Assembly (NCBI GenBank): GCA_035533075.1
Contig: DATLUO010000163.1
Location: 1-45,447 of the forward strand
Direction: 5' to 3'
Length of the DNA stretch: 45,447 nt
Source of the DNA: Pirellulales bacterium
GTDB lineage: Bacteria; Planctomycetota; Planctomycetia; Pirellulales; JAICIG01
The position numbers were made by a program, and so were the translations under genes. Positions 1 to 45,447 of the stretch are shown one piece after another. The number at the start of each line of letters is the position of its first letter. Positions within the stretch are counted from its first letter, which is position 1. The notes under the pieces were generated by a model that was not told the DNA's origin, ran no database searches, and worked only from the letters and a program-made list of their open reading frames with translations.

Positions 1-37
1 TGACTTCCGTCGAACGATAGGCTTTGCTCTTGCTCAC
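1..37 (-). CDS. 5' end of a small protein gene, dodecin-like (partial)
   Basis: Reading leftwards from a GTG at 37-35, twelve codons are visible before the window edge: (M)SKSKAYRSTEV. A strong AGGAGG lies at 51-46, eight bases upstream, which makes a real start likely. The short basic lead followed by YRSTEV resembles the first strand of dodecins, small flavin-binding dodecamers that begin xxVYRVTEVVGTS. This family guess rests on only a few residues. The gene is divergent from the pseudouridine synthase, and the roughly 115 bp between them should hold both promoters. Confidence 0.45.
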   Translation of the reverse strand, partial: MSKSKAYRSTEV

Positions 38-152
38 GGGGACGACCTCCTAAAAACAGGGTTTGGGGTTGGTTAAAACAATAACTCAACCTTAACCCTT
101 TCGAGGCGTCCCCGCTCTTTACCCCTCTATAGCCAACTACGCTGATTCGAAT

Positions 153-824
153 GTGCTGAAGCTCGATGTCATTTATGAAGACAATCACCTGCTGGTCGTC
201 AACAAGCCGGCCGGAATTGCCACCCAAGGCGCCGAGGCGCACCAATCCAGCCTGCTGACGCTGGCCAAACAGTATATCAAGCAAAAGTACCGCAAGCCGG
301 GCAAGGTTTATCTCGGCACGGTCAGCCGCCTCGACGCCGCGGTGTCGGGCGTGGTGGTGTTCGCGCGCACGTCCAAGGCGGCCGCCCGGCTGAGCGAACA
401 GTTTCGAGAGCAGACCGTCAAAAAGCTCTACTGGGCGGTGGTGTCGGGCAATCCGGCCGAGAGCGACACGTGCGTCGATTGGCTCGCCAAGGACGAGCCG
501 CGGCAACGGATGCGGGTGGTCGAGCCGGGCACGGCCGGCGCCCAGCTTGCCCGGCTGACGTATCGCCGTCTGCGGCGCCTGGCGGCCGGCTGGCTGCTGG
601 AAATTACCCTTGAGAGCGGCCGAAAGCACCAGATTCGCGTGCAGCTTGCCGGCCGGCGGTTGCCGGTGGTGGGCGACCGCAAGTACGGCAGCGGCGAAAC
701 TTTTTCGCAGGGGATTGCCCTCCACGCTCGTATGCTACAATTAGTGCATCCCACGCGCGACGAGGCCATGATCTGGAAGGCCGAGCCTCCGGCGGCATGG
801 AGCGCGTTGGGACTGAAACCTTGA
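153..824 (+). CDS. RluA-family RNA pseudouridine synthase
   Basis: Converts specific uridines of rRNA or tRNA to pseudouridine in the cytoplasm. The 223-residue protein has the family landmarks: VNKPAGI near residue 17, the catalytic-Asp motif as SRLDAAVSG (Asp61; most relatives have HRLD), and GRKHQIRVQLA near residue 155, followed by GDRKYG. Its length suits a catalytic domain alone, without the N-terminal S4 domain of longer RluC/RluD proteins. The GTG at 153 is used because the ATG at 151 is out of frame and closes at once. Family membership is secure; the target uridine cannot be read from sequence. Confidence 0.88.
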   Translation: MLKLDVIYEDNHLLVVNKPAGIATQGAEAHQSSLLTLAKQYIKQKYRKPGKVYLGTVSRLDAAVSGVVVFARTSKAAARLSEQFREQTVKKLYWAVVSGNPAESDTCVDWLAKDEPRQRMRVVEPGTAGAQLARLTYRRLRRLAAGWLLEITLESGRKHQIRVQLAGRRLPVVGDRKYGSGETFSQGIALHARMLQLVHPTRDEAMIWKAEPPAAWSALGLKP

Positions 825-1076
825 CGATGGCCTCATCTTGGAAGCAGGGCGGAACTTTCCGGCTTCCGCAGGGGTTTTGAATACGCGACACGCGGCCTCG
901 CGCCGCGGTTTGTCGGCAGACGCGGCCCTCGGCCGCGTTGCAGCGGCAAGACGCCCGCCGTTGTCAAGGTATATCCTTGGAAAAAGCAGATCGCCGTGTT
1001 AATGTGGAGGTGCGGTGCGTCGCGGAATTCGTGAGAATTCCGGGGCCTTGTAAGATTCTGGAGCCTGATCCGTCTC

Positions 1077-2441
1077 GTGTCGAAGTCGATTTTCCAACAA
1101 TCTGCCATTGCCAGCGGACTGCTGACCCGTCAGGAGTTGGACGAAGCCATTGCGCTGGCCAGCGCCGAGCGGCATAAGAGCGGGGCTGTCAGCGACGAAC
1201 GGCTGGCCAAGAAGCTGATCGACTTGGGCAAGATCAACCGCTGGCAGGCCCAGGAATTGGGCCGGGGCCGGATCAAGTTCACGCTCGGCGCCTACCACCT
1301 GATCGACTCGCTCGGCAAGGGCGGCATGGGCGAGGTCTATAAAGCGGAGCACTCGGTGATGGGGCGCATGGTCGCCGTCAAAGTGCTGCCGCCGCACAAG
1401 ACCACGCCCGAATCCGTCGCCAGCTTCATTCGCGAGATACGCACCCAGGCCCAGCTCGACCACGAAAACCTGGTGCGCGCCTACGATGCCGGCCACGACC
1501 TCAACGTCCACTTCCTGGTTACCGAATACGTTCCGGGCAACAACTTGCGGAACTTGATCCGTCGCGAAGGCCGGCTGAGCATGCAGTCGGCGGCGTCGAT
1601 CATTTCGCAGGGCGCGCGGGGGCTGGCCTACGCCCACAGCCGCGGCCTGATTCACCGCGACGTCAAGCCCGGCAATTTGTTGGTCACGAACGACGGGCAC
1701 ACCAAGGTTTCCGATCTAGGTTTGTCGGGCTACTTCAATGATCCGGAGCAGACCGACATTCACGGCGGCAAAGTGGTCGGCACGGCCGACTATCTGGCGC
1801 CCGAGCAGATCACCGCTCCGGAGCGGCCCACGCCGGTGAGCGACATCTACGCCTTGGGTTGCACGATGTACTACGCCGTCACGGGCAAGGTGCCGTTTCC
1901 CGGCGGCACGCCCCGCGAGAAGGCGCGCAAACACTGCCACGAATACCCGCTCGACCCGCGTCGGCTGAATTCCGAACTCAGCGACGAATTTGTGGAAGTC
2001 ATCGCCGACATGATGGCCAAGGCGCCGGAAGAGCGGATTCCCACGGCCAATGACGTCATGGCCCGCCTGGCTCCGTGGGTGGAAGGCACGATGGAGCCGC
2101 GCCGCGAGGCGGCCCTGGCGGCTCCGGTGCAGTTGAGCTATTCTCCGCCCCGCCCGGTGCCCACGCTCAGCGACACCACGCCGATTTTCGTCTCGCCGCC
2201 GGCCGAAGACCCCAGCCAGGTCGAGAGTCCCAGCCAGCTTTCGCTGGGCACCCAGCCGGTCGGCATGGCGAGCCAAGAGACCGTGCCGATGTATCCGCTG
2301 GAGCCGAGCATCTGGCAATCGCAGTTTGGCGACATCTCGCCGTTGGTAAAGATACTGATCGGCGTGGGCATGATCACGGCCATCGGCACGATTCTGGCGG
2401 TCGTCATCGGCCTGATCTACGCGGCGGCCACTTCGCCGTAA
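1077..2441 (+). CDS. membrane-anchored Ser/Thr protein kinase (Hanks type)
   Basis: A eukaryotic-like kinase that phosphorylates Ser/Thr on unknown partners. Visible elements: about 70 residues of N-terminal extension of the kind common in planctomycete kinases; glycine loop GKGGMGEVYKAEH (about 80-92); ATP-binding Lys102 in VAVKVL; catalytic loop HRDVKPGN (193-200, Asp195); a metal-binding DLG instead of DFG (213-215); and GTADYLAPEQ (about 235-244). After a Pro/Ser-rich linker, a single hydrophobic segment (about 424-450) sits near the C-terminus, so the kinase domain is cytoplasmic with little or nothing outside. It lacks the PASTA or WD40 sensor domains often attached to such kinases. The start is a GTG at 1077 without a strong Shine-Dalgarno, so the exact start is less certain than the family. 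Confidence 0.9.
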   Translation: MSKSIFQQSAIASGLLTRQELDEAIALASAERHKSGAVSDERLAKKLIDLGKINRWQAQELGRGRIKFTLGAYHLIDSLGKGGMGEVYKAEHSVMGRMVAVKVLPPHKTTPESVASFIREIRTQAQLDHENLVRAYDAGHDLNVHFLVTEYVPGNNLRNLIRREGRLSMQSAASIISQGARGLAYAHSRGLIHRDVKPGNLLVTNDGHTKVSDLGLSGYFNDPEQTDIHGGKVVGTADYLAPEQITAPERPTPVSDIYALGCTMYYAVTGKVPFPGGTPREKARKHCHEYPLDPRRLNSELSDEFVEVIADMMAKAPEERIPTANDVMARLAPWVEGTMEPRREAALAAPVQLSYSPPRPVPTLSDTTPIFVSPPAEDPSQVESPSQLSLGTQPVGMASQETVPMYPLEPSIWQSQFGDISPLVKILIGVGMITAIGTILAVVIGLIYAAATSP

Positions 2442-2480
2442 GCGGTCTCGACCAGCCATATCGGCTGCACCTTGGAGGTA

Positions 2481-2518
2481 AGGTGGGGCCAGCGAGCTTG
2501 CGAGCGCCGGCCCACCGT
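2481..2518. repeat. family A intergenic repeat, single arm
   Basis: One arm of a repeat seen as full inverted pairs at 17819-17913 and 39584-39679. The core GCGAGCTTGCGAGCGCCGG is identical in all three. It lies between the convergent kinase and DUF4058 genes. A GGACGT that resembles the loop of the complete copies follows it, but no second arm is present. Confidence 0.7.
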
Positions 2519-2553
2519 GTTGGACGTAGACCATCGCCAAAGCCAATCAACGT

Positions 2554-3216
2554 TTAGGAACCCTGCCGCGCGAGTTCCGCCGCCCATTGCGAATCGGCGT
2601 CGTCGAGACGTGCCGGCGAAGGAGCAGTGTAGTCCACGTCGTTGTCGTAACCGCCCCGCTCGTAGGTTTCCTCAAAAACGGCCCCCAGCTCCAGGGCGAC
2701 ATCAGGGTCGCCCGGCAGCAAGGGGATGGCAATTGTCGGCAATGGCTGGCGGACGCCCCAGGGAACGATCTGGCACATGGGCCGTTGGTCGGCCCTCGAA
2801 ACGAAGGCGTAATAGCGTGCGGGCGGCAGGGGTTTCGCCAAGGGCAGTCGCTGCCCGCCAATCAATAGGTCCAGTTCCACCAGATGCACCGGCTGACAGA
2901 GAATCGCGTTGCGCTTTGCCAGATAATCGCCCCGGCCCTGACCGGTCTTGTTCGTCGGCGAAAGCAATTCAATGATTCCGACGAGCGAACGTTCGGGCCG
3001 ATGATAAATCTGAACGTAGGTTTCACGCGATTGCCCGAAATCGCCTGTCATGTCAAACAGCAGGGTTCGCTCGTTGATGCGAGCGTGGTAACCGCGGGGC
3101 AGCCGCTGTCGAATTTGGTGCCGCAAGCAGCTTATGAATTCCGAATGGAAATCGGGCCATACGCCCGGATCTTCCAGATACGGATTCACTCCTGGAAAGG
3201 GATTAGGCATTGTCAT
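2554..3216 (-). CDS. DUF4058 family protein
   Basis: Function unknown. The family is recognisable from the N-terminal MPNPFPGVNPYLEDPGVWPD, from ERTLLFD, from the central IIELLSPTNKTGQGRGDYLAKR and from VHLVELDLLIGGQRLP. At 220 residues it is shorter than I expect for the family (about 250 or more); the stretch between LLFDMTGDF and VGIIELLSP looks compressed, as after an in-frame internal deletion. There is no signal peptide, so it is probably cytoplasmic. Two in-frame ATGs (3216 and 3210) could start it. It converges with the kinase gene and is monocistronic here. DUF4058 genes are frequent in planctomycetes and cyanobacteria, but their job is not known. Confidence 0.8.
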   Translation of the reverse strand: MTMPNPFPGVNPYLEDPGVWPDFHSEFISCLRHQIRQRLPRGYHARINERTLLFDMTGDFGQSRETYVQIYHRPERSLVGIIELLSPTNKTGQGRGDYLAKRNAILCQPVHLVELDLLIGGQRLPLAKPLPPARYYAFVSRADQRPMCQIVPWGVRQPLPTIAIPLLPGDPDVALELGAVFEETYERGGYDNDVDYTAPSPARLDDADSQWAAELARQGS

Positions 3217-3310
3217 TGCTCAGCGTGGAAGGGCAGACCATTCTAATCGGCCGCGACTCTTGCATCCACCGTCCCTTGCGCGCTGCGCGGATCGAGCTGC
3301 CGCATGAGTC

Positions 3311-3338
3311 TTGTGTTCGCCGGCACCCATCGTAAAAT
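3311..3338 (+). promoter_or_regulatory. candidate sigma70-type promoter for the oxidoreductase
   Basis: TTGTGT at 3311-3316 and TAAAAT at 3333-3338 are separated by 16 bp and end 47 bp before the chosen ATG. The match was made by eye. Confidence 0.35.
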
Positions 3339-3385
3339 GTTGATGCGTGTTGAACACTGCCCCGCCATATAAGGAGTCACCCGCC

Positions 3386-4828
3386 ATGTCGCGATCCAGC
3401 CGCCGCCATTTTCTCAAAACCTCGCTCGCCGCCGCCGGTGCCGCGGGAGTTGCCACCTTCGCCGGTACCCAAGCATCGGCCAAAGCGCGGGGTGCCAACG
3501 ACGCCATCCGCGTCGGCATCGCAGGACTCAACGGACGCGGCGGCGAACACTTGAAACAGTTTGCTTCGCTCCCCGGCGTGGAAATCACCTATTTGATCGA
3601 TCCCGATCAAAAGGTGCTCGAGCGCCGCGTGAAGGAAGTCGAGTCGCTCACCGGCCGCAAGCCGCAGGCAATCCAGGACGTTCGCAAGGCGCTGGACGAC
3701 AAAGAACTCGACGTGATCACCGTCGCCACACCGAACCACTGGCACTCGCTGATCGCCATCTGGGCCTGCCAGGCGGGCAAAGACGTGTACGTCGAAAAGC
3801 CGTGCAGCCACAACGTTCACGAAGGCCGCATCGCCGTCGAAACGGCCCGCAAATACAACCGCATCGTGCAGCACGGCACCCAAAGCCGCAGCGATAGCGA
3901 CTGGGCCGGCGCGGTCGATTTCGTCCGATCGGGCAAGGCCGGAAAGCTGCAAGTCGCACGCGGCCTGGTCTATAAGCCGCGCCCCAGCATCGGCTTCAAA
4001 AAGGCGGAAGCTCCGCCCGATTATCTCGACTTCAATCTCTGGCTCGGCCCCGCGACGGAGCAGCCGTTCCACCGCAACCTGGTGCATTACAACTGGCACT
4101 GGTTCTGGGACACGGGCAACGGCGACATCGGCAACCAGGGCGTTCACCAGATGGACATCGCCCGGTGGGGCATCGACGGCGCCACGTTCCCCAAGAGCGT
4201 CATCGGCCTCGGCGGCCGCTTCGGCTACGAAGATCAGGGCCAGACCGCCAACACGCAGATCGCCGTGTTCGACTACGGCGACGCCCAGTTGATCTTCGAG
4301 GTGCGCGGCTTGCCCACCGAGAACTTTGCCCACACGGGCCACGGCAGCGACAACGTTTTCCATTGCGAAGGCGGGCTCGTCACACGCAAGCAGTTCTATC
4401 CCAAGGGGAGCGCCCAGCCGGAGCCGATTCCCAGCGCCCCGATCGGGCCGGGCAAGAACCATTTTGCCAACTTCATTTCGGCTGTCCGCAGCCGCAACCA
4501 GTCGGAGCTGAACGCCGACATTCTGGAAGGCCACTATTCGTCGGCGCTTTGCCATCTGGCGAACATTTCGTATCGCTTGGGCGAGAAGGTTCCTTTCAAT
4601 CCGCAGACGAAAGCCTTCGGCGACAACAAGGAGGCTTACGAGACGCTGGCCCGGATGGAACAGCACCTGACGCGCAACGGGCTGAAGCTCGACGAGATCG
4701 ATTACCTGCTTGGCCGCAAGCTTGCTTTCGACTCACAGAAAGAGTTGTTCGTCGGCGACGAGCAGGCCAACCGCATGCTGACGCGGGACTACCGCGCGCC
4801 GTTCGTGGTGCCCGAGAAAGTGGCATAG
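3386..4828 (+). CDS. Tat-exported Gfo/Idh/MocA family oxidoreductase
   Basis: An NAD(P)-dependent dehydrogenase of the glucose-fructose oxidoreductase/inositol dehydrogenase type, probably acting on a sugar or sugar acid outside the cytoplasm. The start at 3386 follows AAGGAG at 3371-3376 and gives a twin-arginine signal, SSRRHFLKTSLAAAG, then an Ala-rich segment ending ASA. The Rossmann fold shows VGIAGLNGRGGEH, the family Lys motif appears as VYVEKPCSHN, and the substrate domain has GNGDIGNQGVHQMDIARWG. At 480 residues it has the usual length of exported planctomycete members, which are often numerous in these genomes. The reading frame also continues upstream to 3347, but that extension would place extra residues before the Tat signal and is rejected. 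The exact sugar cannot be told. Confidence 0.9.
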   Translation: MSRSSRRHFLKTSLAAAGAAGVATFAGTQASAKARGANDAIRVGIAGLNGRGGEHLKQFASLPGVEITYLIDPDQKVLERRVKEVESLTGRKPQAIQDVRKALDDKELDVITVATPNHWHSLIAIWACQAGKDVYVEKPCSHNVHEGRIAVETARKYNRIVQHGTQSRSDSDWAGAVDFVRSGKAGKLQVARGLVYKPRPSIGFKKAEAPPDYLDFNLWLGPATEQPFHRNLVHYNWHWFWDTGNGDIGNQGVHQMDIARWGIDGATFPKSVIGLGGRFGYEDQGQTANTQIAVFDYGDAQLIFEVRGLPTENFAHTGHGSDNVFHCEGGLVTRKQFYPKGSAQPEPIPSAPIGPGKNHFANFISAVRSRNQSELNADILEGHYSSALCHLANISYRLGEKVPFNPQTKAFGDNKEAYETLARMEQHLTRNGLKLDEIDYLLGRKLAFDSQKELFVGDEQANRMLTRDYRAPFVVPEKVA

Positions 4829-4844
4829 GAGGCGAGAGCCGACT

Positions 4845-4878
4845 GTAGGGTGGGACAAGCGAGCTTGCCGCACCCTAC
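4845..4878. repeat. family A-like short inverted repeat between convergent genes
   Basis: GTAGGGTG (4845-4852) and CACCCTAC (4871-4878) form an 8-bp stem. Between them lies GCGAGCTTGC, the same core found in the longer family A elements. It sits 16 bp after the oxidoreductase stop and just before the FAA hydrolase stop, so it could act as a bidirectional terminator. It looks like a shortened family A copy. Confidence 0.6.
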
Positions 4879-4882
4879 GCAT

Positions 4883-5737
4883 TCACGCGCCAACTACCGG
4901 ATTGCGCAGCAGCCCCAGCCCGTCGATCTCGACTTCGGCCACGTCGCCGGGCTTCAGGAAGACCTGCGGCTTGCGCGCGACGCCGACGCCGGGCGGCGTG
5001 CCGGTGAAGATCAGATCGCCCGGCTCCAGCGTGCAAACCTGCGAGACGTAGGCCACCAACTCGTCGACCGGAAAAATAAACTGGTCGGTGTTCGAGTTCT
5101 GCATTGTTTCGCCGTTCAGCCGAAAGCGAATGCCCAGCTTGCACGGATCGGCAACTTCGTCCTTCGTGACGATGGCGGGGCCGCAGGGCCCGAAGGTGTC
5201 GAAGGTCTTGCCGAGCAGCCATTGCCGGCTGGGCTTGCCCGTTTGCCAATCGCGGGCCGAAACGTCGTGTCCGGGGCAATAGCCGGCGATGTACTCATAG
5301 GCCCGCGCGCGCGGAATATCGCGTCCTCGCCTTCCGATGACGGCCACCAGCTCGGCCTCATAATCGACCTGCTGGCTGACGCGCGGCAGCACAATCGCTT
5401 CGCCATGACCGATCAGCGCCGTGGGGAACTTATTGAAGATGACGGGCTCATCGGGCGGCGTGCCGCCGGTCTCGCGCGCATGATCGGCGTAGTTCAAGCC
5501 GACGCAAATCACTTTTTGCGCGTCGGGCACGGGGGCCAGCAGTTTTTTGATCGCGGCGGGGTCGATTTCGGGGCCTTCGGCCGCGGCGCGAGCGGCCCGC
5601 TTCTGCCCGTCGTCTCCCAGAGCGAGCAGGGCCCGCATGGAAGACGGAAGCCCGCTCGCCGACAGGTCGATATACCGCTCGCCCCGCACGGCGGCGATGC
5701 GTGGTCCATCGGCGGAAAGATAACTGACGAGCCGCAT
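4883..5737 (-). CDS. fumarylacetoacetate hydrolase (FAH) family protein
   Basis: Metal-dependent hydrolase, isomerase or decarboxylase acting on 2-keto acids, as in aromatic or sugar-acid catabolism. At 284 residues it has an N-terminal cap region, then VICVGLNYADHARETG, PVIFNKFP, and the metal-ligand motif DYEAELVAVIGRRGRDI. Further on are GPCGPAIVTKDE, MQNSNTDQFIF and IFTGTPPGVG. The ATG at 5737 is preceded by a GGAG in GGAGAATATGCC; the open frame continues upstream across unrelated sequence and is not used. Relatives are annotated as 2-hydroxyhepta-2,4-diene-1,7-dioate isomerase or ureidoglycolate lyase, and nothing nearby decides between these. It is convergent with the oxidoreductase. 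Confidence 0.88.
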   Translation of the reverse strand: MRLVSYLSADGPRIAAVRGERYIDLSASGLPSSMRALLALGDDGQKRAARAAAEGPEIDPAAIKKLLAPVPDAQKVICVGLNYADHARETGGTPPDEPVIFNKFPTALIGHGEAIVLPRVSQQVDYEAELVAVIGRRGRDIPRARAYEYIAGYCPGHDVSARDWQTGKPSRQWLLGKTFDTFGPCGPAIVTKDEVADPCKLGIRFRLNGETMQNSNTDQFIFPVDELVAYVSQVCTLEPGDLIFTGTPPGVGVARKPQVFLKPGDVAEVEIDGLGLLRNPVVGA

Positions 5738-5865
5738 GGCATATTCTCCGGTGGTCGTAATCGGACTGTAAAACAGGCGTTGTAGCATGGAATGCACCCG
5801 GTGCCCAGCCACCGCCGCGCCCGGCGGCGCCGCCGAACCGAGCGAGAACCGGGCACGCGACTCTG

Positions 5866-8800
5866 CTACGAGTGTTTGCTGAAGAACTCGTCGGAGGCCA
5901 CGAAGCCGGCGATCACGTCTTCGTTGGTCATCAGTCCTTGAGCGAACTCGCTGACCCAGTAGTTGATTCCGGCCTGGTCGGGCGAGCGGCCCAGGAAGGT
6001 CTGGTAGTCGCCGGTGACGCGCGTGGTTTCGCGTTCCAGGCTGGTGGTGAAGCCCAGCGCCACCTGTTCTCGTGATTCGCCGCCGGCCAGTTGCGCCAGC
6101 CAGAACGATAGGCCGTTTGCATCGGCCGGTCGGTTCAGTAGTTTCAGATAAAGGGCGTTGACCCAGCCCGAGTCCGTGCCGCCCGCGTTGGTGTAGAACT
6201 CGGCCGACGCGATGAAGCCCGCTTCCAGCTCCTCGTCGGTCAGGCCGTGGTCGCGCAACTGGCTGGTCCAGTAGGCCAGGCCCGCGGCGTCGGCAGCGCG
6301 CCCCAAATACATCTCGTAAGCGGGCGTGATTATCTTGTCGGCGTAATACTCGTCGCTGTGCGTCAAAGCCGTCGCGAAGTCTTGCCGCGAGAGGCCGCCG
6401 GCCAACTGCCCGGCCCAATACGACACATCGGCGGCCGACGCCGCGCGGCCCAACACGTCTTGGAAGGCCGCCGCCACGTAGTCCTGCAACTGGCTCAGCG
6501 TCGGGCTCGGTCCTAGATGCGCCACGGGCAGCGGGGCCGGACCCGCCGGCGGCGCCGTCAGGCCCGAAAGCACCGGGTCGCCGGCCAGCGCTTGTTGGAA
6601 AATGCTGGGCAGCGACGTCACCGGCGCGAATCGCGCCGTCAGAAACGTGAGCGCGTCGATCCGGCCGTTCACCTGCACGACGTCGCTGGCGCTGTTGATT
6701 TCGGTGTTGGGCGTCACCGCGACCGCCGTGCCGCCGCCGGCGTTGACCGTGCTGTTCCCGTTGCCCGTCAACTGCTTGTAACTGACGGTGCCGTCGGCGT
6801 TGTATTGCGGAGCGAACTCGGCGAAGACGAAACTCGTTGCACTGCGGGCAGCGAGGCTCTCGCCCGTGCCGCTGGTGTCGCCTCCGCCGAACAGCACGTC
6901 CTCTCCCGTGCCGCCCAACAGGGTGTCGGCGTTGAGGCCGCCGATCAGCACGCCGAACGCACTCGTGTCGTTGGCCAGATCGTTGGAATCGACCGGCGAG
7001 CCATACATATAAAGGCTCTGGATGTTCTGGATTTGAATCGGGTCGGCGCTACCAAAATTGCCGACGTGCGCGTGGTAGACGTTTCCGGTCGCGGCGGCCG
7101 TCTGCGGCACGACCACGTTGAGCTTGTTATGGAAACCGCCGGGGCTGGTGCCGCCGTCGAGCTTCAACGTCGTCGTAATCGGCAACTCGCCGGGACCGGC
7201 CGACCCGTCGGCATTCTTCGTGGCGGTGTTCGGTAGGAACAGATTGAACGTATCGTCGACCAACTGGCTGCCAAGCTGGTTGCCGCCATTCACCTCGACC
7301 GTCGTGCCCGCGCCCATGTCGAGATACTCGACGAGCACGTGCGGCGCGTTCAAGGGGCGGCCGATCGACATGTTGTCGATGTTGTACACCTGCCCGCTGG
7401 TCGAACCTTGATCGTTGAGATCGAGGGTTTTCACCTTATCGACGACCAAGAGTCCGGCGATGCCGTCGAGGCGATGGCCCAGGTCGCCCACGTCGACGGT
7501 TCCGCTGGCCTGTCCCTTGAGATTGACCGGCGTGGTGCCGAGCGTGCTTTGAACATTGAAATCGAGGGCGGCGTTGGTGCCCAAATTCACGTAGACTTGT
7601 GCCAGGCCGCTGTAATTCACGGTTCCGGCCATGCCCAGCCCGGTGATGCTGGTGGCGGTGAGCGTGCCGGAAGTGCTGGTGGCGTCGCCGCCGTCGTCGA
7701 GGTTCAGCGTATTGTTGGCCCCGGCCGCGGCGACGTTCACGGTGCCGGCAATTCCGGAGACGACGCCCGCGCCGCTCGCGCCGGCGGTCGACGAGATGTT
7801 GACGGTGTCGCCGCCGCCGTTGGCGTTGATGTTGGTGGTGGTGCCCCCCAGCGTTTGTTGGAGGTTGATCGTGTCGTTGCCCGCCCCGCTGAAGACGTTG
7901 ATGGTGGGCGAGTTGATGGCGCCATCGAGATCGATCGTGGCACCGGGGGTGGTATCGTTGTTGTTGAAATCGGCCCGCAGGGTGACGGTTCCGGCGGTGG
8001 CCGCGAGGGTACTGCCGGCGTCGATCTTCAGATTGTCGCCGGCCCGCAGCTCGATGTTGCCGCCGCTCGACGTCAACGTGGAGCCGCCGCCGAGCTCCAG
8101 GTTGTCTTTCGGACCGCCGGCTTCGTCGTGCTGTTCCTCGGCCACGGTGATCAGGACGTTGCCCGTGGTAGTGACGTTGATGCCGGAGTTGAGCGTAAAC
8201 GGTCCGCTGGTGATGGTCAGCGCGGCGAGCGGATGGAGGCCGCCCACCTTACCCTCGAACTGCACGACGCCAAAGTTGCCGAAGGCGCGGCCGCCGCTAG
8301 TGTCGATCGTCAGCGCGGCGCCGCCGAGATTCAGCGCATCGACCGTCGAACTGAAGGTCACGTTGGCGTTGTCGTTGAGCGTGGCCAACGTGTCGTCGAT
8401 CGTTACCTGCACTGCGCCGCCGTAGCTCTGAGCGCCGGCGGATCTGATCAGGCCACCGTTGAGGTTGGACGTGCCGGTCACTGACAGCGAGTTCAGCGCG
8501 AATAGGCCGCCCACCGCGCCATCAAAGGTCACCGCGGCGTTGATCATCAACGCACGGGGAGTGGCGTCGCTGTCCAGCATGCTGGCGAAGGTGACCGAGG
8601 TGGCATTGAGCGTAGTGTCGGCCGAGAGCGTCGCCGCTCCGCCGTAATCCTGCGTGGTGGTGGTCGTAACCGCGCCCCCCTCAATGTCGGCCGTGCCTGT
8701 CACCGACAGCGACTTCAAGGGATTGGCGCCGCCGACCGCGCCGTCAAACGTGGCCGCACCGTGGATCGTGAGAACTCGGGCTGTGGTGTCGCTGTTCAGC

Positions 8801-11800
8801 GTACCGGCGAACGTCACCGTGGTGGCGTTGAGCGTGGTATCGGCCGAGAGCGTCACCGCTCCGGCGTAGCTTTGCCTGGTGGTGGTCGTGACGGCGCCCC
8901 CCTCAATGTCAGCCGTACCCGTCACCGACAAGGATTTCAGGGCGTGTAGGCCGCCCACCACGCCATCGAACAGGGCGTCGCCCGTGACGGTCAAGGCGTC
9001 GGTGTTGCTGGCGGCGTCGTCGAGCGTGCCGCCAAAGGTGATGGTGGTGCCGGTCAGATCGAGAGCCTTGCTCGTCGGCCCGACCGTGACCGCGCCGTCG
9101 TAGTTTTGCATCGTGCTGGTGGTGACCGCGCTGGCGGCCGAAGCGAAGCTGCTCGTTCCCGTGACGTGCAGCAAGAGCAGCTCTTTGGCGCCGCCCACCA
9201 CGCCGTCGAACACGGCGTTGCCGCTGACGGTCAAGGCGTCGGTGTTGCTGGCGGCGTCGTCAACCGTGCTTCCAAAGGTGACCGTGGTGCCGGTCAGATC
9301 GAGGGCCTTGCTCGTCGGTCCGACCGTGACGGAGCCGTCGTAGCTTTGCGTCGTGCTGGTGGCGACCCCGCTGGCGGCCGAGGCGAAGCTGGTCGTTCCC
9401 GTGACATGCAGCGAGAGCAGCTCTTTGGCGCCGCCCACCACGCCGCCGAACACGGCGTTGCCGCTGACGGTCAAGGCGTCGGTGTTGCTGGCGGCGTCGT
9501 CAACCGTGCTGCCAAAGGTGACCGTGGTGCCGGTCAGATCGAGAGCCTTGCTCGTCGGTCCGACCGTGACGGAGCCGTCGTAGCTTTGCGTCGTGCTGGT
9601 GGCGACCCCGCTGGCGGCCGAGGCGAAGCTGGTCGTTCCCGTGACATGCAGCGAGAGCAGATCCTTGGCGCCGCCCACCACGCCGCCGAACACGGCGTTG
9701 CCGCTGACGGTCAAGGCGTCGGTGTTGCTGGCGGCGTCGTCGAGCGTGCTGCCAAAGCTGATCGTGGTGCCCGTCAGATCGAGAGCCTTGCTCGTCGGCC
9801 CGACCGTGACCGTGCCATCGTAATTTTGCGTTGTGCCGGTGGTGACCGCGCTGGCGGCTAAGGCGAAGCTGCTCGTTCCCGTGACGTGCAGCGAGCGCAG
9901 CTCTTTGGCGCCGCCCACCACGCCGCCGAACACGGCGTTGCCGCTGACGGTCAAGGCGTCGGTGTTGCTGGCGGCGTCGTCGAGCGTGCTGCCAAACGTC
10001 ACGATGCCCCCGGTGCTGGTGAGATCCAGAGCAGCCCCCGTCGGACCAGCGGTCACGGTCCCATTGTAGTTCTGGGCGCCGCTGGTGGTGACGGCGCTGG
10101 CCAGCAGGGTGAAGTCGCTGGTGCCCGTCACGGTCAACGACTTCAGTGGCGTGCCACCGACCACGTTGTCGAACACGGCATTGCCGCTGACGGTGAGCGC
10201 GTCGGTGTTGGCGGTGGCGTCGTTCACGGTGTTGCCGAAGGTCACGCTGCCGCCGGTGCTGGTGAGGTCCAGAGCGGCCCCTGTGGGACCGACGGTCACG
10301 GCCCCGTTGTAGTTCTGGGCGCCGCTGGTGGTGACGGCGCTGGCCAGCAGGGTGAAGTCGCTGGTGCCCGTCACGGTCAACGACTTCAGCGGCGTGCCGC
10401 CGACCACGTTGTCGAACACGGCGTCGCCGGTGACGGTGAGAGCGTCGGTGTCGGCGGTGGCGTCGTTCACGGTGTTGCCGAAGTTCACGCTGCCGGCGGT
10501 GCTGGTGAGGTCCAGCGCGGCCCCGGTCGGACCGACGGTCACGGGCCCGTTGTAGTTCTGGGCGCCGCTGGTGGTGACGGCGCTGGCCAGCAGGGTGAAG
10601 TCGCTGGTGCCCGTCACGGTCAACGACTTCAGTGGCGTGCCGCCGACCACGTTGTCGAACACGGCATTGCCGCTGACGGTGAGCGCGTCGGTGTCGGCGG
10701 TGGCGTCGTTCACGGTGTTGCCGAAGGTCACGCTGCCTCCGGTGCTGGTGAGGTCCAGCGCGGCGCCCGTCGGACCGACGGTCACGGGCCCGTTGTAGTT
10801 CTGGGCGCCGCTGGTGGTGACGGCGCTGGCCAGGAGCGTGAAGTCGCTGGTGCCCGTCACGGTCAACGACTTCAGTGGCGTGCCGCCGACCACGTTGTCG
10901 AACACGGCATTGCCGGTGACGGTGAGCGCGTTGGTGTTGGCGGTGGCGTCGTTCACGGTGTTGCCGAAGGTCACGATGCCGCCGGTGCTGATGAGGTTCA
11001 GAGCGGCCCCCGTGGGACCGACGGTCACGGGCCCGTTGTAGTTCTGAGCGCCGCTGGTGGTGACGGCGCTGGCCAGGACGGTGAAGTCGCTGGTGCCCGT
11101 CACGGTCAACGACTTCAGCGGCGTACCGCCGACCACATTGTCGAACACGGCGTTGCCGGTCACGGTGAGCGCGTCGGTGTCGGCGGTGGCGTCGTTCACC
11201 GTGCTGCCGAAGGTCACGATGCCGCCGGTGCTGGTGAGGTCCAGAGCGGCCCCGGTCGGACCGACGGTCATGGCCCCGTTGTAGTTCTGAGCGCCGCTGG
11301 TGGTGACGGCGCTGGCCAGCAGGGTGAAGTCGCTGGTGCCCGTCACGGTCAACGACTTCAGCGGCGTACCGCCGACCACATTGTCGAACACGGCGTTGCC
11401 GGTCACGGTCAGCGCGTCGGTGTTGGCGGTGGCGTCGTTCACAGTGCTGCCGAAGGTCACGATGCCGGCGGTGCTGGTGAGGTCCAGAGCGGCCCCCGTC
11501 GGACCGACGGTCACGGGCCCGTTGTAGTTCTGAGCGCCGCTGGTGGTGACGGCGCTGGCCAGGACGGTGAAGTCGCTGGTGCCCGTCACGGTCAGCGACT
11601 TCAGCGGCGTGCCGCCGACCACGTTGTCGAACACGGTGTCGCCGGTGACGGTCAGCGCGTCGGTGTCGGCGGTGGCGTCGTTCACCGTGCTGCCGAAGGT
11701 CACGCTGCCGCCGGTGCTGGTGAGGTCAATCGCGGCTCCGATAGCGCTGATGACAACTGGTTGCTGGTAGTTCTGGTCGCCGCTGGTGTTGATCGCGCCG

Positions 11801-14800
11801 CCGTTCAGGTCGCTGGTGCCCGTGCCGTCGAGCGTCAGTGTCGTCAGGCCGGGAGCGGTTACGCCCACGGTATCGTCGAAGGTGGTCGTGCCGCTGCTGG
11901 TGACGTGCAAAGCGAAGGCACCGTCGACCGTCTTGGCGAAGGTCACATTGGTGGCGGTCAAGGCGGTCGTCGTTTGCAGCGTTACCGCGTTGTTGAACTT
12001 GAGCTGGGCCGCCTGCATCGCGTCGGTGTGGATCAGCGTCTGGCCGGTGCCCGGCGTGACGCCGTCGACCGTCAACGTGCCCAGCGCGTCGCCGGGCGAC
12101 TTTCCGACTTCGCCTTTGAAGGTCGTCGAAGGACTGTCGACCTCCAGGTCGTGGGCGGTGCCGTTGGTGTTGACGGTGTTGTCGAACGTGACGGCGGTGG
12201 CTGCTTTGACATTGCTGGTCGTTTGCAAAACGACCGCGTTCGCAAAGACGACCGTCGAAGCAACGACTTTGTCGGTGTTGACGTTCGTGGTTCCGCTGCC
12301 GCTGGTGGCGCCGTCGAAGGTGAGCGTGCCGAACGGGCCGCCGGCGCCGACTTCGCCGTCCAACGTCGTGCTGGAACTTTCCACCGTCAGGTCGTGGACC
12401 GTGCCGTCGGTGTCCAGCGTGCCGTTGAAGTCGATCGTGCCCGCCGCGGCGGTCGATTCGAGAGTCGCGGTGGCAGTGAGCTTGACGGCACCCGTGTAGG
12501 TCTGGTCGTTGACGGTTGTGATATCCGCGCCGATGTTGATCGTCTTGGCGGTGACCGACAAGGCGGCCGTGCCGGCAGTCAGATTCAAAGTGTTGAGATT
12601 GACAACATCGGTGTTGGTGGTGTCGTCGATCGTCAAACCGGCGTCAAAGTCGGCCGCGAAACCGGCGGTCGTGGTGACCGTGCCGCCGCCGTGGGTGTCT
12701 TTGATGGTAAGCGAACTGCCGGGTGCAACAAACGTCGTGGCTTCGAAGGCGGTGTTCGTGCTCGCCAGCTCCGGCATGCCGCCGTTATCTTCGAGCACGG
12801 CGTCGGCGCCGCCGGGCAAGACGAACACTACGTCCGTCGCCGTACCGGTGTTGCCGATCGGCGTGAGGTTCGTGTAGTCGATCACTTGCCCGCTGCTGCC
12901 CAACTGCACGCTGCCGGCGTGGGCGCCGGTATAGGTGTAGGTGTCGGTGTCGAACGAGCCGCCCAGGATATTGAGGGCATTGCTCGGAGTGCCGGGCAAC
13001 GCGCCTCCGTTGAACATGATGCCGCCCGCGATGACGAACGTGCCGCCCGAGTAGTCGATGTCGAGCGTATTGGCCACGTTGGCGGCGCCATTGATGGTGA
13101 CGGAGGTCACGCTGGCCAGGGGCCGGGAATCGAGCACCGTGGCGCCGCTGCGAAGCTGCAAGTTGCCGCCGCTTTGAATCAACCTCAGCGTGCCGCCGGG
13201 CGACGTGGCGTTGAACGGACCGGTGACGACGATCGCCACATCGTTTCCGGTGCCGCCCAGATAAGTGAGATAGGCGCTCAAGCCGCTGCCCAGAAGGTTG
13301 CTGCTGACGAGGGCCCCTTCGGCCAGGCCGGCGAAGGTGCCGCTGACAGGATTGCCGCCGCCGTTCTTGATGAGGATGTACTCGTCGCCCGCCTGCGGCA
13401 CGTAGCCGCCGAAGGAGCTCAGGTTCAGCGTGGCGCCGCCCAGGCTGACGTTGCCGCTGACGTTGTCTTCGGAATAGCTGCCGGCGGTGTTGCCGCCGAT
13501 CGCGACGTCGAAGTTCGCGCCGCTGGTCAGGCTGAGCGAACCGGTGTTGAGGATGGCGGGGGCGTCGCCGGGCGACAAACTGCCGCCGCTATTGACCGTC
13601 ACCGTGCCGTTGGCCGAGCCTTTGCCACCCAACGTGCCGCCGTTTTGCACCGTCAGGGCGCTGGCCGCGGCGGTCGAGCCGTCGACCAGCAATTTGCCGG
13701 CGCCGACCGTCGTGGCGCCCGTGTAGTCGTTCGTGCCCGACAGCGTCTGGGTGCCGGCGCCGTCCTTCGTCAAAGCGATCGTTCCGCTGCCGTCGTCGAT
13801 GCCGCCGGCGAACGTGCCGCCGCCGCCGCTGACGCCCACGGTCAAGACCGAGCTGGTCGCGGCGGCGCTGTTGGTGATTGTGCCGTCGCCGCTCAGTCCG
13901 TCGATCGACTCGCTCTGGCCGTTCATGTCGAGCACGGCCGGCAAATTGACGGCCAGCTCGCTGGTGTCGGCCAGGGCGTTGCCGCCCGCGCCGCTTTCAA
14001 GCTGGAAGGTCCCGCTCGTGAGGGTAATCGTGCCGGTGCCGGCGTCGAGGGCGTTGGCCGCGGCCAAATCGGCGGTGCCGACGCCGCTGACCGTGATGTC
14101 GCCGCCCGCCGACAATACCTGCGAACCGCTGTTGTCGATCGAGAGGCTGAGATTCGTGCCAGACGATGAGGTGCCGGCGGTGGCCGCGATGCCGATGGTG
14201 CCGCTGCCGACCGCGGTCAGATCGCCGCCCGTCGCCAGGTCGAAGCCGTCGTTGCCGCCGGTCGTGCCGCTGCCGCCGGTGGCGGTGACCGAGACGTTGC
14301 CGCCGGCGCCGGTCGTGATCAAGGCGCTATTGGCCACCAAGACGCCGACATTACCGCCCTGGTTGGACGCGCTGGAGATGCCGCCTTGTCCGGTCACCGA
14401 GACGTTGCCGCCGCTGGAAGTGACCTTCGACCCGGCGCCAGTGACATAAACGCCGAAATTGCCGTCTCCCGCAGCGGCGCCGCCGGTGCCGGTGACGGTG
14501 ACGGTTCCAGTTCCAGTGGTCTCAACGCCGCCGCCAAGGACTTCGATGCCGTAGTTCGAGCCGTTGCTGTTTCCGCCGGTGGCCTCGAGCAGCACATTGC
14601 CGCTGCCGGCAGCCTGGACGTAAACGCTATCGACGTCGATGCCGGCGAAATTGCCGCTGGCGGTTCCCGCGGTGTTGGCTTTGACGGTCAGATCGCCGTC
14701 GGTGCTGATGCCGACCACCGAGTCGACCGTGGTCACGGTCAGGCCCAGCGAGTCGACGAGCGCGAAGCCCGCCGATGAACTCTTGGCCGCCACGTCACTG

Positions 14801-17478
14801 ATGGCGCTGGGATTGGTCGAGAGGTCCGCTCCGCCCGATGCATCGACCGCCAGATCCGTGACGCTGACGGCCCCCGTGCCCGATTCTGTAACCGCGCCGC
14901 CGGTGAGGAGCGACAGAGTGCTGTAGCCCGCGTGCGTGGTGACGGGGGCGGTGACAGTAATATCGCCGCTGTTGTCGCTGCGGCCGATGCGCACCGTGCC
15001 TGCCGTGAGCTCCGCCAACGCCGTATCGCTCACATTCAGGTCGCCGGCCGTGGTGCCGCCGCCGAGGTCGATATTGCGCGCGGTCGTGGTGGCTTGCTGG
15101 ATGGTGACGGTGCCCGTGCCGGCGTCGATACCGTCGGTGGCGGTGTTGAGCACAAAATCATCGGCGCTGATCGTCACATCGCCGTTGCCGCCGTTGCGGT
15201 TGGTTTCAATCGAGGGGTTCGCCCCACCGTGGAGAGTGACGGTGCCGCCGGCGCCGGTGCTGAGGCTGATGGATCCGCCTTGGGTGGCCAGAATGGTCGG
15301 GCCGAAATCCGTTTCTAGGATGGAAACGTCGCCTCCGGCCGTGGCGCTGATGGTGCCGGTGCCGTGGGCGCTGACCAGCGAGCTGTCGTCGATGTTGATC
15401 TTGCCGCCGGCCGAAAGGACGACGCTCCCGCCGCCTTCGATGTCGCCGAAAGTCTGCGTGCCGGTATCGCCGACGAACAGGTTGCCGGCGGCGTCGAGCG
15501 TGGCCGTGCCCCCCGAGGACGCGACGGCACCGGTGAAACTGTCGAAGCCGGAGCCGTTGTTGCCGCCTAGCAAGATGTCGCCGCTGGTGGTGGTGACGCT
15601 CACCGCTCCCGGACCCTCGACGTTATCGCCGTTGGTCGTGATCGTGACCTTGCCGGCGTTGGTCAGGCTGATATCACCCGAGGTAGTGACGTGTACTCCG
15701 TTCACGCCGGAGATCACGCCGCCATTGATGGTGAGGTCGTCCGTGTTGCCAATAAAGATGCCCCCGGTCGCGGTTTGGGCCGACAGGTTGCTGACCTGGG
15801 TTGCCAGCGGCGTCGCAGACGAGCCGATGCCCGTGCTGGCCGACAGGGCGAGGCTGCCGCCCTTGATCGTGCCGGCGGTCTGGCTGATGGCGCCGCCGGC
15901 GTCGAGCGAAACGGTGCCGTTGGCGGTAATGCCGTCGACGTTGATGGTGTCGGCCGTCACGGTGAGGTCGCCGGCGCCCGTGGCCAAGTCGATGCCGTCG
16001 AGCGAGACGGTGGAGTTGGCCGTGTTGCCGTCGATCGCGAGGCTGGCCAGCGTGCCGCTGTATGTGATCGGCGCGGCGCCGTCACGGGTAACGCTGGAGT
16101 CGGTGACGACGTAGGTATGCGCCGCCCCGGTTGCATCGTTCACGTTCAAGGCGGCGGCAGCGGTCGACGTGGTGAAGGCCAGGCCCTGGGGCAGGCTGGC
16201 GCCGCTCGTATAGTCGACGTACAGCGAACCGTTGGTCAGCGTGGGGACGTTGCTCCCGCTGTTCCCGGTCGCGCTGACGGTTCCGGCGATGTACGTCGTG
16301 GTGTTGGTGCTGACGAGCGCGACATTGCCTTTGCCCGTTGATTTCACGGCCGCGCCGCCCACGATTTCGATCGCATCGTTGTTGCTTCCGCTGCCGCCCG
16401 TTCCGGTGATCTGGACGGCGGGACTGGTATCACTGGCAGAAGTCACCTGCGGACCAAACAACTCGACGCCGTAATTGGTGCTTGAGGGGCCGCTGCCGCC
16501 GGTGCCATCGAGGGTGACGGTGGCGGCGCCCGTCGAACTCACTCCTCCGGTGCCCTGAGCGTAGATTCCATCGTTGTGACCGCCCGTCCCGGAGCCGCCG
16601 GCGCCTGTGATCTGGATGTTCCCAGAGACGGATGTCACCGTGGCTGAGTCGAGAAAGACGCCTTCGTTGGATTCGGTGGGGCTACTGCCACCCGTGCCGT
16701 CGAGGGTAATGGTTGCCGAGCCGGTTGACGAGATCGTGCCGCCGCCAACAAAGATACCATCGCCGTCCGAGACGCCGCCATTGCCGCCCGTGCCGGTGAG
16801 TTGAATACTGCCGCTGGCCGAGGTGAGTGTGCCCGTGACGTCGATTCCGTCGAAGCTGCCGCTGCTGACCGCGGCCGTGTTCGCGCTGAGGATGACGTTG
16901 CCGCTGGACGTCGAGACGTTCGCTCCGCCGTTTACATCGATACTCGTATCGACGTTTGCATCCAACGTATTCGCGCCGAACGACGAGGCGCCATTGAGCG
17001 TCAAGCCGGGAAGCGCAGTCGAGTTGCCGAGGGTGACGGTGAAGTTGTTGGAATAGGCGTTGGCACCGCTGTCGTTGAAAGTCACCGAGTCGCTGCCCGA
17101 CGAGGCGCCAGTGTCGGTGATATCGATCCCGGTGGTGAAGGCGGCCATGCCTGCGGCGGTGACAGTCAGCGTCGCGGTGCCGTTGCCGCTGACGTTGGCG
17201 TCGTCCGTGCCGCTCCATGAACCGGAAGTCAGCGTGAGGTCGTAGGTGGTGCCGTTCGACACGATGGCCAGGGCGTCGTTCGTTTGCAGGGCGATGTCAA
17301 GCGTGGGGGCGCTGTCCGCGAAAGTCGCCAGCATGCGCCGGTCTTCCAGAAATTCATGGCGGAGAATGCTGAGGCGGTTGAGAAAGTCGGGGGCGCGAAA
17401 GTTGGACCGCAGCGTGCGCGGTTTCTTTTGACGGCGGCTGTTCTTACGAGAAGGCTTGGACCCGCGGTGAAAACTCAT
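5866..17478 (-). CDS. giant secreted repeat protein with DUF4214-type C-terminus
   Basis: About 3,870 residues. The start at 17478 (MSFHRGSKPSRKN) follows a GGGAG; the frame extends to 17589 but the extra residues look unrelated. A basic N-terminus leads to FLEDRRMLA (about 43-51), the planctomycete extracellular signature. Most of the protein is Gly/Ala/Thr/Ser/Asp-rich beta-strand repeat, including an autotransporter-associated repeat around residue 1260 (TLSGTNDYTGATTVGAGKLL). Two tandem arrays of 80-82-residue units span about residues 1900-2810. Near 3520 is a calcium-nonapeptide-like GGTGEDVLFGG. The last 220 residues hold four DUF4214-like half repeats (VLGRAAS, YLGRAAD, LLNRPAD, FLGRSPD). 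Cysteine is nearly absent. It is probably a cell-surface or matrix adhesin. No LPXTG, PEP-CTERM anchor or beta-barrel domain was seen, so how it is exported and held is unclear. Confidence 0.88.
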   Translation of the reverse strand: MSFHRGSKPSRKNSRRQKKPRTLRSNFRAPDFLNRLSILRHEFLEDRRMLATFADSAPTLDIALQTNDALAIVSNGTTYDLTLTSGSWSGTDDANVSGNGTATLTVTAAGMAAFTTGIDITDTGASSGSDSVTFNDSGANAYSNNFTVTLGNSTALPGLTLNGASSFGANTLDANVDTSIDVNGGANVSTSSGNVILSANTAAVSSGSFDGIDVTGTLTSASGSIQLTGTGGNGGVSDGDGIFVGGGTISSTGSATITLDGTGGSSPTESNEGVFLDSATVTSVSGNIQITGAGGSGTGGHNDGIYAQGTGGVSSTGAATVTLDGTGGSGPSSTNYGVELFGPQVTSASDTSPAVQITGTGGSGSNNDAIEIVGGAAVKSTGKGNVALVSTNTTTYIAGTVSATGNSGSNVPTLTNGSLYVDYTSGASLPQGLAFTTSTAAAALNVNDATGAAHTYVVTDSSVTRDGAAPITYSGTLASLAIDGNTANSTVSLDGIDLATGAGDLTVTADTINVDGITANGTVSLDAGGAISQTAGTIKGGSLALSASTGIGSSATPLATQVSNLSAQTATGGIFIGNTDDLTINGGVISGVNGVHVTTSGDISLTNAGKVTITTNGDNVEGPGAVSVTTTSGDILLGGNNGSGFDSFTGAVASSGGTATLDAAGNLFVGDTGTQTFGDIEGGGSVVLSAGGKINIDDSSLVSAHGTGTISATAGGDVSILETDFGPTILATQGGSISLSTGAGGTVTLHGGANPSIETNRNGGNGDVTISADDFVLNTATDGIDAGTGTVTIQQATTTARNIDLGGGTTAGDLNVSDTALAELTAGTVRIGRSDNSGDITVTAPVTTHAGYSTLSLLTGGAVTESGTGAVSVTDLAVDASGGADLSTNPSAISDVAAKSSSAGFALVDSLGLTVTTVDSVVGISTDGDLTVKANTAGTASGNFAGIDVDSVYVQAAGSGNVLLEATGGNSNGSNYGIEVLGGGVETTGTGTVTVTGTGGAAAGDGNFGVYVTGAGSKVTSSGGNVSVTGQGGISSASNQGGNVGVLVANSALITTGAGGNVSVTATGGSGTTGGNDGFDLATGGDLTAVGSGTIGIAATAGTSSSGTNLSLSIDNSGSQVLSAGGDITVSGVGTADLAAANALDAGTGTITLTSGTFQLESGAGGNALADTSELAVNLPAVLDMNGQSESIDGLSGDGTITNSAAATSSVLTVGVSGGGGTFAGGIDDGSGTIALTKDGAGTQTLSGTNDYTGATTVGAGKLLVDGSTAAASALTVQNGGTLGGKGSANGTVTVNSGGSLSPGDAPAILNTGSLSLTSGANFDVAIGGNTAGSYSEDNVSGNVSLGGATLNLSSFGGYVPQAGDEYILIKNGGGNPVSGTFAGLAEGALVSSNLLGSGLSAYLTYLGGTGNDVAIVVTGPFNATSPGGTLRLIQSGGNLQLRSGATVLDSRPLASVTSVTINGAANVANTLDIDYSGGTFVIAGGIMFNGGALPGTPSNALNILGGSFDTDTYTYTGAHAGSVQLGSSGQVIDYTNLTPIGNTGTATDVVFVLPGGADAVLEDNGGMPELASTNTAFEATTFVAPGSSLTIKDTHGGGTVTTTAGFAADFDAGLTIDDTTNTDVVNLNTLNLTAGTAALSVTAKTINIGADITTVNDQTYTGAVKLTATATLESTAAAGTIDFNGTLDTDGTVHDLTVESSSTTLDGEVGAGGPFGTLTFDGATSGSGTTNVNTDKVVASTVVFANAVVLQTTSNVKAATAVTFDNTVNTNGTAHDLEVDSPSTTFKGEVGKSPGDALGTLTVDGVTPGTGQTLIHTDAMQAAQLKFNNAVTLQTTTALTATNVTFAKTVDGAFALHVTSSGTTTFDDTVGVTAPGLTTLTLDGTGTSDLNGGAINTSGDQNYQQPVVISAIGAAIDLTSTGGSVTFGSTVNDATADTDALTVTGDTVFDNVVGGTPLKSLTVTGTSDFTVLASAVTTSGAQNYNGPVTVGPTGAALDLTSTAGIVTFGSTVNDATANTDALTVTGNAVFDNVVGGTPLKSLTVTGTSDFTLLASAVTTSGAQNYNGAMTVGPTGAALDLTSTGGIVTFGSTVNDATADTDALTVTGNAVFDNVVGGTPLKSLTVTGTSDFTVLASAVTTSGAQNYNGPVTVGPTGAALNLISTGGIVTFGNTVNDATANTNALTVTGNAVFDNVVGGTPLKSLTVTGTSDFTLLASAVTTSGAQNYNGPVTVGPTGAALDLTSTGGSVTFGNTVNDATADTDALTVSGNAVFDNVVGGTPLKSLTVTGTSDFTLLASAVTTSGAQNYNGPVTVGPTGAALDLTSTAGSVNFGNTVNDATADTDALTVTGDAVFDNVVGGTPLKSLTVTGTSDFTLLASAVTTSGAQNYNGAVTVGPTGAALDLTSTGGSVTFGNTVNDATANTDALTVSGNAVFDNVVGGTPLKSLTVTGTSDFTLLASAVTTSGAQNYNGTVTAGPTGAALDLTSTGGIVTFGSTLDDAASNTDALTVSGNAVFGGVVGGAKELRSLHVTGTSSFALAASAVTTGTTQNYDGTVTVGPTSKALDLTGTTISFGSTLDDAASNTDALTVSGNAVFGGVVGGAKDLLSLHVTGTTSFASAASGVATSTTQSYDGSVTVGPTSKALDLTGTTVTFGSTVDDAASNTDALTVSGNAVFGGVVGGAKELLSLHVTGTTSFASAASGVATSTTQSYDGSVTVGPTSKALDLTGTTVTFGSTVDDAASNTDALTVSGNAVFDGVVGGAKELLLLHVTGTSSFASAASAVTTSTMQNYDGAVTVGPTSKALDLTGTTITFGGTLDDAASNTDALTVTGDALFDGVVGGLHALKSLSVTGTADIEGGAVTTTTRQSYAGAVTLSADTTLNATTVTFAGTLNSDTTARVLTIHGAATFDGAVGGANPLKSLSVTGTADIEGGAVTTTTTQDYGGAATLSADTTLNATSVTFASMLDSDATPRALMINAAVTFDGAVGGLFALNSLSVTGTSNLNGGLIRSAGAQSYGGAVQVTIDDTLATLNDNANVTFSSTVDALNLGGAALTIDTSGGRAFGNFGVVQFEGKVGGLHPLAALTITSGPFTLNSGINVTTTGNVLITVAEEQHDEAGGPKDNLELGGGSTLTSSGGNIELRAGDNLKIDAGSTLAATAGTVTLRADFNNNDTTPGATIDLDGAINSPTINVFSGAGNDTINLQQTLGGTTTNINANGGGDTVNISSTAGASGAGVVSGIAGTVNVAAAGANNTLNLDDGGDATSTSGTLTATSITGLGMAGTVNYSGLAQVYVNLGTNAALDFNVQSTLGTTPVNLKGQASGTVDVGDLGHRLDGIAGLLVVDKVKTLDLNDQGSTSGQVYNIDNMSIGRPLNAPHVLVEYLDMGAGTTVEVNGGNQLGSQLVDDTFNLFLPNTATKNADGSAGPGELPITTTLKLDGGTSPGGFHNKLNVVVPQTAAATGNVYHAHVGNFGSADPIQIQNIQSLYMYGSPVDSNDLANDTSAFGVLIGGLNADTLLGGTGEDVLFGGGDTSGTGESLAARSATSFVFAEFAPQYNADGTVSYKQLTGNGNSTVNAGGGTAVAVTPNTEINSASDVVQVNGRIDALTFLTARFAPVTSLPSIFQQALAGDPVLSGLTAPPAGPAPLPVAHLGPSPTLSQLQDYVAAAFQDVLGRAASAADVSYWAGQLAGGLSRQDFATALTHSDEYYADKIITPAYEMYLGRAADAAGLAYWTSQLRDHGLTDEELEAGFIASAEFYTNAGGTDSGWVNALYLKLLNRPADANGLSFWLAQLAGGESREQVALGFTTSLERETTRVTGDYQTFLGRSPDQAGINYWVSEFAQGLMTNEDVIAGFVASDEFFSKHS
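9050..10060 (-). repeat. tandem repeat array B inside the giant gene (about 240-bp units)
   Basis: Four 240-bp units encode 80-residue repeats of the form AVTTS-TQNYDG-VTVGPTSKALDLTG-T-FGST-DDAASNTDALTVSGNAVFGGVVGGAKEL-SLHVTG. The two units around 9350-9830 are almost identical at DNA level, which points to recent duplication or gene conversion. On the C-terminal side (8650-9050) the pattern decays into shorter units of about 225 bp built on the same VGG-LKSLSVTG motif. Confidence 0.9.
10060..11770 (-). repeat. tandem repeat array A inside the giant gene (243-bp units)
   Basis: Seven units spaced 243 bp apart (equivalent points at 10085, 10328, 10571, 10814, 11057, 11300 and 11543) encode 81-residue repeats around TSDFTLLASAVTTSGAQNY, GPTGAALDLTSTGG, DATADTDALTV and FDNVVGGTPLKSLTVTG. 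Units differ at only a few positions. The last unit in the protein (about 10010-10250) starts as type A and ends as type B, a hybrid at the junction of the two arrays. Confidence 0.93.
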
Positions 17479-17598
17479 GGCCGATAACTCCCAGTGGTGG
17501 CAAAACCGCCTACAGCACGCCGGTCGCCCGTAAACCGGCTTATTCTCTCGGTCCGGGCATGAACCGTGGCCGCCCCGAAATTGAAGCACGTAAGTTCC

Positions 17599-17626
17599 TG
17601 TGTAGTCAGGAGTGTGGCGAAGTCAA
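17599..17626 (-). promoter_or_regulatory. weak candidate promoter for the giant gene
   Basis: Read on the minus strand, TTGACT (17626-17621) and TACACA (17604-17599) are 16 bp apart. They would give an untranslated leader of about 120 nt. This is a by-eye match of modest quality. Confidence 0.22.
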
Positions 17627-17715
17627 GGAAATTGTGCGGCTGCCGGTTGAAATTTGCTTGCGGCCGGCGAAGTGGTGGTGGGATTGGCAGGCAAGTATCG
17701 GTGGCCATGTCTCGA

Positions 17716-17773
17716 CGTGGGGCGGCCTTCCCAGGCCGTCGTCCGGGTCCGACGGCCTAGAAAGCCGCCCCGC
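17716..17773. repeat. family B inverted repeat
   Basis: Arms GGGGCGGCCTTCCCAGGC and the near-complement ending GCCTAGAAAGCCGCCCC pair as a stem of about 24 bp with a short loop and a few mismatches. It lies in the 447-bp gap between the divergent giant gene and the caspase-like gene. The same family recurs at 23338-23395 and 34781-34849. Confidence 0.8.
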
Positions 17774-17818
17774 GTACCTCGCCATCGCCACAGCGCAGGC
17801 TTAGAATTCAGAGGGAGT

Positions 17819-17913
17819 GTAGGGTGGGACCAGCGAGCTTGCGAGCGCCGGCCCACCGATGGCGACGTCGATGATGGTGGGCCGGCGCTCGCAAGCTCGC
17901 TGGTCCCACCTAC
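17819..17913. repeat. family A inverted repeat (complete copy)
   Basis: Two arms of about 38 bp, the left beginning GTAGGGTGGGACCAGCGAGC and the right ending in its complement, are near-perfect inverted copies. They surround an 18-bp loop containing GACGTC. The element ends 12 bp before the first ATG of the caspase-like gene, so a transcript starting upstream of it would carry a long hairpin next to the start codon. Apart from this and the family B copy, I see nothing else in the 17479-17925 gap except possible promoters. Confidence 0.85.
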
Positions 17914-17925
17914 GATGTTGAACCG

Positions 17926-18870
17926 ATGATGTGCCTTCTCGTCTTTTTATCGCTCTGCGTGGCGCCGGCCGACGATCGGCCGATGGTGCTGGTGGTCGTG
18001 GGGGCCGAAGGGACAGAAGACTACGGCAAACAATTCCGCCAGTGGGCCCAGCGGTGGCAGACGGCCGCCCAGCGCGGCAACGCTCGCTTTACCGCCATCG
18101 GCCTCGACGCACCGGGCGAAACGAGCGACCACGACCTGCTGCGGCGCCAGGTGCAAGAAGCCGCGGCCGTCAAAAGCGCCGAAGCGCTCTGGCTGGTGTT
18201 CATCGGACACGGCACGTTCGATGGCAAGACGGCCAGATTCAACCTGCGCGGACCCGATGTGGCCGCAGGCGAGCTGGCCGCCTGGCTGGCGGCCAGCGAG
18301 CGTCCCTTGGCGGTGATCAACTGCGCGTCGGCCAGTGGACCGTTCATCAACGAACTCTCCGGACCCAACCGCGTGCTGGTGACGGCCACCAAGAGCGGCT
18401 TCGAGCACAATTTCGCCCGGTTTGGCGATTACTTGTCGGCGGCCATTGCCGATCCCAAGGCCGATCTGGATAAAGACGAGCAGACCTCGCTCTTGGAGGC
18501 ATTTTTGTCGGCGACTGCGGGCGTGAAGGAGTTTTACGACTCCGACGCACGCCTGGCCACCGAGCACGCGCTGGTCGACGACAACGGCGACCGGCTCGGC
18601 ACGCCGGCCGACTGGTTTCACGGCCTGCGCGCCACCAAGGCCGCCAAGGACGGCGCCGCACTCGACGGGCTACGTGCCGGCCAATTGCAGCTCGTCCGCA
18701 GCGGCAACGAGCAGCGGTTGCCCATCGAGGTCCGCCGGCGACGCGATGAGATCGAGGCGGCCATTGCCCGGCTTCGAGAGCAGAAGGGCAAGCTGCCGGA
18801 GGACGACTATTACGGCCAGCTCGAGCCGTTGCTGTTGGAGCTTGCCCGGCTGTACGAGCAGGCGAGGTAG
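17926..18870 (+). CDS. secreted caspase/legumain-like cysteine peptidase homologue
   Basis: 314 residues. A short hydrophobic leader (MMCLLVFLSLCVAPA) suggests export. A Rossmann-like core follows: strand MVLVVVGAEG (20-29), strand ALWLVFIGHG (87-96) carrying His95, and strand LAVINCASASGPF (128-140) carrying Cys133. A His after one strand and a Cys after the next is the dyad arrangement of clan CD peptidases such as metacaspases and C13 legumain-like enzymes. SGPNRVLVTATKSG and a terminal region with DLDKDEQTSLLEAF also resemble C13-like bacterial proteins. The C-terminal 90 residues are charged and helical. Peptidase activity is inferred from the dyad alone; a substrate or partner cannot be named. 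The membrane-protein gene 98 bp downstream may be co-transcribed. Confidence 0.7.
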   Translation: MMCLLVFLSLCVAPADDRPMVLVVVGAEGTEDYGKQFRQWAQRWQTAAQRGNARFTAIGLDAPGETSDHDLLRRQVQEAAAVKSAEALWLVFIGHGTFDGKTARFNLRGPDVAAGELAAWLAASERPLAVINCASASGPFINELSGPNRVLVTATKSGFEHNFARFGDYLSAAIADPKADLDKDEQTSLLEAFLSATAGVKEFYDSDARLATEHALVDDNGDRLGTPADWFHGLRATKAAKDGAALDGLRAGQLQLVRSGNEQRLPIEVRRRRDEIEAAIARLREQKGKLPEDDYYGQLEPLLLELARLYEQAR

Positions 18871-18967
18871 GGCGGGACTGCGAGTGTCAAGGAAACTGCT
18901 CTCCACCGAGGGCCAAAGCCAGGGTTGCCGCCGCGTGAGGCGTCGAGCATAATGATGGGCTGACCCA

Positions 18968-20215
18968 ATGTCGTTCGATCCACCTCCCGAGCGAACTCAA
19001 ATGGCGCATGGCGGTCGCACAGGGGCGACATTTTTCGGCGCGATAGTCGCGGCCGTGGTGTCTCTTCCGCTTGCCGCCGTCTGCGCTAACTCCTTCTTCG
19101 GGCTGGGCAGCGTGCTGCTCGTTCCCGCTCTCGCGGTGGGGTTGTGGCGCGCCGTTCCGGCAAGCGATCGCGAGCGTCGTGTGTGGTGGTTCGGTTTTAC
19201 CGTAGCGGTGGGACTCTTTCTGCCAGCTTGCCCGGCCAGCGAGCGGCTGAGTTGCGACTTCGCCCGTTACGTCCAGGGCCTTACCCAGAGGGGCGCGTTA
19301 TCGCTCCCCGTGGATATCATTGAGCTATGCTGCTTGTCGGCGACAGTGCTCGCTCCATTATTGTGCGCCTGTCTGGCGGGCATCGTGGCGGGCGAACTCG
19401 CTCGCGGCTTTGCTCGCCTCGCTGCCCGCGGACAGGCGACCGACGTTCCTGACGGCGTCCGCTGGCAGTTTTCTCTGCGAGAGTTTTTCCTGGCGATGGC
19501 GGCCGTCGGCCTGGTGCTCGCTTGGAACGGCCATTACCTCACCGACCGAGGTGCGCAGGAAAGCGAACACCAGCGCGCCTTCCTGGCCCGGTTCGAAGAG
19601 TCTTTCCGTTCGGGCGAGATCGAGCTGCTTGCCGGGCCCGTCGTCTCGGAACAACAAGGGGCAACCGTTTCGGCGCTTTCTTTCAAGGCGCCGGGACAGA
19701 ACGAATATCGCATCGTCGCGCCGATCGAACGAAACGGCCTGCGGCGCTGGGCCGTTTGGGCGTACACAACCAACGAGGACAACCAGGGGTTCATCTACCA
19801 ATACGCCTACGCTGAGGTGGAGCGTGAAGCGCAGCTTCCGCAGGCCCCCGCGCCCGCCAAGCGTTACATTGAGGGCACGTGGGAGTTGGTCGACGGCGTT
19901 CCCTGCACGGCCGGGCCATCGGCCACCGTGATCGGCGTGGCGACTCCCGCGCTTTTGGGCAGGCCGTTGGTCATCACAGCGCGCGCTCCCGCGGGGACCG
20001 TCTGCGAGTTGAAGGTTTTTCCGCTTACGGAAGCCACCCGCGGGCTGCCGCCTCGCGCGCCGGACAGCCAGGGCATCGTTCGCTGGTCTTGGACGCCAGA
20101 GTGGGCGGGGCCATTCAATTATGAATTGAGGTGCATCGACAACCGTGCGTCAGGCCGGATGGTCAACTGCACCCGCGGAACCATTCCACAGTTCGCCGTG
20201 GCGCCGGACTACTGA
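18968..20215 (+). CDS. planctomycete membrane protein of unknown function
   Basis: 415 residues, not recognised. The N-terminal half has about four to five hydrophobic segments (roughly 21-45, 47-65, 72-90, 108-132 and 160-178). The last is preceded by WQFSLREFFLAMAAVGLVLAW, a pattern of basic FSLR followed by a helix that I associate with many planctomycete membrane proteins. The C-terminal half (about 190-415) is soluble and beta-rich, and topology would place it outside the cytoplasm. It contains several prolines and ends with a possible Ig-like segment (VITARAPAGTVCELKVF, IVRWSWTPEWAGPFNYEL). It may act with the upstream caspase-like protein, but only adjacency supports this. Confidence 0.6.
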   Translation: MSFDPPPERTQMAHGGRTGATFFGAIVAAVVSLPLAAVCANSFFGLGSVLLVPALAVGLWRAVPASDRERRVWWFGFTVAVGLFLPACPASERLSCDFARYVQGLTQRGALSLPVDIIELCCLSATVLAPLLCACLAGIVAGELARGFARLAARGQATDVPDGVRWQFSLREFFLAMAAVGLVLAWNGHYLTDRGAQESEHQRAFLARFEESFRSGEIELLAGPVVSEQQGATVSALSFKAPGQNEYRIVAPIERNGLRRWAVWAYTTNEDNQGFIYQYAYAEVEREAQLPQAPAPAKRYIEGTWELVDGVPCTAGPSATVIGVATPALLGRPLVITARAPAGTVCELKVFPLTEATRGLPPRAPDSQGIVRWSWTPEWAGPFNYELRCIDNRASGRMVNCTRGTIPQFAVAPDY

Positions 20216-20336
20216 TGCTTTATCAATGCTAAGCATTGGGGTAGCGAACGTGTACGGTGGGCATGGCCTGCGCAAAAGAACGTATTTAACGCATGGAAAC
20301 GTCGTCAGGGTTGATGCCAGATTTAATCCTCCGCCA

Positions 20337-20414
20337 CTACCGGGCTCGTCCCGGTAGAGCGATGACTGACATCCTAGCCTGCCAGTCAGCGCTCGACGGG
20401 GGCAAGCCCCGTCG
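20337..20414. other. paired GC-rich hairpins in an intergenic stretch
   Basis: Two perfect 8-bp stems with 5-nt loops: CTACCGGG-CTCGT-CCCGGTAG (20337-20357) and CGACGGGG-GCAAG-CCCCGTCG (20394-20414). A weaker TGACTG/CAGTCA pair lies between them. They fill the convergent gap between the membrane-protein gene and hicB. The absence of a T-run argues against a classical intrinsic terminator, but bidirectional termination or a dispersed repeat is possible. Confidence 0.6.
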
Positions 20415-20440
20415 TGGCGGAACAAAACTACGGTCTACTG

Positions 20441-20662
20441 CTACAGAAGCTCGCGCATCGGACGGACGGTAGGAACGGGAAGGGGTTTTGCTTCGGACTT
20501 AAAGTGCCGGATCACGTCGTCGACAACTTCGCACAGTTCGGCGTAAAGACGTACCGGATCGTCGCCATGGATGCCCGAAATCAGGTCAGGGCATTGACCT
20601 ATATAGACACCGTCTTCATCGCTCCACTCGACCCACTTGTGGAAGGCGTCACTCTCTTTCAC
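20441..20662 (-). CDS. hicB: HicB-family antitoxin
   Basis: 73 residues with the HicB partial RNase-H-like fold pattern: VEWSDEDGVYIGQCPDLI, then a predicted helix LYAELCEVVDDVIRHF. It binds and neutralises HicA and usually autorepresses its operon. The short Pro-rich C-terminus shows no obvious ribbon-helix-helix or HTH DNA-binding domain, so operator binding may need another part of the complex. Its GTG start at 20662 overlaps the hicA stop by four bases (GTGA), indicating translational coupling. Gene order is toxin first. Confidence 0.75.
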   Translation of the reverse strand: MKESDAFHKWVEWSDEDGVYIGQCPDLISGIHGDDPVRLYAELCEVVDDVIRHFKSEAKPLPVPTVRPMRELL

Positions 20663-20859
20663 GTCACTGCCTCGACGGCTTTCTTTACCTGTTTTTCCTG
20701 ATAGGGTTTTGCGTCGTCGTTAGGCCGACCGCTTAGCGTCACGGCGCCGGCGTATCGAACGTGCGTAAATTTTCGATGCGATCCTTTGCCTCCGCCCGCG
20801 ATCTCGTAGAAACCAGCGTCGCTCAGATCCTTCATTAATTCCCTGATTTTGCGCGGCAT
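20659..20859 (-). CDS. hicA: HicA-family mRNA interferase toxin
   Basis: 66 residues, starting MPRKIRELMKDL at the ATG at 20859. The dsRBD-like HicA fold is indicated by an N-terminal helix with LSDAGFYEIAGGGKGSHRKFTH, which carries the catalytic His in GSHRKF. It ends SGRPNDDAKPYQEKQVKKAV. HicA cleaves mRNA in a translation-independent manner. The longer open frame to 21279 runs antisense through the neighbouring secreted-protein gene and is spurious. It is immediately upstream of and coupled to hicB. Confidence 0.78.
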   Translation of the reverse strand: MPRKIRELMKDLSDAGFYEIAGGGKGSHRKFTHVRYAGAVTLSGRPNDDAKPYQEKQVKKAVEAVT

Positions 20860-20883
20860 ATCGTATGTCAATTTACTAGAATC

Positions 20884-20913
20884 AATATACCCCCGCCGCC
20901 GTCCTTTTGTAAA
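20884..20913 (-). promoter_or_regulatory. candidate promoter for hicAB
   Basis: On the minus strand, TTTACA (20913-20908) and TATATT (20889-20884) are 18 bp apart. TATATT ends 25 bp upstream of the hicA ATG. The stretch is A+T-rich compared with its surroundings and fits an autoregulated toxin-antitoxin promoter. Confidence 0.42.
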
Positions 20914-20957
20914 ACTGAAAGAGTGAAGCCCGTTCGTCAGCAAACAGGAGCAAAACC

Positions 20958-21848
20958 GTGACCAGCGCCTTGCGAATCGTGATCGTCGGAATGGCAGTAT
21001 TGTGGCTGAGCGGATGGCTTTCCAGGGTTGAGTCGCCTGTGGCGGCTCAAGAGAAAGCCACCGCGCGCACTGCCGACGGCGCTGCTCAATCGCCGCCTGC
21101 CAACGAGCCATCATCCGCCGAAAAAGAGCAGCTTCGCACGGCGAGGCAACACGTGCAGCGTCTGAAGATGCGTCTCGGCGAGTCGGGCGACGCGGTGGAG
21201 CTCCTCGAAGATCCCTTGCTGGCGTTCGGCGACGCCGCCCGCGGCAACAGCCACGGCACGCTGTGGGGCTTCGGCTCAAACGGCCGCCCCGACGCCTTGA
21301 TGGAACTTTGGCAGCTTTCCGACAGTCCGGGCGTCTGGTATCAGTCGTTTATCCGCGTCGGCGATCGTCCCTTGTTGCTCGAACCTCCGGATGGCCGACG
21401 CTGGCAGCCGCCGGACGGCAAAATAGCCAGAACCGCGCTCGCCGGCGCGGAGCCGCCCGTGGCGAACCGGCCAGGCCGCCTGCGGCAGCTCCGCTCGCTC
21501 GCGCGGCGTTTCACGGCCCACGAGTCGGGCGACGCCGATCACTTACGCACCGAGCTGCGCACGCTCGCGCAGCCGGTGCGTCGCTACGACGACGCTGACG
21601 GCGGCATTCAAGACGGGGCCATTTTCATTTTCGCCCACGGCACCAATCCCGAAGCCATTCTGCTGGTCGAAGCGCTAGGGACGACCGTGGACGAGTCGCG
21701 CTGGCACTACAGCCTGTTTCCCACGACGAGCGCCGACCTGCACGTAGAGGTCGACGGCAAGGACATCTGGATGCGGTCCGGCGCTCCCGGCATTGTCGGT
21801 AATCCGACCGACGATTATTGGCTGTTCTCGCTGCCGGCAGGAAGTTGA
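20958..21848 (+). CDS. secreted protein of unknown function
   Basis: 296 residues, not recognised. It begins at GTG 20958 after CAGGAGC. A signal peptide (ALRIVIVGMAVLWLSGWL) is followed by a low-complexity linker rich in Ala, Pro and Glu, then a helix QLRTARQHVQRLKMRL. The rest is a mixed domain with LWGFGSNGRPDALMELWQL, YQSFIRV and IFIFAHGTNPEAILLVEAL, ending DDYWLFSLPAGS. Its layout of leader, linker and compact domain is common among planctomycete secreted orphans. It is divergent from hicAB and shares that short promoter region. Confidence 0.6.
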   Translation: MTSALRIVIVGMAVLWLSGWLSRVESPVAAQEKATARTADGAAQSPPANEPSSAEKEQLRTARQHVQRLKMRLGESGDAVELLEDPLLAFGDAARGNSHGTLWGFGSNGRPDALMELWQLSDSPGVWYQSFIRVGDRPLLLEPPDGRRWQPPDGKIARTALAGAEPPVANRPGRLRQLRSLARRFTAHESGDADHLRTELRTLAQPVRRYDDADGGIQDGAIFIFAHGTNPEAILLVEALGTTVDESRWHYSLFPTTSADLHVEVDGKDIWMRSGAPGIVGNPTDDYWLFSLPAGS

Positions 21849-22090
21849 TATTCACGATCGAATGGTCGCTCCGCGGAGAAGCCAGACAGCCGGAAACCGA
21901 AAAGATAGGAACACCTCCAGATGGCCACTGGGAAGCCCGGCTGAAGCCGGCTCACAGCAGCGATCATTTCCAGCCGCGAACGGTGGTGGCCAGTACCCAA
22001 AGTTCAACTGTCACCCAAGTCTCATTTTGAGATTATCGCAACTCTATAGAGCAATGTAACTTACTGCGAACGCGCAAAGCGGTGCGCAAA

Positions 22091-22118
22091 CAAAAGCGAC
22101 GCGCGCCTGTCGCTTTTG
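22091..22118. terminator. hairpin, possible terminator
   Basis: CAAAAGCGAC (22091-22100) and GTCGCTTTTG (22109-22118) form a perfect 10-bp stem with an 8-nt loop and an A-tract/T-tract at its base. It could end transcription from either side. The 21849-22212 gap otherwise holds small palindromes (CTCTATAGAG near 22045; GCGACACGCGTGTCGC at 22142-22157) but no supported gene. Confidence 0.45.
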
Positions 22119-22141
22119 CAATGGAACATTGCGTATTTGAC

Positions 22142-22157
22142 GCGACACGCGTGTCGC
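22142..22157. repeat. perfect 16-bp palindrome, one of three copies
   Basis: GCGACACGCGTGTCGC occurs here and again at 45273-45288 and 45405-45420. This copy lies upstream of the PLP-enzyme gene. Three exact copies of a 16-bp palindrome in 45 kb, all intergenic, are more than expected by chance and suggest a dispersed short repeat or a protein-binding site. Confidence 0.7.
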
Positions 22158-22212
22158 CTCTCCTTGTCTAGTGCCTTACGCACAATGCCGGCCGGGCGTA
22201 AACTTGCTCCTC

Positions 22213-23316
22213 ATGGAAACCACACCGCCCCTCGGCTCGACCAAGTCCGATCTCGACACGCCGGCCCTCTGCCTCGACCTCGACGTCATGGAGTCGAACA
22301 TCCGCCACGTCGCCGCCACCTGCCGAGAGCACGGCGTGGCCTGGCGGCCGCACTCCAAGGGGCATAAGGTCGCGGCGATTGCCCAGGCTGAAATCGCGGC
22401 GGGCGCCCTGGGGGTCACCTGCGCCAAGCTGGCCGAGGCGGAAGTCATGGCGGCCGGAGGCGTGCGCGATATCCTCATCGCCAATCTGGTCGTCGGGCCG
22501 CACAAGGTCCGTCGCCTGGTCGAGCTGCGACGCACCGCCGATCCGATCGTGTGCATCGACCACATCGACCAGGCCCTGCCGATCGGCCGGGCCATGAGCG
22601 AAGCCGGGCTGCAAGTGAGGGCGATCGTGGAAGTCGACATCGGCTTGCGGCGCGTCGGCGTCTTGCCGGGAGCACCGACCGTGCAGTTGGCAAAACAACT
22701 CGTCGAGCTGCCGGGCATCAATTTCGCCGGCATCATGGGTTACGAAGGACATCTGCTTACCGTGGCCGACGCCGACCAAAAGGCCGAGCAAATCCGCCAG
22801 GCGCTGGGGACTCTTGTCGAAACCAAGGCGGCACTGGAGGCGGCCGGCGTCGCTTGCCCGATCGTGTCGTGCGCCGGCACCGGCTCTTATCTTTACGCCG
22901 CGCGCCAGCCGGGCGTCACCGAGCTACAAGCGGGTGGCGCGATTTTCATGGACGCCTTTTATCGGCACAAGTGCCAAGTGCCCGACCTGGGCTTCGCGTT
23001 GACGATCGTGACCACGATCGTCAGCCGTCCGGCGCCGGAACGGGCCATCATCGACGCGGGCCGCAAAACGCTGCACGGCGACTTCCAGCCGCCGTTTGTG
23101 GTCGGGCGCGACGACGTGCAGGTGGGCCGGCTGTCGGCGGAGCACGGCCAACTGGAGCTTGCGCCGTCGGCGCAGAACCTGCGCATCGGCGACCGTTTGG
23201 AGCTCGTGCCCGGCTATGCCGACCTGACGACGGTACTCCACAATCAGTACTACTGTTTCCGCGGCGGCAAATTGGCCGCTATTTGGCCGATCGAGGGCCG
23301 GGGAAAACTGACCTGA
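22213..23316 (+). CDS. PLP-dependent D-threonine aldolase/D-serine dehydratase-like enzyme
   Basis: A fold-type III PLP enzyme (alanine-racemase-like N-terminal barrel) of 367 residues that would act on a D-amino acid or 3-hydroxy amino acid. Visible features: DLDTPALCLDLDVMESNI at the N-terminus; the PLP lysine in WRPHSKGHK (Lys49); EVDIGLRRVGV; GYEGHLL; SCAGTGSYLYA; and a C-terminal beta-domain with metal-site-like HNQYYCF. The start is taken at ATG 22213, because the frame's upstream extension to 22171 adds residues unlike the family. Relatives catalyse retro-aldol cleavage of D-threonine or dehydration of D-serine, and these cannot be separated here. It is monocistronic, with a family B repeat just after its stop. 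Confidence 0.82.
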   Translation: METTPPLGSTKSDLDTPALCLDLDVMESNIRHVAATCREHGVAWRPHSKGHKVAAIAQAEIAAGALGVTCAKLAEAEVMAAGGVRDILIANLVVGPHKVRRLVELRRTADPIVCIDHIDQALPIGRAMSEAGLQVRAIVEVDIGLRRVGVLPGAPTVQLAKQLVELPGINFAGIMGYEGHLLTVADADQKAEQIRQALGTLVETKAALEAAGVACPIVSCAGTGSYLYAARQPGVTELQAGGAIFMDAFYRHKCQVPDLGFALTIVTTIVSRPAPERAIIDAGRKTLHGDFQPPFVVGRDDVQVGRLSAEHGQLELAPSAQNLRIGDRLELVPGYADLTTVLHNQYYCFRGGKLAAIWPIEGRGKLT

Positions 23317-23337
23317 GAGGCTGTCCGAGAGGTCTCC

Positions 23338-23395
23338 GTGGGGCGGCCTTCCTAGGCCGTCGCTCGGTCGAGACTGCCTGGGAAGGCCGCCCCAC
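23338..23395. repeat. family B inverted repeat
   Basis: Arms GTGGGGCGGCCTTCCTAGGC (23338-23357) and GCCTGGGAAGGCCGCCCCAC (23376-23395) pair along nearly their whole length around an 18-bp loop. It lies between the PLP-enzyme gene and the M20 fragment, and the fragment's reading frame runs into it. Confidence 0.88.
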
Positions 23396-23714
23396 GACTA
23401 AGCTCTTCCCACAGATACGCGCTGGCCTTGATGCCGCGGTGAAAATCGAGCAAGCGAAACTTCTCGTTCGGACTGTGCGTGTTGTCGTCGTTCAACCCCC
23501 AGCCCAAGAGCAGCGTGTCGACGCCCAATGGCTGGCGGAAGGTCGAGACCACCGGAATCGAACCGCCTTCGCGGATGTAAACCGGCGCCCGGCCAAAGCC
23601 GTGCTCGATGGCCTTGGCCGCCGCCTGAATGAAAGGACTATTCAGCGGCACCACCACGCCCGGTGCGCCGTGATAAGCCATCATCTCCATCTTGATGCCC
23701 GGCGGGCACAGCCG
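23352..23714 (-). pseudogene. 3' fragment of an M20 dipeptidase gene
   Basis: Reading leftwards, this encodes RLCPPGIKMEMMAYHGAPG through VYIREGGSIPVVSTF, GWGLNDDNTHSPNEKFR and YLWEELSR, about 105 codons matching the last quarter of the intact dipeptidase at 25255-26643. The alignment is gapless from 23404 to 23714 against 25295 to 25605, with about 42 differences counted by hand (roughly 86% identity), many at third codon positions. The zinc-binding and catalytic N-terminal half is absent, so it cannot be an active enzyme. Upstream of 23714 the similarity stops abruptly, and downstream the frame enters a family B repeat. It is the remnant of a paralogue or of a recombination event. Confidence 0.85.
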
Positions 23715-23819
23715 CTCAGTCGCACGCGCCGCGGGACGAACACGGGAGCGGCGGGGCCGAATCTGGTGGCTGCCCAGCGCGGCCGAGTGCTCAAAGGAAC
23801 AAGGAGACGGGCGACGGGC

Positions 23820-23847
23820 TTGACAGCTGCGCGGCGCTTCGCTGAAT
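23820..23847 (+). promoter_or_regulatory. candidate promoter for the DUF4062 gene
   Basis: A perfect TTGACA at 23820-23825 is followed after 16 bp by CTGAAT, a weak -10. It ends about 60 bp before the ATG. The -35 is good and the -10 poor. Confidence 0.28.
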
Positions 23848-23907
23848 TATCTGTATCGCGTTCCGGCTGGCAGTGATTTCATTCCCTATTCTCTCAGATG
23901 TGGCACC

Positions 23908-25032
23908 ATGACCAACTTTATCCGCAGGCGTCTACAGGTTTTTGTATCATCGACGTACCACGACTTGATCGAGGAACGACAAGCGGCCGTTGAAGCCATC
24001 TTAGCGGCGGGCCATATTCCCGCAGGGATGGAGTTATTCCCGTCTTGCGATGCCTCACAACTGCAAGTCATCAAGGAATGGATCGATGAATCGGACGTCT
24101 ATCTTCTTATTTTCGGAGGTAGATACGGGAGCATCGAGCCAGAGACCGGAAAAAGCTACTCGCAACTCGAATTCGAATACGCGCTCCAAACGAACAAGCC
24201 GCTCTTTTCATGCGTCATCAAAGATGACGCCCTCGAGCACCGCACTATGGAGAGAGGGCGAGCCGTGCTCGAATTGGGGAATCCAAGTGCATTGCAACAC
24301 TTTCGCGAAATAGTCACCGGTAAGACCGTAAGGTTTTGGAGTGATGCAAAGGATATCAAAATCATTGTTGGCGAAACGCTCGGCCATTTTTCCCGCAGAG
24401 AGGACTTGGTCGGCTGGGTCAGGCCTACGGAACGAGCAAATATATCAGCGCTGGCTGACGAGATTGCGCGATTAAGTAAAGAGAATTCTGATCTTCGACA
24501 GGAGTTTTTTACGAAGGCGATCCCCAATCGCGCTGATTTGTATCGGTCGTGCATCGATCTCGTCAAAAGCTCGCAGCAAATCCGTGACACATCGTGGGGT
24601 CAGTACACTCGCCCCTTAGACGAGTTCGCTCTCGCTGCGCGGCAGGAATATCGCCGTGCCGTGAGTGAAGCGATTCGGAAAGGGAGGTCTTATCGAGAGC
24701 TGTTTAGCAAGTCGGAGCAACGGTCCGAACTGATAAGCGATGCTAAACAAAAGCTTCAGCAGAAAGGCGGCTATGAGGCAAAAATACTTGATATCGACCT
24801 TTCGCGCATCTCAATTCTGGACTTCATGATCGGCGATGATTCCAAGGTCATTTTATCGCATGTGGACGCGCGCCATGAGGTACCAACATTTCTGTACGTT
24901 CATTCCAGAGACGTTGCACAAATTTTCCTGCGTCTTTTTCAGGAGTGTTGGTCATTAGCTAATGATCTTGCGAAGTCTGTTAAAGATGCAAAACAGTCAC
25001 ACCGAGGAACCGATCGCGGTAGTCGCCGCTGA
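23908..25032 (+). CDS. DUF4062-domain protein, possible defence or signalling effector
   Basis: 374 residues. The first 95 or so match the DUF4062 pattern: RRLQVFVSSTYHDLIEERQA, AGHIPAGMELFP, then EWIDESDVYLLIFGGRYGSI and SYSQLEFEYALQ. This TIR-like fold is often the N-terminal module of NLR-like or other conflict proteins. A probable coiled coil (ADEIARLSKENSDLRQEFF, about 182-200) leads to a C-terminal domain of about 170 residues that I do not recognise (ILDIDLSRISILDFMIGDD, DVAQIFLRLFQECWSLAN). There is no signal peptide. Base composition is visibly A+T-richer than the neighbours, with codons such as TTA, AAA and ATA, consistent with recent transfer. It stands between direct copies of a dipeptidase 3' end and has no obvious operon partner. 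Confidence 0.75.
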   Translation: MTNFIRRRLQVFVSSTYHDLIEERQAAVEAILAAGHIPAGMELFPSCDASQLQVIKEWIDESDVYLLIFGGRYGSIEPETGKSYSQLEFEYALQTNKPLFSCVIKDDALEHRTMERGRAVLELGNPSALQHFREIVTGKTVRFWSDAKDIKIIVGETLGHFSRREDLVGWVRPTERANISALADEIARLSKENSDLRQEFFTKAIPNRADLYRSCIDLVKSSQQIRDTSWGQYTRPLDEFALAARQEYRRAVSEAIRKGRSYRELFSKSEQRSELISDAKQKLQQKGGYEAKILDIDLSRISILDFMIGDDSKVILSHVDARHEVPTFLYVHSRDVAQIFLRLFQECWSLANDLAKSVKDAKQSHRGTDRGSRR

Positions 25033-25254
25033 ATTCGCCCGCCGTAGCTCCTGGCGCGGCAGCCAGACCGTACGACTTGCGTCCTTCCATCGGGCGTTAT
25101 ACTCGCCGAACTGACGGCGCGGCCATCGACCACCGATTCGTCGTACGGCGGAAAAATCGACGTCACTGGCCACATTTCCGGCCGGTACGCGGTTGAGCGC
25201 GTCGGCCCATCGCGGCACGCTTCGGCACCGAACGGATTAATCTGGCGCAGGCAT

Positions 25255-26643
25255 TCATCGACGCGGATCACAATCCGGCCCTATCCGACTCAATTCTTCC
25301 CACAGATACGCGCTGGCCTTGATTCCGCGGTGAAAATCGAGCAAGCGAAATTTCTCGTTCGGGCTGTGCGTGTTGTCGTCGTTGAGTCCCCAGCCGAGCA
25401 GCAGTGTGTCGACGCCCAACTGCTCGCGGAACGTGGAGACTACCGGAATCGAGCCGCCCTCGCGGATGTAAACCGGCGACCGGCCGAAACCATGTTCGAT
25501 TGCCTTCGCCGCCGCGCGAATGTACGGACTCTCGAATGACACAACGACGCCCGGCGCGCCGTCATAGGCCATCAGCTCCATCTTGATGCCCGGCGGGCAC
25601 AACCGCGTGAGCATTGTCTCCAGTGCGGCGTGGATCTTCTTGGGATCCTGCCGCGGAACCAGGCGGAAGCTGAACTTGGCGCCGGCCCTGGCGGGCAACA
25701 CGGTCTTCGAGCCTTCGCCTTGATAGCCGCTGAACAGGCCGTTGATATCGAACGTCGGCCGCGCCGAGCGCCGCTCGAGCGTCGAATAACCCTTCTCGCC
25801 CGCCGTCGTTGCAATGCCCAGCTCGTCGCAGAACTCCCGGTCGTCGAAATTGAGGGCCGCGAACTGCCGCCGCTCGGCCTCGGTCAGCGGTTCCACGTCG
25901 TCGTAGAAGCCGGGCACCTGGATCTGCCCGTCGCGATTGATGAGAACCGCGAGCATCTGGGTCAGTGCATTGGCGGGATTCATCACTCCGCCGCCGAACG
26001 TGCCGGAGTGCAAGTCCTGCTTCGGGCCGGTGAGCCGCAGCTCGAAATAGGCGATGCCTCGCAGTCCGTAGGTGATGGCCGGCTGGTCGGGCGCGAATTG
26101 GCTGGTGTCGCTGATGACCACCACGTCGCAGGCCAGCCGCTGCCGATGGGCGGCGATGAAGTTGTCCAAATGCTCGCTGCCGACTTCTTCTTCGCCCTCG
26201 ATCAAGAATTTGACGTTCACCGGCAGGCGGCCGGCCGTGCGCATCCACGCCTCGGCGCTTTTGACGTGCGTGAACATCTGACCCTTATCGTCGGTGGCGC
26301 CACGGGCATAAAGGTTGCCGTCGCGGCGGGTCGGCTCGAACGGCGGAGAGTGCCATTCATGGAGCGGATCCGGCGGCTGAACGTCGTAGTGGCCGTAAAC
26401 CAGCGCCGTCGGTGCGCCCGGTGCGCCAAGCCACTCGGCGTACACGATCGGATGTCCGGGGGTCTCGCACAGCTCGACCTTCATCTCCAGCCCGCGGAGC
26501 TGGGCCGCCACCCATTCGGCCGCCCGTCGCACGTCGGCCCGATGGCGGCTGTCGGCGCTGACGCTCGGAATGCGCAGCAACTCGCACAGCTCTTCCTCGA
26601 AGTCGGCCGCGTGCTGGTTCAGATAGTCGTCGATGTCGGGCAT
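25255..26643 (-). CDS. M20 family metallodipeptidase
   Basis: A cytoplasmic zinc exopeptidase that cleaves dipeptides or N-acyl amino acids. At 462 residues it has the full M20 metal set: YGHYDVQPPDP (His85, Asp87), ARGATDDKGQ (Asp118), EGEEEVGSEH (catalytic and bridging Glu at 151-152), SDTSQF, and a C-terminal THSPNEKF carrying the last zinc His. The dimerisation (lid) domain lies in the middle. The start at ATG 26643 follows AGGAGGAGC; the upstream frame to 26811 overlaps the clpS promoter and is rejected. It is divergent from clpS. Its 3' quarter is duplicated at 23404-23714, on the far side of the DUF4062 gene. The 25033-25254 gap holds no gene I can support. Confidence 0.92.
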   Translation of the reverse strand: MPDIDDYLNQHAADFEEELCELLRIPSVSADSRHRADVRRAAEWVAAQLRGLEMKVELCETPGHPIVYAEWLGAPGAPTALVYGHYDVQPPDPLHEWHSPPFEPTRRDGNLYARGATDDKGQMFTHVKSAEAWMRTAGRLPVNVKFLIEGEEEVGSEHLDNFIAAHRQRLACDVVVISDTSQFAPDQPAITYGLRGIAYFELRLTGPKQDLHSGTFGGGVMNPANALTQMLAVLINRDGQIQVPGFYDDVEPLTEAERRQFAALNFDDREFCDELGIATTAGEKGYSTLERRSARPTFDINGLFSGYQGEGSKTVLPARAGAKFSFRLVPRQDPKKIHAALETMLTRLCPPGIKMELMAYDGAPGVVVSFESPYIRAAAKAIEHGFGRSPVYIREGGSIPVVSTFREQLGVDTLLLGWGLNDDNTHSPNEKFRLLDFHRGIKASAYLWEELSRIGPDCDPRR

Positions 26644-26662
26644 AGATGCTCCTCCTGATCGT

Positions 26663-26691
26663 TTGGCCCCACGACGGGCATTCACTATAAT
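26663..26691 (+). promoter_or_regulatory. sigma70-type promoter for clpS-mtaB
   Basis: TTGGCC at 26663-26668 and a perfect TATAAT at 26686-26691 are separated by 17 bp. They end 46 bp before the clpS ATG, the best sigma70-like promoter seen in the window. Confidence 0.6.
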
Positions 26692-26737
26692 GTTCCACAG
26701 CGAATCCGACCATGCTTGAGCACATCGAGGGACCGCC

Positions 26738-27091
26738 ATGCCGGAACCGGCCGTTGCCGAGCCCGACCAGATTGAAGTCGCACCCGCCAAAATACAACAA
26801 CCGCGCGGCAAGCCGAAGCGTCAGCCACGCTACAACGTGGTGCTTTGGGACGACGACAAGCACAGCTATGCCTATGTCATTGTGATGCTGAAAGAGCTGT
26901 TTGGGCACCCGTTCGAGAAAGGTTTCGAGCTGGCCAAGGAAGTCGATACCCGCGGCCGCGTGATCGTGCTCACGACCACCAGGGAACACGCGGAGCTGAA
27001 GCGCGACCAGATTCACGCCTATGGCAAAGACGACGGCATCGAGGGTTGCTTAGGTTCGATGTGGTCGACGATCGAACCCGTGGAAGCGTGA
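26738..27091 (+). CDS. clpS: ClpS-like Clp protease adaptor
   Basis: 117 residues. An extended N-terminus (about 30 residues) precedes the ClpS core YNVVLWDDDKHSYAYVIVML, EKGFELAKEVDTRGRVIVL and ELKRDQIHAYGKD. ClpS docks on the ClpA/ClpC N-domain and delivers N-degron substrates or alters substrate choice. Compared with the E. coli protein as I recall it, the pocket Asn (in LVNDD) is Asp here (LWDDD), and the pocket His (AVHYQG) is Asp (EVDTRG). Both residues contact the N-terminal amino group, so specificity may differ. The mtaB start lies three bases after its stop, so the two are almost certainly co-transcribed. Confidence 0.85.
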   Translation: MPEPAVAEPDQIEVAPAKIQQPRGKPKRQPRYNVVLWDDDKHSYAYVIVMLKELFGHPFEKGFELAKEVDTRGRVIVLTTTREHAELKRDQIHAYGKDDGIEGCLGSMWSTIEPVEA

Positions 27092-27094
27092 AGG

Positions 27095-28393
27095 ATGACG
27101 ATTGTGGATCTTCCTCGGCCCCTGTTTCGCACGGCGACGCTCGGTTGCAAGGTCAACCAGTACGAAACGCAGTACGTGCGCGAGGGTCTGGAGCTGGCGG
27201 GCTACCGCGAAGCCGCCGACGGCGAAACGGCCGACCTCTGCGTCGTGAATACCTGCACCGTGACGGCCGAAGGCGACGCCAAAAGCCGCCAGACCATTCG
27301 TCAGCTCGCCGTCCGCAATCCGGGCACGCGCATCGTGGTCATGGGATGCTATGCCACCCGCGCCCCCGACGAAGTGGCGGCCCTGCCCGGAGTGGCGGAA
27401 GTCGTTCGCGACAAGCGCGAGTTGCCCGACCTGCTGGGCCGCTTCGGCGTGATCGACGTTCCGACCGGCATCTCGCGGTTCGATTGCCGCAAGCGGGCCT
27501 ACGTGAAGGTGCAGGACGGCTGCCTGCTGCGGTGCAGCTTCTGCATCATCCCGCACGTCCGCCCCCAGTTGGCCAGCCGCCCGCCGGAACTCATTCTCGA
27601 CGAAGTGCGGCGGCTGCGCGACAATGGCTATCGCGAGGTGATCCTTACGGGCATCCATCTGGGTCACTACGGCGTCGATTTCAACGCGGGCCGGGCCAAG
27701 GCAGACTGGCTGCGCCTTTCGCACTTGCTCGACCGGCTGGCGCGGCTGGACGGTGAATTTCGCATTCGGCTGTCGAGCATCGAGGCCACCGAAGTGACAC
27801 GGGAACTGATCGACGTGATGGCGTCCCATCCGACGCGCATCTGCCCTCACCTGCACGTCTCGCTGCAAAGCGGCTCCGACCGCGTGCTGCGGCGGATGCG
27901 GCGGCGGTGGGGAAGCCAACGGTTTGTCGACCGATGCGGGCTGGTGAAGGAAAAACTCGATCGGCCGGCGTTCACGACCGACGTGATCGTGGGCTTTCCC
28001 GGCGAGACCGACGCCGACTTCGAAGCGACATGCCAGGTGGTTGACACGGTGGGCTTTTCGAAACTGCACGTCTTTCCGTTCAGCTCGCGCCGTCCGACGC
28101 CGGCCGCCGACATGCCCGACCAGGTGCCGAAGCACGTCAAACAAGAACGGGCACAACGACTGGCGAAGCTGGAGGAAGAATTGTCGCGTCGCTATGCCGA
28201 AGGACTCATCGGCCGGCGGTTGCAGGTGATGGTGGAATCGCCCGTGGCCGATCGGCCAGGTTGGGCCTATGGCACATCCTGCCGCTACGTGCCGGTTGCG
28301 GTTCCCGCCACGCCGCAATGCTACGGCAAATTCAAAGACGCCGTTGCGGCGCGGTTCGCCGCCGGCCGCTTGGAAGCGGTTAGCACGCTGTAA
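27095..28393 (+). CDS. mtaB: MtaB-type tRNA methylthiotransferase (radical SAM)
   Basis: Adds a methylthio group to t6A37 of ANN-decoding tRNAs, giving ms2t6A. 432 residues. The N-terminal UPF0004 domain has the three auxiliary-cluster cysteines in TLGCKVNQYET, VNTCTVTAEGDAKSR and VVMGCYATRAP. The radical SAM CxxxCxxC is QDGCLLRCSFCIIP, followed by LTGIHLGHYG and LHVSLQSGSD. A C-terminal TRAM-like domain begins around RRLQVMVESP. LGCKVNQYE rather than the MiaB-type LGCQMN, together with the length, favours MtaB over MiaB or RimO. It is the second gene of the clpS operon. Confidence 0.9.
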   Translation: MTIVDLPRPLFRTATLGCKVNQYETQYVREGLELAGYREAADGETADLCVVNTCTVTAEGDAKSRQTIRQLAVRNPGTRIVVMGCYATRAPDEVAALPGVAEVVRDKRELPDLLGRFGVIDVPTGISRFDCRKRAYVKVQDGCLLRCSFCIIPHVRPQLASRPPELILDEVRRLRDNGYREVILTGIHLGHYGVDFNAGRAKADWLRLSHLLDRLARLDGEFRIRLSSIEATEVTRELIDVMASHPTRICPHLHVSLQSGSDRVLRRMRRRWGSQRFVDRCGLVKEKLDRPAFTTDVIVGFPGETDADFEATCQVVDTVGFSKLHVFPFSSRRPTPAADMPDQVPKHVKQERAQRLAKLEEELSRRYAEGLIGRRLQVMVESPVADRPGWAYGTSCRYVPVAVPATPQCYGKFKDAVAARFAAGRLEAVSTL

Positions 28394-28493
28394 CGTCCGC
28401 TGGCGTGTGAGCCACTAGGGCTTATAGAACGCCGCCTGTCATCGACAGGCATTGTCACGCCCACCGCGCGCTTGCCGCGCCGACCATCCAAGG

Positions 28494-29144
28494 ATGAAAA
28501 CCATGCGCAGAGTCTTTAATTGGAAATGGACCTTACCTCTCGTCGCCGCGCTGATCTCAACGACTTCGGCGCGGGCCGGCGAAGAACGGCGACACGACGA
28601 AGCCCCGCCTTCTCGCCGGCACGGACATGGCGACGAACCGTCGCCTGGGCTCTCACATCACCAGCATCAGCACAGCGGCCATGCTCACCATCGGACGGCC
28701 ACTCACGACGGGCGGCATTACGCCGGCCACCACGCGCATCATGGGTCCCGACCATCGGCCGTACATCACGGCCATTGCCTAGAGCATCATGCCCATCACG
28801 CGCACCACGCATCTCACCACGACGCTGGGCCGCCGCATCATCACGCTGGTCCGCCGCAGCACGCGGGACCGCACGGCGACGGGCAGCACGCCCACGCGGT
28901 ATCGGAACACCACCGTGGACCGTCGCACCACGCCCACCATCATGCCACTTGGCGACAACACGCCGGGACGCACCACCACGCGGGCTACGAGCGCGGCGGG
29001 CCGCACGCGGGCCAGCACCATTCACGTGCGAGCGGCCATACGTCTGGGGCGGCATCGCACCACGGCGGGCACGCGGGAGAGGCAAGTCCGCGGCACCATC
29101 GGCATTGGCGCCATCAGCCGGAAGACGGGGGCGAGCGGCCGTAG
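28494..29144 (+). CDS. secreted histidine-rich protein
   Basis: 216 residues with a Sec signal peptide (MKTMRRVFNWKWTLPLVAALISTTSARA), preceded by AAGG and starting at ATG 28494. After the leader the protein is almost all His, Ala, Gly, Ser, Pro and Arg, with about 56 histidines by hand count, roughly a quarter of all residues. They occur in clusters such as HHAHHAHHASHH, PHHHAGPP and THHHAGYERGG. There is one Cys and almost no hydrophobic residues, so the mature protein is probably disordered and metal-binding (Zn, Ni, Cu or Co) outside the cytoplasm. No family is recognised. The other frames here are also open, but only this one has a signal peptide and ribosome site. A TTG start at 28452 would add 14 residues and is less likely. 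Confidence 0.65.
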   Translation: MKTMRRVFNWKWTLPLVAALISTTSARAGEERRHDEAPPSRRHGHGDEPSPGLSHHQHQHSGHAHHRTATHDGRHYAGHHAHHGSRPSAVHHGHCLEHHAHHAHHASHHDAGPPHHHAGPPQHAGPHGDGQHAHAVSEHHRGPSHHAHHHATWRQHAGTHHHAGYERGGPHAGQHHSRASGHTSGAASHHGGHAGEASPRHHRHWRHQPEDGGERP

Positions 29145-29260
29145 CGTCGGTGTCAATCCGCGAATCCGGCCGTTGCCAAACGCTCGTCCAGCAACGCCGG
29201 CAGCGGCGAGCGGCACGCGCCGGTACGGCCGTAAAGCTTCGCCGAACCCGTTCCCATTTC

Positions 29261-29331
29261 ACACTAACCCGAAGCGCAAGCGAGGTTTTGCCGCCTTTTC
29301 CATGTTGCTCGCTAGCGCTTCGGGTTGGTGT
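29261..29331. repeat. family C inverted repeat
   Basis: ACACTAACCCGAAGCGCAAG plus CGAG (29261-29284) and the near-complement CTCGCTAGCGCTTCGGGTTG plus GTGT (29308-29331) form a 24-bp stem with two mismatches and a 23-bp loop. It lies between the histidine-rich gene and rpmI in a 382-bp gap that otherwise holds only the rpmI promoter candidate. The CCGAAGCGC core is a motif I recall as frequent in Rhodopirellula-type intergenic regions. Confidence 0.8.
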
Positions 29332-29475
29332 ACGGCACCTGCATACCGGCTTCGGCGAAGCTTTAGGGCCGGGCAGTCGCTGCGTTTCTGGCGCCAAACC
29401 CAGGTGCCTTACCCGGCATCTTGACGCCTGCCGCTCGCCCGTCTCAAACCCCCTTCCACAAATCCGGCGGGGGCC

Positions 29476-29481
29476 TATAAT
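29476..29481 (+). promoter_or_regulatory. candidate -10 element for rpmI-rplT
   Basis: A perfect TATAAT ends 45 bp before the rpmI ATG. The -35 region (CTTCCA at 29453-29458, 17-bp spacing) is a poor match. Confidence 0.4.
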
Positions 29482-29526
29482 ACGTGATTCTTTGAAGTCG
29501 CCAACCTTTGCCCGGACGGATTTCAG

Positions 29527-29730
29527 ATGCCCAAGCAAAAGACCCACAAGGCCACCAAGAAGCGGTTTCGCCTCTCGGCGAACGGTAAAGCCATGCACCG
29601 CCATGCGGGCACCAGCCACTTGGCGGCCGGCATGTCGAAAAAACGCCGCCGCAATTTGCGCGGCACCACCGCCGCCGCCGAGGTCGAGTCGAAGCGGGTG
29701 CAGACCCTGCTCGGCAAGTACAGTTATTAA
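29527..29730 (+). CDS. rpmI: 50S ribosomal protein L35
   Basis: 67 residues, typical for L35: MPKQKTHKATKKRFRLSANG, then RHAGTSHLAAGMSKKRRRNL and a short tail. It is very basic and binds 23S rRNA in the large subunit. The rplT gene follows after 36 bp, the conserved order. infC, which often precedes rpmI, is not upstream; a His-rich protein gene and a family C repeat are there instead. Confidence 0.97.
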   Translation: MPKQKTHKATKKRFRLSANGKAMHRHAGTSHLAAGMSKKRRRNLRGTTAAAEVESKRVQTLLGKYSY

Positions 29731-29766
29731 CCGCGGCGCAAGACCAGCAAAAAAGGACAGACTGCC

Positions 29767-30126
29767 ATGAGAAGCATGAAGGGCGCGGCCCGCACACAGG
29801 CCAAGAAGCGGTTGTTCCGCAAGGTGAAGGGCTACGTCGGTGGCCGCGGCCGACTCTATCGAACGGCCAAGGAGACGTTGGCCCGCGCCGGCGCCTATGC
29901 CACCCGCGACCGTCGCGCTCGCAAGCGCGATTTCCGCCGCTTGTGGATCATCCGCCTGAACGCGGCCGTCCGCGAGCGGGGTCTGCGCTACAGCGAGTTT
30001 ATCAACGGCCTCAACAAGTCGGGGATGGAACTCGATCGAAAGATGCTTTCGGAGATGGCCATCGCCGATCCGGCCGGTTTCGACGTGGTGGTGGCCCAGG
30101 TGCGGCAGGCACTCGCCGTAGGCTAA
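29767..30126 (+). CDS. rplT: 50S ribosomal protein L20
   Basis: 119 residues with the L20 signature: a basic N-terminal extension, [20 protein letters not shown], then [20 protein letters not shown] and [21 protein letters not shown]20 is needed early in 50S assembly and in several bacteria represses its own operon. The start at ATG 29767 follows AAAGGAC. A hicB-hicA pair separates it from pheS. Confidence 0.97.
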
Positions 30127-30201
30127 CGGCGGCTGTCTCCGGTTTGTTTCGGACGATATACTGGAGATAGCATTTTCCAGGCTCGGCCAATCGGTTGATC
30201 G

Positions 30202-30465
30202 ATGTTGGAACCGTCACGACAGACTGCCCACCGCTGCTGTATTCTGGTGTCGCCGGAAGACGGTGGCTATTGTGTTCGCGCCGCCGATCTGGCGGGTGTC
30301 GTTAGCGAAGGCGATACCGTCGAGGAAGCCGTGCAAAACATCAAAGAGGCTTACGCCGGAGCGATCGAGAGCTACCTCGAACACGGCGATGCAATCCCGT
30401 GGCTAGTTCCTCCCCGAGAACCGGAGGAACAGGAGCAGTGCCTGTGGATCGATCTCGATGTCTGA
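30202..30465 (+). CDS. hicB: HicB-family antitoxin
   Basis: 87 residues with the HicB core: ILVSPEDGGYCVRAADLAGV, then EGDTVEEAVQNIKEAYAGAI and a Pro/Glu-rich tail. This is the common partial-RNase-H antitoxin fold (DGGYxVxxPDLxG). No extra DNA-binding domain is visible. It starts 75 bp after rplT and overlaps hicA by eight bases, indicating translational coupling. The order is antitoxin first, opposite to the pair at 20.4-20.9 kb. It may be expressed from the ribosomal protein promoter as well as its own; TATACT at 30157-30162 is a weak -10 candidate. Confidence 0.78.
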   Translation: MLEPSRQTAHRCCILVSPEDGGYCVRAADLAGVVSEGDTVEEAVQNIKEAYAGAIESYLEHGDAIPWLVPPREPEEQEQCLWIDLDV

Positions 30466-30688
30466 GTTACCGCGGGTAACCGGCGCCGAGGCGTGCCGGG
30501 CGTTTGCGAAGTTCGGTTTTGCCTTGGACCGAATCAGCTCGTCGCACCACATCTTCAGGAAGCCCGGTTTCCCGAACGTCCTCTCCGTCCCGATCCACGG
30601 CAACAAGGCTCTAAAGAAGGGTACGCTCCGTTCGCTTATCCGCGATGCGGAGATTTCGGTCGAACAATTTGTGCAAGCTCTTAAGTGA
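30458..30688 (+). CDS. hicA: HicA-family mRNA interferase toxin
   Basis: 76 residues: [19 protein letters not shown], then [15 protein letters not shown] with the active-site His in SSHHIF (GSHH in most relatives), and [24 protein letters not shown], the classical HicA C-terminal half. It would cleave mRNA when freed from HicB. The SHH motif and [10 protein letters not shown] are intact, so nothing suggests it is dead. Its stop overlaps a GTG that could begin pheS, so read-through into the pheS transcript is likely. Confidence 0.82.
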
Positions 30689-30702
30689 CGAGGTGCGCGG
30701 CT

Positions 30703-31737
30703 GTGAAGCTCGACGATTTCAAGCTTGAACTCGATCAACTTGAAGCTGCCGCGCTGGCGGCATTCAATGCTGCCGGCAGCGCTGAACCGCTGGAAGCCGC
30801 CCGCGTGGAATACCTCGGTGCCAAAAGCGGTCGGTTGAAGGATCTACAAAAGGGGCTGGGCGGCGTCGACAAGCCCGATAAGCCGGCCGCGGGCAAACGC
30901 TTCAACGAAGTCAAGCAATCCGTGGAAGCCGCGTTCGAAGCCGCACGCCGGCGCGCCGAGCAGGCGACCGTCTCCACGGGCACGTCCGCTCAGTTCGATC
31001 CGACCTTGCCCGGCCGCCGCCCGCGTTTGGGGCACCTTCATCCGCTGACGCAGACGATCGACGATCTGAAGCAGATCATGGGCCGGCTCGGCTTCAATGT
31101 GGCCGAAGGCCCGGAGATCGAAGACGAGTGGCACAACTTCGAGGCACTCAACATCCCCGGCGAACATCCGGCCCGCGATCCGCTGGAGAATTTCTATTTG
31201 GCCGCCGCGCAGACCTCGGCCGGCAAGAGTGGCTCGGCCCCGCCGATGCTGCTGCGCAGCCAGACGAGCACGGTGCAAATCCGCGTGATGGAACAAACAC
31301 GGCCGCCCGTGCGTATCATTTCGCTGGGCCGCGTTTACCGGCCCGACACCGCCGACGCCACGCACTATCCCATGTTCCATCAAATCGAGGGCCTGTTGGT
31401 CGATCGTCACGTGACCATGGCCGATTTGAAGAGCGTGTTGCGGCTGTTCGCCATGAGTTACTTCGGCGGCGACGTCCACATTCGCTTCCGGCCGTCGTTC
31501 TTTCCCTTCACCGAGCCGAGCGTGGAGGTCGACATGAGCTGGCACGACCGCTGGATCGAAATGGGCGGCGCCGGCATGGTCGATCCGAACGTGCTGCGGG
31601 CGGTCGGCTACGATCCCGAGGAAGTGAGCGGTTTTGCCTTCGGTCTGGGCGTGGAGCGCGTCTGTGCCCGACGCCATCAGGTGACCGACATCCGCGAGTT
31701 CTATCGCAATGATGTGCGGTTCCTCGAACAATTCTAG
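30703..31737 (+). CDS. pheS: phenylalanyl-tRNA synthetase alpha subunit
   Basis: Class II aaRS catalytic subunit that charges tRNA-Phe as an alpha2-beta2 tetramer with PheT. 344 residues. An N-terminal coiled-coil arm ([12 protein letters not shown] to about 100) leads to [19 protein letters not shown]. It is followed by [13 protein letters not shown] (motif 2 region), [17 protein letters not shown] and the motif 3 region [12 protein letters not shown]. It ends [16 protein letters not shown]. The start is GTG 30703 after GAGGTG; an in-frame GTG at 30685 overlapping the hicA stop is an alternative. pheT is not next to it, although it usually follows; a convergent membrane gene begins at the next base. 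Confidence 0.95.
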
Positions 31738-33171
31738 TCAGCCGGGCTGCTCGAGCGCGCGGACCGCGTCGTTGAGCAGAGCGACAAACGGCGGCGGGTT
31801 GTAAAGACCCAGCAGCAGCACCAACGCCATGCACAACAAGATCGGCAGACCGGTGCCGATGCTGTCCTGGAAGCCGGCCGGCGCCGCCTCAGCGGAGGGC
31901 GACCCAAACGACATCGAAACCACCGTCACTCCCATGCCGATAAAGACCATGAAGAGCAGCAACACGAACAGACCTCCGGCCCAATAGTGTCCGGTGACAA
32001 ACGTGGCCGAGAGAATCTGAAACTCACTGACGAACGGGGCGAACGGCGGCGACGCCGTGATGGCAAAGAAGCCCGCCAGGAACATCGCCCCGGAAAGCGG
32101 CAACCGCCGCAACACGCCGTGCAGATCGTCGGTGAATTTACTGCCGTAGGCGCGGTGGATGTTGGCGGCCGAGAGAAAGAGCACACCTTTGGTCAACCCA
32201 TTGTGGACGACGTGCAGCAGTGAGCCAAGCACCGCCGTGCCGCCCACGCCGATGCCGAACACCAGAATGCCCATGTGCTCCACGCTCGAATAGGCCAGCA
32301 GCCGCTTCACGTCGCGCTGCCGGATCATGAACACCGCCCCCAGAGCCATCGAGAACATTCCGATCAACATCATGATCCGCTGCACGAAAGGAAGGTCATG
32401 CGCCACGGCGGCGATCTGATAGAACCGCAGAATGGCCAGAAACGCGCAACTGGTCAAACTGCCGGCCATCAGCGCGCCGAGAAGGCCCGGCGCCTCGCCG
32501 TAGGCGTCCGGCTTCCAGGTATGCATCGGCGCCAGGCCCATCTTCGTGCCATAGCCGACGAACAGCAGCACGAACGCGGCGTGCAGCCAGGGCAAGGAGA
32601 GGTGGGGGGCCTCGCGGACGAGATCGTCGAACAGCAGCGTCGCTTCCAGGCCGGCGTGGAGCGACGAGTAGGCGAGAAAAAACGAGCCGAGCAGCGCCAA
32701 GGCGATACCCACGGAGCAGATCACCAGGTATTTCCACGTCGCCTCCAACGACCGCCGGTTGTGATTGAAATAGATGCCGGGAGCGGTCGCGAGGGTCGTG
32801 GCTTCCATGGCCACCCACATCACGCCCAGATGATGCGACAGCACGATGAGCGTCATCATCGCTTGCGCCAACAGCAGGCAAGCGCAGAACACGCGGTTCG
32901 GCCGCTCCTGCCTCAGGGCCAGATAGGGCGGCGCGTAGAGCGAGCAGAGCACGAAAAAAAGGGCGTTGAATCCAAGAAACAGCTTGCTCAGCGGGTCGAG
33001 CGACAGCCAGCCGCCGAAGGCCGACACCTCGCCCTGGTCCAACGCCGCGGCGACCAGGCCAAGTTGAATCGCCCCCGCCAGCGGCACCAGCCAGGGCCGC
33101 CAACGGTTCGACGGTGTGGCGAACACCACCGCGGCGGCCAGGAGCGGACAGAGAATCAGCCAAACGGCCAT
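31738..33171 (-). CDS. hydrogenase-4 HyfF-like proton-pumping membrane subunit
   Basis: 477 residues, about 13-14 hydrophobic segments, of the NuoL/M/N antiporter-like family. Key features are the conserved Glu in VMWVAMEATTLAT, the conserved Lys in GYGTKMGLAPMHTWKPDAYG, LLAYSSVEHMGILVFG, and a conserved His region HVVHNGLTKGVLFLSA. The run TKMGLAPMHTWKPDAYGEAP is characteristic of HyfF and CooM-type subunits rather than of NuoN. It is the last gene of the minus-strand cluster; its stop directly abuts the pheS stop with no base between. No large or small hydrogenase subunit gene follows it. Confidence 0.82.
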   Translation of the reverse strand: MAVWLILCPLLAAAVVFATPSNRWRPWLVPLAGAIQLGLVAAALDQGEVSAFGGWLSLDPLSKLFLGFNALFFVLCSLYAPPYLALRQERPNRVFCACLLLAQAMMTLIVLSHHLGVMWVAMEATTLATAPGIYFNHNRRSLEATWKYLVICSVGIALALLGSFFLAYSSLHAGLEATLLFDDLVREAPHLSLPWLHAAFVLLFVGYGTKMGLAPMHTWKPDAYGEAPGLLGALMAGSLTSCAFLAILRFYQIAAVAHDLPFVQRIMMLIGMFSMALGAVFMIRQRDVKRLLAYSSVEHMGILVFGIGVGGTAVLGSLLHVVHNGLTKGVLFLSAANIHRAYGSKFTDDLHGVLRRLPLSGAMFLAGFFAITASPPFAPFVSEFQILSATFVTGHYWAGGLFVLLLFMVFIGMGVTVVSMSFGSPSAEAAPAGFQDSIGTGLPILLCMALVLLLGLYNPPPFVALLNDAVRALEQPG

Positions 33172-33174
33172 CGG

Positions 33175-33861
33175 TCAGTCCCGCAGGGTTTTCAGGTGGG
33201 TGGGGCTGGCTTCGCCGAAGGCGCGGCTGACGTGGTTGATGATGATGCCCATCACGAACACGCCGACGAACAGGTCGAGCAGCACGCCCAGCTCGACGAG
33301 GCTCGGAATCGCATCCACCAGCAGCAGGCCGAAGATAAAGATGCCGTTTTCCAGCACGATGTAGCCCAGCACCTGCGTGAGCGCCCGCCAGCGCGTGGTA
33401 AGAATCACCGAACCTGCGAAGACGGTGGCCAGGGCGGCGGGCACCACGAGATTGCTGCTGTCATCGGCACGCAGCGGCAGCCGGGCGGCGAAGGCCATGG
33501 CCAGCACGGTGCCCACCGCTCCCACGAGCAGCGCCGGCACGATGCCGATGGTCGATTCCTCGTCGCGGCGGATATCCACTTCGCGGAGGGCCTTCAACAA
33601 CAGCCAAGGAATCACGGCCCCTTTGACGGCGGCCATGACGAGGGTCAGAACGATCAGCCGCGGCACCGCCCATGCGTCGCCGCCGCCGGCCGCACTATCC
33701 GCCACTCGGCCTCCAAAATGCGCCACCGGGTAGGCCAGCGCCAGCAACACTCCCTGCAAAGCCACCGCCCGCACGACCGCACGCAATTGCGTCGACGTGA
33801 GGATGTACAGATTCATCAACAGCACGAGGACCAGCAGCGGATCGAGGGATTTAATCGTCAT
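33175..33861 (-). CDS. hydrogenase-4 HyfE-like membrane subunit
   Basis: 228 residues with about six to seven transmembrane segments. It matches the HyfE pattern: an N-terminal LVLVLLMNLYILTSTQL, a central VMAAVKGAVIPWLLLKALRE, and a C-terminal VLGYIVLENGIFIFGLLLV followed by PSLVELGVLLDLFVGVFVMG, which resembles NuoK. It sits in the membrane arm beside the antiporter-like subunits. It is spaced 3 bp from the HyfF-like gene and directly abuts the HyfC-like gene, so all are one transcript. Confidence 0.82.
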   Translation of the reverse strand: MTIKSLDPLLVLVLLMNLYILTSTQLRAVVRAVALQGVLLALAYPVAHFGGRVADSAAGGGDAWAVPRLIVLTLVMAAVKGAVIPWLLLKALREVDIRRDEESTIGIVPALLVGAVGTVLAMAFAARLPLRADDSSNLVVPAALATVFAGSVILTTRWRALTQVLGYIVLENGIFIFGLLLVDAIPSLVELGVLLDLFVGVFVMGIIINHVSRAFGEASPTHLKTLRD

Positions 33862-34776
33862 CTATGCATACGCGATGATGAGCACCAGCCCCAAGGCCGA
33901 CAACACGACCGCGGCGATCAGCAGGTGCGGGAGCGACACCAGACGCAGCCGCGCCATGCCCGATTCGACGACGCCGACCACGACGGCGACCGCCAGCACG
34001 CCGGCCACAAAAACGACCCAGTCGACCAGGCCGACGCCCGTAGCCAGCGGCACCGACAGTTGCACGATGAGGGCCGCGAACACGAATAGTTTGACGGCCG
34101 CCCCGTAGACGATCAAGCTCAGGGCCGGCCCGCTGTGGTCGAGCACCATGACTTCATGAATCATGGTCAGTTCGAGGTGCGTATTGGGGTCGTCGAACGG
34201 AATGCGGCAGTTCTCGACGAGCAGCAGCACGAACCAGCTTGCCAGAATCAGCAGCATGCCGGCCCCGGCCGTTCCCCATTGGGCTTCGAGCGACGTATCG
34301 AGCATGCCCGCCAACCGCAGCGATCCGCTGATCTTCGCCAGCACCAGCAGGCCGAAAAACAACACCGGCTCCGCCAGGCAGGCATACGTCGCCTCGCGGG
34401 CCGACCCCATCCCTTCGAAGGCCGAGCCGGTGTCGAGCGCGGCCAGCACGGTGAAGAAACGCCCCAGTCCCAGCAGGTAGGCGAAAAGAACCAAGTCGCC
34501 CGTAAAAGACAAGGGGGCGTCGTGCTCTCCCAGCGGAACGATCATGGCTGCCAGCAAGGCCGTGGCCAGGCCGATCACCGGACCAAATTTGAACACCCAG
34601 GTCGTCGTCTCGCTGAAGACCGATCCCTTTTGCACCAGCTTCCACAGATCGTAGTAGACCTGCGCCAGCGGCGCCCCGGTGCGGCCGGCGAAGAACGCCT
34701 TGGTCTTGTTGATCACGCCCGGCAGCAGCGGCGGCAGGGCCAAGACCAGCAGAATGTGCAATAGAAAGTTGATCAT
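33862..34776 (-). CDS. hydrogenase-4 HyfC/HycD-like (NuoH-like) membrane subunit
   Basis: 304 residues, about eight transmembrane helices. NuoH-like features are GVINKTKAFFAGRTGAPLAQ near the N-terminus, LYDLW-type cytoplasmic loop residues (VYYDLWKLVQKGSV), and the loop VENCRIPFDDPNTHLELTMIHEV, the acidic surface that in complex I borders the quinone cavity and in hydrogenases meets the hydrophilic arm. The start is ATG 34776. The open frame continues upstream, but only through a family B repeat, so those residues are not used. That repeat separates it from the HyfB-like gene. Confidence 0.85.
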   Translation of the reverse strand: MINFLLHILLVLALPPLLPGVINKTKAFFAGRTGAPLAQVYYDLWKLVQKGSVFSETTTWVFKFGPVIGLATALLAAMIVPLGEHDAPLSFTGDLVLFAYLLGLGRFFTVLAALDTGSAFEGMGSAREATYACLAEPVLFFGLLVLAKISGSLRLAGMLDTSLEAQWGTAGAGMLLILASWFVLLLVENCRIPFDDPNTHLELTMIHEVMVLDHSGPALSLIVYGAAVKLFVFAALIVQLSVPLATGVGLVDWVVFVAGVLAVAVVVGVVESGMARLRLVSLPHLLIAAVVLSALGLVLIIAYA

Positions 34777-34780
34777 ATCT

Positions 34781-34849
34781 GGAGGATGGCCTTCCCAGGC
34801 CATCTCGTTGCTTGTTTTCGTGCTGGACGGCCTGGGAAGGCCATCCTCC
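34781..34849. repeat. family B inverted repeat within the hyf-like operon
   Basis: GGAGGATGGCCTTCCCAGGC plus CATC (34781-34804) pairs with GACGGCCTGGGAAGGCCATC plus CTCC (34826-34849) around a 21-bp loop. It lies 5 bp upstream of the HyfC-like ATG and supplies the nearest Shine-Dalgarno-like purines. It fills most of the gap to the HyfB-like gene, the only sizeable gap in the cluster. Confidence 0.85.
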
Positions 34850-34878
34850 GGACGTCGCATATTGACCTGAGCACGGCC

Positions 34879-36852
34879 TTAACTCCACACCAACAGGAGA
34901 ATGAGCGTCGCGAAAATGTAGAGCAGGTAGACCTGGAGACTGCCGCGTTGCAGGACGCGAAACCGGGTGAAGAAGCGTGCCGCCCAGGCGAACGACGGCC
35001 CGATGCCGCGGTCGAGGACCGTTTCCGGCACGTGCGTATGGAAATCGGCCTGTTGCGGAAACAGGCCCTTGGGCCGGTGCTCGTGACGGCGGGGCAGCAA
35101 GGCCCAGGCGAAAAGATCGACGAGCATCTGAGCGAACGACGACGCCGTGTACTGCATCCGCGGCGACGGGGCCGCGAAGCCGCAGTCCCAAGTGAGGGTT
35201 GAGGCGACTTCGCCGCTGCGCAGCCTCTGCCGGAGGAAGACGCCGATCGCGACGGTGAGCGCGATCAGCGCCGCGGCCGCCACGCTGATCCGTCCCAGCG
35301 GCGCCAAGCTGACGAGCGGCTGCTCTGGGGCGGCCACGTTCACGGTCCATGCGCGGGCAGCTTGTTCGAGCCAGGGGGCGACGAGAACGGGCAGCAGCCC
35401 GATCGCGGCGCAGCACGTGGCCAGGATGCACATCGGACCGAACATCGTCACGGGTGCTTCATGCCCCCGCCGGGCGTGCTCCGACCGAGCGACGCCGAGA
35501 AACACCGCGCCGAACACTTTGGCGAAACAGGCGGCGGCCAGCACGCCCATCAGCGCCAGCGCCGGCGCGGCAAAGGCCGCGATCGGCCAGCCCGGCGATC
35601 CCTTCAGGCCCAGCGTCTTGAAGAGTCCCAAGTAGATCAACAGCTCGCTCACAAAACCGTTCAGCGGGGGCAGACCGCAGATGGCGACCGCGCCGATCAG
35701 AAACAATACCGCGGTGCGGGGCATGGGTTTGGCCAGTCCGCCCAACAGGTCGATCTCGCGTGTGCCGACGGCGTGGATCACCGAGCCGGCGCTCAAGAAC
35801 AACAGCGACTTGAACAAGGCGTGGTTCCAAACGTGCAACAGGGCGCCGCCGAGGCCCAGCACGACCCACGAGACTTGTCCCAGCGATCGGCCGACCAGCG
35901 CCAGACCCAGCCCCAGCAGAATGATGCCGATGTTCTCGATGCTGTGGTAGGCCAGCAACCGCTTGAGGTCGTGCTGACCGATGGCGAACGCGACGCCAAG
36001 CACGCCGGAGATCACGCCCAGGCCCAGCACCAGCCCTCCCCACCACAGCGGCGGATGCGGCAACAGCGAGCCGATGCGCACCAGGCCGTAGATGCCCATT
36101 TTGATCATCACGCCCGACAGCAGCGCCGAGACGTGACTGGGCGCCATGGCATGCGCGCTGGGCAGCCAGATGTGCAGCGGCATGACGCCGGCCTTCGTGC
36201 CGAATCCCAACAGGGCGACGAGAAAGATGGCGGTGGCCAGGCCCGGCGTCGCCGCTTCGAGGCTGACGAAGTCGAACGTTCCGCTCACGCTCCACATCAG
36301 GGCGAACAGCCCGACCAGGCAGAGCGTGGCGAAGTGGCTGGCGGCCAGATAGATCCAGGCCGCCTCGCGCACCTGTTGGTCGTGGTCTTCGGTGGCGACC
36401 AGGAAGAAGGCGCTGAGGGCCATCGCTTCCCAGGCATAGAGAAACAGCACGCCGTCGCGCGCGACGACCAGCAGCGTCATCGCCGCCGCCAGCAGTCCAT
36501 AGAACAGCGACAGCTTGCGATGGTTTTCCGGGTGTTCCGTGGCCTTCCAATAGCCGACGCCATAGACCGCCCCGCAGAGCGAAACGAGCAGCACGGGCAG
36601 CAGAAAAAACGCCGAAAGAAAATCGACGCCCACGGTCAACGTGCCGCCGGTCGGCGAGGGACAGGTCAGGCCTTGACCTACCGCGCCGGATAAGCGCCCC
36701 ACGGCGCCGATCAACCCGCAGCCGCAGCCCACGATCACCAGCAGCGCCGCCAGGCGTTGGCCGAAGAACGAGCGGCGATCGAAAAAAAATCCCGGCACCC
36801 CGCTGACGGCGAGCAAGACGACGGCCGCGATCACCCATTGTTCGGCGTTCAC
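34879..36852 (-). CDS. hydrogenase-4 HyfB-like proton-pumping membrane subunit
   Basis: 657 residues, about 15-16 transmembrane helices, NuoL-like. It has the conserved Glu in FLYAWEAMALSAFFLVA, the conserved Lys in GFGTKAGVMPLHIWLPSAH, MAPSHVSALLSGVMIKMGIY, LLAYHSIENIGIILLG and HVWNHALFKSLLFLSAG. The TWDCGFAAPSPRMQYTASSF stretch near the C-terminus is typical of HyfB/HycC. The start is a GTG at 36852 (NAEQWVIAAVVLL); the upstream frame to 36930 crosses a family B half-repeat and is rejected. It is the first gene of the cluster, so a promoter should lie in 36853-36923. Confidence 0.88.
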   Translation of the reverse strand: MNAEQWVIAAVVLLAVSGVPGFFFDRRSFFGQRLAALLVIVGCGCGLIGAVGRLSGAVGQGLTCPSPTGGTLTVGVDFLSAFFLLPVLLVSLCGAVYGVGYWKATEHPENHRKLSLFYGLLAAAMTLLVVARDGVLFLYAWEAMALSAFFLVATEDHDQQVREAAWIYLAASHFATLCLVGLFALMWSVSGTFDFVSLEAATPGLATAIFLVALLGFGTKAGVMPLHIWLPSAHAMAPSHVSALLSGVMIKMGIYGLVRIGSLLPHPPLWWGGLVLGLGVISGVLGVAFAIGQHDLKRLLAYHSIENIGIILLGLGLALVGRSLGQVSWVVLGLGGALLHVWNHALFKSLLFLSAGSVIHAVGTREIDLLGGLAKPMPRTAVLFLIGAVAICGLPPLNGFVSELLIYLGLFKTLGLKGSPGWPIAAFAAPALALMGVLAAACFAKVFGAVFLGVARSEHARRGHEAPVTMFGPMCILATCCAAIGLLPVLVAPWLEQAARAWTVNVAAPEQPLVSLAPLGRISVAAAALIALTVAIGVFLRQRLRSGEVASTLTWDCGFAAPSPRMQYTASSFAQMLVDLFAWALLPRRHEHRPKGLFPQQADFHTHVPETVLDRGIGPSFAWAARFFTRFRVLQRGSLQVYLLYIFATLILLLVWS

Positions 36853-36869
36853 GTCGCTATGATACAAGC

Positions 36870-36889
36870 CGGGCGACGGCCTTCCTAGT
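36870..36889. repeat. family B half element
   Basis: GGGCGACGGCCTTCCTAG matches one arm of family B. No second arm is present nearby. It lies upstream of the HyfB-like gene and downstream of the LRR gene. Confidence 0.45.
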
Positions 36890-36923
36890 GCCGCGTGCCA
36901 AGAGTTGGTGGAACAGCAACAAC

Positions 36924-37637
36924 CTACCAATGGAAGTGCAAGTGCGGCAGCGATTCTTGCAGACGGCCCGCGGCCTCGTCGGTCACCTGGCTCCCTTCGA
37001 TATAAAGCGTTTCGAGTTGGTCGAAGCCGAGCAGCTTTTCCAGGCCGGCGTCGGTGAGGGGTGCGTTCTGCAGAATCAAGGCGGTCAAGTCGGGCATGCC
37101 GCGGACGCTCCCCAATGCGTCGTCGCCGATCTGACTGGCTCCGAATCGAAGCGTGCGCACGTGTTCCAGCGACGTCAGCTTTTTCAGGCCCGCGGAAGTC
37201 ACCGCCGCGCTGCCGAAATTGAGCGTCTCCAATCGCCGCATGCCGAGCACCGGACCGAGCCCCTCGTCGGTGACGCTCGTTTCGCCGAGAACGAGCGTTT
37301 GCAAATCGGTCAGCCCGGCCAAGTGTCGCAGGCCCACGTCCGTGAGCTCCGTGTTTTTCAGCACCAGCTTGTGCAAGCCCGGCAGACCTTCGAGAGTGGC
37401 CAGATCGTCGTCGGCGACGGGTTGCGTCTCCAACTCGATTGAGTCGGATTTACCTTCCCGGACTCGCTCGATCTGCTCGGTCAGCGAATCTTCGGCTGGC
37501 GCGTCTTTGCGACTTGGTACGCTGGCCGACCGCGGCGCTGGCGGAGGTTCGCAACCGGCGATGAGCGACAATAAAACAAGGGCGAGCGGCAGGCGTGAGC
37601 GTGCCGCTGCGCGAGCCAAGCGAACACGACACTGCAC
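36924..37637 (-). CDS. leucine-rich-repeat lipoprotein
   Basis: About 237 residues. A basic N-terminus and hydrophobic run end in a lipobox, LLSLIAGC, so it is probably anchored by lipid. A Pro/Ser/Glu linker is followed by about six to seven 23-24-residue LRRs of the planctomycete type: LTDVGLRHLAGLTDLQTLVL, TSVTDEGLGPVLGMRRLETL, AAVTSAGLKKL, QIGDDALGSV, PLTDAGLEKL and QVTDEAAGRL. Such repeats usually bind proteins. The start is uncertain; GTG 37637 is used because it puts the leader at the N-terminus, but no good ribosome site is seen. The DUF3500 gene ends 40 bp upstream on the same strand. Confidence 0.75.
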   Translation of the reverse strand: MQCRVRLARAAARSRLPLALVLLSLIAGCEPPPAPRSASVPSRKDAPAEDSLTEQIERVREGKSDSIELETQPVADDDLATLEGLPGLHKLVLKNTELTDVGLRHLAGLTDLQTLVLGETSVTDEGLGPVLGMRRLETLNFGSAAVTSAGLKKLTSLEHVRTLRFGASQIGDDALGSVRGMPDLTALILQNAPLTDAGLEKLLGFDQLETLYIEGSQVTDEAAGRLQESLPHLHFHW

Positions 37638-37677
37638 GCGGTGGTCATTGCGGTAGCCGACATTCTTTTCCAACCAA

Positions 37678-38715
37678 CTATTTCTCGATGCCAAAATCGC
37701 CGTCCCTCTGCCGCCAGACCGAGTGAATGTGATTGGCGGGGTTGCCGGCGCCGTCGGGCTGGTTGTTGCAGAATTCGATGACAAACGTCGGCCCCTGCAC
37801 GCGGTAAGAATGGCCGATGCCCGGCCTGTCGGGTCCGGCCCAGGCAAAATAGACCTTCTGGATGCCGGCATCGCGCACCTCGGCCAACCGCTTCTGGCCG
37901 ACTTCGGGCGTCATGTTTTCGGTGTACGCCTCCAACAGCGTCCACAGGATTTTAACCTGGTCGTCGCTCAGTTCGGTGCCCGGCAGGCCCTCGGGGCCGC
38001 TTTGCGGCGGCTGCGGCTGGGCGGCGCCGCGAATATCGGCGGGCGACTTGTCGGCAATCACGGCCTTGCCCCGCTGATCGGCGGTGAGCGACTTCAAAAG
38101 CTGGAAGGCCAGGTCTTCTTCCGCGTGCAGCACGCGCGTGCCCCGCGGCGGACCGACCTTCACGTCGCTGCGCACTTCGGCCGGGTTGGCGCCGTAAAAC
38201 GTCGGCGTGACCGAGGCGATTTTGCCGGCGTCGACCACGAAATTCAGCGAAAGATGATGACCCTCGACGCTGAGGCCCCAGCGGTCCGACTCGCTGGGCT
38301 GCCCGAAGAGGGTGAAGTAGTAGCGTTCGGGGTCGCGGAGGGGAGAACCCTGCCGGCCTTTTTCCAGTTCGCGCAAGATGGCCTCCAGGCTCATGATGGT
38401 CTTGGCTTTGTCATAGCCGAGCTGGCTGACGGCACTGCGCAGCAGAGCGTGGGCCCGCTTTCGCTGCTCGCCGTCCATGTGCTTGACTTGCAGGCCCTTG
38501 CGCTTGTCCTTGGGAATATAGTGCCAATCGAGCCGGGCCGGGTCGTCGAATTTCATGGTGGCCGCGGCCCGTTGCTCGGCGGAAAGGCCGGCCAAAAAGT
38601 CGCGGGCGGCCTGCGTCATGTCGGCGCCGGCCGGGCGAAAATTCATCGCCGCCAGCGTGCCGGCCGAAGAGATCAAAAGGACGGCCAGTGCGGCCAGGGA
38701 TTTACGGCTTTGCAT
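37678..38715 (-). CDS. secreted DUF3500 family protein
   Basis: 345 residues, function unknown. A Sec signal (MQSRKSLAALAVLLISSAG) follows GGGAG, with ATG at 38715. DUF3500 features follow: AARDFLAGLSAEQRAAATMKFDDPARLDWHYIPKDRKG-type opening, ALLRSAVSQLGYDKAKTIMS, RDPERYYFTLFGQPSES, WGLSVEGHHLSLNFVV and TPTFYGANPAEV. Near the C-terminus are VYFAWAGPDRPGIGHSYRVQ and NHIHSVWRQ. Conserved His and Trp residues in these motifs suggest a binding or catalytic surface, but no activity is established. It is probably transcribed with the LRR lipoprotein gene. Confidence 0.87.
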   Translation of the reverse strand: MQSRKSLAALAVLLISSAGTLAAMNFRPAGADMTQAARDFLAGLSAEQRAAATMKFDDPARLDWHYIPKDKRKGLQVKHMDGEQRKRAHALLRSAVSQLGYDKAKTIMSLEAILRELEKGRQGSPLRDPERYYFTLFGQPSESDRWGLSVEGHHLSLNFVVDAGKIASVTPTFYGANPAEVRSDVKVGPPRGTRVLHAEEDLAFQLLKSLTADQRGKAVIADKSPADIRGAAQPQPPQSGPEGLPGTELSDDQVKILWTLLEAYTENMTPEVGQKRLAEVRDAGIQKVYFAWAGPDRPGIGHSYRVQGPTFVIEFCNNQPDGAGNPANHIHSVWRQRDGDFGIEK

Positions 38716-38814
38716 CGTCAGGACTCCCGTGCGTGGTGCGGTTCGTTTCCGCCCACGATAGTCTGCCAAGGGGCTGCTGGCCAGTGGCCCGTGGTTTTGC
38801 CGCCCAATTTGCCT

Positions 38815-38820
38815 TATAAT
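38815..38820 (+). promoter_or_regulatory. candidate -10 element for the small membrane protein pair
   Basis: A perfect TATAAT lies 35 bp before the first ATG. No convincing -35 is present at 16-18 bp spacing. Confidence 0.38.
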
Positions 38821-38855
38821 CGGCCTGCTTAACCCCCGGCGTTTTGGCAATCATC

Positions 38856-39089
38856 ATGGCTCACCTTCCGCGACTTTTGTTGACCCTGCCGCTGACAGCG
38901 GCGATTTGGCTGACGGCCGGTCCTGCCTCGGCCCAGGCTCCCGCCGCGACGGGCCCGGAAATGCCTTGGCAAGTCGCCGTGTTGTTCACCGCCAATTGGG
39001 TGTTGGCGGCGGTGGCTGTGGCCATTCTGTCCCGGCCCTCGAAGCGTCCCGATAAGCCGAAGAAGTCCCTGGACGAAGAGGCCGCCTGA
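38856..39089 (+). CDS. small membrane protein of unknown function
   Basis: 77 residues, not recognised. Signal-like N-terminus (LLLTLPLTAAIWLTAGPASAQA), a short Pro/Ala spacer, one transmembrane helix (VAVLFTANWVLAAVAVAIL) and a basic tail (RPSKRPDKPKKSLDEE). With a cleaved leader the tail would be cytoplasmic. The start is taken at ATG 38856; an upstream TTG at 38844 is possible. The last base of its TGA is the first base of the next gene's ATG. Confidence 0.62.
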   Translation: MAHLPRLLLTLPLTAAIWLTAGPASAQAPAATGPEMPWQVAVLFTANWVLAAVAVAILSRPSKRPDKPKKSLDEEAA

Positions 39090-39541
39090 TGAACATGCCG
39101 ATTCTGTTCGCCGACCTGAACGCCACCAAGGTGCTGGGCATCATTCACTGGATTGGCATGGCGTTCGTCTTTTTGTGGTTTCTCGGGTCATGCATGAAAG
39201 ACGGAATGTGGAACAACGGCCTGCGATGCATCAGCGCATTCGTCGCATCGATGCTGAGCTTTCCGCTGGCCGTGCTGGCGGCGGGCCTGTTCGGCGGCAG
39301 TTCCGGAGCCAGCGCGCCGGATGATTACCTGCCGCTGGCGATCGCCATCGGCGCAAACTGGATCGCGTTCGTCGTCTGCCTCGGCGTCATTCTGACTCTG
39401 ACCGACGGTCTGTCGCAAGTGAAAGTGGCCTTTCACCCCATCGTCAACAGCGTCGGCAGTTTCATCTTTATCTGCGGGATCGCGGCGGTGTTCCTCTTTT
39501 ACGCGACGCCGATCTACAGCGTCGTGCAAGCGCTCAAGTAG
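39089..39541 (+). CDS. polytopic membrane protein of unknown function
   Basis: 150 residues, four likely transmembrane segments (about 17-35, 47-68, 81-104 and 122-145). It is not recognised. Loop residues include LGSCMKDGMWNNGLRCISAF and TLTDGLSQVKVAFHPIVNSV. The TGATG overlap with the preceding gene means the two are translated together and probably form a complex. They converge on the GspE-like/PilT genes, which suggests but does not prove a link with that apparatus. Codon use and composition match the neighbours. Confidence 0.65.
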   Translation: MNMPILFADLNATKVLGIIHWIGMAFVFLWFLGSCMKDGMWNNGLRCISAFVASMLSFPLAVLAAGLFGGSSGASAPDDYLPLAIAIGANWIAFVVCLGVILTLTDGLSQVKVAFHPIVNSVGSFIFICGIAAVFLFYATPIYSVVQALK

Positions 39542-39547
39542 CCGTAG

Positions 39548-39567
39548 CTGACTTCGTGAGAAGTCAG
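39548..39567 (+). terminator. hairpin after the membrane protein pair
   Basis: CTGACTTC-GTGA-GAAGTCAG, a perfect 8-bp stem with a 4-nt loop, begins 7 bp after the stop codon. There is no U-tract, so efficiency is unknown. Confidence 0.45.
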
Positions 39568-39583
39568 GTGTTGGCAAGTGGGT

Positions 39584-39679
39584 GTAGGGTGGGACCAGCG
39601 AGCTTGCGAGCGCCGGCCCACTATAAACGACGTCCGTATCGGTGGGCCGGCGCTCGCAAGCTCGCTGGTCCCACCCTAC
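39584..39679. repeat. family A inverted repeat (complete copy)
   Basis: Arms of about 38 bp, left beginning GTAGGGTGGGACCAGCGAGC, right its near-exact complement, with a loop of about 20 bp containing GACGTC, as in the copy at 17819. It fills the space between two convergent genes and reaches within 4 bp of the GspE-like stop codon, so it would fold at the 3' end of both transcripts. Confidence 0.88.
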
Positions 39680-39682
39680 GAT

Positions 39683-41560
39683 TCACGTTTCTTTCAAGGC
39701 CCGCTGAAGCTCCGGCAAGGAGGTCACGCCGGTCACCACCAGCAGCAATCCTTCTTCTTGCAGCGTGCGCATGCCGGCCTTGCGGGCGGCCTGCCGGACG
39801 GCCTCCACCTGCGGCTTCTTCTGCAGCGTTTGGCGCACCAGGTCGTCGACCACCAGCGACTCGAAGATGCCCGTGCGACCGAAGTAGCCGATGCCGCGGC
39901 ACTGCCCGCACGGTTCCTGAGGCTGTTCGGGATTCGGCGTCGGCGGACGATAGAGCGCTTCGATGCGGCCTTGGGGAATTCCGAGCTGCTGCAGCAACTG
40001 CGGCGGCGGAGCGTAGGCTTCTTTGCACTTGTCACACAGCTTTCGCACCAGCCGCATGTTGACCGCCACCTTCACGGCGCCGGCGTATTTTTGCGGCGGC
40101 ATCTTCAAGGTCATCACGCGCAACAGCGCCTCGGCCGCTTCCTTGGCCCGCGCCGTGGTGATCACCGTCCGATCCAGGCCCGTCTGGTCGCACAACAGCT
40201 CGGCACTTTCCGCGTCCTTCATGTCGGGCACCACGATCACGTCCGGGTACTCGCGGATCAACTTGGGCAAGACCGTGAGCGGCGATTCGCCGCCCGCCGC
40301 GTTGAAGGTGGTGACCGGCACGTTCTCGATCTGCACCTCTTTGGCCGCGGCGTCTTCGACGCAGATGAAGCCGCGAGTATAGCGGTCCATGCCGCTGACG
40401 ATGGCGTGCAACAAGCTCGTCAGGCCCGCGCCCGGCGGCGCCGAGATCACCACCATGCCCGTGCGCGACTCGAGCACCGGTTTCAAATCCTCCCACATCT
40501 TCTCGCGCATGCCGAGGTCGATCGACCGTTTCTTGCGCACATCGGGATCGGGGAACTGGATCAGCACGCGCTCGCCGGTTTGTGTGCCCTGGCTCATCAC
40601 GCGAGGCGTGTGCTTTTTGCCCTGATACTCGGCGCCGAACGATCCCTGTTGCCGTGCCCGCCGCTCGTTGGGGTTCAACGCGCAGAGCACCTTGAGCACG
40701 GCCAGCAGCATGTCGCCCGGCTCGCGCTCCAGGTTCTCGCCCGGATGCCAGACGCCATCCACTTGAAAGCGGACCGAAACCGATTGTTGCGTAAAGTCGA
40801 GCATGATCGAGTCGGCCCGGTTGTCGAGACCCTGGGCCAACAACTCGCGGGCCGACAGAAAGCCGGGGGCCTGCCGGGCCGTGAGCAAGTTTACATTGTC
40901 GTCGCGCTCGGTCGCGCCGCCGCTGGCCGTGAGCTTGATCGGCGGGCCGACGTCGTCCGCCGTAAGCTGATCGGAACGGACTTTGATGCCGATCATCTGT
41001 AATTTCCTGGCCGTCCAGCGGCGAATGTGCGCCGAATTGAACACCTTCTGGTCCAGGGCCACTTGCTGGTTGTGCTTGACGCAATAAACGATGAACGGCA
41101 CCAGGAAGAACAGGAATTGGAGCGCATAGCCGACCCAGAACGTGACGCTGGACGAAAGCAACGACATGACGGGGTGGCACAGAAAACCGCTCGCCAGAAA
41201 GCACAGGCCAAACGGCAGACACATGGCCAGGTTCCAGTTGCGGTTTTGCTTGCGAAAGTAGCGGTCGCGGTTGACCCAGTCGGCGGCGGAGACCCACCAC
41301 AGGACGACCACCAGGTAAAGCAGTGCCTGAACCACGGCATAAATCAAAATGCCGACGTTGATGTCGACGCCCGTGAATTTGTCTGCCCAGTAAGGCACCA
41401 ATTTACGGATCACGTCATTGAACGAACCGGCCGACGCTTGGGGCACGGCTACCGGGGCGGCTTGTGGCGCAGCGGGCATCGGCGCTTGGCCCAACGCCGG
41501 CAGCGCGGCGAAACACCAGCAAAGGAACCCCAGGAGGATAATGGCAAGTCGTCCGCGCAT
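39683..41560 (-). CDS. membrane-anchored GspE/PilB-like protein with degenerate Walker A
   Basis: 625 residues. An N-terminal signal (LAIILLGFLCWCFAALPAL), Pro/Ala linker and three transmembrane helices (about 70-95, 110-132 and 138-160) put the rest in the cytoplasm. From about residue 200 it follows the type II/IV secretion ATPase plan: VRFQVDGVWH, IQFPDP, then the P-loop region VVISAPPGAGLTSLLHAI. The invariant P-loop lysine is Leu380 (codon 40423-40421). The Walker B region reads YPDVIVVPDMKDAESAEL where active relatives have GEIRDxET. The CxxC zinc motif (CDKC and CGQC) and GYFGRTGIFE are kept. ATP hydrolysis is doubtful; a regulatory or structural role is more likely. The TGATG overlap couples it to pilT upstream. 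Confidence 0.85.
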   Translation of the reverse strand: MRGRLAIILLGFLCWCFAALPALGQAPMPAAPQAAPVAVPQASAGSFNDVIRKLVPYWADKFTGVDINVGILIYAVVQALLYLVVVLWWVSAADWVNRDRYFRKQNRNWNLAMCLPFGLCFLASGFLCHPVMSLLSSSVTFWVGYALQFLFFLVPFIVYCVKHNQQVALDQKVFNSAHIRRWTARKLQMIGIKVRSDQLTADDVGPPIKLTASGGATERDDNVNLLTARQAPGFLSARELLAQGLDNRADSIMLDFTQQSVSVRFQVDGVWHPGENLEREPGDMLLAVLKVLCALNPNERRARQQGSFGAEYQGKKHTPRVMSQGTQTGERVLIQFPDPDVRKKRSIDLGMREKMWEDLKPVLESRTGMVVISAPPGAGLTSLLHAIVSGMDRYTRGFICVEDAAAKEVQIENVPVTTFNAAGGESPLTVLPKLIREYPDVIVVPDMKDAESAELLCDQTGLDRTVITTARAKEAAEALLRVMTLKMPPQKYAGAVKVAVNMRLVRKLCDKCKEAYAPPPQLLQQLGIPQGRIEALYRPPTPNPEQPQEPCGQCRGIGYFGRTGIFESLVVDDLVRQTLQKKPQVEAVRQAARKAGMRTLQEEGLLLVVTGVTSLPELQRALKET

Positions 41561-42732
41561 CACAGGATTCCGGGAGCCTTGACCTCGATGCCTTTGAGCG
41601 CCATGCGCAACGCATCGACGTTGGGCGCCACCTCGAACGCCGTGGCACGGTCGATCAGGTCCGTGTCGACCAGGTTTTTGAGACTCATAGTGAAGTCCTG
41701 CATCCCTTCCTTATCGCACATGCGGATGGCGTCAGGCAGCTTCTCGTCTTTCTCTTCCAGCACCAGCTTGCGGATGATGGAGTTGAAAATCATGATTTCC
41801 ACGGTGGGCACGCGTCCCACGCCCGGCTTGATCGACGGCAGCAGCTTCTGGCCCACAATGGCCTTCATGTTCATGGCGATCGCGCTGCGCAGTGCGGAGT
41901 GCATCGATTGCGGAAACAGGTCGAGAATACGGCCGATGGTGGACGGCGCGCCCGAAGCGTGAATGGTTCCGAACACCAGGTGGCCGGTTTCGGCCGCGTG
42001 AATGGCCGTCATAAACGTCTCTTCATCGCGCATTTCGCCCACCAGCATCACGTCGGGGTCTTCGCGCACGGCGTGCTTCATGCCGATGCCGAAATCCACC
42101 ACGTCCAATCCGACCTCGCGCTGGTTGATCAGGCATTTGTCTTCGGTAAACACGAATTCGATTGGATCTTCCAGCGTCAGAATGTGCTTGCGATAGTTCT
42201 GGTTGATCCAGTTGAGCATCGAGGCGATGGTGGTGCTCTTGCCCGAACCGGTCACGCCGGCCAAGAGCACCATGCCCTGGTCCCATTTGCAGAGCGACTC
42301 CATGATGGGCGGCAGATTCAGCCCTTCGAAGGGCGGTATGAGCTGGTTCACGCGGCGGGCCACCAGCCCCACGTGGCCAAGCTGCTGCAGCACGTTCACG
42401 CGGAACCGCCACATGCTGCCGTCGACGTCGGTGGTATGGGCGAAGTCGGCCCCGCCGGTCTCCTCGAAGATTTTGCGGTTGCGGTCGGTGAACATGGGGA
42501 AGATCAGCCGCACCATTTCTTCGTCGTCGACCGGCCCGCGGTCGAGCGGCCGCAAGGTGCCGTTGACGCGCACGATCGGCGCGCGGCCGACTTTCATGTG
42601 CAGGTCGCTCCCCTTCAGCTTCACCAGGGCGCGAAACAGCTTGTCGATCTCCAGCTCGACGTGTTTCTTGACGAATTTTGCCGCCAGGGCGTCGCTGCCG
42701 GGCGTTACGGGGGGTGCCATTGCTGTTGCCAT
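41560..42732 (-). CDS. pilT: PilT-like type IV pilus retraction ATPase
   Basis: 390 residues. PilT powers pilus retraction and twitching. The active-site motifs are all intact: KGSDLHMKVG near the N-terminus, Walker A GVTGSGKSTTIAS, Asp box ILTLEDPIEFVF, Walker B DPDVMLVGEMRDEET, and His box GHLVFGTIHASGAPSTIGRI. The C-terminal helical part has the NMKAIVGQKLLP pattern. The N-terminal extension of about 30 residues is unusual but mild. The frame ends in TGATG shared with the GspE-like gene, so the active and degenerate ATPases are made together. No pilin or PilC gene is in the window. Confidence 0.93.
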   Translation of the reverse strand: MATAMAPPVTPGSDALAAKFVKKHVELEIDKLFRALVKLKGSDLHMKVGRAPIVRVNGTLRPLDRGPVDDEEMVRLIFPMFTDRNRKIFEETGGADFAHTTDVDGSMWRFRVNVLQQLGHVGLVARRVNQLIPPFEGLNLPPIMESLCKWDQGMVLLAGVTGSGKSTTIASMLNWINQNYRKHILTLEDPIEFVFTEDKCLINQREVGLDVVDFGIGMKHAVREDPDVMLVGEMRDEETFMTAIHAAETGHLVFGTIHASGAPSTIGRILDLFPQSMHSALRSAIAMNMKAIVGQKLLPSIKPGVGRVPTVEIMIFNSIIRKLVLEEKDEKLPDAIRMCDKEGMQDFTMSLKNLVDTDLIDRATAFEVAPNVDALRMALKGIEVKAPGIL

Positions 42733-42755
42733 AACATTGCTCTCGGTGAGTGGTG

Positions 42756-42844
42756 AGGGTTCAGGGTTCAGCGTTCAGAGTTCAGCTTGACGAAGATCAA
42801 TTCGCTTGCGCGTCATGAACCCTGAACCCTGACCACTGAACCCT
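42756..42844. repeat. family D inverted repeat of GTTCAG units
   Basis: AGGGTTCAGGGTTCAGCGTT and further GTTCAG units (42756-42785) face CCTGAACCCTGACCACTGAA and similar (42815-42844), giving a stem of about 28 bp with some mismatches and a loop of about 29 bp. It occupies the gap between hisF and pilT, directly after the hisF stop codon. Confidence 0.75.
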
Positions 42845-42845
42845 C

Positions 42846-43622
42846 TTACGCGGCGATCGACCGCACGGGAATGCCACGGGCGGCCATCACCTGTTTGGTT
42901 TGTTGAATCGTATACTCGCCAAAATGAAAAATACTGGCCGCCAGGGCGGCGTCGGCCTTGCCCATCTGGATGGCGTCGGCCAGGTGTTCGGGCCGCCCCG
43001 CGCCACCGCTGGCCACGACCGGAATCGACACGGCCTCGCTCACCGCCGCCGTGATCTCCAAATCGTAACCGTTCTTGGTGCCGTCCGCATCCATCGACGT
43101 CAGCACAATTTCGCCCGCCCCCAGCCGCTCGACCTCGCGTGCCCAGGACACGGCCTCCAGGCCCGTGCCGACTCGACCGCCGTTGATGTGGACTTCCCAA
43201 ATCTCGCGGCCGTCTTTCACCACCCGCTTCGGATCGATGTTGACCACGATGCACTGGCTGCCGAACCGCCGGGCGGCGTCGGCCACAAACCGCGGGTTCT
43301 GCGGGGCGGCCGAATTGATCGACACCTTGTCGCAGCCGGCGCTCAACAGTTGCCGGATGTCGTCGATCGTGCGGATGCCGCCCCCCACGCAGAGCGGCAT
43401 GAAAATGACTTCGGCGGTGCGGCGGACCACGTCGAGCATGATGGCGCGGCCTTCGTGGCTGGCGGTGATGTCGAGGAACACCAGTTCGTCGGCCCCCTCT
43501 TTTTCGTAGCGCGCGGCCACCTCGACGGGGTCGCCGGCATCGCGCAACTGAATGAAATTGGTGCCTTTGACGACCCGCCCGCGATCGACGTCGAGGCAGG
43601 GAATCACCCGCTTGGCCAGCAT
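42846..43622 (-). CDS. hisF: imidazole glycerol phosphate synthase cyclase subunit HisF
   Basis: 258 residues, a TIM barrel that with HisH converts PRFAR and ammonia to imidazole glycerol phosphate and AICAR. It has both phosphate loops and both catalytic aspartates: [14 protein letters not shown] (Asp11) and [14 protein letters not shown], plus [12 protein letters not shown] and [13 protein letters not shown]. It starts at ATG 43622. No other his gene is adjacent. A family D repeat lies between its stop and pilT, so it is probably transcribed alone or ahead of pilT. Confidence 0.97.
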
Positions 43623-43760
43623 CGCTTCTCTTTATCAACCGAGGTTCCCGGCGGCCTGCGACGGCGCGGGAGCTTGTTTCCGTATCGCGAATCCAGCTTT
43701 GTACTTTAAGCGGTCGCGCCGGGCAGGTCAATGAACCTTACGTCGGCCGAAAGGCTGGCG

Positions 43761-43766
43761 TATAAT
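43761..43766 (+). promoter_or_regulatory. candidate -10 element for the ABC ATPase gene
   Basis: TATAAT ends 9 bp before ATG 43776. If used, the mRNA would be nearly leaderless. The frame also has an ATG at 43731, which would place this box inside the coding region; the two starts are alternatives. Confidence 0.35.
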
Positions 43767-43775
43767 CTCTACGGC

Positions 43776-44795
43776 ATGGCCACTATCGAGATCAGCCGAC
43801 TCGCCAAGTCGTATCGCGTCTATCAGAAGCAGGAAGGGCTGCTCGCCTCGCTGGGCGGGCTTTTCCGCCGGCAGTATCGCACGGTCGAGGCGGTGCGCGG
43901 CATCGACCTGACCGTGGAACAGGGCGAGCTCGTCGCCTTTCTCGGCCCCAACGGCGCCGGCAAGACGACCACCCTCAAGCTGCTTTCCGGCGTCATCACG
44001 CCCACCAGCGGCACGGCCAGCGTCATGGGCCATGTGCCCTGGAAACGCGAAAACGCCTATCGCCGCCGCTTCGCCTTGGTGATGGGGCAAAAAAACCAGC
44101 TTTGGTGGGACCTGCCCGCCCAGGAGTCGTTCCGGCTGCACCAACAAATCTATCGCATCGAGCCGGTGCGCTTCGACCACACACTCAACGAGCTGGTCGA
44201 GTTGTTGGAAGTGGGCGGCCTGCTGCGGCAACCGGTGCGCGAACTTTCTCTGGGCGAGCGGATGAAGATGGAACTCATCGCCGCCTTGCTCCATTCGCCC
44301 GACGTGCTGTTTCTCGACGAGCCGACGATCGGCCTCGACGTGATCGCCCAGCACAACATCCAGACCTTTTTGCGGCACTATCAGCAGCATCGCCGCATCA
44401 CCATTCTGCTCACCAGCCACTACATGAAAGACGTGGCCGCGCTCTGCCAACGCGTGGTGATCATCGCGCACGGGCGGATCATGTACGACGGCTCTCTGTC
44501 GGGCATCGTCGACCGCTTCAGCGGCCACAAGGTGATCAGCTTGCAGTTTCCGGCCGACGCCGAGCCGCCCGCCGATTTGCACCGCTACGGCGAGATGCTG
44601 GAAGAACACTTTCCGCGGATCAAGTTTCGCATTTCGCGGCGCGAGGTGTCCGACGTGCTCACCGATCTGCTGGCCCGCTATACGGTGGAGGACGTGAGCG
44701 TGGAAGATCCGCCGCTGGAAGAAGTCATCGCCGAGCTATTTTCGCTGGCCGGCGAACAGGCGGCTTCGGAGCAACCCGCCACGGGCGCGTTGTGA
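43776..44795 (+). CDS. ABC transporter ATP-binding protein (ABC-2 exporter type)
   Basis: 339 residues from ATG 43776 ([15 protein letters not shown]), the usual domain start. Walker A is [16 protein letters not shown], the Q-loop [13 protein letters not shown], the signature [16 protein letters not shown], Walker [13 protein letters not shown] and the H-loop LLTSHYMKD. The [10 protein letters not shown] form is typical of NatA/Ecs-like ATPases whose partners are two ABC-2 (DUF990-type) permeases. A C-terminal domain of about 100 residues follows. No permease gene follows in the remaining 650 bp, so its partner lies beyond the repeats or elsewhere. It is divergent from hisF. The substrate is unknown. 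Confidence 0.93.
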
Positions 44796-44844
44796 ACCCC
44801 ACCGTTGGGCCAACTGGCGGAATCTGCCAGTTGATCGGGGGTTC
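44794..44844 (+). terminator. nested hairpin after the ABC ATPase
   Basis: An inner stem CAACTGGC/GCCAGTTG (44811-44818, 44826-44833) with a 7-nt loop lies inside an outer stem GAACCCC/GGGGTTC (44794-44800, 44838-44844). It begins at the stop codon. There is no U-tract, so it may be a processing structure or a dispersed repeat as well as a terminator. Confidence 0.5.
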
Positions 44845-44895
44845 CGCGTCCCGCCGGCAAGCCAAGCGAAGATCATCGCGGTCTAAAACACTTGT

Positions 44896-45062
44896 GAAGA
44901 ATAGGCGTGGTTCAAAGCAGGGTAACACTTCCCGTTGGAGTTCTGCCAGCACCTCCTGCCGGAAGTACCTGCCGCTGCGTTGGTTACGTCCTGACGCGGC
45001 CCACGCAGGGCGGCGAAAGCTGTTACCCTGAGATTCCTTGCTTTGAACCACGCCGAAGAATA
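44896..45062. mobile_element. MITE-like element with 8-bp target site duplication
   Basis: The element spans 44904-45054 (151 bp) and is bounded by perfect 16-bp terminal inverted repeats, GGCGTGGTTCAAAGCA (44904-44919) and TGCTTTGAACCACGCC (45039-45054). Just inside are inverted GGGTAACA (44920-44927) and TGTTACCC (45021-45028). The octamer GAAGAATA occurs directly on both sides (44896-44903 and 45055-45062), exactly as a target site duplication would. It contains no gene. The GG-starting ends and 8-bp duplication would suit an IS1595- or ISL3-like transposase, but that link is inferred. Confidence 0.72.
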
Positions 45063-45123
45063 AAAGCATTCAGCGTCATTGCCCGGCGGTAACACCAATC
45101 CGGACATGCCTTTACAGCCACGC

Positions 45124-45143
45124 GCGAACGCATCAACGTTCGC
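45124..45143. terminator. hairpin followed by an A/T-rich tract
   Basis: GCGAACG-CATCAA-CGTTCGC (45124-45143) is a perfect 7-bp stem, followed by TTATAAAAGCTTTT. It could be an intrinsic terminator, but no gene ends nearby on the plus strand; it may belong to the adjacent repeat. Confidence 0.35.
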
Positions 45144-45192
45144 TTATAAAAGCTTTTAAGCCCACCGCCTTGTGACTGGCACAAACCGCCCT

Positions 45193-45447
45193 CACTTGCG
45201 CCGCGTGCGGCGCATTTGCCGACCGTAGCCCTTTTCGCCGCGCGAGAGGAAAGCCGTCTGCTCCGCGACCATGCGACACGCGTGTCGCCTCGGCGCGTGC
45301 CGCCGGCGACTCACGGGCCGCACGCACTTTGGCCGCGCGCGGCCAATTTGCCGACCGTAGCCCTTTCGCTGGAGCGAGAGGAAAGCCGTTTTCTCCGTGC
45401 CCAGGCGACACGCGTGTCGCCTCGGCGCGTGCCGCCGGAGACGAACG
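45193..45447. repeat. 133-bp direct repeat, truncated by the window edge
   Basis: Two copies offset by 133 bp: 45193-45325 and 45326-45447. Shared blocks are TTTGCCGACCGTAGCCC, GCGAGAGGAAAGCCGT, GCGACACGCGTGTCGCC and TCGGCGCGTGCCGCCGG. The first arm of each copy also contains a small GCCGCG-CGGC hairpin. No supported gene lies in 44845-45447; a short open frame on the minus strand arises from the repeat itself. Confidence 0.8.

Follow-up and report, generated by a model that had tools for sequence, protein, structure and literature searches.

The window analysed here is a stretch of 45,447 nucleotides on a contig from a Pirellulales bacterium, in which hisF, pilT and a gene referred to below as X follow one another on the minus strand. 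The pilT stop codon overlaps the start of X, as GTGA if X begins at a GTG or as TGATG if it begins at an ATG; the TGATG junction described in an earlier note on this DNA agrees with the reading frames and coordinates. The features of the locus are:

42846-43622, minus strand: hisF, the conserved neighbour 5' of pilT-X and a positional marker of the locus
41560-42732, minus strand: pilT, 390 amino acids, PilT/PilU family, all catalytic motifs intact
39683-41563, minus strand: X, a putative membrane-anchored PilB/GspE-like pseudo-ATPase, 626 amino acids (from GTG) or 625 (from ATG)
41495-41560, minus strand: N-terminal hydrophobic segment of X, MRGRLAIILLGFLCWCFAALPA, Sec-signal-peptide-like by sequence and by a predicted helix at residues 2-19
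40919-41380, minus strand: membrane domain of X, residues 62-215, three predicted transmembrane helices, with conserved W90, D100, W110, Y160, R164 and N165
40409-40444, minus strand: degenerate Walker A of X, SAPPGAGLTSLL, Lys replaced by Leu381 (motif alignment)
40211-40246, minus strand: degenerate Walker B region of X, PDVIVVPDMKDA, GE replaced by PD (motif alignment)
39899-40036, minus strand: zinc site of X, tetra-cysteine C510, C513, C552 and C555, invariant in intact and degenerate orthologues
39089-39541, plus strand: CvpA/colicin V production-like membrane protein (profile match, E 4.5e-13)

The pilT product falls within the PilT/PilU family (TIGR01420, 382 bits against a cut-off of 319), and its motifs read GVTGSGKST, LEDPIE, VGEMRD and GHLVFGTIHAS; the earlier claim that every catalytic motif is present is upheld by the motif reading. 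At all compared loci the adjacent PilTs retain the Walker A Lys, the Walker B GE and the HIS-box histidines, whatever the state of X, with LDDP in place of LEDP in one of 80 (12 of these 80 loci being extra or showing genomes that had been counted before). The window PilT is the only one detected in its genome (one match), and many relatives have a second, about 40% identical. Degenerate X is found both with and without a second PilT, leaving the absence of another PilT unsupported as an explanation for the degeneration. The genome also encodes further GspE/PilB and T2SSF proteins, among them those of T2SS loci that have a GspE and a GspF of their own, and it has a PilM-like match; since those machines are present, the window PilT may serve one of the T2SS, GspE or PilB machines or a separate one.

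X belongs to the T2SSE family (PF00437; 1.5e-50, 172 bits against a cut-off of 24.9), and scores below the NCBIfam equivalog cut-offs for both GspE (190-195 bits against 617-630) and PilB (171 against 676). In the predicted model (pLDDT 86.9), membrane helices span residues 67-104, 110-128 and 140-167, matching the three helices that had been placed ahead of the ATPase domain, and a further hydrophobic helix at residues 2-19 resembles a signal peptide; a cleaved signal peptide followed by three helices would therefore make the ATPase domain cytoplasmic. The top Foldseek matches are PilF, PilB and GspE, and the cytoplasmic domain of the model superposes on the Thermus thermophilus PilB/PilF core (5it5) with Z 39.5 and 2.5 A over 382 residues; a search of a viral structure library gave mainly generic ATPase matches. 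For the membrane domain, predicted alone with pLDDT 87.1, there was no PDB match (the best from Foldseek having only E 2.5) and no match in a Pfam search, neither of which is proof of novelty. The zinc cysteines lie in CDKC and CGQC and make up the tetra-cysteine motif that characterises the PilB/GspE clade (PMC5424180); all four are invariant, in line with the surviving zinc CxxC remarked on earlier.

An active motor of the PilT/PilB family has a Walker A Lys, a Walker B Glu, the HIS-box histidines and two arginine fingers (PMC5424180), a set that X has largely lost. The comparison covered 43 orthologues from the window's order (Pirellulales, by its named relatives) and 34 intact-type orthologues from other families; the count of 43 leaves out a tandem second copy in the order (L197 3773-5101), in which GDGKST is present and the other motifs are absent. 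The P-loop of the window X reads SAPPGAGLTS, its Leu being residue 381 from the GTG and 380 from the ATG, the numbering in which Leu380 was originally described. Across the order, Lys is never found at this position (0/43): Leu occupies it in 38 orthologues, Phe in two, and Met, Tyr and Thr in one each. All 34 intact-type orthologues have Lys. Of the idea that Lys-to-Leu is a conserved change, then, the loss of Lys stands throughout, but five of the 43 have settled on residues other than Leu. Similarly, the Walker B region (PDVIVVPDM in the window) does have PD for the usual GE, but the acid is mostly kept, with Asp or Glu at position 447 in 39/43 and Glu itself in 10/43. Both HIS-box histidines are lost from the window X; the equivalent positions in the order, equated with the PilB pair by position and spacing, carry Arg or Lys in 34/43 (H465) and 32/43 (H472). 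The putative phosphate-contacting arginine finger, R336, whose equivalence is judged from alignment and its 15-residue spacing from R321 (compare R271/R286; PMC5424180), is kept in 4/43 and is mostly Gln. Judged by these motifs, the catalytic death of X appears well supported.

Parts of the pocket are nevertheless still recognizable in the order: G380 in 43/43, S/T382 in 39/43 and the Asp-box Glu403 in 35/43. Because these residues and Asp/Glu447 persist, X may still bind nucleotide. One alternative built on this is that X binds nucleotide or another phosphate ligand without hydrolysing it, as a sensor gating PilT, and that the Arg/Lys residues derived from the HIS box (34/43 and 32/43) could contact phosphate instead of the P-loop Lys. 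This would make sense of both the persisting pocket and the His-to-basic changes, but it has to accommodate a P-loop Lys replaced by hydrophobic residues, a phosphate-contacting R336 that has mostly become Gln, and the loss from the order's X of the N2-domain residues D252 and H254, which are fixed in the intact group; we consider it unlikely.

A more trivial explanation, that the P-loop Leu stems from a sequence error or from decay of X, is virtually out of the question: nothing was found in its favour, and the same substitution recurs in independent genomes across the order, in open frames under purifying selection. Between related pairs, dN/dS is 0.07-0.43 for X, values inflated by upstream sequence included in the X frames, and 0.04-0.16 for pilT; X in the order is under purifying selection. 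The residues common to the intact group, the order-wide degenerate group and a degenerate group in other classes lie mainly in the membrane domain (W90, D100, W110, Y160, R164 and N165), the zinc site and the C-terminal region. Since these are kept and dN/dS is low, the catalytic set has been lost selectively, not through decay. The view that X is not simply decaying, put forward from the one sequence, is therefore strengthened by order-wide conservation and selection, and Leu380 as a sequencing error is excluded by the absence of Lys from independent genomes of the whole order. Orthologues with the same anchor and an intact GK[ST], which in close homologues would have spoken against the original idea, come from sister orders and deep branches rather than from close relatives.

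X is widespread: all 39 relatives searched gave matches, with full-length orthologues throughout the order, and phylum-wide and class-wide searches recovered full-length membrane-anchored orthologues in other orders and classes. Intact motifs are found in families f21, f106, f107, f51, f65 and f69 and in most of f105; X is degenerate in the whole of the window's order and in a group from other classes (f67, f76, f83, f89 and f94), where Arg, Val, Thr, Gly or Gln stands at the Lys position; and two f105 genera and f108 have partial degeneration with Lys kept. The membrane helices are absent from X of a few genera in the order and from the f21 paralogues. That catalytic loss is tied to the membrane anchor can be rejected, as anchored orthologues with intact motifs exist. 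Several unusual copies were seen along the way. One partly degenerate X in f105 (L184 1502-3355) has lost the zinc cysteines and kept the P-loop Lys, the reverse of the window's pattern. In f7, a family of the window's order, L099, L101 and L102 encode, in addition to the degenerate X, membrane-anchored PilB-like proteins that retain every motif and lie apart from pilT. In f21 (L203 and L204), the intact anchored X is accompanied by a second X-like protein, a degenerate paralogue some 440 residues long and devoid of membrane helices.

In the order, pilT is directly upstream of X in 38 of the 42 cases whose flanks are long enough to judge (excluding one tandem second copy and three intact paralogues that are unlinked), and in twelve other families this arrangement is universal or almost so. 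The exception is the sister family f21, where pilT adjoins X in only 4/13 (two paralogues left out) and X stays with a CvpA-like gene instead. Constant adjacency of pilT to its partner, a prediction of the earlier note, is thus usual but not universal. Moreover, hisF mostly lies 5' of pilT, the hisF-pilT-X locus being found phylum-wide; because hisF is equally linked and presumably unrelated in function to pilT-X, pilT-X linkage alone is weak proof of interaction. Two observations call most strongly for caution: hisF is linked just as closely as pilT, and in f21 X keeps to the CvpA-like gene without pilT. Both would fit an arrangement in which X partners T2SS or type IV pilus machinery (a GspF/PilC-like platform), or the CvpA-like protein alone, and follows pilT by an accident of operon structure, as hisF does; the T2SS loci elsewhere in the genome, with their own GspE and GspF, would be compatible with this as well. 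Adjacency of pilT and X across so many families and deep branches exceeds what neutral gene order would be expected to leave, and we rate this explanation as quite unlikely.

The CvpA-like membrane protein is a third conserved member of the pilT-X module, one that the earlier note had left unconnected. In 39 loci the gene downstream of X encodes a membrane protein of roughly 200-250 residues, or more in some other classes; the gene is co-directional with X in most relatives and on the opposite strand in the window's family. Against PF02674 (Colicin_V), the protein of one relative scores 30.1, with a cut-off of 29.3, and that of another falls below the cut-off; the window protein has no PF02674 match. 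With a single distant relative as query, no CvpA-like gene was found in the genome, but a profile of the downstream proteins did find one, 39089-39541 being its only match in the window. Directly 5' of this gene is an ORF for an 81-residue hydrophobic protein (38844-39089, plus strand), seen in the same place, among the compared loci, only in the closest relative (L065/L005).

Between the convergent CvpA-like gene and X is a long perfect inverted repeat (39584-39679) with arms of 38 bp, GTAGGGTGGGACCAGCGAGCTTGCGAGCGCCGGCCCAC, and a predicted RNA fold of -97 kcal/mol (z -15). A 30-base part of it occurs 328 + 342 times in the genome and not at all in a reversed control. It looks like a GTAG-type REP family; such elements have been described in Planctomycetes (PMC3733652). 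Two other peculiarities of the window are a 3907-residue open frame (5866-17589, minus strand) with four DUF4214 stretches, the best near the C-terminus, possibly encoding a giant surface protein, and a run of NADH:quinone oxidoreductase/Mrp antiporter-like membrane subunits with an NADHdh subunit (31738-36930, minus strand), which together look like the membrane module of a group 4 hydrogenase or of some related complex.

How X came to its present state can be approached through its intact relatives. The same anchored protein occurs in sister orders and deep branches with its full set of motifs, so the anchor is older than the loss of catalysis. The PilT tree is congruent with the taxonomic groups, and on it X needs five changes from intact to degenerate; following PilT, there would have been about five losses, two complete and three partial. 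The tree of X itself places the long-branched degenerate copies together, with one or two changes, and for that reason fewer losses are possible; topology tests on X do not reject arrangements that match PilT and taxonomy (AU p 0.11, 0.17 and 0.10). Read literally, the X tree would point to one ancient degenerate paralogue, with intact and degenerate versions later being differentially lost or replaced at this one locus. This would be an alternative for the history, not the function, of X, and seems to us fairly unlikely: the branches are long, the taxonomy-following groupings survive the same tests, and the PilTs adjoining partly degenerate copies of X, which occupy this same locus, fall within the PilTs of intact relatives. 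As it is implausible that all catalytic motifs were regained, the probable minimum is two independent losses; repeated catalytic loss in X is favoured but not proven.

The usual picture of a pilus or secretion motor is a soluble, active hexamer docked on PilC or GspF. Because its ATP site has been lost order-wide and elsewhere, while PilT stays intact, X looks more like a motor turned scaffold or regulator. The interpretation we find moderately probable is that it is an inner-membrane pseudo-ATPase derived from an anchored PilB/GspE-type motor, acting as a platform or allosteric partner of PilT, with the CvpA-like protein as a further partner. The signal-peptide-like segment and three helices would hold the PilB-like domain at the inner membrane, facing the cytoplasm, where, going by its motifs, it would no longer hydrolyse ATP; as the two-lobed PilB fold and zinc site are kept, it probably still assembles, likely as a ring. 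As to X and PilT, products of the same operon, power would come from PilT, and X, binding it as a membrane platform or allosteric partner, would set where PilT works and perhaps whether it does, probably with the CvpA-like membrane protein alongside. Against this reading, some genera have an X without membrane helices, and f21 mostly separates pilT and X. A broader version, possible but doubtful, is a Planctomycetota-wide PilT machine distinct from ordinary type IV pili, made up of a soluble PilT motor, an anchored PilB-derived stator and the CvpA-like protein, in which the stator ATPase was lost repeatedly because only its scaffold role was needed.

The PilT/PilB/GspE superfamily is well known, but the literature searched yielded no anchored PilB relative that is catalytically degenerate across an order and paired with PilT. 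No report of the PilT-X pair, of a pseudo-ATPase beside PilT or of a membrane-anchored PilB in planctomycetes came up in the open-licence literature; subscription journals lie mostly outside it, so these may be known. The presence of intact and degenerate X orthologues at one locus provides natural replicates for studying roles of such ATPases beyond burning ATP. The pair is also a concrete candidate for the little-known pilus-like machinery of planctomycetes, whose crateriform structures bear pili-like fibres (PMC5394234, a text in which PilT and type IV pili are unmentioned).

Among known systems, PilB, PilF and GspE have in common with X the ATPase fold of two lobes (with T. thermophilus PilB/PilF, Z 39.5), the tetra-cysteine zinc site and the T2SSE family; X differs in having lost the Walker A Lys, Walker B GE, HIS box and one arginine finger, in the three-helix membrane domain that replaces the usual soluble N-terminal region, and in adjoining pilT rather than pilC or gspF. 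Likeness of the third member to the CvpA family comes from the PF02674 match of a relative's downstream protein; the window copy is only a remote homologue, on the strand opposite X. PilU resembles X as a second family member accompanying PilT: Walker-mutant PilT still supports retraction through PilU, and PilU cannot act without PilT (PMC6821130). By analogy, PilU is an earlier example of a second ATPase that works through PilT, even when PilT has Walker mutations, although it is an active ATPase of the PilT clade, whereas X is of the PilB/GspE clade, membrane-anchored and catalytically degenerate. In the archaellum, FlaH is a non-hydrolysing RecA-fold partner of the motor FlaI, thought to regulate a secretion-type motor; FlaH and X would both be putative non-motor partners, FlaH being of a different family and lacking membrane helices.

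Follow-up and report, generated by a model that had tools for sequence, protein, structure and literature searches.

The window analysed here, 45,447 nt that make up the whole of contig C163 in an 8.54-Mb assembly of 296 contigs, carries near its right end a short stretch bounded by inverted repeats, and raises the question of what this stretch is and what brought it there. It is very likely a MITE, a derivative without a transposase of its own; the enzyme that would move it in trans would belong to an unannotated IS family, whose transposases are of the DDE type and remotely IS256/Mutator-like. The features on which the argument turns are as follows.

44795–44903, plus strand: left half of an older dispersed repeat (the outer repeat), interrupted by the MITE
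44888–44903, plus strand: target motif ACACTTGTGAAGAATA, ending at the left tip of the MITE
44896–44903: left copy of the 8-bp target duplication, GAAGAATA
44904–45054, plus strand: very probable MITE, 151 bp, with a 17-type left end and a 27-type right end
44904–44919, plus strand: left terminal inverted repeat, GGCGTGGTTCAAAGCA
44920–44927, plus strand: subterminal motif GGGTAACA, at position 17 from the left tip
45021–45028, minus strand: subterminal motif GGGTAACA, at position 27 from the right tip
45029–45038: 10-bp spacer, at the right end only, an offset of about one helical turn
45039–45054, minus strand: right terminal inverted repeat, the identical 16 nt
45055–45062: right copy of the 8-bp target duplication, GAAGAATA
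45055–45163, plus strand: right half of the outer repeat, beginning with the duplicated octamer (8 bp)

The original prediction described a noncoding mobile element with perfect 16-bp ends, equally perfect flanking octamers and a second inverted pair in its body, and each of these points is confirmed. The window has no exact match to GGCGTGGTTCAAAGCA other than these two tips; when up to three mismatches are tolerated the matches number three, whereas 100 shuffles averaged 0.59, three of them reaching that number. At 95%, the pairing of the ends reaches 19 nt, and the second pair, CAGGGTAACA and TGTTACCCTG, is perfect over 10 nt (44918–44927 and 45021–45030). Length alone, at 151 bp, excludes a transposase gene inside the element. 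The recent insertion that the prediction read from the perfect ends is supported by other evidence, since copies of the main subfamily are 99–100% identical and their flanks differ by 2–16%, but perfect ends by themselves are no proof of youth. The other near-identical right ends assembled as far as the tip, six in all (C6, C56, C116, C121, C142, C268), have one common mismatch to the left end; a single base of difference thus makes the ends of the window copy perfect.

A search of the same genome, which the prediction had proposed as a check, recovered many dispersed and nearly identical copies: besides the window copy, 12 stretches match at 98–99%, and C89 and C128 hold one divergent copy each. 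These two divergent copies are 99.1% alike and resemble the other copies at 68.5–69.6% over 116 nt, and therefore constitute a second subfamily. Both ends are assembled in five copies (C163, C56, C6, C89, C128). Six left ends (C21, C124, C154, C70, C204, C184) and four right ends (C268, C116, C121, C142) lie at contig ends, indicating that the assembly breaks inside the MITE repeat; across the two subfamilies, at least 11 left junctions are distinct. The element is absent from all 56 relatives of the same order (one from the same family), leaving its own genome as the only match among 57. Element length is not claimed as fixed: searches without a length limit gave 151 bp (window), 149 bp (C89) and 151 bp (G611), the 152 bp of the Singulisphaera copies came from a pattern restricted to 131–161 bp, and the G373 element measures 128 bp. 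A lone tip-like GGCGTGGTTCAAAAGC preceded by AGAAAAAG also occurs on C6 (L030, 467–482), 400 bp from the MITE copy there, and is possibly a decayed end.

Pattern searches recovered similar ends in other genomes. The paired tips matched four loci in GTDB r220 contigs, all in a single Singulisphaera MAG (DAIDJG01), and found nothing in viral contigs. The end pattern matched 4 of 392 genomes of the phylum (this one, G330, G367 and G373), and a slightly wider version matched 7 of 397 genomes of the class (this one, Singulisphaera G513, G611, G729, G607, G436 and G736). The element in G611 is 151 bp long and has CAGAAACC as its target duplication; G729 and G367 each offer one convincing 17-type end, with no second end found in the DNA examined. 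The single ends in G607, G436 and G736, with a transposase relative absent from their loci, look like chance and were set aside. Viral contig L145, which matched the end pattern, was likewise taken as chance, since it shows only one end and its tblastn matches do not go below E 0.012. The 17-type end in G373 (L092, L093, L096, L097) is a 43-bp near-palindrome holding two tip sequences, which gives this one end the look of a separate miniature element. The interiors are weakly related at best between genera (alignment z of at most 3.6), against a z of 5.6 between the two subfamilies of the window's genome and 21.9 between two Singulisphaera copies. No description of this element appeared among the papers listed by literature searches, and none of the eight papers containing the 11-mer GGCGTGGTTCA concerned mobile elements, judged by title.

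The ends themselves share a geometry. Within the first 45 nt, and with up to two mismatches, the best GGGTAACA match starts at position 17 from one tip (18 in Singulisphaera) and at 26–28 from the other, and this 17/27 offset recurs in 11 of the 11 elements examined, namely six MITEs (two from one Singulisphaera genome) and five full-length elements. For the MITEs, part of this geometry was built into the search patterns, but not for the five full-length elements, which a protein search recovered. In the full-length elements, the 17-type end lies on the 5' side of the gene.

These longer partners bear on what might mobilize the MITE. Elements with the same ends, their tips sharing GGCGTGGTTCA with the MITE, measure 1.66–1.79 kb where uninterrupted and encode a DDE-type transposase of about 490 aa. 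A protein search for the transposase among the 392 genomes of the phylum (E 1e-10) matched three: this genome, G080 and G330. G080 harbors a 1791-bp element with an uninterrupted frame of 511 codons between both ends (counted from stop to stop), and G330 has one end followed by a transposase-like ORF with an apparently truncated or frameshifted C-terminus, its second end not found. Among named plasmids, full or long matches annotated as "hypothetical protein" occur in Acaryochloris (several) and Burkholderia latens, with transposase fragments in Leptolyngbya, Paraburkholderia and Caballeronia; Acaryochloris pREC1 contains an uninterrupted gene of 491 aa. No relatives were recovered in phages or viral contigs. 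In the window's own genome, the first 24 nt of the end (tip plus GGGTAACA) recur unchanged on contig C39, where a homologous ORF with 48% identity to the G330 one comes next and runs off the contig; more decayed pieces stand at the start of contigs C201 and C81. The prediction's search for an autonomous element with the same ends therefore succeeded in part: longer elements exist, but in this genome only as decayed pieces, with no intact transposase assembled. The transposase profile likewise gave no match at E 0.001 in G057 (Singulisphaera), G373 or G367, though such ends are present there; a helper acting in trans is thus what we infer for these genomes.

The affinities of this transposase are remote. 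Neither Pfam nor NCBIfam gave a match above a cut-off, and none of the four weak matches among the solved structures searched was a transposase. The NCBIfam IS256 model (NF033543) matched four proteins at E 8e-7, 6.5e-3, 5e-5 and 3.5e-5, with 28.3, 15.5, 22.5 and 23 bits. A profile–profile comparison with an IS256 set of six proteins gave 78.8% (E 1.6e-5, 144 columns), whereas five column shuffles reached no more than 0.4%, and the alignment places D197 opposite a D of IS256 and H221 opposite an H. By our own reading of the protein alignment, D143, D197, D218–H221 and E421 (in SSLVENLNSRLR) are candidate residues; the D(2)H motif is invariant in five of five aligned proteins. As described, the IS256-like p-MULT superfamily has 8- or 9-bp duplications, a circular transposition intermediate, a C/D(2)H motif 11–19 residues after D2, and a helical insert of 99–138 residues between D2 and E; its ISLre2-type and some ISKra4-type members are targeted, with unequal ends that set orientation (PMC3942029). 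In the present family, the 8-bp duplication is seen in the MITEs (10 of 14 copies with both flanks) and not in the full-length elements (0 of 5). D2 is followed by D(2)H, but at 21 residues after D197 in P0002, and over that region the IS256 profile similarity is remote yet significant. The family differs in the 224 residues from D197 to the candidate E421, which exceed the published insert, the assignment of E being our own, and in scoring far below the 150-bit IS256 cut-off. Targeting appears to be shared with the ISLre2- and ISKra4-type members, but here the apparent target is a motif within repeats, hit in both orientations. Because the spacing misfits the published ranges, the protein is called here a remote relative of IS256, not a member, that probably works like an IS256-type transposase.

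Could the MITE instead be moved by a known family, such as IS256, IS6, ISL3 or an IS1595-like element, with the likeness of its GGCGTGGTTCAAAGCAGGGTAACA ends to the new ends incidental? All of these families generate duplications of about 8 bp, so duplication length alone fits several of them, and the IS256 model matches 11 of 30 genomes (this one and 29 relatives considered together), eight above the cut-off. However, IS256, the one known family searched for in the window's genome, gives no match there, which weakens the most obvious rival helper. The tips, the subterminal motif and the 17/27 spacing, moreover, coincide with those of the new family in the five protein-found elements, and C39 joins the same end to the new transposase within this very genome. 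We consider a known-family helper very unlikely, and the ends point instead to the unannotated family as the source of movement.

Insertion of the MITE is recorded in its flanks. Among the 14 copies, from four genomes, that are assembled on both sides, 10 are bordered by an exact 8-bp duplication (3/5 in this genome, 3/4 in Singulisphaera, 1/1 in G611 and 3/4 in G373), a count that leaves out three left-only and two right-only contig ends of this genome and that, for G373, where 10 of 14 half-ends were read, covers the four loci with both ends assembled (L092, L093, L096, L097). The original prediction named copies without duplicated octamers as evidence against it; the four exceptions are of that kind, but the majority are not. 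In this genome the octamers match in C163, C89 and C128 and mismatch in C56 and C6 as assembled; they are also unmatched at S75 and at L097 of G373. Pairing loose contig ends yields four exact octamers (C154/C121, C70/C6-right, C6-left/C142 and C21/C56), which suggests that C6 and C56 are cross-joined, whether in assembly or by recombination, an explanation that depends on choosing partners that match. The C21|C56 pairing is backed by an empty paralog on C249 with a single AAGAATAC. Read on both strands, the 14 octamers (10 plus the four pairings) approach GAAWWTTC. No exact 8-bp duplication flanks any of five full-length elements (G080, pREC1, pREC4 twice and pMB01), several of which are visibly broken.

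Empty sites provide the complementary evidence. Eight copies of the outer repeat span the site without an insert and with a single octamer; C117 is 97.6% identical to C128 minus its insert over 206 columns, and the window minus its insert is 92.7% like C250. The prediction had called for an empty single-octamer site in a relative; such sites occur in paralogous repeats of the same genome, but not in a relative, the element being present in 0 of 56. Nor is its suggestion of a rearranged site supported, since a clean duplication together with empty paralogs indicates a simple insertion.

The outer repeat (44795–45163 minus the insert; also loci L045–L048) is about 210 bp, longer in some copies and often truncated, with a hairpin, CCAACTGTCGGATTCCGACAGTTG, and the end GCTTATAAAAGCTTTTAAGC. 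It accounts for 43 matching stretches in the genome, with halves counted apart and the two in the window included. Seven insertions hit the same nucleotide of it: C163, C89, C128, the left-flank-only copies C204, C184 and C124, and the C70|C6 pair. This coincidence might reflect a single composite of MITE and outer repeat that spread together, with the octamers belonging to the outer repeat and no independent insertions, and the seven filled copies are what such a composite would give. That reading is, however, very improbable and was rejected. The eight empty copies do not fit it, and MITEs of one subfamily are 99–100% identical over 116 nt whereas their 105-nt flanks differ by up to 18% (82–98% identity within a subfamily, 79–98% over all 21 pairs). 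Two subfamilies only about 69% alike occupy the same site in both orientations; C124 and C6, for example, have opposite MITE orientations in flanks that are 98% identical. Near-identical MITEs, diverged flanks and opposite orientations together indicate repeated independent insertion.

Other insertions lie outside the outer repeat (C154, C121, C39, C116, C6-left, C268 and C21|C56). The flanks of C154, C121, C39 and C116 have no outer-repeat match, and those of C6-left and C268 have only matches of at most 31 nt; C6|C142 adjoins a 27-nt remnant of the outer repeat, and C21|C56 is in a different repeat with only short stretches in common with it.

Judging from natural copies, insertion looks strongly targeted. 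The motif ACACTTGTGRARAAYA (up to one mismatch) has 20 genomic copies, against none for a control pattern, and nine of the 20 stand at an element tip, in both orientations: directly in C6, C39, C89, C124, C128, C163, C184 and C204, and with one base between in C21. Because seven of these nine filled sites are copies of one repeat (the outer repeat), the recognised sequence may exceed 16 nt. Of the remaining two, that in C21 is in a second repeat and that in C39 has no outer-repeat match beyond the motif region. Insertions also occur without the motif, at the C154|C121 (GAAACTCC), C56-left, C268 and C116 junctions. The Singulisphaera genome may show the same safe-harbour targeting: of its four copies, two, opposite in orientation, occupy the same GATATTTC within a recurring motif, and their loci also contain that motif uninterrupted.

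Two observations touch on the target. The second repeat (L134 on C249, L136 on C267, L138 on C256 and the C21|C56 site) contains the target motif too, and in L134 the motif forms a hairpin, ACACTTGTGAAGAATACAAGTGT, whose loop edge coincides with the insertion point; a target hairpin might matter for target choice. A target-like 16-mer with two mismatches also lies near the left end in two of seven full-length elements or fragments, ACACTTGTGGAGGAAA in G330 (L088, 1594–1609) and ACACTTTTCGAGAATA in C39 (L031), which may reflect self-resemblance of the target, or chance.

That selection maintains the element as a structured RNA gene or a regulatory hairpin is extremely improbable: the whole element folds strongly (z of −6.9 and −6.6 on the two strands), but the interiors of five elements fold like shuffles (z of −0.3 to −2.0), Rfam matched no family in the window at its gathering score, copies occur in both orientations with target duplications, and only one genome of 57 has the element. 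The RNA gene was accordingly rejected. The strong fold is attributable to the terminal and subterminal repeats, and the long hairpin that the prediction pointed to is not supported as a feature in itself. The same holds for its claim of an ABC ATPase that lacks its permease. The ATPase gene (43731–44795, Pfam ABC_tran) ends where the outer repeat begins, at 44795, but the contig ends at 45447, 385 bp past the right octamer, and a permease may lie beyond. Elsewhere in the window, a GC-rich stretch runs from 45195 to the contig end at 45447, with the words GCCGACCGTAGCCCTTT and GACACGCGTGTCGCCTCGGCGCGTGCCGCCG present twice each, and an open frame of 3907 codons on the minus strand (5866–17589) is perhaps a gene for a giant protein.

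We return, then, to a MITE moved in trans. The element has inverted tips, a duplication with single-copy empty sites, dispersed copies and no transposase gene, and by sequence comparison it shares its ends with an autonomous element. In the mechanism we propose, the transposase would bind the tip and GGGTAACA as a two-part site, and because one end has an extra turn of DNA, the ends would not be equivalent within the synaptic complex. The 8-bp duplication would arise from staggered strand transfer, and target choice would be guided by ACACTTGTGRARAAYA or a somewhat wider context, in either orientation, with an octamer preference of approximately GAAWWTTC. It is possible, though we advance this tentatively and would not put it at even odds, that these elements form a separate family of targeted DDE transposons, characterized by two-part ends shifted by about one helical turn and by choice of a motif of about 16 bp, whose MITEs reuse a fixed "safe harbour" in the dispersed repeats of each host.

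Two other known systems invite comparison. Bacterial MITEs such as MITEAba12 are short, lack a transposase gene, and have inverted ends, a target duplication and many near-identical copies, all of which apply here; unlike them, the present element has an unnamed helper family, a 17/27 offset in common with full-length elements, and strongly directed nesting in older repeats. REP/REPIN palindromes, which are moved by the HUH-type RAYT, are similarly intergenic, palindromic and without an internal gene. However, the present element differs from these in its 16-bp tips with 8-bp duplications and in a linked transposase that resembles a DDE family rather than the HUH type.

An anonymous repeat is thereby tied to a family of transposases missed by the curated libraries searched here, and the ends of the MITE match those of unannotated elements in planctomycetes, cyanobacteria and Burkholderia. 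These ends offer a marker for annotating such elements. The combination of the 17/27 geometry with a strong target preference, moreover, makes transpososome asymmetry and target choice directly testable on a 151-bp substrate.
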